A program made the position numbers and the translations under genes. Positions 1 through 64,000 of a stretch of DNA of 64,000 nucleotides are shown piece after piece. Numbering within the stretch: the stretch's first letter is position 1; each line of letters opens with the position of its first letter. The notes under the pieces are model-generated. The model did not search any database. It was not told the DNA's origin and saw only the letters and a program-made list of their open reading frames with translations. Source of the DNA: Tribonema minus (taxonomy: Eukaryota > Sar > Xanthophyceae > Tribonematales > Tribonemataceae); the NCBI GenBank assembly GCA_017506865.1, contig JAFCMP010000112.1, positions 186,001-250,000 of the forward strand. The letters run 5' to 3'.

Positions 1-546
1 AGCTCGGTCAATGAAGTGCTTCGGCAGGTGCTGGTGCAAGCAGGTCCCGACTTCATGGATGAAGTGGTGGCGAGTTTTGCAGAGCTGCAGCGGCAAGGGA
101 AGCTCAAGGCGTTGGAGGTAGTGGAATGTGAGATTAAGGCTGTTGAGCAGGAACTCGAGGTCCGCTGCATCGCTCTGCAGAGCTTGGTGGGTTGTCCCGC
201 GGATTTGACGCAGCAGCTGGTGGACAGTCGCGCGGATATGGAATTCGACCTCGCATTGCGTTACCTCGAGTCTCGTCAAGATGAGGCTCATGATGCTCTG
301 AAGGAGAATGTGTGCTTCCCGTCGTTTGACCCTATAATTGCCGCCGATGAGACGTCTGGCGACGGCATGGGCATTGAGGGCAGCCACAGGGCGAGCACTC
401 TGAGAGCACCAACGCCCGTGCACAAATATCGCAGTGCATCACTGCCTATCTTAGGTACAACGTGCAGCGTACAGTATAGAATGCGGCTGCGGACACGGCC
501 AATATTCCTTCGGGGTCTAAATTGTTTGTTCTGTAAAACATGGTGA
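1..546 (+). CDS. C-terminal exon of a divergent CSAYRL-family protein (5' end outside window)
   Basis: The frame is open from base 1, so the start lies outside the window. It ends at the TGA at 544-546; the last 40 or so residues look non-conserved and an earlier splice is possible. The first part is a charged, helical, coiled-coil-like segment. Its opening, VLRQVLVQAGPDFMDEVV, lines up with the start of the coiled-coil region of the intact proteins at 37.8 kb (VLKHLFVEHGADVLEKVL) and 43.0 kb. I therefore read it as a distant fifth member of that family. The family's function is unknown. The resemblance is limited to the hydrophobic pattern plus the G-D-V/F core, so this is an inference. The coding character of residues 1-130 is fairly clear. 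Confidence 0.5.
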   Translation, partial: SSVNEVLRQVLVQAGPDFMDEVVASFAELQRQGKLKALEVVECEIKAVEQELEVRCIALQSLVGCPADLTQQLVDSRADMEFDLALRYLESRQDEAHDALKENVCFPSFDPIIAADETSGDGMGIEGSHRASTLRAPTPVHKYRSASLPILGTTCSVQYRMRLRTRPIFLRGLNCLFCKTW

Positions 547-783
547 TGAGCAGCAGCGGCTCCACGCCTGCATACCGACATAAAATCCCTCCCTTCCAGT
601 CCCACACTATTTACATGCGTCATGCAGCAGCACACCTTGTGCTTCACGCCAGTACCAGCTGCAGGCTCGCGTACTGTGCTACAAACGCTGCTTATGCAGC
701 ACATTGAATGCTGGCGCAGCCGGCTAAGGTGTGTAGCAAGTGTCGGCCTCAGCTACTCAAAGAAGCTGACTACATGCAACCTC

Positions 784-1205
784 ATGCCTGCTGTGCACAA
801 CGTAAACGTACCCCACACCTGCTACATATGCACAAGCGTGAAAGCCGCTCAACCCCAGCTGCTGCACCTAGACGCGCGCCCAACCACATGACGATGCACC
901 TCCATCCACCGCCATCACGCCCGCACTCCCGAGCCTGCTGTGCACAACGTAAACGTACCCCACACCTGCTATGCACAAGGGTGAAAGCCGCTCAACCCCA
1001 GCCACTTGCTGCACCTAAATGCGCGCTACATGGAATGGTTGACACACGACGATGCGCCTCCATACACTGCCGTCACTACATCCTCAAGTCCCAGTAGTGA
1101 AACTCAACACTAGGCGGTCGTCTGCACCTAATGCGCGCCCAATCACACGACGGGTCACCCCCTCCACCGCCATCACTACTACATCATGAGGTCCCAGTAG
1201 TGGAA
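784..1205. repeat. Tandem duplication, about three units of roughly 150 bp
   Basis: The block at 784-930 (starting at the GCACAACGTAAACGTACCCC motif) recurs at 931-1090 and again, shorter, at 1110-1205 (CACCTAATGCGCGCCCAA, then CCCAGTAGTG). The units are diverged and carry small indels. The ORFs crossing them are not conserved between copies, so I read this as non-coding sequence between the exon at the left edge and array A. Confidence 0.7.
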
Positions 1206-1286
1206 TTTGACAGCGCCACGGTTGGCAGCAGTGGCAGGCGACCCGCCGCCGCCGCCGCCGCTGCTGTGGCTCTGAGGGGAGTCTGA

Positions 1287-1433
1287 CTAGCCGGAGCGAC
1301 AGTATTCGCCCTCAGACTCTGCTGCGCTCTCCCAGTCTTCGCCCAGCACATCGCGTAGATCGGCGTTTTCGGCTTCGAGTTCGCGGACACGTCGCTCCAG
1401 CGTGACCAGCCTGCTGACGTCTATCTCATACAC
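1287..1433 (-). CDS. Terminal exon of a coiled-coil protein (array A, last unit)
   Basis: On the minus strand a pyrimidine-rich acceptor (CCACCCTCCCAG) precedes an exon reading VYEIDVSRLVTLERRVRELE and then an acidic tail ending EYCRSG and the TAG at 1287-1289. The leucine/valine spacing (L-V-T-L-E-R-R-V-R-E-L-E) fits a short leucine-zipper-like coiled coil. The first 22 codons are the unit that is duplicated several times upstream (1.7-2.5 kb), and only this copy runs on into a unique tail and stop. It is therefore probably the true last exon of a minus-strand gene. No enzyme domain is visible, and I do not recognise the protein. Confidence 0.5.
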   Translation of the reverse strand: MYEIDVSRLVTLERRVRELEAENADLRDVLGEDWESAAESEGEYCRSG

Positions 1434-1434
1434 C

Positions 1435-2470
1435 TGGGAGGGTGGCACAGCCAGAGAGCGTGTCATAAAAGGTGCTGTGTAGTTCGAGAATATGTCGCGC
1501 GATGGGCAACGAATTTTGCACGGCATTGTGATGACGTGAAGGGATGCTCGTGCAGTGCCCACAAGCAGAAGGTAGACAGTGAGCATGTCATAAATGGTTT
1601 CGCGTACAACTGACAACCGTGCCTGCTGACGCGGGCTCGTACACAGGACGGTACACACAGAAACCAGTCACAGGAGGTACAGACAGAGGATATTAGCAGG
1701 AATAGTGCTACGTTTCGGCTTCGAGCTCGCGGACGCGTCGCTTTAGCGTGACCAGCCTGCCAACGTCGGTCTCATACACCTGGAGGGTGGCACAGTGAGT
1801 AAAGGGGGAGGTATGAACACAGTGAGCGTGTCTTAAATGTGCTGTGGTGTAGTATGATAAGAGGTTGTGTGGATGGTGCTACGTTTGACGCTTCAAGCTC
1901 TCGGCACAGACAGTAAGGGTTTAGGCACAGATGGTGTGTACGACTGGCAACAGCGGAGTTGTGTATTGGGTCTCAGTGAAATGCTGCACGAGCAGTGTAC
2001 ACTGGCGCTTCCAGCGTGATCAGCCTGCCAATACGGTCTCGTACATGTGGAGGGGTGGCACATAAAGAGACCTGAAAGAAGAGGTACGACACTGACGGTT
2101 TTAGCGGGGATGGTGCTGCGGTCTCCGCTTCGAGCTTGCGAACACGGCGCTCCAGCATGACCAGCCTGCCAACATCGGTTTCGTACACCTAACAAGGGAG
2201 GCACAGACAGTGAGGATTTCAGCGGATATGGTGTTGTGTACGACTGGCAACAGCGGAGGTGTGTGTGTTGGGTCTCAGTGGAAGTGATCACGCGCAGTGT
2301 GGCGTGTCTGCTGACACGGGCTTGTGCACGTGGGGCAAGAGGTACAGAACGAGACCAGGCAGAGAAAGTAAAGATGGTTTCAGCACCGATGGTGCTACGT
2401 TCTCTGCTTCGAGTTTGCGGACGCGGTGGTCCAGTGTGACCAGCCTGTCAACGTCGGTTTTGTACACCGT
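1435..2470 (-). repeat. Array A: tandem copies of a coiled-coil exon with its splice sites
   Basis: At least four further copies of the 68-bp exon seen at 1366-1433 lie at about 1712-1779, 2004-2053 (degraded), 2122-2189 and 2398-2467. On the minus strand they read VYETDVGRLV..RRVRELEAE, YETDVGRLVMLERRVRKLEA and YKTDVDRLVTLDHRVRKLEA. Each is preceded by a pyrimidine/CCTCCA-type stretch. Three are followed by the same GTAGCACC donor-like motif; the copy at 2122 has GC instead of GT there. Partial traces continue to about 2870. The spacing is irregular (200-350 bp). The conserved leucine positions suggest recent or selected duplication, but several copies look dead. Confidence 0.65.
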
Positions 2471-3183
2471 GGAGGGGTGGCATACCGGAAAGTGGTGCAC
2501 AGTGAGCACGTTGTGGATGATGTTGTTTACTGTCAGAGTATGTTGTACGACTAAGTTTGGCAGGGTACTAAGGTAACGTCAAGAGCTACGCGTGCACTAG
2601 GCGCTGGCGCTTCCAGCACCAAAAGACCAGAAACAAGAGGTATGACCACTGAGATGTGTACGTCTTATAATACGTAGAGCGGGACGCACAGCAGAGGACC
2701 AGCACGAGGTACAGACAGTGAGGAAATTAGCGGGAATGGTGCTGTGTTCTCCGATTCGAGAGCATGTCGTCATGGACGGTGTTGTGCACGACTGACAACC
2801 GAGAGCAGAATATGAGGGCAACGTGAAGGAGCCTGCCTACATCAATCTCGTACGGTCGGAAGAGAGGGACAGAAATTGTGCACATTCGAGGAGGGGTCGA
2901 CAGTGAGGGTGTCAGGAGGGATGGTTCATCTACATACTGGCAACAGATGAGCTGGGTACTGATGCTGCTACTGAACTGCTGCTGCGTTTGCTGCTACTTA
3001 CCGCATACTAGTGTGGCACTGCTGAGCAGCTGTTGCTGCCTCGCCCCCATTGCTGGAGAGCTCCGAGCGCCATGTCAAACGCTCAAACCATTTCGGTTGC
3101 ATGCAGGCGGCTGGCTGGGCATACATGCACTTCAAAAGAGGCATAGAAGACTCGTAGGCATTCCAAAAGATCGAGGCTTATGG
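2471..3183. other. No gene recognised
   Basis: Apart from weak traces of the array A unit at about 2600-2630 and 2825-2870, I see only short unsupported ORFs here. Confidence 0.4.
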
Positions 3184-3341
3184 TAACACACAAGCAGTGT
3201 GTGAAGCTCTCAGTTATCTCTCACACAGGCATGTAAGCTTCCTCGTATCATCGTTAAGCACAGGCCGTCGCTCTAGAACCCTGGCGGATCGCGCAAATGA
3301 TCAAACCAAGTAATTGTAAATTGAACAGTGGTGCTCATACC
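3184..3341. repeat. Dispersed repeat family R1, copy 1
   Basis: This stretch of about 150 bp (ACACACAAGCAGTGTGTGAA ... CTCTAGAACCCT ... CGCGCAAATGATCAAACC) matches 9693-9852 closely along its whole length. Shorter, more decayed relatives lie at about 10150-10237 and 11745-11830. It contains the imperfect palindrome CACACAAGCAGTGTGTG. It is probably a fragment of an interspersed element; no ends or target duplications could be set. Confidence 0.7.
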
Positions 3342-4558
3342 TCGATGCGACGCGCGCCCATATAAGGTGACAGCGGCGCTGGCGGCACAGCACGCGAAGC
3401 AGCGATGGCGGTGCTGGTGGTGTCTTCCCGCTCCGGGGTGAGGGAGGTGGCCTGTGATGTCCGCTGTTGCCGGTGCAGCTGCGGGCAAGCAAAAGTAGCA
3501 GCGACCATTATGATATTTCAAGATGTTGGGCCAGTTGTAGCCATCTGATTCACGAGCCTCAGCTGCAGCCTTTCTTCTCAGCAAGTGACCATCATTGCCT
3601 GACTTTCATACAGTTTTGCCCAAAAAGCGACTGCTGGACCTTCAAATGCTTCACCTAAGGCAAAGATGCCTGTTCAGAGAACTGAAGTGCTCCGGGCGAT
3701 CAGACAACAGAGTAATTTGAAGGCGCACTGAGAAAATTGTACGTAATGGTGCGATGTGGTGCCTGCACGGTCTCAGCGGGCATCTACAGCAGCTGTACGT
3801 CTGCATTGTGATTGCGTGCAGCTGTGAAACATGCGACTGCGAGCAAACAAGCACAGCAGCAGCAGCAGTCCATCATGAACGCAACCGTAACGAGAATGCC
3901 TGTAGTGCATACTTTCGTATTGCGAAGGATGGCGAGGTAGGCCGGTTGTCTCTGTGCAAACGCGGAAAGTATTGTGGGCGGCACTGCTTAAACAGTGGCT
4001 GCACTGTGTGGAGCAAGCATGCATAGTGCAACTGCCCGGCATCTACAAGTGTTGTGAACATGCAAGTGCTGTGAACCTGCAACGGGCGTGGCTCAATCTA
4101 AGCTGTGCTGAGCAACGAGATGTAAGATGGTACCATTTCCACAAGGGATACACCACCCCCTGCTGGTAAGCTTCACAAGAAGCCAAACTAAAAGTACTGC
4201 AAGAACGATTTGGTTTCAGCTTAACGATGACGCTCTTTAACTGCTAGTATTATCCTTGAAGTACATGCGTATTCTGTACCTTATTTACTACTATCACTTG
4301 CAGCAGCAGCTGGTCCTCCTTGACCCGGTGGTGCGCACATGTTTCAAGCATACACGGTTTGTATTCTTGCAGGCAAAACGTGCAGGTCTTGTAGCAAATT
4401 CGGCTGTGACAATCTCCGTCGCCTGCACGTGTAGTTTGCTGGTGAGACGAAGCAAAGGCACCACAGTTCACAATACTAGAAGCACGCCATGAAACGAGCT
4501 ACCACGTTTTGCCACCTTGTAAGTGGCACCGTGTAATTATATGGCGCAAAACGCACCT
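3342..4558. other. No gene recognised
   Basis: This stretch has short ORFs only. The plus strand at 3953-4025 encodes CKRGKYCGRHCLNSGC, a cysteine cluster faintly like a MYND finger, but it is followed at once by a stop and lacks the final His/Cys pairs, so it is not annotated as a domain. Confidence 0.35.
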
Positions 4559-6062
4559 CTGTAGCCTCCCTGTCCAGCTCTTCCGCCACGGCCGCCGCAG
4601 CTGTTGCCGCAGCGGCGGCACTCGAAGCAGACGTACGTCTCGACGACAGTGAGTTGGAGCGCGTTGCCTGACGCGCAGACTGCAGCAAGGGGCAAGATGA
4701 AGAAGAGAGTAAGAGATTGTGGAGCTGTTGGACATATGCAGACTGTATAAGACTGGATAAACAGCAGTGTTTGAGAGTGTGGGGCTATTGTCATGGCGGC
4801 AGCGCTTGAAGTACAGTGTGCCTTGACGAGAGTGAGTTAGAGCGTGTTGCCTGACGTGCAGACTGCAGTACAAGACCAACATGAAGAGCATGTGAGACTG
4901 TTGAGCTGTTGCCGCAGCAGCGGCAGCACTGGAAGCAGACGTGCGCCTTGACGACAGTGAGTTGAAACGTGTTGCCTGGCGCGCAGACTGCAGGTACAAG
5001 ACAACGTGAAGAGCGCGTGAGACTGCTGAGCTGTTGCCACGGCGGCAGCAGCAGCAGCGCTTTGAAGCGTGAGAGTGTTGAGGTGTAGCCGCAGCAGCAG
5101 CACTCGAAGCAGACGTACGCCTTGACGACAGTGAGTTGGAGCGTGTTGCCTGACGCGCAGACTGCAGCAAGGGGCAAGGTGAGGAAGAGAGCAAGAGATT
5201 GTGGAGCTGTTGGACATGCAGACTGCAGTATAGGACAGGACAACTAACTGTGTGTGAGACTGTGTAGCTGTTGCTGCGGCAGCAGCGTTGGAAGCAGACG
5301 TGCGCCTTGACGAGAGCGAGTTGGAGCGCGTTGCTTGGCGCGCAGACTGCAGTAGCACACATTATACAGACAAAAGTGCTGAGAGGGTGAAGGTGTTGCA
5401 GCGGTGGCAGCACTCGAAGCAGACGTGCGCCGTGACGACAGCGAGTTAGAGCGCGTTGCCTGACGCGCAGGCTGCAGTAAGGGACAAGTTAAACAAGAGC
5501 GTGTGAGACTTTGCAATTGTGGAGCTGTTGGAAGCGCAGACTGCAGTGGTGCAGTGGACGACAACATGAAGAAGAGCATGTGAGACTGTCGAGCGGCTGC
5601 TGCGGCGGCAGCGCTCGACGCGGACTGCGTCTCGACGACAGTGAGTTAATCCGTGTTGCCTGACGCGCAGACTGCAGCACGGGACAAGATGAAGAGCGTG
5701 TGAGATGTTGAGCCGTTGGCCGCGCAGACTGCAGATTACGATGAGATCAATAAGAGCATGTGAGACTTTTGAGCTATTGCCGCTGCGGCAGCATTCGAAG
5801 CAGACCTGCGCCTTGAGTTGGAGCACGTTGCCTGACGCGCAGACTGCAGTGTGGACCAAGACAAAGAAGAAAATAGGAGATCGTGGAGCTGTTTGACACG
5901 CAGGCTGTAGTACTGACATTGTTTGAAATTGTGGGGCTGTTGTCACGGCAGCAGCGCTTGAAGCACAGTGCGCCTTGACGACAGAGAGTTCGAGCATGTT
6001 GCCTGACGCGCAGACTGCAGCAGAAGACAAGATGATTGTTGCCGCACACACAGACTGCAGCA
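4559..6062 (-). repeat. Array B: eight or more tandem copies of an Ser/Ala-rich exon-like unit
   Basis: Read on the minus strand, each unit begins with a pyrimidine tract ending CTGCAG, a strong acceptor (for example before 4682). The exon-like sequence SARQATRSNSLSSRRTSASS follows, then an alanine run. Full units have their acceptor end near 4682, 4868, 4991, 5167, 5351, 5476, 5677, 5850 and 6021. Acceptor-only fragments (CAGACTGCAG on the plus strand) lie near 5226, 5544, 5732, 5911 and 6062. The most downstream unit (4559-4679) continues AAAAVAEELDREATE and ends at a good donor (GAG/GTGCGT near 4558), so it is the best candidate for a functional exon. Most other units lack a clear GT donor and may be non-functional. 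Confidence 0.65.
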
Positions 6063-7289
6063 CAAGACAAGATACAAAATAGGTTCTGCGCCGCCTACCA
6101 AACGAGTGCAGACAATACCTCCTACACAAAAGCTCCGCAGTGGACTGATGCGGTAGAGTGCAGTAGCCATGAGCAGATCTCAATTGGGGTAGTGGATGAT
6201 TCTTCATCAAGATTTCTGCAGTCACATTTTCTGTCACACATAATAATGGACCTGCTGTGAGCAGAAGACGTTTGCAGGCTCGTGAAAGAAACGACCGAGA
6301 GCCTCACGTGCTTCTTGTGTACGTTTCCATAATCTAACAAGACATGCTGTTTGGTGATGTGGGCAAAAAGCTGCAGACTGAAGCGTATGCAGGAAAAAGT
6401 ACTTTTTCTGTGAGCTTCAAAGCATAATGCTGTCATGACGTGCGCATACTGTGTGCCTCACTACTGTTGAGCATGACCCACTTCTAAGTCAGTGCTGTAC
6501 AATAGATGCAACAGACACTAATCCGCCTCAGGTTTACAAAGGAAGTACAAGACATTGCAACCTACTGCTGCAAGCCTCCACAGTATGCGAGCACGTACCC
6601 GAATGGCGCCGATGCCTTCAGCCAGTTGTGTCTGCAACATAACCAAAAATGAAACAACGCACAGCTGTCAGGTTTCATACGAGACAGCTCTCAGCGAAAC
6701 AGCGACAAAGGAAATGTGCGAAGTTAAGTGACTACTGCATTTTTTTACCCTGGGCCTAGTCGAACGCGAGAGCCCAGCTTGTGATCACGCTCTAGCAAAC
6801 AGGGTTAAATGCAACCTTTCATACTCAATGCTATGAAGGTGGTCATCAACGCTGTGTTGACACTGCAATGTATGTGCATAGCATCGACCGAACAACATAC
6901 ACACAACTGTACACGTAGCATGATAGGGCAGGCATACGATACTGTTGAATACTTTCCACAATGAAGTTGCATCATTTGAATATCACCAACACGGCACCGC
7001 GGCAACAAACGCAGTACTGTTCTTGCAATGTACAACGCTGTCACGCCTGCTGACGGGGTGGCCTCACCCATGTGAACTGCTAAAGCATCGTAGGCTGATT
7101 GACAGCAGCGTCAAACTGCACAAACATACTGTCACTCCACACATATCCTATCACGTGCAACACCTTTGCAGCTATCAGAGGATGAAGTTGTTAATGGCAC
7201 CCTAAAGCTGTGCGCTGCACGTTCCTTGGCCCACCGTTGATGCGTTTTTGGACACGAGGGAGGGGGGGGGGGGGGTCATTTCAGGAGCA
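6063..7289. other. No gene recognised
   Basis: Only short ORFs without splice support are present. A poly-G tract (7260-7274) marks the right edge. Confidence 0.4.
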
Positions 7290-8322
7290 TGTGCACATAG
7301 TTACATGACCTCATTTCATTTTCACCACTGCAAGGGGCGAGTACAGCTGCACAACATCCATCACTACCCCCCGTGACGTCACCACACAGGATACATCACA
7401 AATTGTTGAATTGCATCTCAGAAAGCGGGTGCATGGGCATTATACGAGAGTGTTGAAGCTGGCATCGCGCTGCTGCTTGCAGTTTCAATTTCGCCATTAA
7501 AAGTGGTGAGTACAGCAGCAGCACACCATCAATGGCTACGCGCCCGTGACGCCATCACACACGTTAATTTATCAGTTGCATGTAATAAAGCAGGAGCATG
7601 CGCATCATACGCCCCGTGAGAGTGAAGCTGGCATCGAGCTGCACCTTTTATGTTTCACTTCACCATCGGAAGATGTGAGTACAGCGGCACACTGCCCATC
7701 ACTACACCTCTAACGCCGCCGGACATTACAAGTGCTGAGACCTCATCAAACAAAAGGTGCACAGGTATCACACGCACCCTGAGAGTGGTGAAGCTGGCGT
7801 CGAGCTGCTCCTTGTATCTTTCACTTCGCCAACGGAAAACGTGAGTACAGCAGCACACTGCCCATCACTACACCTCTAACGCCGCTGCAAACCAACACGT
7901 CATTTGACCTTCTCTGAAAAACAGGTGCATGTAGGCATCCTACGCACCCTGAGAGTGTTGAAGCTGGCATTCAGCTGCTCGTTGTATGATTCACTTCGCC
8001 AACGCAACATGTGAGCACAGCACACCGTTTATGACTACACCTCTGACGATGCCGCACATTACAAGTGCTATCTGACAAACAGGTACATGCGCGTCAGACG
8101 CACCCTGAGAGTGGTCAACCTGACATTAAGCAGCCACTTTTTCACCAACGGTCCAAATGATGTGAGCACAGCAGCACACCGCCTATCACTACGATTCTGA
8201 CACCCCCACAAGACACAAGTGCTCAAACTTCCTCAAACCTCATCTAAAAACAGGTGCATAGGCATCATACGCACCCTGAGAGTGGTGAAGCTGGCGTCCA
8301 GCTGCTCCTTGGCCGCGGACCC
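7290..8322 (-). repeat. Array C1: about six tandem copies of a KEQLDASFTTLR exon-like unit
   Basis: Units are spaced 150-180 bp apart (around 7440, 7590, 7745, 7925, 8080 and 8250). On the minus strand the best copies read SERYKEQLDASFTTLR (7755-7830) and AAKEQLDASFTTLR (near 8270-8320). Each is followed by AGG/GTGCGT, a good splice donor. The same units can also be read on the plus strand as AG/...RTLRVVKLASSC.../GTGAGT, which gives equally good splice sites, so the strand is not certain. I favour minus because the 8.3-kb copy continues in frame into EEVFHFIVGAGSAA and because arrays A and B are minus. Function is unknown. Confidence 0.55.
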
Positions 8323-8935
8323 GGCTCCGACAATGAAGTGGAAAACCTCTTCAGAGGGATCTTGGGCGGCGTACTCTGCAACGGCTGATGACATGCGGCA
8401 GTGACAGAGAGAGAGTGCGAGTGCTGAGATACGACACAGACACTCTGCAGCGGCTGATGATATGGCTGCAGTGACAGAAAGTGAGTGCCAGTACTGATAT
8501 AGAGAACCGAAATTTGAGCACCTCCTGCAGAGTTCGATCACAGAAGCAAAGCTCAGTTGCCAGATTGAACTGCGTGTGCCGCACGGGGGGCAGCCGCGTT
8601 AAGTTGGAGCAGGAGCAAGAGAAAGTCAATACTCTTGGGCGGCGTACTGTGCAGCGGTTGATGACATGGCGGCAGTAAGAGAGAGAGAGTGCAGCTGCTG
8701 AGATAGGAAACAAAAACTTCGAGCACTTTCCGTGAAGCTGAAGAAGCAAGAGTTCCCAAATTGAACGTTCTGTGCCGCACGGCGAACAGACGCGCTGTCG
8801 TTCAACTTAGAGCAGGAACGGAGAATGGCAGACTCTGGTTTGCGCCTGGCGCATTGAATAAGAGTGAGCCAATACTCTTGGGCGGCGTACTCTGCAACGG
8901 CTGATGACATACATGGCAGCAGTACCAGAGAAGGC
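8323..8935 (-). repeat. Array C2: tandem copies of an AVAEYAAQ unit
   Basis: Minus-strand units with a CT-rich tract (CTCTCTCTGTCACTGCCGC) ending ATCAG or GCAG are followed by AVAEYAAQ or TAAQYAAQ. They occur near 8380, 8450 (degraded), 8650 and 8890. The copy at 8323-8395 runs straight into the last C1 unit (AVAEYAAQDPSEEVFHFIVG), which suggests a composite exon of about 130 bp. The tract acts as a plausible acceptor. Confidence 0.5.
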
Positions 8936-9377
8936 GTGCGAGTGATGAGACAGGAAACGAAGCATGTGAAGGCCCTGTCAAGGAACACACTATTGGGTGG
9001 TCACCATGGTATTCCCATCAAAAACTTCAAGCACCTGCATTTTGCGCCGCGACAAATGCCCCGCTGCTAACGACTGCATGCAGGCTTCAAGCGACCGCAC
9101 GCCAGGCTCCAAGCGATTGCACGCCCTATTGCCGGTGCGCTGCTGTGTCAAGCGCCGCTCGTGTCTGAGTGTGGCACGGTCAGGCGCAGGCACAGTAAGA
9201 TTCTTGTCAAGCTGTGTCGCGCTTGCAACCCATATTCACTTCGGTTGCACCAGCAGTGAAGGCAAGCGTTTGTCGTGAAATTTTATGCAAAGACGTGCTC
9301 GGCGATTAGTTGGTTCAGTACAGAGCAATAAGCAGTTGGCTGTAGCGCAATTGCAACTTAGCACAAGGAGTAACATA

Positions 9378-9512
9378 TGCCATGGCGCAGCAGGCAAATT
9401 GACAGGGCGCATATACTGCAAAGTGCTCAATCAACAGCTCACCCAATGGAGTTGCATATGGCGCAGCAGGCAAGTTGACAGCATATACTGTACAGTGCTC
9501 AGGCAACAGCGC
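9378..9512. repeat. Local tandem duplication (about 80-bp unit)
   Basis: The segment from ATATGCCATGGCGCAGCAGG through GCTCAATCAACAGC recurs directly downstream (CATATGGCGCAGCAGGCAAG ... GCTCAGGCAACAGC). It has no coding signal. Confidence 0.6.
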
Positions 9513-9692
9513 ACCCAACCTGTCATGAATGCTGGGGCAGCTGTAATGGCCGCATATTCGCATGTCAGGTAAAGCGCACATGTTTGAGGCTGGCTGGAGA
9601 TAAGTTGTACTTCGTAACACGTATATATCATACTTTAGAAGAGTATCAGCAACGTGCGTACTGGAGGAAATATAAATGCAAGTACATCTATG

Positions 9693-9852
9693 GAAACACA
9701 CAAGCAGTGTGTGAGGCTCTCAGTTATCTCTTACACAGGCGTGTAAGCTTCTTCTTACCATCGTTAACCATAGGTCGTCGCTCTAGAACCCTAGCGAATC
9801 GCGCAAATGATCAAACCGAGTAAACCGTATCAAGCACATTGCTGTGCTCATC
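9693..9852. repeat. Dispersed repeat family R1, copy 2
   Basis: This is a full-length match to 3184-3341, with the shared CTCTAGAACCCT and GCGCAAATGATCAAACC segments. The copy ends in different flanking sequence (AAACCGTATCAAGC). Confidence 0.7.
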
Positions 9853-10149
9853 GAGCCATATAGGGTAGCGCGCACGCAAGGTGATCTATATGGGTTGATG
9901 GACTTATGTTTGTACGGTGCATGTAGCTTCATGATTCATTACCTATCAGTACTGCAGATTGATTACCTGTATATGTCTGTTTGCTGGTACAAGAAAGATT
10001 CAAGGCCTTGCAGACCAACAAGCGCACATTATAAGCACAACTTGTGGCTCTAAATTCCCTTGTGTAAGTTTATGGATACTCTGCTGTACATGTACTACCT
10101 ATGGTCATTGTGGCTCTTGATTCTCTGTTTTCAAGGCATAAACATAAGC

Positions 10150-10237
10150 AAACACACAAGGAGTACATGAGGCGTCCGCCTATCTCTTACACAGGCGTGC
10201 AACCTTCTTACCCCATCACTTACCTACTACAGGTCGT
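10150..10237. repeat. Dispersed repeat family R1, partial copy 3
   Basis: The matching segment is ACACACAAGG..., followed by CTATCTCTTACACAGGCGTG and CAGGTCGTTGC. Only the left half of the family unit is retained. A still weaker trace is at 11745-11830. Confidence 0.5.
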
Positions 10238-10740
10238 TGCCAGGAGATATCTATGAATACCGTCAGATAAATACGGAACCGCTATATATAGACATGTGTC
10301 GAGAGCGTCAATCGGTGTGATCACTGGCTTATACTTTCTCACAAGTATATGATGCATACATGATGAGGTTTGAGGGAGCGAGCACATGCGCTTGCAACCA
10401 CGCCATGGCATGACTCACCGTCAATCTAAAGTAGCAACTGCTGCTGCAGTGAGAAACCCAGCATGATGCGCCGTGCTGCGCGCCATTGCAGGAGGTGCTG
10501 CTGTGACCTGCCAAAAAGCCCGCCGCCAGTTACCGGCACATGTCACATCCTCCGAGGCTAGCACCTGCATGGGGCACGATCATGTGCAACGGCAGTCAGT
10601 GCATGTGTGATCATGTGCAATGGCAGTCAGTGCGAGTGTGCACAAACTTTCTGTCCAGGCAAAATATGATGTACTTGTAGGCGCAACCAGCAAGCCACGA
10701 CATGGCGGTAAAAGGATGCACAAAAAAGGGGTCAAGTAAC

Positions 10741-11735
10741 GGGGGGGGGGGGGGGTCAGTGGGGGGAAAACAACAGGGTGAAAACATCGCGCACGCAACT
10801 TGAAACTGTCAAACGACATCATAGGCAGCCACAGGGCCACATGTTTATAGGTGCATTTGCTATATGGGAACAACGATCTGAGATATTTTAGAGGGGGGCC
10901 AGAGAAGCCAGTGTAATGGGGGGGGCTTTGGAAACGGCGGGGGGGGGGGGGGCACAGAGAAGGGGGGGCGGGAGGGAGTTGTTACTAACGTCGCTCAGGC
11001 ATCAGGCGCACTGGCGTGAGTCTCTTGAAATGGAGGGGGGGCTCATTAAGCAGCGGCCGCTTACTAAGGTGTATACAGAAGGTTTAGAGCGTTGACCGCA
11101 CCGACGCCACTATCAGGCCCACCGCAAGCAGCACCATGTACCTCCATCAGGTGAGACCAGCAAATCCAGCGTTGCATACAAGGTCTGCAAATGATTTCAA
11201 ATCAAGCAATAGTCTGTGAATGCTGTGGTTTTGATGGAGCTTAAGGAGTGTTGCGGGCAAGTTTGTTACTGCAACGCCACCACCATGATCAGCCGCACCG
11301 GCAGCACCATCACGCTCTGTGCGCGCATGTCCAGCAGTAGCAGGTGGAGGCCGGCCGATGAGATTTGTGTCCAAGGTCAAGAGATTTAGACATCGAAGAA
11401 CATGATTTGCGCGGTACACTGTTCTAACGAAGGATGGCCATTCTAGGCAGCAATAAGTCCGCCAGGTGCGAACACATGTGTGTAGTACACAAATAATAAA
11501 AGTACAAGCTTTTGACAGATGTTGATCCGCGATGCGTGAGCGTACACTGGTCGCAGCAACCACATGATGGTCTGTGATCCTTTCGTTGTCTCTGCTATAG
11601 TAGTATGAATATGTACAAGAATCAGCTTGCACTCAGCTCTCTCTGACACAAGCGTGCCAGCGCCTCTTGCAAGCTTCCTTTTACAAAACAGGGAGGGGTG
11701 CACAGTCTATAGGGGGGCGGGGGGGGGGGGGGGGT
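10741..11735. repeat. Cluster of poly-G tracts
   Basis: Runs of 7 to about 16 guanines on the plus strand lie at 10741-10756, 10896-10903, 10917-10924, 10939-10952, 10963-10977, 11034-11041 and 11711-11733. Such runs can form G-quadruplexes and are also prone to sequencing error. No gene overlaps the densest part (10.74-11.05 kb). Confidence 0.8.
11147..11425 (-). CDS. Possible exon, unrecognised
   Basis: A minus-strand frame reads VLRCLNLLTLDTNLIG, then an Ala/Gly-rich stretch, then NLPATLLKLHQNHSIHRLLL and ends NAGFAGLT before a TGA. The ends are hydrophobic-helical and look protein-like, while the middle is low in complexity. No splice sites are convincing at either edge, and no family is recognised. 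Confidence 0.25.
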   Translation of the reverse strand, partial: RTVYRANHVLRCLNLLTLDTNLIGRPPPATAGHARTERDGAAGAADHGGGVAVTNLPATLLKLHQNHSIHRLLLDLKSFADLVCNAGFAGLT

Positions 11736-11839
11736 GTTCAACATCTATATGGAAACGCAACAAAGTGTGCATGAAGCTTTAATCCTGCTTCTCACCTATC
11801 GTCAACTTATATATGTTCTTCAACGTCGAAACCAACATG

Positions 11840-14244
11840 ACACACCTGAAAGCTCTCCATTCCGATGTATTTGCGCCCCCAGCTCCTAGCCCTTCAAAGC
11901 CTGGGCCTCACGGTCTGCACTGACAGAATAGCAGGCCCTGTCGACAGTGCGCCAATGCCGCTGCTCAGACCTAGGCTGACTTGTCCTTGGGCCGGACTTG
12001 ACTGCTCCAGGATGGCCACTGCGGTTAAAAGAGCCCGCCTCTGTCGGGCGATTGCCTGACAGAAAAGGCGAGAGAGTTGGCCAGCAGTTAGTCATGGACA
12101 CGCTGGCTGCCGCTGCCTCCTTGAACATATATTAGAGTGTGCCCTTTCTGTGCAAGCAAACAACAGTCATGTGAATATGAAACAGCTGATGCGCATACCA
12201 ATATGAGCAGGTGTCTTTGCGCACTTGACATCCTCTGGAGCGGGCACAGATGCCAAACATAATAAGATAAATTTCAACGCGATTATTGATGCTTGGTGGC
12301 GTATTCGCTGCAAGTTATGCAGCAAGAAAATAACATTATTTTGCTGCACGAGATTGTCCACACGGTCGTGCACTAGACCTGTTCAATCACAAAACCTGCT
12401 CTGTACCCTGTTGTCATTTTGCAGGCTTTATACGTTGGTACCAACAACTGTCTTGCAAGGTATTGACTCTGATGACATTAAACCTGCGAATTCAAAAAGT
12501 GTGCTCATTGACAAACCCTTCATTAGAAAGTCCCTCTCACCCACATTTGCAATCAGCTGCGCAGTTGCGTCTGTTGCGCCAAGCGACCTTGGAGCCACAA
12601 GCAACATACACAGCAAAACGCTGTCGTTACAGTATTTATGGCGTCAAGCACCTGCCGCTTGTCTGTGAAAACTCATCCAACAGACTGACAATAGACAACG
12701 TATTGAAAAATGCACCACTGAGCTCAGGAAAATTAATGAGGTTCAGCAGGTAAACCGTTTGTCAGTGCAAAAGCTCGCCCGCGGCTGCCTGATATATACA
12801 TCATCGTGGTACATGGCAAGTCTGCGGCACCACAGACAACAGAGTGCGCGGCGCTTGTTGTGGTGCAGGCTCACTGCATGTTACAATGACGCAAGTCAGG
12901 CAGTATGATGCGTGTGCAGTGGCAATGGTGTGTGAGAGCAGCAACACGGTTGTGCATCGTTGATACATGACCTAACGCAATGGTTCGATTTGATAGGCGC
13001 AGGCTCTTTGGAGCAACAACTTCAGGGCTCAATATGGAGGGGATGCTAGGACTTGAGGTATTCGCCTTTGTGATCATGAGCGCAGTGTCGCAGGGTGCAC
13101 GTCAAAATATATGTGATGGTAAGGCCTTTGAAAATGTTGATGGTGTCAGTGTACAGCGTGCACAACAACAGCAGAGTAACAAGGGGGAGCATTGGATATT
13201 ATAGTGGAACCAGACTCCAGCACACCTGTATCAACAGCTCATGGACTGGAAGAACTGTCCTTGCTGCACAACACGCCACGTCCGCCGTTACGATCACCGT
13301 TGCGCACGGCATGAATAAAGTAGCTCGAACTCATTGTCTACGGTGATACCTCTTGTGCATCGATCATGGTGCAGTAAAAGCTACAAGTAGGAGCTAGCAT
13401 GTTTATGCTTGGGAGCCATGAATTGTGTTACTTAAAAGTGGCAAAAAAAAAAAAAGGGCATGTGGTGTGCATGTGCCGCCCACCGCCTGATGTGTAATAC
13501 AAGTAGGCAATCTTGATTGCAAACTATTTATAATCAGCCTGGCAAGTACCACAGTGATGCAGAAACGCAAGGGCGCCGTTGTATGCCTCCAACCAGCCTG
13601 CAAGATGCGAATTAATCACAATCGAAGGTTAGATAGCTGCCTACTCACATTGGACTACATCAGTAGCGCAGGTGCTGCCCTCAGTTGCAGCAGCAGCAGC
13701 AGAGGCAGGCGATCGATGCCAACTGCCAACCCGGATAACACGACTGTGCTGCTGCCTGCAGCAACAGCAGCGCATTTACAGCACAGAGATCAAACCCAAT
13801 TTTTGAGACGCCGGGGGTCCCGGGGGGGGAGTCCCGAGAGTATGTTCACAACCGCTGCTGTGTGCACATGGGGGCATGCAACACTGCTGGTGGGCCGGTG
13901 CATGTCCCTTTTGTCGAGCGGCGATGCGGCCTTGCAGAGTATGCAGTGCATTTTGTCGAGCGCGATGCGGCCTTGCAGAGTATGCAGTGCAGCAGTGTTC
14001 ATGTTGCATCGGTCACAGGGTGAAACTGGTTAAGACGTGTGCTGCACCATGTATTGTGTAGCAATGCAGCATCTGACGCTGCACTGCTACTAATTGTGGG
14101 CGTCTTACAGATATCACGTGCACTAGTTGGCATTTATCTTGCTCAGTGTCCGGCTGTCTGCTTGAGCTATGATACGTGTGCGCCAGTATGAAGCTTACAA
14201 CGTTTGGTGGATTGTCTGTCATGTTCTTTTTTGTTTGCCTGCAG
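11840..14244. other. No gene firmly recognised; probable upstream part of the ATPase gene
   Basis: The exon at 14245 needs upstream coding sequence containing a P-loop, but I could not find a GxxGxGK[ST] motif on the plus strand here. A minus-strand frame at 12428-12616 (GATDATAQLIANVGERDFLM...) looks moderately protein-like but has no supported splice context. A 47-bp tandem duplication (TTTTGTCGAGCG...GTATGCAGTGCA) is at 13906-13993. Confidence 0.35.
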
Positions 14245-14790
14245 GATGCATATGACACTCAGGGCATTGTCATCGCAGACCTGTCGAATCTGCTCATCAG
14301 CAAAAAGCAGGCCAACTGCATATTCCAAGTCCTTCTGCAACAGTTCTGCAGCAAGGAGTGGAATGGCGACAAGCCTGTTCACAGGAAGCTTGTCGTTTTC
14401 GATGAAGCTCACAAGTACATCAGCAACGATGGCGATGGCCTTGCGCACGAGATGCTGAAGGTGGTTCGTACAATGCCCCATACGGGCATGCGCATTGTTG
14501 TCAGCACACAGAGCCCTGCTGAACTGCCGCATGAGATGCTGGCACTATTGAGCGTTATGGTCGTGCACAGGTGTAACAGCCACCGTGTGCTGCATCTGCT
14601 GCAGCAGGAGTTGGGCCTTAGCAGCGCAGATAGCGCACTTGTGCCCAGACTAATGCCTGGGCAAGCAATGGTGTACGCTGGTCTTGCAGATATTAAAGGC
14701 AACGGTGAGCGGTATTGCGGCCCCTGGTACAATGTTAACGTGAGGAGGCGCTTAACCAGAGATGGCGGTGTGTCAGTTCGTCACATGTGA
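14245..14790 (+). CDS. Terminal exon of a HerA/VirB4-like P-loop ATPase (Walker B part)
   Basis: A strong acceptor (TTCTTTTTTGTTTGCCTGCAG) ends at 14244; the exon then runs 181 codons to the TGA at 14788-14790. Visible features in order are GIVIADLSNLLI (a conserved strand before the ATPase core), KLVVFDEAHKYIS (Walker B with the catalytic D-E), the helix MLKVVRTMPHTG, then GMRIVVSTQSPAELP (the sensor strand after Walker B), and VMVVHRCNS near the end. This order and these motifs match the HerA/FtsK-superfamily ATPases that fungi and algae carry as uncharacterised P-loop proteins. Walker A must lie on an upstream exon that I could not find, so the gene may be incomplete. Function is unknown; the prokaryotic relatives pump or resect DNA. 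The upstream ATG at 14176 lies before the acceptor and is not the start. Confidence 0.65.
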   Translation, partial: DAYDTQGIVIADLSNLLISKKQANCIFQVLLQQFCSKEWNGDKPVHRKLVVFDEAHKYISNDGDGLAHEMLKVVRTMPHTGMRIVVSTQSPAELPHEMLALLSVMVVHRCNSHRVLHLLQQELGLSSADSALVPRLMPGQAMVYAGLADIKGNGERYCGPWYNVNVRRRLTRDGGVSVRHM

Positions 14791-15473
14791 CAGCAAGCAG
14801 TTCATAGATGACGAAGTCGTTGGCTAGCTTGAACAACCAGCCTGCTTGTCATGCATCATCGATTGTCATTCATGTCATCTGCGGATTCTCACAGGGCATG
14901 CTGACAGTTAGCCATGTCGACAGATGTGTCTGTTGTTAGTGGCGATGCATGGCCATGGAAACATTTACTTTTAGTGATGTTTGACAGCCTTATGCCAAGG
15001 TTTGTTAAAACATGCATTACTATAGTTCTTATGCCACCTGTTGAGTATCATCAGGGCATGATGGCATAATTGATTTGTACTGCCAGGCAACATTTGATTT
15101 GTATCTGTAGTTGCGGGTATTGTTGCAGCTGCAAGCCACCAAGAGCAGTGATCTTTGCAATATAGGCATATGCGGCCGTAATATTTCAAGCTCCATCATC
15201 ATCACATACTGGAGTCTTCTCTTCTGTGAGATGTTTGGCTGCTTGATGTCATGCACACATATCTGTAAAACCGACTGATGGTCATTGCTTGTCAGATTAA
15301 AAATACTCAAATGTTGACGACAATGTTGCTGTTTACCCACCTTGACAACCACTGTAACAGAATAAAAATTATAATCTCAATCATAGTGTACAGCTACACC
15401 TGTAACTGTGCAAGCATGCTTTTGCCAAACCTTCGATTCAAATGTTGCTAGTGTACGTTTCTAACACATGCAG
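14791..15473. other. No gene recognised
   Basis: This is AT-richer sequence after the ATPase stop. It has short ORFs on both strands and no splice or domain support. Confidence 0.4.
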
Positions 15474-15671
15474 ATCAGACTTCCACTCGAAAACTTTGAT
15501 CCTATCCAAAATAGTTTGGGATGTGTTGTTAAGTCCACAGCGACACTGTCAGGTGATGTTGTCCCCGACGTCAGCTACAGCAGCAGCATGCGGTCGACAT
15601 CCAACAACATGTCTTTTGTTGCACTGTCGGCCTTGCCTGCTCTCACCTACTCTCTCGATTTCTCGCAGTAA
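15474..15671 (+). CDS. Possible exon, unrecognised
   Basis: After the acceptor CTAACACATGCAG the frame reads IRLPLENFDPIQNSLG, then VVPDVSYSSS and NNMSFVALSALPALTYSLDF, and ends at a TAA (15669-15671). The composition is that of a folded protein rather than random sequence. It has no known motif and lies 0.7 kb after the ATPase exon on the same strand. It could belong to a separate gene. Confidence 0.3.
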   Translation: MRLPLENFDPIQNSLGCVVKSTATLSGDVVPDVSYSSSMRSTSNNMSFVALSALPALTYSLDFSQ

Positions 15672-15914
15672 TTATACTTCTATGCGGTTTACGAGGGAGC
15701 GTCGTACTGGCCACAGCGTCTGATAATTACTCTTTTACGACAGGCCCAGCCTCAGGAACTTCAAGTATACATAAAAGGTCAACTTAATGCAGTAAGGCTG
15801 AGCATGGTGACACGAACAAGTATGGAAATCTCAGGCCATCGAATACCGTGAAAGTGAAAGCACGCAAAAACACAGCACAAAAATCGAAAACGAGGCATAA
15901 GTGTGGCATGAGTA

Positions 15915-16690
15915 CTATCTTCTGGCGCGGGGCATGCGCTCCTGCAACCTTGCGCGATGGTCTAGCTCGTCATCATACCTGGCCCGCAGCTCATGGTTCT
16001 CCTTTTGGAGCTGCTGCAGACGACCGCGAACGTGGTCATTGTGCTCTGCCGTAGCGAACATTGTATCGTTCTTATTGCTGTATTTTCCCATAAAGATGCC
16101 GCGCACTCTACACATGCTAGTCACCTCTGCCCACAGTTCATTCCTCTCATCGGCCAAGGCATCGCGTGATATCTTCAGCGCTGCGACCTCCTGCCTCAGA
16201 CGTCGTACATCCTCCCTCAGCAAGCGTCTCTCCTCTAGGTGCTCCGCCCTCATGTCCTCCAGCCTCGTAAGCCAACGGCCCTGCGCAACCTGCAGCTCCT
16301 TCGCCGTCGCCTCCGCGGCTTCTACGCTGTCGCGCAGGCGCTTCGTGTCCTCCTCTGCTGCCTCGCGCGCACGCCTGTCTAGCACCTTCTGCAGCACGTC
16401 CGTGCCATGCTGCGTGTAGATGTGCTGCATCGTCACTAGCGCCTGCTGCGGGGCGCCAGAGGCGAGCGTGCTGACGATGTGGCGCACCTCCTGCTCGCCG
16501 CCGTTTGTTATCGCGTGTGCGACGTGCGTCGCAGCTGCCTCCAAGAGGGGGTCCTTACGTCCTCAGCAACAGACCAGCCCTCCTCTTCTTGGTAGCGATG
16601 ATCTGTGCGACAGTCTTTGGCAAAGATGAAGTATGCAACCCTTGATGCAGTTGCTTCGGATATGTCTTATGGTGTACTTGAAGTAAAAAA
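15915..16690 (-). pseudogene. Internally deleted copy of the CSAYRL family
   Basis: The minus strand encodes an intact 209-residue coiled-coil C-terminus (15915-16544). It is nearly collinear with the one at 21.1 kb, with shared blocks such as AAATHVAHAI, SGAPQQAL and TDVLQKVLDRRAREAAEED. Directly upstream the homology jumps to a much earlier part of the protein (EEEGWSVAED, with traces to about 16690) in another frame. About 448 bp present in the 21.1-kb copy are missing. The whole N-terminal module is also absent. Downstream flanks (15840-15914) match 20990-21077, so this and the 21.1-kb copy arose from one duplication. A shortened protein from an internal ATG is conceivable but unsupported. 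Confidence 0.75.
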
Positions 16691-16760
16691 GTGACCTTTG
16701 CGCTAAAAGTTATAGCATCAACTGTTTGAGCTGCGCGTGCCTGAGTACACCACAGATCCT

Positions 16761-16825
16761 CGATGTTATCCACACAAACAACCGGCCTCCCTCGCGGCCC
16801 TTTTTAATACGAGAATATGAGTACA
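16761..16825 (+). repeat. Inverted repeat, left copy (partner at 19.90-19.98 kb)
   Basis: The core CCACACAAACAACCGGCC, then CCCTCGCGGCCCTTTTTA and ACGAGAATATGAGTAC, recurs in inverted orientation at 19900-19978. It contains the short palindromic block GGCC..GGCC. A related block in direct orientation follows the reverse-transcriptase ORF at 58876-58900. It may therefore be the 3' end of a retroelement family or the terminal repeat of a DNA element. Confidence 0.65.
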
Positions 16826-16913
16826 CTCACTCAAGCTTGACACTTGTCTACAACCGTATCTCACAGCTGCAAGCACTGGTGAAGTTGTCAACAGTGTCCC
16901 TGGCTGGCATGCG

Positions 16914-17033
16914 AGCAGCGCATTCAAGGCCTTGTGTTATGATGGTGGCCTACCACTCTCAGCATAAGCTGGCCTTTGAGCAGTGCATTCAAGGCATTGT
17001 GCTATCATGGTGACCCACCACTCTCAGCATATA
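16914..17033. repeat. Tandem duplication of about 60 bp
   Basis: The unit GAGCAG(C/T)GCATTCAAGGC...CACCACTCTCAGCATA occurs twice, back to back, with a few substitutions. It is non-coding. Confidence 0.7.
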
Positions 17034-17212
17034 ACAAAGGTTTAGACAACAAACCATCAGAGAGAAGATGCAGTTTTCATGTACTTTGTAAGTCGCCATG
17101 AGACCTTTTATAATTATGTGTCGGTCCACAACCCCATGGCCTGATCAGATAACGAAGACTGCAAGATGTGCAAAATGTAAGGAAACACCACTGTCTATAA
17201 CACCTACCATAT

Positions 17213-17305
17213 GTACGTGCAGGGCCTGCACTGAGGAACATGGCCGACACACATATCGAGCGTAAAAACGTTCGTCGGGGCTTTAATACGACTATGCGGG
17301 TACTT
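17213..17305. repeat. Dispersed repeat family R2, copy 1
   Basis: The sequence around GAACATGGCCGACACACATA, TCGAGCGTA and GGGGCTTTAATACGACTAT matches 27652-27742 (GAGCATGGCCGACAGACGTA, TCGAGCGTA, GGGGCTGTAATACAACTAT) in the same orientation. Confidence 0.65.
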
Positions 17306-17737
17306 GCACACCCTCTGTATCTGAGTTGAAATAACTCCAGCCCCTACAGAGGTCCTTCGCATGTAGCAAGACACCACTTTTTGGGGAAAATGTCCTGAAA
17401 ACTTGGGTGATATCTGGCATCCTTGCCTAGTAAGAGTATGAAGGTCACCGCGTTCGGCCTGTGCTAGCACCCGCCACTACCTGCTGCTGTGCGCTGCCGC
17501 CTGCTCCTGTGCTGCTACTGCCCGCTACTTGCCCGCTGCTACCTGCACCCGTTTGCCTTCTGTATGGCCGCCTGCTGCTGCCTGCTCTCCTGCTGTGCCT
17601 ACTGTGTGCGCCACGCCTGTCTGCTGCCACTTTTGCTGCTGCTGCGATGGTCTGCCACCGCTGCTCACAGCTGCTGCTGCTGTGCTGCTGCTGCTGCTGC
17701 TGCTGACAGTGTGCTGCTGCTGCTGCTGCTGCTGAGC

Positions 17738-18180
<443 letters not shown>

Positions 18181-18333
18181 GCTTGGCTGCCACCGCTGCT
18201 GCACACAGCTGCTCTGCTGTGTTCCTACTGCAACAGCCCTCTCCCGGTGCAGCAGCATGATACAGCAAGCAGGGTCCAGCAGGCCAGCTGCTGCTGCACA
18301 AGCACCGCAGTTCCTACTGGAATTAAATAGCAT

Positions 18334-18385
18334 GTGCCTGGGTGTGCCTGGGTGTGCCTGGGTGTGCCTGGGTGTGCCTGGGTGT
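18334..18385 (+). repeat. 10-bp minisatellite, about five units
   Basis: TGCCTGGGTG is repeated five times, nearly perfectly, just downstream of the CTG tract. Confidence 0.9.
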
Positions 18386-18649
18386 CAGGACCAGGTTCTC
18401 AGAGTCTGGGTTCAGGGTCGAGATCAACAGTCAACGGTAACAATTGAAGCGCGCATCAGCTGCAAGGAGGAGGTGCCGGAGCAGCGTTCTTTCGGCAGCA
18501 GCTGCAGCAGCGCCATCAGCAGCAGCACGCCAGCAGCAGCAGCACGCCAGCCAGCAGCAACAGCAGCGCCATCATCAGCGGCACAGCGGCAGCATCAGCA
18601 GCAGCGGCGGTGCTGTTACAGCAACTGCAACAGCTTCAGCAGGCCTTAG

Positions 18650-19133
18650 GATGCAGCGAGATCCGATGGTATCAGCAGCAAATTAGCAAAGCAGCGCCAG
18701 GTAGCAGAGCAGTCTGCTCACCTTAGGGCAGCAGCAATGGATGTGGTGTTTGACGAGGCGCTCAAGGACGTGGCGAAGGCCGCAACAGCGGTTCAAGAGG
18801 CTGCAACAGCTCGGGACGGTGGTGAGAAAGCTGAAATCGGCGAGGAACGAGCCGAAAGAGAAGCAGCAGCAGCAGAACTGCAGCAAGAAATAGCAGTCCG
18901 AGATGCAGTGTCTGCAAGGGCAAGAACCGCAGCAACGACGGCAGCCGATGAAATGATGCAAGCAGCTATAGCAGCAGCAATTGCGAGATCAGCAGACACG
19001 GAAACAGTTATCGCAGAGGAAAAGCAGAAGTTTTGGCCTTGATGGCAGCAGCAGCAGCAGCAGCAGCTGCATTACATGCAACGTCAGCTGAAGCATTCGC
19101 AGCAGCTGTACAAGCTTTGCTGCTGAGCGAGTA
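18650..19133 (+). CDS. Alanine-rich coiled-coil ORF, frameshifted
   Basis: After an acceptor-like CCTTAG at 18649 the frame reads KLAKQRQVAEQSAHLR, then MDVVFDEALKDVAKAATAVQ and a long E/A/R/Q-rich helix with heptad-like spacing. It ends WP at the TGA at 19040-19042. Near 19030 the coding character passes to another frame (MAAAAAAAAALHATSAEAF...LLLSE). This looks like a single-base frameshift, or an intron boundary I cannot place. It lies between the inverted repeats of the 16.8-20.0 kb block. It could be a low-complexity structural protein or decayed cargo of an element. Function is unknown. Confidence 0.4.
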
Positions 19134-19899
19134 AGGGCGAGGGCAGCCTTGGCAGAAGCCTCGGAAGCGCATGGTGTGGCATGCGCAAGCAGTTGTCACA
19201 AGACGGCGATCTTCGGGTCGCAAGAAGGTACCTCGATGTAGTGGCATTTATGCTGAGACGTGTTTCGCCAAGCTCCGCGACAGGCAGCCTGGCAGTATAG
19301 ACAAACATCGAATGGGCAACTCAGCGGGCCCTGCCAAGCGTTATCGCTTGATCAGACTGAGCCATGCGTGTGGTCGCTCATGTCCCAGGTATACCATTTG
19401 AAGTGCGTTGCAGTCACAGGTCGCCGGGCGGGTGTTTCGGCCGAGTCGGAGGCGAGGGCCTTTCTCCGAGGACCACCCTCACATCAATGTACATGAGCAT
19501 TTCACCTTCTGCACTTGTGCCTCTCTCGCCGCTGCCACCTTACCACGAGCTGAGGGGCGGTGGTTCGCAAAATGGTCACATGCACAACAGTCCACCCACA
19601 CCCACACACTTCGGATGTTGGCTGTCAGGCACGAAGCATGCGGCGGAGTGCTTATGCATGCAGCCCTCCAGCACCGTCTCATGCTCAGTTGCGCGAATTT
19701 TCGGGCGTGTGAGTGCCCACAGAAGAACTGTCATGTGCTCAACACAACCGTTGATGTTCACAAGCCTTGGGGCTGTGGACAGCGTAGTTTGATTTGCGTG
19801 AAACCAATAACAGCGGCTCTTGCTTCACGTGTGCATTTTCATGTGTCAAAGCGCGTCTGTGATCACAGTGTGCAAGCCAGAGACATGTCACACTTTTTC

Positions 19900-19978
19900 G
19901 TATTCTGGTACTCAAATTCTCGTAGTAAAAAGGGCCGCGAGGGGGGCCGGTTGTTTGTGTGGGCAACATGAGCAGTCT
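19900..19978 (-). repeat. Inverted repeat, right copy
   Basis: The reverse complement of the block at 16761-16825 lies here: GTACTCAAATTCTCGTA, AAAAAGGGCCGCGAGGG and GGCCGGTTGTTTGTGTGG. The similarity extends a few bases beyond the CCACAC end on both sides (ATGTT). No flanking target duplication is evident. Confidence 0.65.
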
Positions 19979-20232
19979 GTGTGTGGCCTTGTTTAAGCAG
20001 GGCACATGCAGCGTGTGCCCCCCTTGACGCGCGCGTTCACCGCTTGCGCTTGCGCCCCGAGGCCAAGATGGCATCCTGACACAAAACAAAGTCACCTGCC
20101 AAGGCGTGCAGCAGCCTTTGTGAATTTTTGTTGGCTGCTATTGCTTCGACTAACCCTATGAAGAAGCCCGAATTGTTCACATTGCCACGATTGGAGTGAC
20201 GCTCAGGTCGAAGATAACCTGGTGGCACTCAG

Positions 20233-20341
20233 CAAGGACACTCAGCCAAGAACACTTGTGCGAGGTGCAAGGTAGTCAAGTACTGTGTATGCAGCTGTCA
20301 GCGGGCGCACTGGAAAGTCCACAAGGAGCAGTGTGCACAAG
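20233..20341 (+). CDS. MYND zinc-finger exon
   Basis: The acceptor GGCACTCAG precedes an exon that ends at a good donor (GCACAAG/GTACTC). It encodes CARCKVVKYC, then VCSCQRAHWKVHKEQC. The spacing is C-x2-C-x4-Y-C-x3-C-x3-H-x3-H-x3-C, which is the second half of the MYND finger. The first C-x2-C pair of a complete finger must be on a previous exon that I did not identify. Cysteine codons are at 20257, 20266, 20284, 20296 and 20332, and histidine codons at 20308 and 20320. MYND fingers bind proline-rich peptides and occur in SET-domain methyltransferases, ankyrin proteins and many uncharacterised algal proteins. The rest of this gene is unknown. Confidence 0.7.
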
Positions 20342-20539
20342 GTACTCTCTCTCCGTGCCATAAATGCAACACCTGACAAGCACAGCAGATGTCTCTTTTC
20401 TGACCTGTGCAACCGCATCGCCTCGAGAATCGACTACACAAGCTGCCTGAAAACTTATTTACAGCAATGAACAAGCCAGCATAGACGTCACCTGCCTTCA
20501 ACGCGCTGCATGAATGTACAATCATCAGCCTTCACATAT

Positions 20540-20990
20540 ACAGTATATGTGATCATGAAATACTACCAGCATTCTGTAGTAGCCCGCGCCAAGGTGGTTA
20601 GAGTACATGATGTGGTGGGTAAATCTGCAGACTTGCATCAGCCTTATCATGTCATGAGATGAGCCAACTGTTTGTAAAGGCTCAGTACTAGCGATGCTGA
20701 GGAAGCGGGTATATCTGCAGACTTGCGTCAGCCTCATCTTGTCTTCAGATGAGCCCACTGACTGCAAAGTCTCAGTCACCAAGGATGCACAGGGGGTCGG
20801 TATATCTGCAGACTTGCATCAGCTTTATCATGTCCTCAGATGAGCCCGCTGTTTGTGAAGTCTCGGCAACTAAGGATGCACGGGGGTGGGTAAATCTGCA
20901 GACTTGCATCAGCCTTATCATGGCCTCACATGAGCCCGCTGTTTGTAAAGTCTCCGTAACTAAGGATGCACAGGGGGTGGATACTTCAAA
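20540..20990. repeat. 90-bp minisatellite, four to five units
   Basis: The block ATCTGCAGACTTGC(A/G)TCAGC recurs at 20623, 20713, 20804 and 20894 (period 90-91 bp), with the rest of each unit conserved (GATGAGCCC, TAAGGATGCAC). The array ends about 90 bp before the family gene at 21078. Because the period is close to 30 codons, long frames stay open on both strands. Confidence 0.85.
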
Positions 20991-21077
20991 TGTCATGCAA
21001 AGTCAGGCAGTGAAAGCAGCAACATGCAAAAACGCAGCACACAAATCGAAAACCGAGGCATAAGTGTGGCATTGGCA

Positions 21078-22845
21078 TTATCTTCTGGCGCGGGGCATGC
21101 GCTCCTGCAACCTTTCGCGATGGTCTAGCGCGTCATCATACATGGCACGCAGCCTGTGGTTCTCAACTCGGAGATCATGCAGACGACCGCGAACATTGTC
21201 ATTGTGCTCGGCCATAGCGAACATTGCATCACTCTCACGGCTGTATTTTCCGACAAATATGCCCCTGGCTCTACACTTGCTAGTCACCTCTGCCCACAGC
21301 TCGTACCTCTCATTGGCCAAGGCATCGCGTGCAACTTTCAGCGCTGCTACCTCCTGCCTCAGATGCTGTTCATCCTCCCTCAGCGACCGACTCTCCTCTA
21401 GATGCTCCGCTCTCATGTCCTCCAGCCGTGTAAGCCAACGGCTCTGCACATCCTGCATGTCCGCCGCCGTCGCCTCCGCGGCTTCTACGCTGGCGCGCAG
21501 ACGCTGTGTGTCCTCCTCTGCTGCCTCGCGCGCACGCCTGTCTAGCACCTTCTGCAGCACGTCCGTGCCGTGCTGAGTGTAGATGTGCTGCATGGTAGCC
21601 AGCGCCTGCTGCGGGGCGCCAGAGGCGAGTGTGCTGACGATCTGGCGCACATCCTGCTCGCCGCCATGTGTTATAGCGTGCGCGACGTGCGTCGCAGCTG
21701 CCTCCATGATGTGGGACAGCATGGCACTGTTGTTAAGGCCAAAGCCCCCTTGAACGACGTGACCGGGGAGCTCGATGTCTGACACCACCGGCCACAGTGT
21801 ACGCACCCCCGCATTGTTTGTTACTATGGTCCAACGATCGGTGTACACGTTGCCAGAGTAGTCCCTCGGTAGAGTCATGCGGTATCCGGTGGAAGCACGA
21901 GGCAGCGATGTGTGGAAGTGCTGCACGCCAAAAGAGCTGCTCATCCGCCCCATTGTGCTGAGGAACGACTTCAGGCCGTCGCGAGTCGGCTTGCATCCGC
22001 CTCCGAGGTGCACAAACAGGAAGAAGGACGGGACTGAAGCTCTGCTGCGCGTAGCCATGACAACCGCCGCGGCGTCCACCACATTGCACAGCAGCGCCGC
22101 GGTGCGTATGCGTGCGCAGATTGTCTGCGTATCGGCGCGTGGAAACAGCTGCCATGAGGGATTCCGTGCGTCCTCAACTTCCGCGACAGACCAGCCCTCC
22201 TCTTTCCGGTGGCGAAGATCCGTGAGGCGGTGTTCGGAGAAGATGAAGTCTGTGCCGCTGCTCGTCGTCTTGACGTACGCGACGTCGTGGATGCTGTTGT
22301 CGGGCAGTCGCTTCTGGAACAGCAGGGGGTGGTAGTTGATCTGGACGATGTAGCCGCCCCACTGCTGTGGCAGCCGCTGCTGCTGGCTCGCCACGAACTG
22401 CTGCAGGCGCTGGTACCCGTTGCTGAAACACGTCCGCATCCACCGAAACGCGAGCGACGGTTGCGGCAGTTCCTTGAGCGAACGGTACCAGTGGACCGGC
22501 AGCCGGCGCCGGTGCCGGTACCAGCGACAACTGCGCAGCAGCCGGTGGGAACAGGCGTCGTATCTCGTTCTGGCCCGCGATTATGCTGCTGGCCTCCGGC
22601 TGCACGAGGGTGATGGTGTCGCCGAGCTGTTGCTGCCTCAAAGCAGCTGCTATCTCCTTATAGTGGGCACGGCAGCTGCGGTTTGTCATGTTGATGTACA
22701 CTGATGCAGATGGCCCAGGCACAACGGCCTTGGTGGAGGGCACACCTCGCGCAGCTTGCAATACCAGCTCCGCTGCTGCGGGTACATCGCTGATGTACTC
22801 CAGCCGGTAAGCGCTGCACTTGTACGGATACTTGTTGGACGACAT
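21078..22845 (-). CDS. CSAYRL-family protein, with one frameshift
   Basis: It starts at the ATG whose complement is 22843-22845, just after a CTGCAAG/CACC splice junction; a 5'-UTR intron (donor GCG/GTGAGTG near 22930) precedes it. The N-terminal module reads YPYKCSAYRLEYISD..., then INMTNRSCRAHYKEIAAAL and IIAGQNEIRRLF, followed by an Ala/Pro-rich linker. At about 22425 the frame breaks by one base after VSVDADVF. The next frame continues without further breaks for about 450 residues: the middle domain (NGYQRLQQFV ... GWSVAEVEDARNPSWQLFPR ... GYRMTLPRDYSGN) and a C-terminal coiled coil ending ERMPRARR. The total of about 590 residues equals the intact copies. One indel in an otherwise clean gene could be a sequencing error or a young pseudogene. 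Function is unknown. Confidence 0.75.
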
Positions 22846-23096
22846 GGTGCTTGCAGCGGTGTCAGCAGCAGCAGTGGAGCCGGTGATGGTGTGCTCTGTC
22901 CTCGACCGCCACCCTGACAGCTGTACCGCAAGCACTCACCGCTCTCTATCTCAAGAGCAGCTTTGTTCCTCAGCCCACTGCTGCCGCCTAGTTTTGAAAA
23001 CGTCCCAAGGGGTGTCTGATCATTGTTCTGGATGCTGCTGCTGCTGCTGCTGCTGGTGGCGGCTGTGAAACCACATGACCGTTGATGTAATTGGTC

Positions 23097-23990
23097 TTTC
23101 AAGGAGGGGAGTGCAGCAAGTTGTGTTCTCAGTCCCTGACCTGCAGCTGCGAGCCCGAGAGCTGCGCCGCGAGCTCGGTGTCCAGGCCTCTGACGCATTC
23201 TTTCAAACTGTCTTGAAGGGTGTGTCTACAAAAAAGTTGTCTGGACCCGAGAGCTGAAGATGAGCTGTCGGGCTCTCGGGCTCTCGAGTGTCGGCTGCTG
23301 CTGGCGGGTTTCTAAAGCATGACCTTATTGTTGTTGGCCTCGTCAAGGCGACCAGCATCGGTGATGCCATACCATCTTCAAGCGTCACAAGGAGGCCCGA
23401 GAGCTGCGCCGCGAGCTCGGTGTTCGCCGCGAGCTCTCACAACACAAACTTCTTTTCCCAGGCCTCTGACGCATTCTTTCAAACTGTCACAAAGGGTGTG
23501 TCTACAAAAAAGTTGTCTGGACCCGAGAGCTGAAGATGAGCTCGCGGGTCTCGGGTGTCGGCTGCTGCTGGCGGGTTTCTAAGGCATGACCTTTGCTGTT
23601 CTTGGCCTCGTCAAGGCGACCAGCATCGGTGATGCCATACCATCTTTAGGTGTCGGCTGCTGCTGGCGGGTTTTTAAAGCATGACCTTTCGTGTTGTTCG
23701 TCTCGTCAAGGCGACCAGCATCGATGATGCCATACTATCTTCAAGCGTCACAAGGAGGCCCGAGAGCTGCGCCGCGAGCTCGGTGTCCCGCGAGCTCTCA
23801 CAACACAAACTTCTTTTCCCAGGCCTCTGACGCATTCTTTCAAACTGGCTTAAAGGGTGTGTCTACAAAAAAGTTGTCTGGACCCGAGAGCTGAACGGGT
23901 CTCGGGTGTCGGCCTGCTACTGGCGAATTTCTGAGGCATGACCTTTGTTGGGTGTTGGCCTCGTCAAGGCGACCAGCAGTGGTGATGTTT
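23097..23990 (+). repeat. Three tandem copies of a terminal-exon-like unit
   Basis: The plus-strand block ASDAFFQT..KGVSTKKLSG ending PES and a TGA occurs at 23185-23257, 23462-23533 and 23822-23894. Two copies are preceded by the strong acceptor CACAAACTTCTTTTCCCAG. Between them lie repeats of GCTGCTGGCGGGTTTCTAA, GTCAAGGCGACCAGCATCG and GCCCGAGAGCTGCGCCGCGA. Each copy keeps its stop codon, so they look like alternative last exons rather than an internal repeat. The protein fragment is not recognised. Confidence 0.65.
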
Positions 23991-23994
23991 TGTG

Positions 23995-23997
<3 letters not shown>

Positions 23998-24031
<34 letters not shown>
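23998..24031 (+). repeat. Short CTG tract
   Basis: About eleven CTG units directly follow the terminal-exon array. Confidence 0.9.
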
Positions 24032-24033
<2 letters not shown>

Positions 24034-25137
24034 TGCGATCCGCACCTTTGTCAATGGTTCTACTTTAAGTTCTTTTGGGCCACCTCAACTGCACCGGTGG
24101 TTGTAGCTGTCGTTATTTGTTGCATTAGATGACTTAAGGCGCGAGATGCAGATGATACTACAGGAGCGGGCGTGCAAGATTGACAAACATGGCTCACTGC
24201 CCTACTTGCAGCCAAGAAGGCGTTGCAGAACTACCGGTGGTGGCAGTGCTATAGCCTGCCTTGAATTGGCGACGGAGGCGCAACAATGCAGGCAAGGGCA
24301 AGAAGTGTGCGCACCACCATCCTTGATGAAATGCAGCAAGTCAGCATGCAGACATGTGCAGGAGAAGCCTGACACCACCGCTAATCCATGGTGTTGAGGC
24401 TGATCATGTTGAGCCCTCATGTAGGGGATGCTCCGACCTCCATCAAACTAATCCTTTGCTGATAGCTTAAAGCTTACCCTCTTGCAGTTCCTTTAGCTTA
24501 CGTTGGTGCGCTACTCTCCTACACAGTCAAGGTTTGTTGCAGCCTCACACCATCATCTGACTTGATTTGATCTTACCCATCTTTGCTTCTCCGTGTGCTG
24601 CATCACTGAATAAGAGGGGCCTATGACACATTATTGACGCTAAAAACAGTGACTTCACTCCTCAGTCACTTTGCAAGTCAGCTGTCTGTTTTGATCGCCC
24701 TTGAGTGGCTGACACAGCGGTCAGTCATCATTTGCGCCCATGGTACCCCACTTGGTCATCATATATAGCCGGGCAATGTCTTCTGCGCGACAGTTTCAAT
24801 TTGGCCTTCGATAACTGCGAGTTGCTGCACTCGCTGGAGTCTCTCATTCATGCAGAAGGCGCGGCGGCATGCAGCGCCTGCTTCCAGTGCGAATGCAAGG
24901 ATTGGCACCGTGGCGCATTGCCTCCGGCATGTCGCCCCGGCCGTCGCGGGCGGCGAGTGTCGGTGACGCCCCCCCCTGGCAGGCGCCTCATCGGCGGCGG
25001 GGGGGGGGAACCCGCTTGGTTTATCCCGCTCATCAGTGGTTTTTTTCTTCTTTTCAGGCCGGGCTTGTGGGGGGTTTCAGTCGTCGGCCGCTGGCCGGCT
25101 CCATCTGTCGCCAGCCGCTGGCTGGCTCCCTCGTTTT
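24032..25137. other. No gene recognised; GC-rich block at its right end
   Basis: 24.03-24.8 kb is featureless. From about 24.89 kb the sequence becomes GC-rich (CCCCGGCCGTCGCGGGCGG, a poly-G run near 25000) and leads into the direct repeats. Several long overlapping frames here follow from composition. Confidence 0.4.
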
Positions 25138-25317
25138 GTGGGGGCATTCTGTGGTGACCCGTTGCGCGGTTGCTGCACGCGTTCCCCCGTGAGTATGGTT
25201 TCTCCCCCACTTCCCTCGGCCTCTTCTCTCCCTTGTTGCTCCTTGTGGGCGTTGGCTCTGTACACACCTTGCGCATGCCACTGGCACCGCACGTACTCAC
25301 TGCGGCAGCTCCCAGCC
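25138..25317 (+). repeat. 180-bp direct repeat, left copy
   Basis: This copy starts TTCTGTGGTGACCCGTTGCG and ends GCGGCAGCTCCCAGCCCC. It closely matches 25529-25708, and about 210 bp of unique sequence lie between the two. The pair could be the terminal repeats of a very small retroelement (trimming to TGTGGTGACC...GCAGCTCCCA gives TG...CA ends), but no primer-binding site or target duplication is visible. Confidence 0.8.
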
Positions 25318-25528
25318 CCCACAAAATTTCCGAGTTTTCGGCGTTTTGGCAAAAAACACAGCCAAAAACCAGGAATCAGCAGGGGGAAAGCGGGGGGCTG
25401 ACGTCACTGAGCGATTCCGCTCAGTTTGTGATGCACACCTCACACCATCTCTGCCTCGGCAGCAGCGACTAGCCAGAGCTACCTGTGCTAGGCTCGCTGT
25501 CCATTTACAATACCACCCACCCACCCGG

Positions 25529-25708
25529 GCGTTCTGCGGTGACCCGTTGCGCGGTTGCTGCACGCGTTCCCCCGTGAGGATGGTTTCTCCCCCTCTTCCC
25601 TCGGCCTTTTCTCTCCCTCGTTGCTCCTTGTGGGCGCTGGCTCTGTACACACCTTGCGCATGCCACTTGGCACCGCACGTACTCACTGCGGCAGCTCCCA
25701 GCCCCCGC
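25529..25708 (+). repeat. 180-bp direct repeat, right copy
   Basis: This copy starts TTCTGCGGTGACCCGTTGCG and ends GCGGCAGCTCCCAGCCCC, with scattered single-base differences from the left copy at 25138-25317. That divergence indicates the copies are not very recent. Confidence 0.8.
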
Positions 25709-26044
25709 TAATTCAACTTGAATTCCAACTTATGCTGTTGGCATGCAGCGTGACTTCCAATAGTGTGGAGCTACATATTGATGCTTCATACAGTCGAAAG
25801 GTTACCGTGGAGTGTTCGTGTCGCCAGCAAACATTTCAAGGTGTTCTCGAAGGCACAGGCCCTCTGTCAGGTGGTGGCTAAACATGTGAGTGCACTGTAC
25901 CACGAACCGACGAGCTGGATTGCTCAGTCGATAGTGAGAGCTCGTATATAGAGTCCTCTTTCACCTTCGGTTTAATCAACATGCCGCCGCAGACTTGTCA
26001 CAAGGCTTATGCACGAAGTGCTTGGCGATCGCATGCACTAGTGT

Positions 26045-26938
26045 ATATGGATGACACTCTGATCCACAGCGTACAGCATAATTGTTGAAGACCGTTTGTT
26101 GCACTTGATGATGGCCGCCTCTGATCGCGGCAGCAGCAACGCTCGGGGTGCTCTGCGTTCTTCGCCGCCGGCGACTGCGCCTGTGCCTCGAAGCAGGTTA
26201 CGTCCACCATGAGCGGCAGCTGACGCATCACGTCGTGGTAGCCGGTCACCGGAAATTTCCTAAGGCGTCGGCAGGCAACACGATGTCCATCCTGCGGCCC
26301 CCCGGCGGGCCGAAAGACTCCAGCAACGGCAAGTAGTCTTCGTCCACCAGACCCGTCGTGCGGTAGAGTAACTGACGCAAGATGCGCTGCGTGGCCCGCT
26401 TGACGCTGTTGTGAACAGTCGTGTCGTGCGCCTTGACGTGTGGCGCTTGACACAACCGCCCGTGCATAGTACCCGGCCATTTCCTGCATAGCTTGCAGTG
26501 CGTCGTCTGCTGCTCCATTCTGAAGGCGCGCTTCACCACCAGTTGCGAGGGCACACCATCGATTGCAGCTGTTGTGGAGTACACCGGCTCGTTAAGAAAA
26601 GTCATCTTGATCAACTGCTTGTGGCGCTGCGACCGAAACCGTGCCAGCACTTGTGTGCGCTCGCGGCGGTGTGGTAGGTGTTCCAGGTATGCCTGCACGT
26701 GATCCCCCGTTGGCAACAGCATCTGTGAACGCGCTCTGGATAAGGCGCTGCTGGCTGCAATGTCGTTGTAGACCATAGAAATGCAGTACCCCCGCTGCAG
26801 CATCTGCGGCGGCTGCCGCTGCATGCGCCTGGCCCAGTCCCGCCACCCGTTTGCTGCTGCGGCATCATCCTGAGGGCTGAAAGCAGATGCTCCAGCTGTC
26901 ACCTGTAGCCGCTCGCAAAGATGCAGCAGCTGTGACAA
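26045..26938 (-). pseudogene. 3' remnant of a non-LTR retroelement (CCHC finger and restriction-like endonuclease)
   Basis: The minus frame from 26938 gives 230 residues that include CKLCRKWPGTMHGRLC (a CCHC finger, C-x2-C-x7-H-x3-C, near 26.49 kb). The spacer HDTTVHNSVKRATQRILRQ resembles the segment after the finger in the element at 54.9 kb (THTAQKRCLQRILRQHH). MDIVLPADALG then starts the endonuclease fold, with the frame breaking near 26252. The next frame continues KFPVTGYHDVMRQLPLMVDV, where the D of VDVT is the second conserved acid. The same pair (MDIV...DVT) is seen at 36.9-37.1 kb. No reverse-transcriptase domain is found upstream on this strand, so this is a truncated, frameshifted copy. 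Confidence 0.65.
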
Positions 26939-27651
26939 TTGTTTGCATGAGAGCTACCTGTGCTGCCACCGGGCCTTGTAGCTTAAGTGTACTTTTTTCA
27001 TTAATTCTCTCTCAGGGCGCGAAAAAGCCCAGACGAGAGGTGTCTAAGCTTGTTGTGCAGACTCTACACATGACAGTATGAAAGCACCTCAATGACAACC
27101 GCTGAAAGGATGCCGCCAAACGGCATCTCCTGAAGTATATAGACTCTCATTATCACAACCCGCAAACTGCAGACAGCAATTGGGGTATTGCTGTTTGGCG
27201 AAGCAGAATGGACAGCTGCTCCGTGATATGGGCTTGGTGATGGATGCGCGCAGCAAATAACCCCAGCTCGCAGTGCTGACGGTCGTCAATTGCTGGCGCC
27301 GTTCTGTAGCTTGTGTATGCCCAGGTGGTCAATGCAATGCATTTCGCACCTGTACGGCAATTCATGATTAAGCATATTGAGCATTAGTTGCCTCACTGCT
27401 GTGTATTTGCTCTACTGCAACAAAACTACACACCTCACCGCCCCTGAGGCCCCGAAACCCCACGCTTGTGGACTGTGTGCAAGTCCAAATCAAATGGAAG
27501 CATAACCAGCAGCCAAGGCAGTGGAAAGAAGTCCTGTCAGGAGGTCATGGTGTCAAACGTCTCATATAGCACAGAAAGGCATACACAGTGCAAGCCCTAC
27601 TTCAACTACTGCGCCATCTAGGTTTTCCTCATGCCCAGTGTCAGCACTATT

Positions 27652-27742
27652 AGGAGAGGGCCTGCTTTGAGGAGCATGGCCGACAGACGTATCGAGCGTA
27701 CATTGACACCCCTGGCCTCCGTTGGGGCTGTAATACAACTAT
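27652..27742. repeat. Dispersed repeat family R2, copy 2
   Basis: This copy matches 17213-17305, with a small insertion (CACCCCTGGCCTCC) in the middle. Confidence 0.65.
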
Positions 27743-28088
27743 ACCTGTCCAGAGCCGTCGTGCTCAGTAGCACTAAGCAGTCACCAGCTGTGTGCACGGC
27801 GCCAGAGCAGTGGCACCGGCGACTGCTAGGGAGCACATTCGCACGCACAGGTTTCCGGTCACTGGGCTGAAGTGCAAGAGAAGGCAGACAGACCACAAGC
27901 ACAGGGCGCGACAGCGGCGCAGAATTTTGAGCGGTACCACAGGCACAGTGAGACTCTGACTGAGCGGCCTTGGCGCATCGCACGCAGTCATGTGACGCGA
28001 GACTGGCATATGCCACCAGCTGTGGCTTGCTTTGCACACTGTGTACGATGACACTTGGAGTCGAGGCAGTAGCTGATGGCGAAAATGT

Positions 28089-28472
28089 TCAGCTTTCGTC
28101 CTCCAGCTCGCGCTGGAGGTCTTCGCTCCTGAGGCCCTCAAGTGCCCGCCTTATGGTGCCGCCCTGGTAAAATGACGCTTCGGATCCTGCCGCGGACCAC
28201 ATGCGCTCCCAGTGAATCCAGTGCAGCAGCTTACTCAGCTGTGACTGTGCCGTGCGCATGCCTCGAATGTGGGGGGACATGTTTCCGTAGCGCTCGCGGT
28301 GGTACTCCGTGTTCAGGTGCTCGCTTATCTGGCGTCCCTCGCGCCAGATGCGCGTTACCAAATCATCGCACAGGGGAGGCAGTGGCGCCTGGTGCCTCGA
28401 CCGTTTGGTGTGTGCTCCAGCTTCAAGGCTGCGCTCGCAAGCAACGTCATGTAGGACTGGGCTCGGCATGAC
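28089..28472 (-). CDS. C-terminal exon of an unrecognised protein
   Basis: On the minus strand the acceptor CCGCCTGCTGCAACAG is followed by a frame reading VMPSPVLHDVACERSLEAGA, then LCDDLVTRIWREGRQISEHL, HIRGMRTAQSQLSKLLHWIH, and an end rich in charged residues (RRALEGLRSEDLQRELEDES) before a TGA. Composition and helical periodicity look like a real protein. The frame stays open upstream of the acceptor, but that part is low quality. There is no known motif. The neighbour on the plus strand is the 28828 block. Confidence 0.5.
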   Translation of the reverse strand, partial: VMPSPVLHDVACERSLEAGAHTKRSRHQAPLPPLCDDLVTRIWREGRQISEHLNTEYHRERYGNMSPHIRGMRTAQSQLSKLLHWIHWERMWSAAGSEASFYQGGTIRRALEGLRSEDLQRELEDES

Positions 28473-28827
28473 CTGTTGCAGCAGGCGGCAGGCACCGTTC
28501 AGATGACTTGTACACAATATTATTTTCTGGAGACCTTTGCCGCGCAGGTGTGCTCCACAGACCTTCCACACCAATTGCTTGTTGAAGACACAGCGGCAGC
28601 CACCTTGCCGGCGCGTCTCATAAGGCGCTTGGCTAGTATGGCAGTGCGGGGGCGGCTGGAAACTTGCGTGACTGTTTGCCTTCCTGTGACTGTTTGGCAA
28701 GTCCATTGAAGACCATCCTGACCGTAGTCAGGGAGAGTGCAGCGGGGGACAGCAGCACAGAATTTGGGGTGCAGAGTGGCACAGCGCCAAGTGCGACAGC
28801 AGCAGTCCCGGGGCGCCGTAGTTTGCC

Positions 28828-29361
28828 ATGGCGCGCCCGGTCGTGATGGCTGTGTTTCGCAACACACAGTGCCGCTGGCTGCGTGCAGCTGTGGGTTCCA
28901 CAGCATTCTGCATCACTGATAGCGATAGCAAGCACGAGGTGCTTGCCAAGGTGATGGCGCTCGCTGCACGACGATACGGGGCAGCAGCTGCTGGCGTAGT
29001 CATTGCAGACATTGATGAGGCAGCTGCGCCTGATGCGGTCTTGCCTGACAACACTCATGTGATCCACGCCAATATTTTTGCTCTTTTCAAGACGTTTTCG
29101 CAAGAAATGAAAGCGATGCCAACGCAGCAAGCCTTTGAGTTGGCCAAGGATCTGTGCATAATCGGCCGCAATAGAATACAGGGCAGGGTGATCGAAGTGA
29201 TCGACCCCCTGTGGCCCAGAAGCGGTCCCGGAACGCCACGGGACAGCGCAATCGAGGCAGTACCTGAGCGCGCCCGGTCAGATGTAGTGGTAATCTACTG
29301 CTTTTCTTGTTTAATGCACCCTGGGCCCTATCGTTCGTGTTGCTTGGTGCACTCATTATAG
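28828..29361 (+). CDS. Unrecognised protein, about 150-177 residues
   Basis: It begins ATG (MARPVVMAVFRNTQCRWLRA). The sequence has alternating strand- and helix-like stretches: EVLAKVMALAARRYG, AAAGVVIADIDEAAAPDAV, HVIHANIFALFKTFSQEM, AFELAKDLCIIGRNRIQGRV and IEVIDPLWPRSG. It stays coding-like to about residue 150 (AIEAVPERARS), after which the tail to the TAG at 29359-29361 is atypical; a donor may be missed there. No domain is recognised. The ATG is the first in the open frame and there is no upstream acceptor that would extend it. Confidence 0.45.
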   Translation: MARPVVMAVFRNTQCRWLRAAVGSTAFCITDSDSKHEVLAKVMALAARRYGAAAAGVVIADIDEAAAPDAVLPDNTHVIHANIFALFKTFSQEMKAMPTQQAFELAKDLCIIGRNRIQGRVIEVIDPLWPRSGPGTPRDSAIEAVPERARSDVVVIYCFSCLMHPGPYRSCCLVHSL

Positions 29362-32300
29362 TCATATGTTATGGTGACATTGTGCCATTTGTATCATGTT
29401 CGTGACATACACCAACACATGCTGCACTGATTGATAAGGTTGTACAGATGTGATGGTGACAATCTACCAATCGTATGTACAGCTCAAATCGAGGTGACGG
29501 TCTACCACTAGATGCGATCTTCGAATGACATCAACACCTGTTGTTGTGTCATGTCGCCTTCCACTGATGGCATGGTTGCGTCCGTTGTCTGGCCTCGATC
29601 TATCAGGCATGAGAGCCGTTGGGCCAGCACTCCTGCGCATCATGCTGTTCCCAGCTCTCTAAGGCAACATGAACAGCTTCTCGTAGCAAGCCATGCCATG
29701 ATCTGCACGTCTATGAGTTGCTGAGTCGACTGGTACGTGACTACATGGATTGTGCAAGAGGCCACGACCTGTGCTGCAGTACAAATCGCTTGCTGCCGCA
29801 ACCAGGCAGAACAGTCACAATGCCTTTGCAGCAATGCACATATCAGCATCGAAACATGCTTGCGGATTGTGCGGCATGTACAGTTACACGGAGGACCGTG
29901 ATGGAGGGGAGGACCTGCACTGGAATGGTCTCTAGACAGTTTATCGACGTGGCGTTCCATTACACGTTGCATATTGCAATCACATTTGAGTTGATCAGGC
30001 CGAGGGGTTGTGGACCTACACATGTAAATGAAAAAAGAGAGACACAACAGCTTACCACAGTAGACAGAAGGATGACTGGTCAGCGATGCATGTAATGGCA
30101 GCAACGCAAAGTGACAGCCAAGCTGCATGCGCTCAACTTGCGGCATATGATGCGACAGCAACGTTTACCACCTCTGAAACGGCACATCAGTTGTGCGGGT
30201 ACAATCAGAACGAATGGCATGGCAGGTTTGCCAAAGACGACCATCAGGCTGAGCAACTGTACTGAGTGGCATGGCAGCTTTGTAGGAAAGGATCATTAGG
30301 CTTGGCATCTGTACATAACTGTATTGAAATGTGCCAGACGTCGATGTTGGCAAGCAGCAGCAACAGCAGCCGCAATGACGGTTCCAATAGCCATGTGCTG
30401 CACTTTCTGCTGCAAATGTGAAGCTGCTTAGTCGCTGAGCGGACCAGTCGGACGCGACGATGCTGTGCTTACTCCAGCGCATAGGTCCGTTGTGCGCGCC
30501 CATCTTGGGCAAATGCTTTGCCTGACGCCATCTGCCTTGTGCCGCGCGCATCGGTCCCTTGCCTAACCACATAACAAGCAGTGATAACGGCACTGAGCTT
30601 TGCTGATACTCGCTTCGGCTCAGGTAAATGGTGAGAGTGCCCGTGTTATCCACTCTAGTCATCAAGACCTCAAACACTTCGATTGACTGGCACTAGCAAG
30701 GCTCAGGTTGAAGTCGTGCATCATACTATTAGATGTGGCTGGATATTGCAATACAAAGCTGTTGTTGATTTCCTCAGATACATACTGCTATGAAGTACTT
30801 CAAGTAGTAGCTAGCTAACTGGAATCCTTCAGCAGGACCCTGATCTTGCAACACATCGACGTCGTGTCAACAACGCGATATGAGGCGCAGTGTGTTTCCT
30901 CAACTTAGATGGACTCACTCACTCCATGACAAGAACACACGAGGCAGAGGCAGCAGCCAAACAGGTCACCACTCATTGAATATATCAGCTCAAGATGTCT
31001 GTTCTGCTCGAGATAACGCTCTGCACAGTGGCTAACCTCCTGGCGACATGCTGCAACATGACTACCAACTTCCTGGCGACATGCTGCAACACTCACATGT
31101 TTAGGGTTGTGCCAAGCAAAACATATATATGTACTTCGTACGTTACAGCTGCAAATACATGCGGATAACCAAATTTCCTTCCACGCTCTATACGTTATAA
31201 AATACGGCAGTAAAGCCACTGTGGTATTTTGTGAGCAGCACAGAATGTATACGTCACGATCCTTCCGGATTGAGCAAAGGTGCTGCTGTTGAATATGATG
31301 TTTAAGGACGTGGGTGAATAGCTAATGGTGGTACTCAAGAACTTTTGTACGTGTTCAGCTGCGAAGCAGATGCCATGTGACACCACTCATAAGGGGAATG
31401 TTATGCTTGTGCTTAAATTCGTCATCGAATCCATTTCAGGTCTGCGAAGCTGTGATGGCAGCCAACATGCTGGAAGAAAAAAGAAACTGAAAGGAGTTGA
31501 CTGTACGTTGGGCCTATTGGGGATATATTGCCATACGAAGCACTACAATAACATAAAAGATGATGGTAATGTAGGCCACACGCAAGATATTCATACGCTG
31601 GCGCACATCCCTACACATATTGAATAGAGTCTTGTAATGGTACAGTGACATGCAATGGGCATTGTATGGTCGAATCACTGTCGCACTGCCATGGGGGCTC
31701 CGCGGTGCTTACGAAGATAAACGCCCATACCCAGCAGCACCTGATAACCGTCAGGTGTTGAAAAGTAAGCGTTGTCGTACTCGTATGCTGTATCACGTGG
31801 CGATGGCTGTGAGCATACTTTTTGAAGTCATGGCATGCTGCTGCAGAAGAAGATCTGCTCTCCAGGATGTCACATGCTGCAGTCCTCTGTGATTGACGAC
31901 ACTGCTGGCATGCCCTGTGAGTAGCGCATTGATGTCACAGAAAACGGAGCCTACCACAACTACCACATACTCAGGCGTTCCTGGTAAGCAGACTCACCGC
32001 AGACAAAGATCATAGTGTAGCTATCTGCGCAGGTGCCCTGCGCGGCGCAGCTTCAGACAGTATAAGCGTAACAGGAGAAGCGAAGCAGTAGCGCAGCAAC
32101 GGCAGCAGCCAAGCTGAACCGAAAACTTGCACCAACAAGTGGTCTCGTAATACTGGCTCAGTGAGGTCGGAGCCTGATTTGTGCATAACAGCAATCCGAT
32201 CAGCAGCAGCAGCATTACAGCAGCACCACCAGCTACCCTACAGCAGTGTTGACGTTACAGTTTCAAATTTGCTGCCGACTAATGTGTATGCTGCTTTGTT

Positions 32301-33740
32301 GCTGCCCAAGGTGGACACACGCCTTCTCTTGTTCAAAATCAGCTGCAGCGTAGCCTCCCCATACACACACAAGCACTGGTTATCTCGGTGTACAACAGTT
32401 GCAGTTCGTAGTACCTGTTTTGACTGCAGCAGCTGCTACTGCCGCCCTGCCCATGCAAGCGCATCGCCAGGCCACCCTCCATTACGCCTGATAGTGCAGA
32501 ATGAGCCACCCAGAGAGCGTCCAGGCTCTCTGTGGCGCTACTTATTGCTAGCAAGGGACGCTGCTGGTCCTGCACTTCAAATGCGCACTGTCTGGGAGCT
32601 CCAAGCACCCGGGCCCGAATAGCTATTTGTGCCCACCGGGCCCAAGTATGGACTCCTCATCCTCGTCGCCTGCATGGAGGCATGCAGCACAAGAAGGTGA
32701 TCGATAGGCCTGCTGCAGCACCGCATAATGTTTTCAGCAAGAGTCGGCATGGCAGGTGCGAGGGCGTTGGAGCCAGTAGGAAGAGCAAAATGGCTGAAAA
32801 CGAGCAGATGAAAACGGAGCCTTCTACTGTGGGCCCTGGTGTGATGCCCGCGCGAGCGTTAATTGGGGTCAGTTGCAATCACAACTTCAATCAAATCACC
32901 AATGCACACTTCAATCCAGACATTAAAGAATGAGAGGTTGAGCTCAAAGCAGTACTGTCAAACTTTGCGTTTTCACCAAGAGTAGGCATAGCAGGTGCTC
33001 TTCAGTAGCAGCAAGAAGTAAAAGCAAAAAAGCAAAACGGCCAGAAATGAACAGATTTGCGATTTTTCTAAAGCCGGAGTTTTCTTGCTGTACTGCCGTG
33101 CCGCTTGAGCTTTGATCTGTGCGAGCTCAGAGCATAACCTATACCATAGCTACATTTCACGCACAGATGAAATATGATCGTATGGGTTGACACTCTACTC
33201 ACCAAAGGCCATATACATTCACGCAAACAGCTTGCACGTTTGGACTAGGGGGAACTGAGAGCTTCACGTACTTCTTGCACGTCTCTACATATACATGAAT
33301 ACTCTACTTTGATCACTTTGTGAGCGTTCACAACTTCATGCGTAGTGTTTTTTCTGGAGGGGGGGGAGTGAGCCTGTACTTCAGCAGGTTTATGGCCACG
33401 GAGGATAGGAAACCCTCTTGCGGCAGTGTGGCATGAGAGTTGTTGCAATATTACTCCACGAATCTTGAAGGCTGAAACTGAGCAGACTGGCTTGTGGTTA
33501 TTTACACCTGGAGCCTTCTATGGCAGGCCGTTACGCAACACTGTGGCGACTGGTCATTGCGTAGCGCTGCCAGCGTGAGTTTGCACGCTGTAAGCCTAGG
33601 TGTGAATGCCTTACCCTATAAGGCGTGGTAATCCCCCTTGGCAGCTACATTCCTGCTACAATCGGCTTAAGCATCTTCTTTTTGAGCTCATTTTTTTGTG
33701 AAAGAACATCCTGTTGCATGCTCTGCGCTACCGCAATGTT
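29362..33740. other. No gene firmly recognised
   Basis: This is a long stretch with short ORFs. Small local duplications occur at 30198-30310 (GAATGGCATGGCAGGTTTG / GAGTGGCATGGCAGCTTTG) and 31029-31092 (CCTGGCGACATGCTGCAACA twice). A minus-strand frame at 32450-32608 (APRQCAFEVQDQQRPLLAIS, then LDALWVAHSALSGVMEGG) looks protein-like and could be an exon, but its splice sites are not clear. Confidence 0.4.
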
Positions 33741-33744
33741 TTTA

Positions 33745-33986
33745 TTCAGTGTACAGCAGTCTCGCAATTCTATGCCGGTGGATTTTATGCACGTTCGGAT
33801 TTTGTGCCGGTCATTTTGAGCGAACCCACAAAAAAATAAAATCCCCAGAGAGTGCCGAAAAGTGAATAGCACTGACATGCAGGCTGTTCGGGAGAGTCAG
33901 TGCCATTTCGATCTTATGCCGCTTCGGATTTTATGCCGGTTTTCTCAGCGGGGACCGGTCCAGCATAAAATCGCGAGTGCACTGTA
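33745..33986. mobile_element. MITE-like element with TIRs and a TA duplication
   Basis: The left end TTCAGTGTACAGCAGTCTCG and the reverse complement of the right end (TACAGTGCACTCGCGATTTT) form imperfect terminal inverted repeats. Both sides are flanked by TA (33743-33744 and 33987-33988), as for Tc1/mariner-type insertions. Inside, the motif TTCGGATTTTATGCCGGT recurs several times in subterminal positions. The element is 242 bp long and has no coding capacity. Confidence 0.55.
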
Positions 33987-33989
33987 TAC

Positions 33990-35600
33990 TAGGTGAAGCG
34001 CCAGCATGCAAGTGGTTGTGCACAAGCGGAACATGAATGGCTTTCGTGCTCAATACCTCATCCTCTGGTGAAAAAGTGCAGCAAATCCTTTGTATTATGT
34101 GGCAGCACAATGCGCCAGAAGGCGCAAAGTGTGGATGCAGTAGTAAGCCTTTCCCTCAGACGCCCTGCTGCTGCTGCGCTGTGATGTGGCTCTCGTCACA
34201 GTACCGCAATGAGTTCATCGCACATCTTGAGAATTTCTACAAGACGGTGTTGTCACACTCGCAAGCGGGTTTGAATGGCAACAGGCGGTCCTGCTCAGCC
34301 AAAAGCAACAAACCACAAGGCAACTCCTTTGACGCAAGTCAACAAAACCACAAACTAATGCGTCTGCGTCATGGCCTTCATGGCATCGTAAGGCCGTGAG
34401 AATGCAACGCGTGTCTGTGTCATGCTGGAGCTCTCCATTTGATGATGATATTGGTACCTCGCATGTGCAAGTCAAGTTACAAACTCATGAGGAACTAACA
34501 ATCCATCAACAACAGTGTACAACAACCACTCGCGTGATTTGCGTCAGAGCTGTTGTGCGCAATTGAAGCTCAGCAGCAGCTCAGTCTCCATGTTCATCAG
34601 GGCAAGAGCCGCGAAGTACACAAGAGTTCAGGCAGACAGATGCTGCAGTTATGAGCAGCTTTGAACAACCGCGCCATAGCGTGAATGACGATTGTAAAGC
34701 AGCAACGACAGGAGCACGCGATCAGCACAGCAGCCTGCTGCTGCAGAAAGCCAGCATCACTCTACAAGGTTGCCAGCAGCGATAAAACGAGCCACTCGTA
34801 CTTCGCAGTAGTAGCAGCAGCACCACCACCGGCAGCAGCAGTAGCAGCATTGCAGCACTTGTGCAATTGACAGCAGCAGCAGCTCTGATCGAAGCAATTC
34901 TGGGCTGCTGCTACCAGCCACGAGTCCTCAGGCAGTAGGCAAGAAAGAGTACACAGACTTTCCTGGCATCAGCATATTTTGCTGTTGTAGCAGCAGCAGC
35001 AGCAACAGCATCCAGTTCGTGTTTACTCTTGTTCTGGCTGCCGATTTGATTGCTACTGCCGCACGCCGGTGCAGCGCTGTACGTGTTCTTTCAAAACTTT
35101 CAAGGTGATACGAAGCAGGTATATTGGCCACAGCACGTCACCCCAACACGGTTGTGATGTTTTTCTCGTGCCCAAATAGTACCACTGCTGCCTGATCTTC
35201 GCATCGCTGCTGAAGGGATGTACACAATAGTCATCCACGCAGACAAGGCAACGCTGTCTCTGCAGCAGGCAATGGTTCTCGGCGGCCATCGCCTGATATA
35301 AGCTGATGCAACACTATGAACGCGAGGTACGCACCTGAGTTTGTGGGTAGACACCTGGCCTTTAAGCGCACTCCTTTTCACCACTGATTCTAGCTGCCAG
35401 CCACCGTGTGCCTCCAGTGGTGGGTGGCGCAACGCCGTTGAATCCCTGCTACAGCATGTATGCAGACTTTTTCTAACCCTGAGCGATGCGGGGGCCGGTG
35501 AGTTCAACCTGTGTACGGAAGCGAGATGGTCACGCTTGAGCTCACAGCAACCTCCACCCTTCACCCGCAACCCTCCACCCCTCACCCGCAACCCGCAAGC
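33990..35600. other. No gene recognised; CAG-rich
   Basis: Several CAG/GCA clusters (34720-34900, 34985-35015) produce long low-complexity frames. I find no conserved domain or convincing exon. Confidence 0.4.
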
Positions 35601-35642
35601 CTGAGATGAACGCTTGCTGACTTATTTTCCATCTTCAAGTAA

Positions 35643-37487
35643 GTGGCGGCGACCCTTCGTGCCCCCGGCACCGACCGCCTGGTTGCGGAGCTTGTGCAGA
35701 TGGAGGATGTGCAGGCTGCCTTCTCCATTCTGCGTCTTGCCGTCCCCGCCCGCGCAGGGCATGTCTCGCGCAATACAGCGCCATCCCTCACGCACGAGGA
35801 GCTACGGCGCTTCGACGCCATCACGCTAGCGGCCGTGGCCGCGCTGGCGCAGGAGCCATCGGCGGGTCTTACGCCGCCGGCCCACCAGCGCGCGCCGGCG
35901 GCGGGTGACGATTGCCGCGGCCCGCCGGCGGTTTCGGCGGCGGCGGCGCCGCCCTCTCTGTGGGCGGCGGCAGTGGCATGGGTACGCGGCGCCGACTGGG
36001 GTGGCGAGGCCCCAGTGACGCTACCAGCACATCAGCAGGTACGCGTGCATCTGCGGCTGGGGAGTGGTGGCTTTGGCGTGCTGGGCGCGGCGCCCCGTGC
36101 ATGTGCCGCATTTGCTGCACGTTCCCTCGAGTGCATGGGGCCGGCACTGGCGGCATTTCCAGTCGCGGCACGCAGCCGCGTCCTAGAGCATGCCCGCTAT
36201 GGCTTCACCTTCACCCAGATAGCTACCTGCCTGCAGCAGCTGCGCAGCGGCAGCGATGAGGCTGCAGCGGCCCTCGCACTGCTCCTGCCCACGGTCTGGT
36301 ACCAGGACTGGCGCCAGGACGACGGCGCATGGCGGGCGCTGCGCGATCTGCTGCAACGGGCAGGCGGAGCTGCGGGGCCGGGCATGCGGACTCGCGCCGG
36401 CGCGCGCCGCGCTGCTGCGCCAGCGGTGGCGCGCGAGCCAGGCTCTGCCCAGGCCCCGCCGGCCGCCGTGCTGCCGCGGCGTCAAGCGGCGCTATCACGG
36501 GTGCTAGACGCAGCGCTCGCCGCCACGCAGCTGCGTCGGCTTGAAGCAGCAAATGCGTTGGAAGCAGTCGCGGCGTGGCGCAGCGGCGCCTCTAAGGGGG
36601 CCATGGGTTTCTTGGCGCAATTGCCGAGCACTGACCCAGCGGAGACCATGTCCCCGCCGGAATTCCGCGAGACGCTGCGGCGCCACCTGGGCGTGGAGCG
36701 CCCCGCCCCCGCTGCGGCGCGGTGCCCCAAGTGCCATAGACCAGTGGACTCGGGTGCCCACCTGCGCCGCTGCACACAAGGGCTTAACGTCACGCGACAC
36801 AACTTGCTCGCAGACGCGCTCTTTCAGCTGCTCAAGCAGGTGGCCCACCTCCGCGGTCTCGACCGGGACACCCTTGCCCCCTTCCGCCGCTACGCGGCGC
36901 GCCACGGGTTCAACAAGTTCATGGACATCGTCTTTGGCAGCAACCAGGTCTGCCTTCCAGTCCCTAAAGTGCAGCCGAGCGCCGACGCGGTAGCAGCAGG
37001 CCGGTGCACTAAACTGCGCGGCGGCTTTGAAGTAGCTTGTTGCATAGACGTCACCATACGTGACAGCTCATGCCCCTCCCGCCTCCGTCAGGCTCAGGGG
37101 GGCGCGCGCGATGTGCAGCGCGTGCTTGAATCGGCTTCGCAGGAAAAGATAGACACATACGTAGTCTCAGGGGCCCTGGACCCCACTACACACACCCTAT
37201 TTTCCGCAGCCTTTGACCACTTCGGCGCTATGTCACGCGACACCCAAGCGCTGCTACACGCACTCGCCGAGCAGAGCTCGCAGGGCAGCTACAATCTCGC
37301 GCAGCGCGTTGCCTTCTGGCGCCGCCGCACCTCCCTCGCGCTACAGCGCGCGCTCACACGTGTCGTGATCGACAACTGGAACGCAGTCATTGCCCCTGAT
37401 GGCGACGTCAGCGCTTACCGCCGCATCGCACTGTTGCAAGTGCCGCGGCCCTCGCCGGCCAGCGCCGAACCGCCGGCTCCTCCGTAG
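35643..37487 (+). CDS. 5'-truncated non-LTR retroelement: post-RT region, CCHC finger, endonuclease
   Basis: The frame opens right after a TAA (35640-35642), with no ATG near, and runs 614 codons to the TAG at 37485-37487. Residues 1-350 are Ala/Arg-rich and match the post-polymerase region of the 54.9-kb element in pattern (RLGSGGFGVLGAAPRACAAF against RRGGLGMPLLGLLAPAAY). A CCHC finger follows (C361, C364, H373, C377; CPKCHRPVDSGAHLRRC), then the restriction-like endonuclease with FMDIVFG (D428) and CCIDVTIRD (D469), and a helical C-terminus. All polymerase motifs are missing. Abrupt 5' truncation is typical of target-primed reverse transcription. The GC-rich codon use differs from the surroundings. 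The copy probably cannot move by itself. Confidence 0.7.
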   Translation: MAATLRAPGTDRLVAELVQMEDVQAAFSILRLAVPARAGHVSRNTAPSLTHEELRRFDAITLAAVAALAQEPSAGLTPPAHQRAPAAGDDCRGPPAVSAAAAPPSLWAAAVAWVRGADWGGEAPVTLPAHQQVRVHLRLGSGGFGVLGAAPRACAAFAARSLECMGPALAAFPVAARSRVLEHARYGFTFTQIATCLQQLRSGSDEAAAALALLLPTVWYQDWRQDDGAWRALRDLLQRAGGAAGPGMRTRAGARRAAAPAVAREPGSAQAPPAAVLPRRQAALSRVLDAALAATQLRRLEAANALEAVAAWRSGASKGAMGFLAQLPSTDPAETMSPPEFRETLRRHLGVERPAPAAARCPKCHRPVDSGAHLRRCTQGLNVTRHNLLADALFQLLKQVAHLRGLDRDTLAPFRRYAARHGFNKFMDIVFGSNQVCLPVPKVQPSADAVAAGRCTKLRGGFEVACCIDVTIRDSSCPSRLRQAQGGARDVQRVLESASQEKIDTYVVSGALDPTTHTLFSAAFDHFGAMSRDTQALLHALAEQSSQGSYNLAQRVAFWRRRTSLALQRALTRVVIDNWNAVIAPDGDVSAYRRIALLQVPRPSPASAEPPAPP

Positions 37488-37842
37488 ATTTAGTTATTGC
37501 AAGCCCGATTTATCGTGCGCGCAGCCCATGCGGTCCAGGACATAATATACATCTTAAAGTATTGAAAAAAATCACTTGAAAAAAAAACAGTTTGCCGCAG
37601 GAAAACAAAAAGGTCGAGACCTGAAAAAAGTGAGCTTGCGGGTTGCGGGCGGATTGCGGCTAGCGGATGTGGGAATCACACAGTACAGGGACTGTCAGGA
37701 CACAGCTCACCTGGTCAGACAGCATCTGAGCACCACGGTGAGTTTGCACCTTCCATAGAGCGTTGCCGCGTTCAGCTATGCCCTTTTTTTTTGTGATTCA
37801 AGGTCAAGTATCTGTCTCTACCCGCTGCTGCACCCTGCAGAT
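37488..37842. other. 3' sequence of the retroelement and 5' sequence of the next gene
   Basis: A-rich patches (37564-37630) follow the retroelement stop. GCTTGCGGGTTGCGGG at 37632-37648 is the near reverse complement of CCCGCAACCCGCAAGC at 35586-35601, just before the retroelement ORF. From 37774 the sequence matches the upstream region of the gene at 43.0 kb (CAGCTATGCCC, a T-run, ATTCAAGGTCAAG) and ends in a shared acceptor, GCTGC(A/G)C(C/G)CTGCAG. Confidence 0.5.
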
Positions 37843-39609
37843 ATGCCTCCAGAGCCTCTGAACAAGGATCCGTACAAGTGCAGCGCCTACCGCCTGCAAT
37901 ACACCAGCGCCCTGCGACCGGCAGAGGCACAGGAGTTGGTGCTGCAAGCCGCGGCTCGAGTGCAATCCACAAGGGCTGTGGCGGAAGCGCCTGGTTATGT
38001 TGCCATCAATATGCCTAGCCGCAGCTGCAGAGCACATTATCAAGAAGTAGCTACCAAGCTGAGGGCGCAGTGCGGCGATACCGTCAGCCTTGTCCAGCCA
38101 GAGCAAGACAACAGGATTATCGGCCAGGAGGAGATCCGGCGAATTTTCGCTACAGCACCAGCAGCAATTGCTGCGCCCATGGTGTCGCTGCTACCGCTTT
38201 CACGGGCCCCTGGGGTCGCTGATGGCGCTATGGTGCCGGTTTCCATGAGAGGTGCAACCAGCATGTCGCTGGATCCAGACCTGTACCAGGCCTTCAATAG
38301 TCAACGCCTGCACGAGTTCATGGACAACAACCAGCGGCCGCAGAAGCAGTGGAACGGGTATATCATAAAGGTCTACTACACGCCCTTACTGTTCCAGCTG
38401 CGGCTGCCCGACAACCAATTTCAGCGCGTCTCCTACTTCAGGACGACGAGCGGTGAGCCAGAGTTCACCACAGCTGAGCACCTCTCAGACCACGCCACCA
38501 GTTGTGAGGGTTGGCATGTTGCGGAGTCCCACAGCCCAAGCAACCCAATGTGGCAAGAATTTCCGCATGCCGACAAGCATAACATCTGCGCGCGTATCCG
38601 CGAGACAACACTGCTGTGCAGTGTTGTAGGGGCTGCGGCAGTCGTGATATCCTCTCGCAGAGACTCGGTGCTGGCTCCGGACTTCTACTTGTTTGTGCAC
38701 CTGAAAAACGGATGCAGGCCAACACGCGATGGCATCATTTCATTCCTCGCGACTATGAAGAAGGTATCAGGGCGATTTCGAGTGCGGCTATTTCATACGC
38801 ATTTGCCGTCCGCCCGGTCTGGGTACCGATACAGCGTGCCAAAGGACAGCATGGGCGACCTGTGTGACGAGGGGTGGCTGATGGTGACGGATCAGGGGGG
38901 GGTGCGCACGCCATGGCCTGCAGCATCCGACGTTGAGGTGCCACAGGTGGTCGCTGCGAGGGGTTTCGGCTTGGACAACGCTGCCATGCTTGGCTGCATC
39001 ACGGAGGCAGCTACATGTAATGTGGCGCACGCGATCAAGTACGGCAGCGAACAGCAAGTGTGCGACGCAATCGTTGCACTCGCTCCCGGCGCCCCGCAAC
39101 AGGCGCTGGCGGTGCTGAAGCATCTCTTTGTGGAGCACGGCGCGGACGTGCTGGAGAAGGTGCTCGGCAGGTATGCGTGTGATGCAGCGAAGGAGGAGGC
39201 GGAGCAGCTGCGCGCCGGAATCGCAGCTGCAAAGCGGGAGGCGGAGGAGCTGCAGATTCAGCACAGCATAAATATTTCGGATGTGGGCAAACTGCGGGCG
39301 AGGCAGCATCAGGAGTGCCACACACTCAGAGCGGAACTGCAGCAACGGCAACAGGAGGTCGACATATTGCGAGCAATGCGGAGTGCATTGAGCGAAAAGA
39401 GGTATGACTTGTGGACAGAGCTGACAATGCAGTGTAAGGCTCGCGGCATCGTTACAGGCCAGTACACTGCAGAGAGCGATGCAATTTTTGAACAGGCTCA
39501 ACACAATGACGATCACCGCAGCCAACTGGCCAATGTCTTGAAGGAACAACAGCGGCTGAGGGAGCAATATGATGCAGCGCTAGAAAAGTGCGATATGATG
39601 CAGGACTAG
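37843..39609 (+). CDS. CSAYRL-family protein, intact, 588 residues
   Basis: It starts at the ATG two bases after a strong acceptor (CACCCTGCAG/AT), an arrangement shared with the 43.0-kb copy, so a 5'-UTR intron is likely. Residues 8-105 form the N-terminal module (DPYKCSAYRLQY ... NMPSRSCRAHYQEV ... IIGQEEIRRIF). Residues 106-145 are an Ala/Pro linker. Residues 146-400 are the conserved middle domain (HEFMDNNQRPQKQWNGYIIK, GWHVAESHSPSNPMWQEFPH, NGCRPTRDGI, SGYRYSVPKDSMGDL). From about 405 to the end there is a long coiled coil (ADVLEKVLGRYACDAAKEEA onward). There is no signal peptide, membrane segment or known catalytic motif. TGTAA occurs 25 bases after the stop. It lies 355 bp after the truncated retroelement on the same strand. 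Function is unknown; a DNA- or RNA-binding or structural role cannot be told from sequence. Confidence 0.8.
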   Translation: MPPEPLNKDPYKCSAYRLQYTSALRPAEAQELVLQAAARVQSTRAVAEAPGYVAINMPSRSCRAHYQEVATKLRAQCGDTVSLVQPEQDNRIIGQEEIRRIFATAPAAIAAPMVSLLPLSRAPGVADGAMVPVSMRGATSMSLDPDLYQAFNSQRLHEFMDNNQRPQKQWNGYIIKVYYTPLLFQLRLPDNQFQRVSYFRTTSGEPEFTTAEHLSDHATSCEGWHVAESHSPSNPMWQEFPHADKHNICARIRETTLLCSVVGAAAVVISSRRDSVLAPDFYLFVHLKNGCRPTRDGIISFLATMKKVSGRFRVRLFHTHLPSARSGYRYSVPKDSMGDLCDEGWLMVTDQGGVRTPWPAASDVEVPQVVAARGFGLDNAAMLGCITEAATCNVAHAIKYGSEQQVCDAIVALAPGAPQQALAVLKHLFVEHGADVLEKVLGRYACDAAKEEAEQLRAGIAAAKREAEELQIQHSINISDVGKLRARQHQECHTLRAELQQRQQEVDILRAMRSALSEKRYDLWTELTMQCKARGIVTGQYTAESDAIFEQAQHNDDHRSQLANVLKEQQRLREQYDAALEKCDMMQD

Positions 39610-39902
39610 ACAATTGCACACTGAAAAACTGCCTGTAATACGATGTGTACAAGATGTTCTGCCATGTCTAGTAGTAGTCATTTTTCTGTTGTGTGCGTTC
39701 GGCGCGGCTGCAAAGGTGCCTTTAATCCAGTTGCAGAGAAGCTGTTGATGCTTGCTTTGTCACAATGGTACGCATGTCATACCGCCTACATCTTACACAG
39801 CATCGTAGCATAAATTAAGGTAAGCCATCACCTGTCACATACAAAGCAGTGTAAGCATTATGTCACAGCTCGCCTCAACTTAGCCATTTGTCAATATTGC
39901 AG

Positions 39903-40031
39903 CGATGCAATTTACCAACAGGCTCCTCGACACAACGACAACCACTGCAGCCAACTGCACAATCTCTTGAAGGAAGCAAAGTGGCTGAGGGACCAGTATG
40001 ATGCAGTGCTAGAAAACCTGCAGATTGAATA
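39903..40031 (+). pseudogene. Duplicated last segment of the 37.8-kb gene
   Basis: After an acceptor-like CAATATTGCAG the frame reads SDAIYQQAPRHNDNHCSQLH, then LLKEAKWLRDQYDAVLENLQ and a TAG. This mirrors the last 43 residues of the gene just upstream (SDAIFEQAQHNDDHRSQLAN ... LREQYDAALEK). The 3' flank is also duplicated (CAGTCATTTTTCCGTTTTGCG against AGTCATTTTTCTGTTGTGTG). The offset is about 425 bp. It may be a dead tandem fragment or an alternative last exon; the intact reading frame and the acceptor leave the second possibility open. Confidence 0.7.
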
Positions 40032-40095
40032 GCTGCCTGTCATGCACTATGTGCTCTGTGATGTCAACTTCCAGTCATTTTTCCGTTTTGCGTTT

Positions 40096-43019
40096 GGCTT
40101 GAATTGCAACCAAGCCTTTAAGTCGATGTCATGTCATGTGGTGTTTGTGCGACCTTGCTCTGTCACTGGCGCGGTTTGCCGTGCTGCAGCTTACAAAAAC
40201 ATTAGACGGGCCAGGCCCTTGGTTTGATGCCGCACGTGTCGATAAGAATCGGATCAGATGTGCTAACAGTACGAGATCAGTCAGCAGGCAGCAACGAGCG
40301 TCATGCTGCTCCTGCTCCTGCTGCTCCTGGCGCTGCTGCTAATGGTGCTGTTGCAATTGATCGCTGAAATAGATTGCAGTACCTCGCCATCGTTCCGTGC
40401 ACGCAACAGCACAGCGTGAGGGCGCTCTTAGTAGCTGTTGTTTTTGTACGTGCTGCTGCTGCTTTCTCTTGTGCTCGTCAAGTAGTAGAGCATCATCAGC
40501 ATCAGGACAGCAAAACATGATTGGCAGCAATGGTGCCAGCTGGCAACGCCGACACTGGCTGCCCCATGTCCCTGAAAAACATGCCAGTACTTGTTGGTAA
40601 GCGCTGCTCATGCAGCAATGGCTACGTTTTTTTAACAGGTTCTTGAAGCAGTGCTGCTCGCTGCAATTGAAGTCTCTGAGCCCATCCCATAATATGTGCA
40701 CAGCTTGTGGTGTCGAGTGGCGCAATGTTATCATAGTGCGATGGCGGTAACAATCATACAGGCAGTTGTTTCTGACCATCTTAAAGTTGTGTCTCGCCTG
40801 TTCCAGGCTACGTCTCATCTGCCAGGCAGTGCTTCTTTGCTGCAATGAGGCCATCCTGTGGTATTGTGAGTGCGGACCCCTTCATGCGGCACGCGGCACA
40901 GGTGCTACCTGCACCACCTCTGCTCAACGCTATCTGGGCTGCTGAGTAGGAGGGCGCTTGATAGCAGTTTGGTGTGATACTCAGGCTAGCGCTGTAGTCA
41001 GCGCCAGGTACGTCGATAGCATGCATGAACTGCCACTGCAAAGGCAAAGGTGTTAATCAGTTTTGTGCTGATGTGTGTGGAATGAAGATCCAACATGGGC
41101 GCTTTTTGTAGGCACGAGTGACTTAATTTTCTACACGCACATTCATTTGCAGGTGCAAAACCCAAGTATCGCGAGGTTGCAGCCATGGTGTGCCAAATGT
41201 GCTGCCTGATTCACTCACCCACCATGCGCTACTGTCGCTGTTGCCTCTTGCTGCAAAAGGTGTTGTCAAGTCGGCAACGAAGTGGCCGGGTATGCATGCC
41301 CGACATATTTGCGAAGAATATGAGGTGATGAATGGTGAGTTCTTGTGTGATACTCAGCGACAAGTTGTGGACGAGGCCATTGTCTGGCATATTTAATGTT
41401 CTGACACGCTTGTGCACTACTGGCAAAGCTGGCAGTCGCAGGTGATGATGTTCTGACATGCTTGTGTACTTTTGGCAAAGCTGGCAGTGGCAGGTGATGA
41501 TATGAGGATGTGACTTCTCGAGCAGCAGCTGCTGCCTACAGCAGCAAAGCTTTACATAAACGAGTACTCTTCATTCAGCCATGCATCACAGTCCGACAAA
41601 GCTTGCTGCAGAAATCACTGCTTATCTCCTAATGCACTGCCTGTTGTCATGCACAGCGCATCACCGCCATGTCAGTTGCAGTGCACTGCTGCTGTCATGC
41701 CTTACTTACCGCGCACCACTTACACTTGCAGGCTGCCAGTCTCAACTGTCACTGGCAGCTTGGGCACAGGAAATGTGTTGGAAATGTAGGGTACACCTAC
41801 TACTTGGAGGCAGCCTCATAGACCACGTTGGTGTAAGTGCTGAGTGTGATGTCGCCATGACAACAATCATCATTCGTTGATGAGCATGCCAGCTGCTTTG
41901 ACCTGGACTCTGCTTCATCTTTATTGCTGCTCTCTCATTTTATTTCAGGCATATGCTTCTTGCACAAGTGATCACTCGAGCTGCTCGTGCTCAACGGTAC
42001 CAACTTGCTCTCTGTGGCCTATGCAGCAACAGCGCTATGAAGGGACTGGCGCTCCCTCACATGGGTAACTGAGGTTTCTTTGGAGCCAATTGCCTGCATC
42101 AACTGCGTTACAGCTGTGATTGAGCTCGTTATCACTTCGTAGCACAACAGCAATGATGGTGCCTGCCTGACGTGGTGTTTCAATGCATGTGCTGTATGAA
42201 GCGTAATGTCATCATTTCTCTTCGCCTCTGGTGCTCTCTGTTTTGCTGCTTGGTAATGCGTCAATGCTGCTGCCACATGCGGACTTGTGCTTGCAGTCTG
42301 TGTTGCTGCTGCACGTCATGCACCCGAGGGTTGCAACTACTGCCTGCTTCGCATGCTGCGTGCCACACATAGCATCTGCATCTGCCATCACTCACACGGA
42401 CTTGGCACTATCACCTGACTCCGGTCAAATGCTGCCTGACTCACACAATCGTGATGGCCATGACCACACAAACACGATGGGCAGAACAGCATGCGTGGGT
42501 GCAAGAAAGAATGAATACATTCTTGTTATACAGTCATGCATGCGCACAGACATCTGCATGGCAGTACAGGGCGTCACAATCTGCAGCATGGCAATCGAAC
42601 GCTTACAGTGGGTGACTGCAGCAAGAAACGCAAACAGCAAGCAAAGACTAGAATAATGCATTTGAGCGCCGACACATGGATGACTTATGAGGAGTATTGT
42701 CATGTGACAGCGTGTGTGCGGACTACTTGCTGTTGAGCTTCTTGCTGGTGCCTGCAGTGCTGCTTGGTGCACATTGGCCTGTCGTGGTCTTTCACCGTAG
42801 CGCTGCGGGGCTAGCACCACAACCTGCACCACCTGAGTCCCTGCACCCCTAAATATGCAGGATGCCTTTTTCATGACATTGGAGGCCACGGCACTATTGC
42901 TGCATGATGCGCACACATCAACAACTTTCATGACACTATCGCAGTCAAGAGGTCAAGCTGAATGCACACAACAGAACAAAACTTAAATTGAGACGACAGA
43001 ATATCTTGTACACATCACA
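40096..43019. other. No gene recognised
   Basis: Short ORFs, CTG-rich patches and a 52-bp tandem duplication (41401-41503, GTTCTGACA(C/T)GCTTGTG...GGCAGGTGATGAT) are present. I find no domain or well-supported exon. Confidence 0.4.
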
Positions 43020-44780
43020 TTACAGGCTGTTCCGCAAGATGTTGCAGGTGTATAGCGCGTCATCGTGCTGCTCCCTCAGATACTGCTTTTGCTTCAAGAG
43101 TTTTCGCAATTGGCCGCGGTGGTTGTCGTTGTGTTGAGCTTGTTGGGAATTTGCATCGGTCTCTGAGGTGTACTGGCCTATGAAAATGCCACGAGCCTTA
43201 CACTGCGTTTTCAGCTCTGCCCATAAGTTATACCTCTCCTCGCTTAAGTCACTGCATGTCGCTCGCAGCATTGTCAACTCCTGCTGCTGCGGCTGAAGTT
43301 CGGCGCTGAGCATATTATTCTCCTGTTGGTGTCTTGCCCGCAATGTTGCCAGATCTGAAATGTGCCTGCTGTGCTCAAGCTGCAGCTCTTCCACCTCTTG
43401 TTTCGCCGCTGCTACTTCAGCACGCAGGCGGTCCGCATCCTCTTTTGCTGCATCGTGCGCATACTTGCCCAGCACCTTCTCCAGCACCTCTGCGCCGTGC
43501 GCCGTGTACAGACGTTGCAACACCGCCAGCGCCTGTTGCGAGGTGCCGGGGCCGAGCGTAACGACGATTTCGCTCACCTGCTGTTCGCTGCAGTGCTTGA
43601 TCGCGTGCGCTACATGACGTGTAGCTGCCTCCCTGATGCAGCACAGCATGGCAGCATTGTCCACTCCGAAGCCCCCTGCAGCGATCGCCTCTGGCACCTC
43701 AAAGTCGGACGCTGCCGGCCATGGCGTGCGCACGCCCCCACACCCCGTCACCAGCGTCCATCTGCTGTTGTGCAGGTCGCCCATGCTGTCCTTCGGCAGG
43801 CTGCTCCGGTACCCGGTTCGAGCAAACGGCAGGGAGGAATGAAAGCGCTTGACATAAAATTGCCAACTCATCTTTTTCATCGAGTCGATGAATGAAACGA
43901 TGCCATCGCGTGTCGGCTTGCATCCCTTCCTGAGTTGCGCGAACAGGTAGAACGACGGAGCCAGCACTTCGCGAGTGGACATGACGACCGCCGCAGCCCC
44001 TACGACAGTGCATAGTAGTGCTGCCTCGCGGATGCGTGCACAGATCTTCTGCTTGTCGGCATGCGGAAACTCGCGCCATATTGGGTTGTTGTGGTCGTCA
44101 GCGTCTGCAATGTGCCAGCCCTCCTGCATCAGGCCCTCGCGGCCCCTACCGTGGTTGTTCGTAATGAACTCCGTGTTACCATCGGCGGATGCCTTGAAGT
44201 AGAGGGCCTCGTGTACTTGATTGTCGGGCAGCCGCACTAAGAACTGTAGAGGTCGGTAGTCGATCCTGATGATGTAACCGGCCCACTGCTCCTGCAGCCG
44301 CTGATTGTTCTCCATGAACTGGTGCAGGCGCTGATTATTGAAGGCGTGAAATACGTCTGGATCCAGCGAAATGCTAGGAACACGTCCCGCAGCGACAGGC
44401 ACCATAGCGCCCTCAGCGACTCCGGGCGCCCGTGACAGCGGTAGCAGCGACACCATTGGCGCAGCGGTGGCAGGTGCTGGACCGAAGAGTCGCCGGATCT
44501 TATCCTGGCCAATGATCATGCTATTGCGCTCTGGCTGGACAAGGCTGACGGTATCGCTGCTCTGCGCAGTCAGATTGGCAGCTATATCTCGACAGTGGGC
44601 CCTGCAGCTTCGGCTAGGCATGTTGATGACCACATATCCAGGCGCTTCCGCCACAGCCTTGGTGGACTGCACTTGAGCCGCGGCTCGCAGCACCAATTCC
44701 CGTGCCTCTGCCGGTGGCAGGGCGCTGATGTATTGCAGGCGGTAGGCGCTGCACTTATACGGATCCTTGGTTGATGGCAT
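43020..44780 (-). CDS. CSAYRL-family protein, intact, about 586 residues
   Basis: The longer open frame begins at 44855, but I choose the ATG at 44780, two bases after the conserved acceptor CGCGCTGCAG/AT and collinear with the 37.8-kb protein; the first 25 codons of the longer frame would be intron. The order is as in that copy: KDPYKCSAYRLQYISALPPA, NMPSRSCRAHCRDIAANL and IIGQDKIRRLF; linker; middle domain (HQFMENNQRLQEQWAGYIIR, GWHIADADDHNNPIWREFPH, KGCKPTRDGI, TGYRSSLPKDSMGDL); and coiled coil (GAEVLEKVLGKYAHDAAKED to the end). The stop TAA lies in TGTAA. The upstream 60 bp and the 3' flank match the 37.8-kb copy, so these two are the closest pair. Function is unknown. Confidence 0.8.
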   Translation of the reverse strand: MPSTKDPYKCSAYRLQYISALPPAEARELVLRAAAQVQSTKAVAEAPGYVVINMPSRSCRAHCRDIAANLTAQSSDTVSLVQPERNSMIIGQDKIRRLFGPAPATAAPMVSLLPLSRAPGVAEGAMVPVAAGRVPSISLDPDVFHAFNNQRLHQFMENNQRLQEQWAGYIIRIDYRPLQFLVRLPDNQVHEALYFKASADGNTEFITNNHGRGREGLMQEGWHIADADDHNNPIWREFPHADKQKICARIREAALLCTVVGAAAVVMSTREVLAPSFYLFAQLRKGCKPTRDGIVSFIDSMKKMSWQFYVKRFHSSLPFARTGYRSSLPKDSMGDLHNSRWTLVTGCGGVRTPWPAASDFEVPEAIAAGGFGVDNAAMLCCIREAATRHVAHAIKHCSEQQVSEIVVTLGPGTSQQALAVLQRLYTAHGAEVLEKVLGKYAHDAAKEDADRLRAEVAAAKQEVEELQLEHSRHISDLATLRARHQQENNMLSAELQPQQQELTMLRATCSDLSEERYNLWAELKTQCKARGIFIGQYTSETDANSQQAQHNDNHRGQLRKLLKQKQYLREQHDDALYTCNILRNSL

Positions 44781-45465
44781 ATCTGCAGCGCGCAGCAACG
44801 GGTAGTGACAGATGCTTGACCTTGAATTAGAAAAAAAATGGGCATAGCTGTGCATACTAACTAGAGTATGCCAGCCTGTTATACTGTTGTGCAGTGTGCC
44901 AGCTGGTCTAAGCCAGATCTTACAAAGTTCAGATCACTAGGTGAGTTTGAATTCGGATACCACTTAGATTCAGTCCTAAAAGTTGCCTACATGTCATCTC
45001 ACTATACTATAGCATTTCGAGTCTTATAAACTTGTTTTATAAACATGTCAGCATGCTATGCTGTTGTGTGTTGCTTACCTAAGTCTTACTGGAAGTTGTG
45101 CATTCTAACTAGAGTATGCCAGCATGTATTGATGCAGCCTATGTGAAACAAAATTGAGACCTGAATCAGAGGCAATGCAGGCATGATCAGATGTTGAGTT
45201 GGAACCTTGTTAAGTGAGTCTCTGACGCATGGTGGAGTTCCTCTTTGAAGAATTCGTGCATCAGGTGTTTCGAGATGAGAGTGCTCCTTGCGCCTGATAG
45301 GCAAGCGAAGCTAAATAAAGTTGCGCTGTTGTCAAAGCACAAACACCACAATCGCATTGCTTTGAGCCGAACAATGATATTATGGTGATTGAAACGCACT
45401 CACTCCTATCACATTCTGACTTGTGATCGTGATGGTGTGCGATGGCTGGTGGCACATGAGTCATG
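44781..45465. other. Upstream region of the 43.0-kb gene; no other gene
   Basis: This region holds the presumed 5'-UTR intron end and two direct copies of an element around CTAACTAGAGTATGCCAGC (44858-44877 and 45105-45124). They could be regulatory or simply repetitive. No TATA or other promoter motif can be assigned. Confidence 0.35.
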
Positions 45466-46471
45466 TAGGGTTGGCAAAACCGTATTTGGTATATATCCCG
45501 TATATACGTATATACGCCATATTTACGCCGTATTTAGGATTTCTAGGTTCGAAAACCGTATTTTACCGTAGATGACTCAAATCGAGCTCAGCATCGTTCA
45601 ACGAGGTCATGTGATATTGTTGAAGTACGATCTTTCTGTAACTGGCTCTATTGCTGCTGCTACTGCTGCTGCACAGAAGCTGCTGCTGCTGCTGCTGCTG
45701 CACAGAAGATGCTGCTGCTGCTGGACAGAAACTGCTGCTGCTGCTACAGCTGATAATACTCCTCCAGCTTGCCTGCTGCTACTGCGGGGCTGCTGGACTG
45801 CGTTGCTTCTGGTTGCATCGCTGCTGCTGCTGCACTGCGCCGACCTTTACATGCATCGACCTTAGGTTGAGCAGTCCTTCTCAATGTGGAGCAGCAGCAG
45901 CAGCAGCTCCAGGTCTTCGGACTTGCTGCGGCTACAGCAGCAGCTGCTGCTGCCTTGCTGCGTGATGATGTCCCTGCACAGGATCGTCAGCAACATGCAT
46001 CTTGACTGGGGGAGCAGACTGATGAAGTTTGGAAGCAGCAGCAGCAGAATTTACACCATGCGGAGCAAAACAGCTGCACCTGAACGTCATTACCGCTTCC
46101 AGGCAATGTGTGTTCGTACTCATGAGGCAATGTATACTTAACTTGCCTGCCCTTGGACGCACAGCAATGCATGTGATGTTGAGGCTGCTGAGGGCACGGC
46201 ATCTATCCTGGTACAGAAACAGACAACGATTGTGGCAAGAGTGTACATCACACATCAAAGCAGCTACTATCACTCTCATATTGCTGGTATGCACTTTGCA
46301 AAGTCGCATTTAAATGCCCTCAACTTTTGAAGTTGAAGTTATGGTGGGATATCTTCTGGTGATTTGGGTTTGTCAACTACGGTTTATGTACGCATATATA
46401 CGGTATATACGGGTAAAATACCTTATTTTGCTCGTATCTGAGATTCTCAAATACGGTTTTTACCAACCCTA
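45466..46471. mobile_element. hAT-like non-autonomous element, about 1 kb
   Basis: The left end TAGGGTTGGCAAAACCGTAT and the reverse complement of the right end (TAGGGTTGGTAAAAACCGTA) are inverted repeats of the form common in hAT-superfamily transposons. Inside both ends lie AT-rich subterminal repeats (GTATATACGTATATACG and relatives). The centre is filled with CTG/CAG tracts and no transposase is present. Similarity continues a few bases outside the TAGGG ends (GTCATGT), and no clear 8-bp target duplication is seen, so the exact ends are uncertain. Confidence 0.6.
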
Positions 46472-47037
46472 CACATGACCCACTGCTAGGACCAGCATAA
46501 TGCAGACTGACCATAATCCATTCCCATCAAGACAGTAATGCCCGCTCCTGTTCATGGCTAACTCAATGCACCATTCCTCATTTACGAGATTTTCAATATG
46601 AGTCAGCCATTCATTTCTGTGAGCGTATTGGCGGGCCAATGTGACTGAATCCGGTGCGCTGACCATTCAAGAAGAGATGGACCAGTGTGAACGTGACCAA
46701 TGTGACTTCAGCTCCTTAAAGAATTCTTTAAGGAGTTGGGAACAGGTTTCCCTAGGTGACTTAACACCTACATAAGCATGAGCGGAGCACTCAATATTTG
46801 ACTCATTTTGCTGCATGTTTCGAACTGACAGCAATTTGAAGCTGGAGCACCATAATTTTAACGTGGTTGACTGTGAAGTAGGATGATGCTGAGCAGCATA
46901 GTGCGCAACGCTCATGCAGTGTAGGAGTTGATGCGATCAGTCAATGCAATGCACCCTTTAATGACAAAGAATGCAGCTGAACACAAAATATTCTGCATGT
47001 AAGATTGCGCAGACCACTCATGAGTACGCTGTTGCAG
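46472..47037. other. No gene recognised
   Basis: Only a short internal palindrome at 46717-46735 (CTTAAAGAATTCTTTAAGG) stands out. Confidence 0.4.
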
Positions 47038-47363
47038 GCATTTGCAGCAAGAACCACATGACATTGGCATGTCAAATTGAAACTGGTGCATGGTACATCA
47101 ATGCTCTGCTGCAGCCATCACTGGCGAATAAGCAGAAAGCCAAAATCAATGCTTATTTGCTAAAAATCCTGGAGCCACAAAAACACAGGGAAACACCTGC
47201 AGCTGCGGCATCGACACCTACAGATGTTGCGAAGAAAAGCTTTAGGGATAGCGTCCGCAGCAGCGCACGTAGAATGTCGCTGGGTTCGTCGGGGGGCATA
47301 GGTGCCAAGTTGGTGTGGCCAAAGTCGTGCATTAAACAGCATGGACCGACGGCAAGAAGATGA
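47038..47363 (+). CDS. Possible terminal exon, unrecognised
   Basis: After the acceptor CGCTGTTGCAG the frame reads MTLACQIETGAWYINALLQP, then KQKAKINAYLLKILEPQKHR and a basic Ser/Arg-rich tail (KKSFRDSVRSSARRMSLGSS) to the TGA at 47361-47363. The helix followed by a basic tail looks like protein. No motif is recognised and no neighbouring exon is identified. Confidence 0.35.
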
Positions 47364-49479
47364 CAAATCTGGCTCAGAAACACAGGCCGGCGACAAGTGA
47401 AAGTTTGCACACCATCATCGAGAGGCTGTTTCAGCTCTCTGCTGTCGAGATTGCCCGTCGCGCTGCGCCAGGTGCGTCCTGCATTTGAATTTGGCTCCTG
47501 CGTATCTGTTTTTCAAGCTCGCTGTTCCTCTGCTTGTGTCAGCATGCAGAGAGCTTGTCGATCCCTTGATGCTACAGTGTCCTGGTTCATTGGTCAGCTG
47601 GCAGGCGCAGGTCCGACTGTGCATTTGCAATGCCAACAAACGCCATAGTTACAACGCTCTGCTAAATGTACAAAAGGCAAGCGGCAGCAATGCCCTGTTG
47701 GGTGTCGCATGCATGTATGCACACACAAGTGCTCAACGTTTGCAGTCATCCGTGTTTGATGGGCCGCATACATAAATGCAGTGCTGGACGGCGCAATGTT
47801 CTCAAGACCGACATGCGCTCTGTACAATTTGACGCATAAGGTACATAAGTCCAACTTAATGAAGGCCTTGATGTTAAAATCTGGTATCTGTTGAATCATA
47901 GAGCCTGTTTGGTGGCAGACAGCCAACAACCTCATGTCCGTCACGGTTGCGTCCAGCCTGAGAGCGCTCATCACAGGCAGGTTGTGGTTTAAGACTGTGG
48001 CTGTCAAGAGTTAGGGCCGCGTTCAGCTAGGGTTGGGGCCTTGTAGTGAGTTCAGGTCAGGGCTTAGCACTGTCGTGCTGCACTTCGCTACGGTGACGTA
48101 TGCTCTGCGCTTTGGAATGTTGTTTAACCCCAACCGACAGTCGTGATGTCTGATAGCAGCTCAGGACCGAGGAGCAGCCAACACCGTAGAGTCGTTGACA
48201 GCTGGCACTGCTGCCGTCCCACATGATGCCTGTGACCACATTGGCGGCGGTGCATCGCCGCCATCGCTGCTGTGCGCCCTGCCGCTGCCCGGAGCACAGG
48301 CGAGCATTGACATGAGGTTTGCTCTAGCCCTGACATTGCCCTCACAAGAATGCTCTCCAAGCAATGCAATTTTTCAGTGCACCACCGCTACTGCTGTGCG
48401 TCCCGTTGCTGATTCTGCTGCGTGAAGCACCGATCAGCCTGATGTGACGCATGCATGTACACACACTATGGAGAGGGTGCTGAGTCACTTGTGTTGAAGG
48501 CTGCTGCATTTTGTGTGAGCACATTGTGGTGCCATACATCATGCACATTGAATGTGTGCCATCCATTACGTTAGTCCATTTCGCAAGCATCATCAAAGTG
48601 CGTCCAGCGTTCAGGTCGTCTACTGCCGGCTGTCCCTGATGGTGATGTCCCTGCTCTGATGGGGGCAGCCTGTTGTTGTGCCGTTGATTCCTTGCATGAC
48701 ACATGATCTCAACTGCACCCTTCACATGTGCTCAAGACGTACTTTGACATTTGTGTCAAGTTGAGAGCTGCTTCACCTTTGCACGGAGCGCGCGGCGCAA
48801 CAGCTATCTCGAGCTGCTTGGAATGAGTGATTGACTAAGCACCTGAGCGCTGCGTCATCTTGGCAGGCGGCGCGAGGCGCAGGCACAGGCTCAACTGCAG
48901 CGGTGACGCCTGTCATGATGCATCTCTATGGCTGTGCATGGGAACCGTCGACAGCTACCTCGGGCGGCCGTGTTAGCATTCACATGCAGCATGGAGCCAC
49001 CGAGCAGGTATGAATGTAGCACACAACCGCAACTTGACACCATAATTACATGTGAAATTCACAGGGCCGCTAATGGCGCAAACTGTGCTTTGCATTGGTG
49101 ACAGCTACTAGTACTGGCGGCTACCAGTATACTTTAGTTCTTGATTAATAGTGCGCAGCCAGTGTTAAAGTGTACTCTGAAGCATGCATGTATGCGCCAA
49201 CGTGGGTCAATCGCATGAATTTTCTGCGCTTCTTGACCAGAGATGCGTCAATGAAGCTGACATGCAAGAAAACTATGGATGACAACAGCTCATGACACCA
49301 GGCTGGCCTGACAGATGGAGTTGCCGTAGCTTTGACCTGATCATGGTCAGTAGGCGCAGTTGGGGTGGGTGAACATTAGTCACCCACCTACTCTGACGAG
49401 GTACATGCATATCAAATGTGTGCCCTCAGTTCTCAGAGAGGTAATCTGTCACCAATTGCGACTGTCAACCGTAACGCAG
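47364..49479. other. No gene firmly recognised
   Basis: A minus-strand frame at 47780-48007 (MSALRLDATVTDMRLLAVCH...) is moderately protein-like. Plus-strand frames at 47485-47775 compete with it, and neither has good splice borders. Confidence 0.35.
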
Positions 49480-49644
49480 GTTGAAACAACAGGTCAGAAA
49501 CACGACAGGATCATCATTGTCTTTGATAAGGACAGAGGGGGGGGGTATGAGCTGGCACCTGGTGCAGGCACTGCAGTCGAAGGTAGGCATGCGGCTGCAT
49601 TGACATGCAGAAACATCGAGATTACATTACGTGCTGAGAAGTAA
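49480..49644 (+). CDS. Possible terminal exon, unrecognised
   Basis: The acceptor CAACCGTAACGCAG is followed by VETTGQKHDRIIIVFDKDRG, then GGYELAPGAG and RNIEITLRAEK with a TAA at 49642-49644. The strand-like segment IIIVFDKD suggests a folded domain. There is no family assignment. Confidence 0.3.
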   Translation, partial: VETTGQKHDRIIIVFDKDRGGGYELAPGAGTAVEGRHAAALTCRNIEITLRAEK

Positions 49645-49925
49645 CGCAGGATTGTGAGGTCCTAGTCAATTAAACCTAATGACAAGCACAGGTACTGCGA
49701 AGTATAAACGTATGCCATGCTCCGATTCAACTCTCGAGTGATGACTTTGGCGCTTCAGAAGGTGATAACTTGACAGCATGGTCATTTACGGCTGGCTAAG
49801 TCATCCACTCTGCAGGGTGCGATATCAGATGTGTTGCGTGCCCGCTTCCATACAGCAGCATACCAACGGTGCGCTAAGGACACTGGTGCAGATTTGTGCT
49901 TTTAAACTCTAACCCTTATCCTAAC

Positions 49926-50153
49926 CCTCAGCAGCAAGACCTCCATGCCGTATCTTCACTGCTCGGCATCTGGTGTCCACACGTGACATGATTGCATCAG
50001 AAGCCATCATAGCACAGACCTCGCATCTCTTCAAGTAGTCTGCGTTTTTGATTTCAAGTGCACTGCGCGTCACCCCCCTCCACTGAGCCGCAAGGTGTTT
50101 CACGATCACAAGGGAGGCAACCGCGAGCATATTTGCTGCCATTCGTGACGTCA
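49926..50153 (-). CDS. Possible exon, unrecognised
   Basis: The minus frame reads SRMAANMLAVASLVIVKHLA, then RSALEIKNADYLKRCEVCAM and SRVDTRCRAVKIRHG before a possible donor (CATGGAG/GTCTTG) near 49946. It is helical and protein-like. The edges are uncertain. Confidence 0.3.
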
Positions 50154-52837
50154 ACTATGCGTTGGTGGCCACCGGAGAAGCAGGAGGTGCTTCGCATCAT
50201 CATCATCGAAAGATACAAACCCTGTGTGAACAGCTTCAGTTGCGCAGTAGGGTCAGGGTCTCGAATTTACATTAATCTCAACTAGATAACCGTGGAATTC
50301 CAGCTATGTGACGGCTGAGGATGGATTTGCTTTATACATGAGTCAAACTGGCAGGCACTCAATGTGTGGCAAAGTTTAAGAGGGTCCACGCAGGGAGCAG
50401 GCAGCTTAGGGCTGCATGCAGGCGATGGTGCGAGTCATGGTTACGGTCAGGGCTCAGATCAGGAGGTTGAGCAGAGCGCTCGCCTCGTAGGGTGGGGTGA
50501 TACTCAGCTTGTGGCCCCGCGCCACATCAAGATGCTTGCTGCTTGAAGCAGTTGAGCTTGCATTTGGTCTAGGGTGGAGGTAACGTGCAGGTCCAGTGCC
50601 GGATACATTGATACGGTGTTTGCATTTGGACGACCAGGCCTGTGCAGCCTAGACTGAGTCTACACTCTGATTGTACAACCGTATTGCCGTGGGTAGCTCT
50701 GCAGGCAGGGTTGGTTTCGAACCCTATTTTCAGGTCTTGAACTGAAAGATTTAACACCCGGTTTAGCTCATTGACCAGCACTCTGCATGGCATTGCCAAA
50801 TGCATTCGGCCAGGCCTTGCTCGCACCCTGATCACACAACTTCACTAGGGCTTGGTTAGGGTTAACAGGCCTTAGGTACAATACTGCCCCAGGGATACCC
50901 CAGGAGCTTATAGCTCAAACCCAACTCGGTCACCTCAACGCTCTAATGGTTGGGTTTGTTGACCCATCGTCCTTGTAACAAAAACGTGTTGACCTTTACC
51001 CTGACCCCACGCTTAAGAATATGCTCTACTTCACATCGAAACTGCAAATGTGCCTACATAAATCAATCGCCGCGCAATGCGTGAACGTCTCATACGTACT
51101 GCCCACATCACTCTTTTTAAAATCTAAACCAGCTTGGCGAGCACTCTTGATTGTGCAGGGAAATGGGTTCTGTGCATAATTCGGTGTTTTGCCACTTGTG
51201 CATGTTTCGCTTCATCCATTACGATATGTAATATCTCTAGAGCAGCGCATTGAGGGTCCGCGTCGCAACTGCAACAGTCATGGATGGTAACATGCCTGCG
51301 CAACATGCGCTCTTGCATACGTGCTCCGACAGCTCAAATGCAGGTTCTTACCATCTGAAGAGACCAATGTCTAAGATTTGACGTCAGACGCGGTGCTTAC
51401 AGTTGAAGCTGAAGTACCATCAAGTTTATATTGCCGCACATATCTTGTGGCTTGTGGATGGTACTGTTGCCACCTGTAGGTTGCATCCCGCCACCACATT
51501 TTCAAGAATCCTCTGTCTCCACCTATAGTGTGCATGTTTAGAGCTATGTAGCTGTGATGACTGATCAGTGTTTGTGCACTTGCTGACGCGATCCTCGCTG
51601 ACAGGGTACCTGCAGCATGCGCTCAACAAGTGACCGAAAGCAGTGCATTCGGTGTACAGGCAGTGCTGTAGCAATACCCGAGGATCTGGGGCACAGCACG
51701 CACAAAGGGAGTGGGAGGATGGAGCTGGACACTGTTTCCTGTGCTGGTCGAGCAGCCAATTGGGGACTGCTTCAAGAACGACATGTTGATGTCTGATGTG
51801 AGTGAGAACACTGGGGTGGAGGGGTGGGGGGGCAAGGACTCTTGTGTGCGACAGTACTTCAAGAGGTGTCGTACAATTGATGCGCATAAATGTCATATAC
51901 GCAGATGCAGGACACATCTGTAGATGCACCAGGTGTAGACGCACGTGCAGCGCAAGCAGCATAGATTTAGTGTGCGAGCAGCAGCAGCAGCGCAGCAGCA
52001 GCAGCAGTCAGAAGAGCAGCGCGGGCATCACAGCAATACACCCAAATATATGTCCATGGCATTCATGGCGTACGCGTGTCTTCGCATGCGTGCGCACATC
52101 CTCATATGCTTGTCATTGCCCAGGTGCATACGCTGCACGCTCTGCCGCCTTTCACGTATACAGGTCTCCACTGCCTTGCCTGTGTGCATACAAAGGCCCT
52201 GTGCGGCGTGCCACAAGGTGTCACGCTGTAGGCCTTGCATGCTCGTATACCTTGCTCAGTGTGCTTCATGATCAACCCTGAAGAAAAAAAGTGTACCAGG
52301 GTCGCTAGGGTTTTGTAGAGAGTCTACACAACCCCATTGCCTCTGACGCGCCACGGCATTTGAACCGATCGTGTTGTCTGAAGCTCATGTCTGCTGTCGC
52401 TGTCCTTGTGTATTTGCAAGTAGCATGCAGCGGGAAGGCATATGCCACAGGCTGATAAGCACAAATGGGGCAATAGCAGCAGCAGCAGCAGCAGCAGCGT
52501 GCCGGGCAATTCGATGCAAAAACCATGCATGCGCAAATTGAGAGATTTATTTGCAAGCTAGGGTTTAAACTGCAGGGCCCGGTATGCGGCACCAAAGCAG
52601 TGCTGGTGCATGCTGTGCACGTGTGACTGATGAACGATGTGACGCAACAGAGCGTGCGGGCTCGATGCTGCAAGTTCGTGACCTCATGGATCGGTACACG
52701 AGGGCCATTTCCATTGGGCAAGCAGGCCCGGGCAGCACTCCATGGATGCCACGCACGCTTTCGGCAGGAACAAAGCCTTGTGCTTGACAACAAAGGCTAC
52801 TCGACTTGCAGCGGCAGCATTGTAACCAAAGGCTTAC
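50154..52837. other. No gene recognised
   Basis: The region contains CAG tracts (51977-52010, 52477-52499), a CCTAACC-type motif scatter, and no supported exon. Confidence 0.4.
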
Positions 52838-53218
52838 TCAAACCTCCCCCTGAAGCGCACCTGCTGCCGTGCAGGCAGCCCCTGCACATGAAATCCATGG
52901 GTGCTGCAGAAGCTCCACTGCCGATTCGCGCAGGTCTTTCGCATGGGCAGAAACAATGCCCAGAAAATTGCGGGCATTGTCGCTGGTGGCAAGGTTGACG
53001 TATTGGCGCAGCATCACCCCCATGCAGTGTAGATCTGAAGCAGCCGTGTACAAGCTGCCAACGAGGGCGTGCGGACCCCAGTGCGCAGGCGGATGTGCCA
53101 TCGCTGGTTTGCAATCCGCCCGGGCACACATCTCAAGATCCAGCAGATAAAAGCGGCTTGCAGACTCCATATCGCACGCCAAGTTGGGCCAGCGCAGGTC
53201 CCGGTGGACCAGCTCAGC
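52838..53218 (-). CDS. Protein kinase gene, catalytic C-lobe exon
   Basis: The minus-strand acceptor TGGTGCGCGTTGCTGCAG is followed by AELVHRDLRWPNLA, the catalytic loop (H-R-D, with the metal-binding N four residues on). FYLLDLEMC follows, where DLE replaces DFG. SDLHCMGVML corresponds to the helix F region, and LLQHPWISC to the end of the lobe. The stop is at 52838-52840. The HRDLRWPN signature is typical of a divergent kinase-like group seen in algae, oomycetes and fungi. The missing phenylalanine and glycine of DFG leave activity in doubt. The exon begins in phase 0 and joins cleanly to the exon ending at 60967, which ends LNALHQ. A short activation segment (HWGPHALVGSLY) is recognisable. 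Confidence 0.7.
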   Translation of the reverse strand, partial: AELVHRDLRWPNLACDMESASRFYLLDLEMCARADCKPAMAHPPAHWGPHALVGSLYTAASDLHCMGVMLRQYVNLATSDNARNFLGIVSAHAKDLRESAVELLQHPWISCAGAACTAAGALQGEV

Positions 53219-54930
53219 CTGCAGCAACGCGCACCAGAAACAGCAGCACACAGCAGCGTCGTTTTTGACGGAGATGTTTTGCGAAACCCTTGATGTGAAG
53301 TACTTCCTTGGCCTGTGCACTCATTGCAGGCGCTGTGAAGCCTGGCTTGTGCAGCAGGGGCTATCTGCACGCTATATTTGGTGACACCCCTGGAAAGAAG
53401 GGAACAAAAACACACAAGCGTGTGGCACGCACAAAAGAGGTGAATGGGAAGCTTAGAAGTGAAGGCCTAAGCAGCTTGCGCCTCTTTTCTCTTTCTCCCA
53501 TCTCTCACTTCTAGCGTTGCCCTTGTCCCTTCGGAAGTTACTTGGTTTGTCTGCTGCACATGCTCCCTTCAAGCGCCCCAAGTGTGTTCTGCAGGGTTGC
53601 ATCTACGTGTCATGTGATGTGCTAATTATGCAGTTAGGGTTAGCAGTACGCCATTGCTCTCTTGGCAGCCATCAGTGACCGTGCATGTCCACTGTGTCAA
53701 GCCATGCTGAGATTTAAAGTGTTGTGCCCGTGGTTATGCACAGTGAGCATTGCCACCAGCAGCGGTCAGCCGAGGGATATTGTATGGTTGTAACGGTGTG
53801 TGGCAGCAAGGCGTTGCCACACAGGTAAAAAGCAGAACCATGAGCCCCGTTTTACAAAAATGCACGATATAGATCAACACGATGGACGTCCATTAACTTT
53901 GGGGTCACTTTTATGTGCTGGGCATTTACCGTGACAAACACCTATGCCTCAGTTTCGTTGAGCACTACCGGTCAGACGGTCGTGAAACAGTGTTAGCTGA
54001 AGAGCCCATATGCATCAGGGCAATATGTGTCAAAACATGTGTGTATGAACCGCAGTAGTTTCGCCTGAAAACGGGACTCGTTTGCACCCGTGTGTAGCTG
54101 CTTGGGGCATTTGTTCCAAAACAAAGACTCACCTTTGTAGAGTCAAGTTTAAGTGAGTCCGCCCCATAACATTCATTTGAGATGGACAGTTGTAAGGCAG
54201 GCTGCAGTGGGCTCACCAGGACTACTTTGCTTGCTCAAAATACATTCACTCCTTCCTATACCTGCACAGGTTTCTCAGCATGCTGCCCTGCGGCCCCTCC
54301 ATCATCTGGTATTTGTTAGTTGAAAGTCCTTGCGTTGCCCTGCCTTAACTGAGCTTCTAGCAGAGACGTGAATCTCTGCATCTGCTCCTAGCAAGTACAT
54401 AGTTGACTGCCCTCCTCAACTCTTGCCTGGAGAAGACATGTCTTACCCCTTGCTTTAGACCTGCACCTTGGATACATGGCAGCTACATATATGTATAGGC
54501 TAGCCTTACACCTTGTTGCATCAATCGTGGCAAGGATTAATTAGCAGCACTTCAAAGTGACTTCTGAGTGGTCTCAAACGTGGCCAGCATGTGCATACAC
54601 GAGGAGGTTGAACGTCCTGATACCGCCTGCTGTTCAGCAAGCGTGTGATTGCTTCGGTGCTTATTGTGTTTGCAGCAGCAGCAGCAGTGAGCAGTGGGCA
54701 GCGTAAGACGTCTACAAAATCAAGGCTCAGCATTTGCTGCTGATGCTGCTGCTGCATCCCCTTACCACTCAGCTTGTACGCTGACATACAAGTACTAAGT
54801 GGTCACTATCCAAAAGAAGTACAGCATGGTACCTGCTGCAGGAGGGCCACCTGAAGCGTGCTCAGTCAAGAGGTGTGCCAATGACATAGATGACTTAGTT
54901 TACACTTTAAAATGCGTCGTTGTATCATAG

Positions 54931-57900
54931 GTACTACGGTTCACCACGACTGCCAACCCCTTCCGCACTCAGCTGCAGTGCACCCAGTGGGCACGGCTAG
55001 TGGAGCACGCCACACGACTACTGGCGGACGCCACAGACAGTGCACGTGAGGCGGCACGGGTGCGCCTCCACCATGGTGCCGGGGCGTTTGCTCATCAGGT
55101 TTCTCAGACTCTAGTGCAGCGCGGCTACAGGCTGCTGCACCTGCTAGCAGCAATGGCCTTTGGTAGGCAACCGGAGGGAACCGGTATGCCGCCTGCGGCC
55201 CGGCTGGCAGCGTTGCTGTCTGGCGACTTTGCGGAGCTACTGAGAAAGACGCTGTCAGCAGCAGCGGCGCTGCGGGCCCCCAAACCAAACAACGCAGCTA
55301 CGGCGTCGGCACAAACGAACTTCGATGCCGACTGGACGGAGGCTGACTCCAGGCAGCAAACAGCATGCGCTGCCCTCTCAGGCAAGCGACGGGGGGTAGG
55401 CCTGGCTGCCGCACGACTAGAGGCGCGTGAAGCATGCGCCCCAGCAGACGAGGTCACGGCACAGGTGCTGGCAGCAAAGCACCCTGAAACTGGCACCCGG
55501 CCCGGGGTAGTCGATACGCCAATGGAGCAAGTGCGCGGCCTGGTACGCGACGCCCGGCGGCACTGCTTGCACGGCGCAGGGGTGGCAACGACCGCCGGGC
55601 CCGCTGGCAGCGGCAGTCCCGTCTTCGAATCGGGTCAGGCGCATGATCGCAGCGATAGGCCTGAGGATGCTGCCAGCGCAGCCGGACGGCGCCTCGAGGT
55701 GGAGGCGACAGACATACTGTCGACCTTGTCCGCAGCAGGGGCGGGGAAGGCAGGAGGGCTGGACGGCCTACGCTATGAACACCTCTTGATGGCCGCTGGG
55801 CCTGGTGCACCAGTGAAAGCAGCCACCCGCCCCGTGGGCAGTGCCTCGCCAGGACTAGCTGGTGATTCAGAATCGGATGTGATGGAACCGGCATTCGCCC
55901 ATCACCTGGCCAAGGTGTTCACGACGCTGCTTGTTGAGCCCGAACTGCTGCCGGAGCAATCGCAACGGCTTCTCCGCGCCGCGGCCCTCTCAGGCATAGG
56001 ACAGAAGCGGCGTCCGATCGCCTGCTCCAGTGTCTGGCGCAGACTCCTCGGGTCCACAGCGGCACGGGGTGTCAAGGGCAAAATATCGGGGCTGCTGGCC
56101 TCCATGTCGCAGTTTGGCGTAGGATACCGGTCTGGCGTCGAGCATGTGGCAGCGCGCGCGCGCGTGTGGCACGAGCTGTATGGCACCACAATCCAGCTGG
56201 ACTGTGAGAACGCATTTAACAGTGTGGATCGCGCCGCCATTGTGCGGGGACTTATGCTCTTCTGTCCGGAGCTGCTCCCGCACTTTGAGTCCGTATACTG
56301 TGGTGACACTGCCCCAGAGATGCGAGTGGAGGTGAACGGTGAAGCTCGCATTATCTGCTCCCACCTAGGGTGCCAGCAAGGGGACCCTCTAGGGCCGCTG
56401 TACTTTGCAGTGGCAGCGGCATTCCTACTCTTCTACCCTGATGGAGTGAGTGCGACGCCCGGCAGTATGCCGGCCTACGGCCACAGCACAGCGGAACCGC
56501 CAGCCCCGCACTGCGCTTTCCTGGATGACCTCAACGTGCTGCAAGCTGCCTACTTCGACGATGCAGCGGCCGCTGGGGTGGCAGAGGTGATCCGTCGGCT
56601 TGCGGCAGGGGGCCTACGCGTTCGACCAGACAAGTCGCTGGCCATTGCCATGCGCGGCACAGTGTTTGATGAAGCGGCCAGAGCACGCCTGCGCGCCCTT
56701 GACATACCGTTTGTGGACGCCACCATGCCAGAATCCAGTCAGGGCTTTACGTCGGTCGGGGTACCGGTAGGGCACCCAGCCTATGTGCATGCTGCCATGA
56801 GCAAGCATCTTGTTGACGCAGGGACATGGCGATTGTCGTGGCAGCTAGCTGGGATGGCGCGGCATCACCTACAGGCAGCACAGTTCATTCTGCGCAGGTC
56901 ACTGACGAAGCGCATGGGCTTCTTAGCTCGGGTCGTTGACACGGCTTTGAGTGAGACATGGCTGCACGCATTTGACGGGTTCTGTGCATGGACGCTTGAA
57001 CGCATGCTGCACCTGCACGGCTGCGCTACCGCGGCAGTCATGAAGTCACACCTGCTGGCCGCCTGCACTGCTGGTGACAATGAGGTAGCCAGCAGTGGCA
57101 GCGTGCTGGTATTGCCGCGCTTGGGCCCGCCAGAATTCACGGACATCGCAGTGCCACTGCGGGCGTCACGGTTGCCGGAGCGACGAGGCGGTCTGGGCAT
57201 GCCGCTTTTGGGGCTACTGGCACCAGCCGCATACACGGCCCAGGCATGCACAACACTGCGGCCTGCAATAATTCATGCCACTGTGGCAGCAGGGGCCCTG
57301 AGGCTCGGCACTGACGAACACGGCGCAGTCACCTGGTTCGCGCAGCACTCATGCGCAATACGCGAGGACCAGGGACTGCCGCCAATCATCGAGGCCGTGC
57401 GACGCTCTACGCGAGCGCTGACAGCTGATGGCGGCGAAAAATCACGCACAGCTGTGGCCGAGCAGCTCCCAGCATCGTTGCTACGGTGGGCAGCGGATAC
57501 AACGGCCGCAGCGTCGACGCTCCCCACTGCGGTGCAAGCGATCTACGCCGCAACTGCCGTCACGGAGACGGGGACCACTGAGCCAGCCCCACACACCCAC
57601 GGCATTGTGCCTGGCGCCGAGGCGGCCGCTGCGGCGGCGACCGTACCTGGCCCTCAAGCCGCTGCCGCGGCTGCCTCTTCCACGCCCGCTAAAACACAAA
57701 CTAGCGCGGAAGAAAGCAGCTGCAGCGGCGGGCAGGAGGACGACGACGACGACTGGGAGGCCTATGCTGACGAGATCTGCAGAAAGGTAGTGCCCCGCCG
57801 CCGGCGCGGTCACTTCACGCACGGACTACAAGCCGGCCTTTCAAATGTTCTTCGACGTCAATACGAGGACTGCCTGGTGGAGGACCTAGAGGCTGCCTCG

Positions 57901-58830
57901 GCTGGTGCCGTGGGCAAGCCGACGCAGGCTACACTTACTGGTGACTTGCGTGACACCAGCCGCCGCCGCCAACAGGCTAGCGCGCGGGTCCTGGCGCAGC
58001 TGCGCAGCCAGCGTGCGTCCGGGGCAATGGCGTGGATGAGCGTGCCACCCGCTGCCAATGACCGCCCGGGTGCGGCGCCCATGTCCAGTATGGCAGCAGC
58101 CACGATGATTATGGTTGCGATCTTTATAGACGGGTGGGGCATACAGGGCGAGGTGTGCCCATGGCGGTGCAGTGACGTGAGCCCCACCTCCACGCATGCG
58201 ATCAGCTGCCCCAGCCAGCACATACGGGGGCACAACGCGACACACACTGCCCAAAAGCGGTGCCTACAGCGCATCTTGAGACAGCACCATGTCTCTATTG
58301 TCCGCAATGAGGACGCTAGCGTCTTCAAGGTACCGGGGTATCGGGCGGACACAGTCATTGACCCAGGGTGTCTGCACTTTAGCAGTGCATACCGTAACAA
58401 GGGAATAGTGCTAGACACAAGTGTGCGCGCACCCACAGCGAGCTCGTACCTGACAGGCAAAACAAATGCCTCGAACACGGACGGCTATGCTGCTGGGGTG
58501 GGGGAGGACGCGAAGGTCAAGCACCACACCGGCACCTTGACGTCATCTTGGGCTTTTGTGCCGTTCGTGCAGGAGTCGTACGGACGGCTGGGCAAGCAGA
58601 CAAGCCTTTTTGTTAAGGAGTTGGCAATGCACTCAGCACTGTGCTCAGGGGGGGGGAAGGCAGATGTGTTACGCAAGGCCGGGTTAGCTAAGCGTCAGAT
58701 CCACATTGAGCTGAGCATATCGCTGGCGCGGGAGTTGGCGGAGCGCGTCATGGCATACACACGTGGAGCGCGAATGCTGGGCTGTGTTGCGGCGCCGGTA
58801 TCCAAACTCCTAGGGCACAGCGCAGACTAG
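54931..58830 (+). CDS. Non-LTR retroelement ORF: reverse transcriptase, CCHC finger, restriction-like endonuclease
   Basis: The frame is open for 1299 codons from a stop at 54928-54930 to the TAG at 58828-58830; no ATG or acceptor clearly marks the true start, and the 5' end is probably truncated. Numbered from 54931: fingers GKAGGLDGLRYEHL and KRRPIACSSVWRRLLG; motif A LDCENAFNSVDR (D424); motif B CQQGDPLGPLYFA (about 482); motif C AFLDDLNVL (DD at 532-533); motif D LRVRPDKSLAI; and motif E GVPVGHP. A CCHC-type finger starts at C1076 (CPWRC...H...C, first spacing one residue longer than in the other copies). The endonuclease has RADTVID (D1140) and VLDTS (D1162). All polymerase motifs look intact. 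The domain order RT-finger-endonuclease is that of the R2/NeSL type. It lies inside the kinase intron, antisense. Confidence 0.85.
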   Translation, partial: VLRFTTTANPFRTQLQCTQWARLVEHATRLLADATDSAREAARVRLHHGAGAFAHQVSQTLVQRGYRLLHLLAAMAFGRQPEGTGMPPAARLAALLSGDFAELLRKTLSAAAALRAPKPNNAATASAQTNFDADWTEADSRQQTACAALSGKRRGVGLAAARLEAREACAPADEVTAQVLAAKHPETGTRPGVVDTPMEQVRGLVRDARRHCLHGAGVATTAGPAGSGSPVFESGQAHDRSDRPEDAASAAGRRLEVEATDILSTLSAAGAGKAGGLDGLRYEHLLMAAGPGAPVKAATRPVGSASPGLAGDSESDVMEPAFAHHLAKVFTTLLVEPELLPEQSQRLLRAAALSGIGQKRRPIACSSVWRRLLGSTAARGVKGKISGLLASMSQFGVGYRSGVEHVAARARVWHELYGTTIQLDCENAFNSVDRAAIVRGLMLFCPELLPHFESVYCGDTAPEMRVEVNGEARIICSHLGCQQGDPLGPLYFAVAAAFLLFYPDGVSATPGSMPAYGHSTAEPPAPHCAFLDDLNVLQAAYFDDAAAAGVAEVIRRLAAGGLRVRPDKSLAIAMRGTVFDEAARARLRALDIPFVDATMPESSQGFTSVGVPVGHPAYVHAAMSKHLVDAGTWRLSWQLAGMARHHLQAAQFILRRSLTKRMGFLARVVDTALSETWLHAFDGFCAWTLERMLHLHGCATAAVMKSHLLAACTAGDNEVASSGSVLVLPRLGPPEFTDIAVPLRASRLPERRGGLGMPLLGLLAPAAYTAQACTTLRPAIIHATVAAGALRLGTDEHGAVTWFAQHSCAIREDQGLPPIIEAVRRSTRALTADGGEKSRTAVAEQLPASLLRWAADTTAAASTLPTAVQAIYAATAVTETGTTEPAPHTHGIVPGAEAAAAAATVPGPQAAAAAASSTPAKTQTSAEESSCSGGQEDDDDDWEAYADEICRKVVPRRRRGHFTHGLQAGLSNVLRRQYEDCLVEDLEAASAGAVGKPTQATLTGDLRDTSRRRQQASARVLAQLRSQRASGAMAWMSVPPAANDRPGAAPMSSMAAATMIMVAIFIDGWGIQGEVCPWRCSDVSPTSTHAISCPSQHIRGHNATHTAQKRCLQRILRQHHVSIVRNEDASVFKVPGYRADTVIDPGCLHFSSAYRNKGIVLDTSVRAPTASSYLTGKTNASNTDGYAAGVGEDAKVKHHTGTLTSSWAFVPFVQESYGRLGKQTSLFVKELAMHSALCSGGGKADVLRKAGLAKRQIHIELSISLARELAERVMAYTRGARMLGCVAAPVSKLLGHSAD

Positions 58831-58875
58831 GCTGCTGCGTTGACGCAAGCTTTTCGATTGCATAGGCAACCCGGC

Positions 58876-58900
58876 CTCCCTTGGGCCTTTATAAATACAA
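58876..58900 (+). repeat. Probable 3' end motif of the retroelement
   Basis: AACCCGGCCTCCC, TTGGGCCTTTATAAATAC lies 45 bases after the RT stop. It resembles the core of the inverted repeats at 16.78 and 19.94 kb (AACCGGCCTCCCTCGCGGCC). If those are the same family, they are 3' ends of strongly truncated copies. Confidence 0.4.
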
Positions 58901-60966
58901 GTCCATACGTACTATGATAGCTCAGTAGTGTAAACGCATCACTTGTGGGCTGATGATGCCTTAAACACAAGTTCAGCTCCTGCGCGAGCACAAACGTGGT
59001 TTGCAGAAAGCCAAAACCCTACGGCTTCAGCAATACCTTTGAGAAGCGAGTTATGGCATCACCATCAGTGGGAATCGCCTGCTGCAGCAGGGCGATGTGA
59101 CCGCTTGGTGCCACATTTCATCATCTACAGCCACATTTTGCATCCGCTGCACGTGCGCAGCAAAGGGCCGTCCTTTCACAATTTCTTCCCTTGTCAGCTA
59201 GAATTAAATAAAACCTGTGGTTTGTCACAACACCACTCTTGATCTGCGAAAGCATGGCCCTGAGGATTTCCACCGTAGCTTCGTCCATTGCCATGTATAC
59301 TTCCGTTATAAGAGGGAGTCCAGTCGTTGATGACAGAGGCTGCAGCGTGGAGGTACGCAACATAGTTGTCAAGATCCAGATCTATGTTTGATTTACGGCC
59401 ATTTACAGTACTTGGCTCACGAGCAGAACAAGAATGCTTTACATACACACAAAGCATCCGTGCGTAAATGAGCTTCAACTATCACTCGCATGGCTAGGGA
59501 CAATAAAGTTCATGTTGGAAAGCTCTCGTATGTTTGGTTGACAACACTGTTTAAGCCGGTCCTCGTGAGTTTCAGCAGCAGTCACCAAGCACCTCGAACA
59601 TCAGTGGTAAATGAATATGTTGCTGCTTGACCGAGAGCTCTGGAAAAGCCTCGAGGAGGCGGGCTGCACCAATACCTGTCCTGTGCCAGTCATGCGGAAG
59701 GCGGCAGGAGGGGCGGGCAATAAACCCCCCACATGGAGGCCGCAGGACTGAAACGCCTCGCACAGAAAGGCAGCGCTGACGGCACTGGTGCTTCGATGCG
59801 TGCTCTACAGTGTGTGATGGTGTGTCGTTTATCATTACCAGGTTTCAGTCCACTAGGCATGTTGGGTTGAAGTTAGGGCTGAGGTTAAGGGCCAGGCATC
59901 ACCATCGCCACACTGAGCACAACATGTAGCCGACCTTGCCAAGGTTACCTTGTGCATGCCCGTGCATGAAATAATCATCACTGCCGGAAGTTTGGCTAAA
60001 AATCTATACCCATCTTGCTCTAGCTTTCCTGCGCCCCCCGCCCCTCCTCCAAAAAGTCTGCATAGCGCGCTGCCTGCCGCGATGCAGCCGTGTGGCGTAA
60101 CCGCAGTTTTTGTTGCAGTACACGGCTGTGTGCAAGCATTTACTTATCACCTCTATATTGCTGAAGAACGCCACACAGTGCAAAACGTGATAAATCGGAC
60201 AAGACGTTACAATCATGTGAAGTTGTCACAATCCCTAGCACAAGCCCGCATCACCACTTTTGGTTCCTCGGTAAGCGACAAGTGCCTGCTGGTGCCCGGG
60301 GCATGGGGGTATTGGCAAGGTTGACGGCATTCAAGTACCGAGACATCAAAATATGAAGGAGCTGGTTGCAGCTGCAGCTGCTGGTTCTGGAACTGCGTTG
60401 ATTTGACGGCTCGAAACCTCGCCAGGAGCTAGATCGGTCACACCGGTGTGTGTGCGCAAGACATCCTCACTTTATAGCGAACAACGACTGAGGCGTTGTT
60501 CACTGCGCAAACATGCCCTATCAATGCTAAGAACCGGTGAGTCTGCTTGACGACGCCCAAGGCTACAGCGGAGACTTGTGCAGGGAGGGGGGGGGGGCTT
60601 CCAGATGAGTTTGTGTGCAACGTTTTAGGCACATCACTGATATTGCTGACACGGACACTGCACAGTGCGAAGATGACCTTGATGCCCCCAAAGACAACTC
60701 TTGCGACCACAACACTGATTGAGCGACACAGATGTTGGGCTCAGATGCACTGAGTGTTGCAGTGCTCCACATACATAAACTGGCGGGAAAACCATATTTG
60801 TAGCTGGTGGCTTTAAAATTTGCGCTGATCACAATACGGCTCAAGTGCTCCGGGCAATACATTGTCTGGCAAAATTTGAAGACCAACATGTTCTGCGTCG
60901 AAGATGGTGTGGTGTCTATGAACTGCAGATAGCTGACTACCAACAAAGGTTGCGCACAGGCCTCAC
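58901..60966. other. No gene recognised
   Basis: This is the remaining part of the kinase intron, with short ORFs and a poly-G run at 60586-60598. Confidence 0.4.
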
Positions 60967-61261
60967 CTGATGCAGCGCATTAAGGCCATGCAGAATGCCA
61001 TGGGCAGCATTCCTGAGCTGACTCTCAGAGGCCACACGTATGTCCGCTCGCTGCAATCCAAGCGGTCCCAGCTGCACCAAGTACTTGCCGCCATTGAGGG
61101 TGGGCTCCCCGCCGTTCGGGGATACATGGATCAATCCCGACGCAGTCGATGTCGCACTGTATGCAAGTGCAATGTCACAGAACTCCACGCCCCAGCGCTC
61201 GGCATACAGGGGCCAAGGGGTGATGGACTTTCGCACGGCCAGGCTGTCGGACAGGAAGTGC
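60967..61261 (-). CDS. Protein kinase gene, exon upstream of the catalytic loop
   Basis: The minus-strand acceptor ACCACTTCTGCTGCTCCAG is followed by HFLSDSLAVRKSITPWPLYA, then ERWGVEFCDIALAYSATS, NGGKYLVQLGPLG and SESQLRNAAHGILHGLNALH, and the exon ends at CAG/GTGAGG. The last segment is the kinase helix E that precedes the catalytic loop. Exon length is 295 bp (one leftover base at the 5' side, phase 0 at the 3' side). The ATP-binding glycine loop and lysine are not visible and must be on upstream exons. The partner exon is at 52838-53218. Confidence 0.6.
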
Positions 61262-61386
61262 CTGGAGCAGCAGAAGTGGTAAAATATGCGACAGGACAAT
61301 GCGGGAGGTTACAGGCTGTCGAGTGAAAAGTGCCTGGAGCAGCACAAGTACGGAAAGATGTGATGGGACAATGCAGGGATGTTATA
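61242..61386. repeat. 72-bp tandem duplication covering a splice acceptor
   Basis: 61242-61313 (GGCTGTCGGACAGGAAGTGC...) and 61314-61386 (GGCTGTCGAGTGAAAAGTGC...) are direct copies. The unit contains the start of the kinase exon and its acceptor tract. Only the inner copy continues into the full exon. Confidence 0.65.
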
Positions 61387-61741
61387 GTGAGTGGACAAAG
61401 TCACAGTAGCAGCACGACAACTTTGCAGCTGCCAAACGGTGAAGGGAACATCCGTGTGCTGGTCACAGATAATATGCCTGTCAGAGCAGGTTGTTGATGA
61501 GGGTCACTAAACAGTCGCAGGTAAATGTCTGAAGCTTCATGTTCGAGTGTCACAATATTTACTTCCTGTGGCACTCTGTGTTTGGGATGGGTCACTAAGC
61601 CTGCAGTTCAAGATGCATGCAGCGCCCATGCACAGTCCATGATTGATGCAGCAGCACCAGAGAGACAAAAGAAGATTGTACGCCTTGTTCACCAAGAAAT
61701 ACAGACCTACTGCATCACTAGTTCAGACTGTGACGCTGGGA

Positions 61742-61989
61742 CAAGTGGACATTCTTGACAAGAGCCACGCCTGGGCGCCTGCAGTGAAGCATCGTTTTGT
61801 TTCTTTTCAAATTGACGTATTTGTAGGCAGCCCTGGTCTCTGCGAACTTCAGCTTGCTAAATGGATAACCAACATTCACTGCATTAACGTGGAAGTCCAC
61901 GGCTGTAGCTGCCGCTGCTGCACAGCTGCCCCCATGCATAAGCCAGCTGGGCACTTCACACTCTGTGAGAGTATCAAAATCAATGCCTA
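61742..61989 (-). CDS. Possible upstream exon of the kinase gene
   Basis: The strong minus-strand acceptor CATTCTTTCCTTGGCTATACCAG is followed by VGIDFDTLTECEVPSWLMHG, an alanine patch, then AVNVGYPFSKLKFAETRAAY and KYVNLKRNKTMLHCRRPGVA before a TAG near 61738. Composition is protein-like. No clear donor was found, so the exon end is open, and membership in the kinase gene is inferred only from strand and position. Confidence 0.35.
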
Positions 61990-62841
61990 CTGGTATAGCC
62001 AAGGAAAGAATGAGCACCAAGCGTGCTTTGTTGATAGAGCAACGCGAAGCTCAGCACACAGAAGTGTATTGATGACGCTCAGCACATGAAAGTGTGTGTG
62101 GGTCGGCACACAATACTGCCATGACCTCTGTCTCAGTGGCTGCAGCCTGTCCCATCGACGAGTGGAAATATTCCGGCATGTTGTCCCTGAGGTCGAGGAC
62201 CACAAAAATAAATATGGTCCATGCACATGGCGGAGGAATGGTCATGAAGCCCAAAGATCATGTGCCTTCAGGTTTGGCCAAAACAATCTTGTACAATCAC
62301 TTAGGATTTCCGCACGCGTGATGGGCCACATGGCCGCCACACAGGAGACAGGGGGCTATAGGAATTATGTGGGGGAGGACTTTGGCGAGGGGCAGGAGCT
62401 GGACAGGAGCTGGATTGGGATGGGCTTTAGATAGTTTCGAAAGCTGTGATGTTTTGTTACGTATTGCGTATATTTGCTTGCTTTAGTCAGGCCAAGGGGT
62501 TGTGGACCTACACAAATAATGAAAGTACAATCACACCCACAAGTGCTGCACAAGCTCATACCGCAATGACCTTGGGTCGACTTCATATGAGACACAGCCA
62601 ATACGTAGTATGACGTCATTGATGCTCATCCTCACCTGTTGTCATGTACACGAGCACATCCACCTTTCCACAAAACCTTTGACAACGAGAGCTGAGGTGA
62701 GTGTGTATCAGAGAACCAAACAGTGTGGACTTACAATGTGCGTGTGTAGCTGCTTCCGCCATCAAGCGTCACTTTGTGCTTGAGGTCGCATCCCACCGTC
62801 AAGACGCTGCTGGGCAGGTAGGCAGAGGCAGCCTTCAGTAC

Positions 62842-62990
62842 CTTGCGCAGCCCCTGAGAACGAGTCGCAAAGTGACAGCATGGCAGAGCACAACATCAGT
62901 GGCGAATGGCAAGAAGTGGCACAGATGGCCAACCAGCCATCGAGATCATTCAGCCACAGCAAGCGTTCACTCCACTCGTTGAAGAAAGCT
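62842..62990 (-). CDS. Possible upstream exon of the kinase gene
   Basis: On the minus strand an acceptor (AAACGCATGTCAG) and a donor (GCGCAAG/GTACTG) bound a frame reading AFFNEWSERLLWLNDLDGWL, then AICATSCHSP and MLSLCDSFSGAAQ. It is amphipathic and tryptophan-rich, and unlike random sequence. It has no known motif. It is assigned to the kinase gene only by strand and proximity. Confidence 0.35.
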
Positions 62991-62999
62991 GACATGCGT

Positions 63000-64000
63000 T
63001 TATCTCAGCATCCACTGACAAAATCTCACTGTGGATGAAAAGGAGCAAAAAGAAAGAAGTTAACAGAAATTGTGTTACGAAGACAACAGTGGGCCTGCCG
63101 TGTGACCTGCTCTAAGCACAGATCTGACATCATAACACATGCTACAGTGTAAATGTGTGTATACTTTGCAGTACATGTATTCACAGCTGAAACAGACATC
63201 TCAGGTGTTGCTGCTGCATCGTAGCTGATCACATGGGCGGCAATGGTGCGCGCCGACCAGGGAGCGTGACGGGTGATGCGACCACACATGCAGGGCACAC
63301 AAAGCGGCAGAGCCACCAGGCAGGGCAGTTGCGTGTCAGCGACCCACTGCAAAAGAGGGGAATTGACTGGCCGCATTGTGCAAGAAGCGGCAGCAACTGC
63401 CGACCAGCTACTGGCATGAGAGCACCAGCAAGCGTACGGGCTACAACGGATGAGGCTGCGTACAGTTCTCGGACGATACGCACACGCACTGACGCAGCCA
63501 CCCCATTGGTAACTGGAAAAGCCAGCAGCAGGGCAGTGGCTCTGAGCAGCTTGCATGTATGAGGTGCTGCCTTGTGCAAAGAGTGCAGCTACAGACTATC
63601 GTGCTGCAGCATTGCATGAGCAGCTACAGGACGGCACTGAGTCAGAGACATGCACGCAAGCGCTGCAGTCAACACTCTGACACACACAGCACGGGGGGTC
63701 TTGACACATAACATTATCATGAGGGCCAAGCAACCACGGTCGGTTAGAACACTTGTGACTGACAGTTACCTCAAGACGCAACTTCATGAGCCGCTTTCGC
63801 ATCGTACCTGTTCGGATGAGCGTTCACGATGCCGTGCCGTCACGCGTGGTTGACGGGTGGAGGAGAGCACACATATGCAAGGGCATGGAAAGCGACAGCG
63901 CAAGCGAGTAGGGCATTACGTGTCGGCAAAAAAAAGGAACGGCAGGGCAACACTGGCCAAAATTTTGCAGGAACTGGCAAGAACAGCCCCTCAGCTATTG
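63000..64000. other. No gene recognised
   Basis: Overlapping short frames on both strands (63026-63579) compete. None has splice or motif support. Confidence 0.4.

Follow-up and report, generated by a model that had tools for sequence, protein, structure and literature searches.

A clustered multicopy gene family with intact and broken copies in the genome of Tribonema minus

Family members in the window and their protein layout

The window, a stretch of 64,000 nucleotides from the T. minus assembly, carries intact and broken members of a protein family, together with noncoding DNA that is conserved between copies:

1-543, + strand: open frame, formerly taken for a C-terminal relative; its profile relation to the family is not significant
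15918-16666, - strand: truncated, internally deleted B-type copy (C-terminal third and a middle-domain scrap)
21081-22845, - strand: frameshifted B-type copy, the frames meeting near 22423-22427
22846-24572, - strand: noncoding DNA upstream of the 21-kb copy, comprising tandem monomers of about 265 bp, a probable 5'-UTR intron and the beginning of the region between the genes
37773-37842, + strand: 70 bp preceding the P1 start codon, conserved and probably the 3' portion of a 5'-UTR intron; a GGTGAGT resembling a donor site lies at 37737
37843-39609, + strand: intact family gene P1 (588 aa), with N-terminal module, linker, middle domain and C-terminal coiled coil
39814-40029, + strand: duplicated C-terminal fragment downstream of P1
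43020-44780, - strand: second intact gene, P2 (586 aa), in convergent orientation to P1
44781-44850, - strand: equivalent 70 bp preceding the P2 start codon, also conserved (88.6% identity to the P1 counterpart)

P1 and P2 are 64-65% identical over practically their full length, and both are uninterrupted, stop-free frames, as the initial annotation had described. Each has a duplicate, that of P1 at C112:2067464-2069230 (95% DNA identity) and that of P2 at C112:2078129-2079886 (98% amino acid identity). The damage proposed for the copies at 21.1 and 15.9 kb was also found. At 21.1 kb, residues 1-145 are encoded in the frame at 22845-22423 and residues 147-576 in another frame, at 22427-21126. 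What is left of the copy at 15.9 kb is its C-terminal third (15918-16562) and a small piece of the middle domain (16511-16666). The entire N-terminus is absent, and so are about 146 codons between the two pieces, a gap that corresponds to 437 bp of the C507 copy. The fragment at 39814-40029, missed at first reading, matches the family at E 2.6e-9, a score reached by 0 of 1000 shuffles, and has a counterpart fragment at C112:2075100. The distant C-terminal relative reported at 0-0.5 kb was not confirmed: the unfiltered profile score of the 1-543 frame is -0.5 bits, and of 1000 shuffles of the same residues 37 scored equally well with the main profile and 128 with that of the distant family. Its sole other match in the genome, C532:323271-323798 (84%), has a family gene 1.1 kb away, and the frame may be a conserved neighbour gene of the family.

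Family proteins are about 590-670 residues long. The constant layout first described from the window (N-terminal module, linker, middle domain, coiled coil) is shared by the subfamilies: the alignment has 24 invariant columns, and the N-terminal modules of close and distant subfamilies match at E 2e-4 to 1e-3. Several of the subfamilies split anciently, with 24-28% identity to P1 in a ten-member alignment. The family tree comprises 29 ORFs hand-picked from a larger set, and several inner branches of its B group have support below 0.9. A predicted model shows a strand-helix-strand-strand-helix-strand order at the N-terminus and a long C-terminal helix. This model is poor (mean pLDDT 50.0, pTM 0.28, five rows; 42.5 for a separate model of the middle domain), and weakly suggests that the N-terminal module is ferredoxin-like. 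Among the known systems nearest to the module, as predicted, are ferredoxin-like or RRM-like alpha-beta domains such as CutA1, the PII-like SbtB and designed ferredoxin folds. The N-terminal modules of P0001 and P0002 have no Pfam match up to E 10, RRM and ferredoxin-like families included.

The family had been said to contain no recognisable domain, and it matched no known domain in Pfam or PDB. Pfam, PDB sequences, IMG/VR viral contigs and the bacterial and archaeal genomes of GTDB yielded no relative; the viral and GTDB searches were pattern scans (complemented by tblastn for the viral contigs), in collections that may lack entries closely related to this genome. Within this comparison set of protein databases, viruses and prokaryotes, the family is apparently restricted to its algal lineage. 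A limited search of the literature on lineage-specific, multicopy or bidirectional algal gene families revealed no matching description.

Copy number, integrity and selection across the genome

The initial annotation had suggested an expanding family, and this was borne out at the genome level: the family occurs at 66 places or more on 35 contigs, a count inflated by haplotype redundancy. These places are strongly clustered, 30 of the 66 having a neighbour within 25 kb when about 1.4 would be expected under a simple random estimate, and several subfamilies are present within one cluster. Broken copies are numerous and stand beside intact ones. Among the 30 places with a close relative (at least 39% identity to P0002), nine retain one long frame, defined as a single stop-free match of more than 500 residues and including C109, which is shifted near its end; 21 do not, some of them perhaps through contig ends.

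The protein sequence of the family nonetheless appears to be under purifying selection. A dN/dS near 1 together with stops in most copies had been put forward as evidence against a functional family; many copies indeed lack the long frame, but dN/dS was 0.20-0.67 and below 1 in all 13 chosen pairs, with a 95% interval that excludes 1 in ten of them. These pairs were hand-chosen and are not all independent, and the C33-C109 pair includes the shifted end of C109. The value for P1 and P2, the comparison originally proposed, is 0.40 (0.32-0.50), and that for C33 and C112:148k is 0.22 (0.16-0.28). Three young pairs have intervals that extend past 1. When dN/dS was computed by region for three of the 13 pairs, one region of one pair reached 0.85.

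Some observations concern the host genome itself. Two light-harvesting exons match chlorophyll-c/red-lineage PDB chains, multi-domain LHCI chains being the top matches in one search. The repeat of telomere type has the form TTAGGG instead of TTTAGGG or TTTTAGGG. On the exon matches and the repeat, a green-alga origin was rejected. The (CCCTAA)n repeat is dispersed through the contigs (7062 overlapping matches), and therefore cannot serve as a chromosome-end mark for assessing subtelomeric confinement of the family.

Upstream DNA and head-to-head units

The upstream segment of the 21-kb copy, whose homology to other units stops at 24572, is found at ten places, nine of them beside a family gene; two short matches occur elsewhere. 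Copies with a start had been thought to begin just after a 5'-UTR intron, which is plausible from the sequence. Donor-like sites (GGTGAGT, GGTGGGT or GGTGAGC) are present in all five aligned B-type copies, and an acceptor-like pyrimidine tract with TGCAG precedes ATATG in both intact genes and in the duplicate of P2, and ACATG in that of P1. An observation that speaks against the intron is that P2 lacks the donor-like site of P1 at the aligned position. Because the upstream repeats and the probable intron travel with the genes, we infer that copies spread as DNA segments and not via RNA.

In some places a distant paralogue accompanies the B-type gene. C507, C434 and C290 carry units that share homology over about 8-9 kb, with a B-type gene (- strand) and a D-type gene (+ strand) placed head to head; the same order is seen on C532 and C64. 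In all five pairs each of the two genes is interrupted or truncated, and therefore no working pair was seen. Homology runs on past the D gene, and the unit extends to the right beyond the compared DNA. We found no reverse transcriptase or transposase by eye among the ORFs of at least 120 aa in the C507 and C290 units, incomplete at the right, nor by Pfam in ten unit and flanking ORFs. A tblastn search of the unit loci compared, with the two reverse-transcriptase proteins of the window, also found nothing. An ORF at L072 was considered as a sugar-dehydrogenase stretch and dropped, since Pfam gave it no match at E 0.1 or below. Neither a comparison of the outer 1.7 kb with each other nor the interior of the unit pieces compared revealed terminal inverted repeats. 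In some copy pairs homology ends just past the stop codon, and no target-site duplication was established at family copies. A transposon is thus unsupported by the ends, inverted repeats and ORFs examined in a unit whose right end lies further on, and the earlier suggestion that the family is element-borne finds no support in these searches or in the retained upstream DNA and probable intron. It is very unlikely, in our opinion, that the head-to-head pair and the repeats between its genes are what remains of a two-gene unit that propagated itself with no polymerase or transposase to be recognised, or of a hypervariable repertoire whose upstream monomers drive copying between intact and broken genes.

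Origin and possible role of the family

LINE ORF1 proteins combine a nucleic-acid-binding module with a coiled coil, and some LINEs carry tandem monomers at their 5' end. The family resembles them in its multicopy state and many dead copies, in the tandem monomers upstream of its genes and, according to the weak model, in a small ferredoxin-like alpha-beta domain at the N-terminus and a long coiled coil. Reverse-transcriptase pieces also lie near five loci (L001, L039, L041, L049 and L050). Yet an ORF1-like or gag-like retroelement protein is an unlikely explanation. The copies retain noncoding upstream DNA and a probable intron, unlike copies of spliced RNA; no linked reverse transcriptase was recognised in the unit ORFs examined, and the homology of the units extends beyond the D gene. 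The reverse-transcriptase pieces near the other loci look like separate insertions, and the one before P1 is a later insertion. The only ORF1 match in PDB is to a coiled coil and is not significant (E 0.31), and human L1 ORF1p has the opposite domain order. Clusters of intact and broken copies that hold several subfamilies, and repeats that co-travel with the genes, could also point to a diversifying repertoire of surface variants, self-recognition proteins or defence proteins, in which the upstream repeats would drive conversion between intact and broken genes; trypanosome VSG arrays are the model for such conversion. We regard this as quite unlikely, since a dN/dS well below 1 indicates no diversifying selection on average.

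Carriage by integrated, endogenous giant-virus-like large DNA viruses appears the most improbable. The genome does contain ten major-capsid-protein matches, the best scoring 131.6 bits, where none of 14 control genomes has any, and an intronless ORF of about 970 aa and a MYND-finger ORF adjoin one distant copy. However, on the contigs that have both (C112, C179 and C90), the capsid matches, which concern the major capsid protein only, are more than 380 kb from family places, the family queries and the protein of about 970 aa have no relative in viral contigs, and matches to the latter protein are mostly away from family genes. Neither the capsid linkage nor the viral-contig scans support a viral origin.

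We think it rather likely that the genes form a nuclear, birth-and-death family of host genes in an alga of the chlorophyll-c type, and that they encode putative oligomeric binding proteins. Lineage-restricted orphan families with birth-and-death evolution are a known class, of which none was specifically matched. Like them, the family is multicopy and clustered, mixes intact and broken genes, is under purifying selection and has no outside homologues found; it differs in the tandem upstream monomers that co-travel with the genes and in the five places with a head-to-head distant paralogue, both genes being broken. The proteins would self-associate through the C-terminal coiled coil of about 110 to 170 residues, and binding to a partner, most probably a nucleic acid or a second protein, would fall to the ferredoxin-like module at the N-terminus together with the conserved middle domain. 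Given the poor model, this binding step is a guess. The upstream monomers may serve as promoter or enhancer repeats, and may also be substrates for unequal exchange, by which copies would spread and vary in number.

These genes represent a protein family of considerable size that is under selection and for which the databases searched gave no relative. Its duplicated unit is defined (gene, upstream monomers and opposed paralogue), which makes the route from a gene to an expanded family datable and testable. If the unit moves on its own or diversifies by conversion, it would represent a new gene-amplification system in an alga.

Family copies in the window and across the genome

We recovered as described four of the five related loci that the initial annotation had placed in the window, namely the intact copies at 37.8 and 43.0 kb, the frameshifted copy at 21.1 kb and the internally deleted copy at 15.9 kb. 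The two intact genes, P1 and P2, are uninterrupted, convergent and share 64-65% protein identity. We also found a C-terminal fragment whose score was matched by 0 of 1000 shuffles.

37843-39609, +: P1, intact family gene
43020-44780, -: P2, intact family gene
21081-22845, -: frameshifted copy, frame break near 22423-22427
15918-16666, -: deleted copy retaining the C-terminal third and a middle-domain scrap
39814-40029, +: C-terminal family fragment
35642-37549, +: LINE-like element, 5'-truncated copy, upstream of P1

The fifth locus, proposed as a C-terminal relative at 0-0.5 kb, was not upheld: frame 1-543 scores -0.5 bits, a relationship that is not significant, and was equalled or bettered by 37 of 1000 shuffles against the main profile and by 128 of 1000 against the distant-family profile. 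Its single other match in a whole-genome search (C532:323271-323798, 84%) lies 1.1 kb from a family gene, hence it may be a neighbour gene of the family. Elsewhere in the window, inverted repeats of ~55 to 75 bp (~16750-16820 and ~19900-19970) flank 3.1 kb beside the truncated 15.9-kb copy, and their motif recurs beyond the D-type gene on contigs C507 and C290. There is a (GCT)n array at 17670-18180 (about 172 units, 97% matches), and a 205-aa frame (14173-14787, +) matches a HerA-like helicase C-terminus over the Pfam cut-off (E 1.9e-5).

The window spans C112:186001-250000 in a genome of 158 Mb and 554 contigs. Searched across this genome, P2 gave at least 84 matching stretches and the distant member L045 at least 83. 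Clustering the matches of both queries within 2.5 kb left at least 66 places on 35 contigs, these counts being lower bounds. Redundancy among some contigs also inflates the copy counts: loci L024 and L025 share 4116 bp without a single difference, and C179 and C90 appear to be two haplotypes of the same region. Places are clustered: 30 of 66 have a neighbour within 25 kb, against ~1.4 expected from a simple random estimate. In the P2 search, a single stop-free match of more than 500 residues occurs at 9 of the 30 close-relative places, including C109, which is shifted near its end; the remaining 21 are interrupted, truncated or ended by the contig end. On C536 (1395-60374), family genes are mirrored with equal scores (1.4k +, 12.7k -, 47.5k +, 58.4k -), a pattern that may reflect either a large palindrome or a fold-back in the assembly.

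A tree of 29 selected ORFs separates groups P (P1, P2 and their duplicates), B (the 21-kb copy, C33, C109, C507 and others) and C (C171, C201 and others) from the deeper D, E and F. The N-terminal parts of D members match those of P/B/C members at E 2e-4 to 1e-3. Nearly all of the 24 invariant columns in a ten-member alignment (some members partial) fall within the middle domain.

The initial annotation had proposed that purifying selection between the 37.8- and 43.0-kb copies would support a functional family. We estimated dN/dS (NG86, 95% intervals) for 13 chosen pairs, and P1-P2 gave 0.40 (0.32-0.50). Values were 0.22 (0.16-0.28) for C33-C112:148k, 0.20 (0.15-0.25) for C179-C507d and 0.36-0.67 for the other pairs. 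The interval lies wholly below 1 in 10 of 13 pairs; the exceptions (P2-duplicate, C179-C90 and C536b-C224) have few differing sites. By region, P1-P2 gave 0.47 (N-terminal), 0.26 (linker), 0.46 (middle) and 0.28 (coiled coil), and the middle domain reached 0.85 in C171-C201. The family protein is constrained, loosely.

Duplication with upstream DNA

About 8-9 kb are homologous between C507, C434 and C290 (main pieces 85-95%). These units carry a B-type and a D-type gene head to head, separated by a repeat-rich region of 3.9 to 5.0 kb; C64 and C532 have the order of C507, with 7 and 14 kb separating the genes. We located the upstream segment (window 23150-24572) at 10 places, 9 of them adjoining a family gene, plus two short matches elsewhere, and 5 of these 9 have a D-type partner. 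Both genes are interrupted or truncated in all five head-to-head pairs (on C434 and C64 the D gene consists of just an N-terminal piece), which counts against a working pair. The window copy of the unit breaks off at 24572. At C515:71433-72622 the segment has no family gene detected alongside, possibly a decayed copy.

Upstream monomers vary in number, from a single one on C507 through about two on C290 to at least four at C112:148k. C-group genes have an upstream repeat of 352 to 380 bp that takes in codons ~7-29 of the gene. It has nine extra matches (query 21-87, 21-77 or 10-82), eight beside a copy, three of these eight being near-identical copies. The D copy on C179 has upstream arrays of 591, 108 and 46 bp. 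The 5'-UTR intron proposed initially is plausible: probable borders are common to the copies, but the donor-like site of P1 is off the aligned position in P2.

Mobile elements, viruses and genome background

Could the unit be an element? By eye, we recognised no reverse transcriptase or transposase among ORFs of at least 120 aa on C507 and C290, and Pfam gave nothing above cut-off for 10 non-family ORFs (C507, C290 and flank L072). The window's two reverse-transcriptase proteins match loci L001/L011, L039, L041, L049 and L050, and none of the compared unit loci. A search for inverted repeats within the unit pieces examined found none. On the right side, homology extends to the end of the compared DNA without a border, so the unit may still be an element.

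The LINE-like element has a 613-residue C-terminal stretch that is 100% identical at all 72 scored places, window copy included (out of 3682 first-look candidates), which points to very recent and massive activity; 48 of the 72 have a frame of 1399 aa. The piece before P1 is absent from the P1 duplicate (at the empty site, the BLAST pieces share 23 bp) and has a 12-bp direct repeat on either side (11/12 matching). It is therefore an insertion later than the P1 duplication. A separate 1276-aa frame (window 55000-58830, +) has an RVT_1 match (E 7.4e-7, 29.5 bits for a cut-off of 29.6), and family loci L039, L049 and L050 have pieces resembling its C-terminal end nearby.

The family queries found no relative among the viral contigs and bacterial/archaeal genomes scanned, nor did the ~970-aa neighbour protein among the viral contigs. 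The genome has 10 matches to giant-virus-type major capsid proteins (best 131.6 bits; 0 of 14 control genomes), including C40:414256, C112:1104336, C179:469997, C90:1094952 and C21:306666. On contigs holding both, capsid-like genes are more than 380 kb from family places. The neighbour, a 971-aa stop-free frame upstream of a distant family member (L062:267-3179, C179:81766-84678), has 25 matching stretches in the genome and weak Baculo_PEP_C/Apolipoprotein matches below cut-off. Directly downstream of the distant family gene of L045 (C179) is a MYND-finger frame (3344-3958, E 3.4e-6), and 4164-4379 holds a piece related to it; a putative MYND-like stretch was seen by eye at window ~20270.

There are 92 light-harvesting matches in the genome. 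One exon best matches diatom-type FCP chains; a second matches multi-domain LHCI chains first, then chains that we take, from their names, to be cryptophyte/red-lineage. The telomere-type repeat is TTAGGG, and the TTTAGGG/TTTTAGGG type has 1 match. From these features the host is probably an alga of the chlorophyll-c type. Matches to (CCCTAA)4, overlapping and numbering 3991 forward and 3071 reverse over the whole genome, are scattered within contigs such as C1, and among the places listed C2 starts with a long (CCCTAA)n-type array.

The family as a whole

The family is multicopy, constrained, without a relative in the searches made, and copied together with its upstream DNA; its spread was probably at the DNA level. 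Its product would be a putative oligomeric binding protein, and the upstream monomers may drive both the expression of family genes and unequal exchange.
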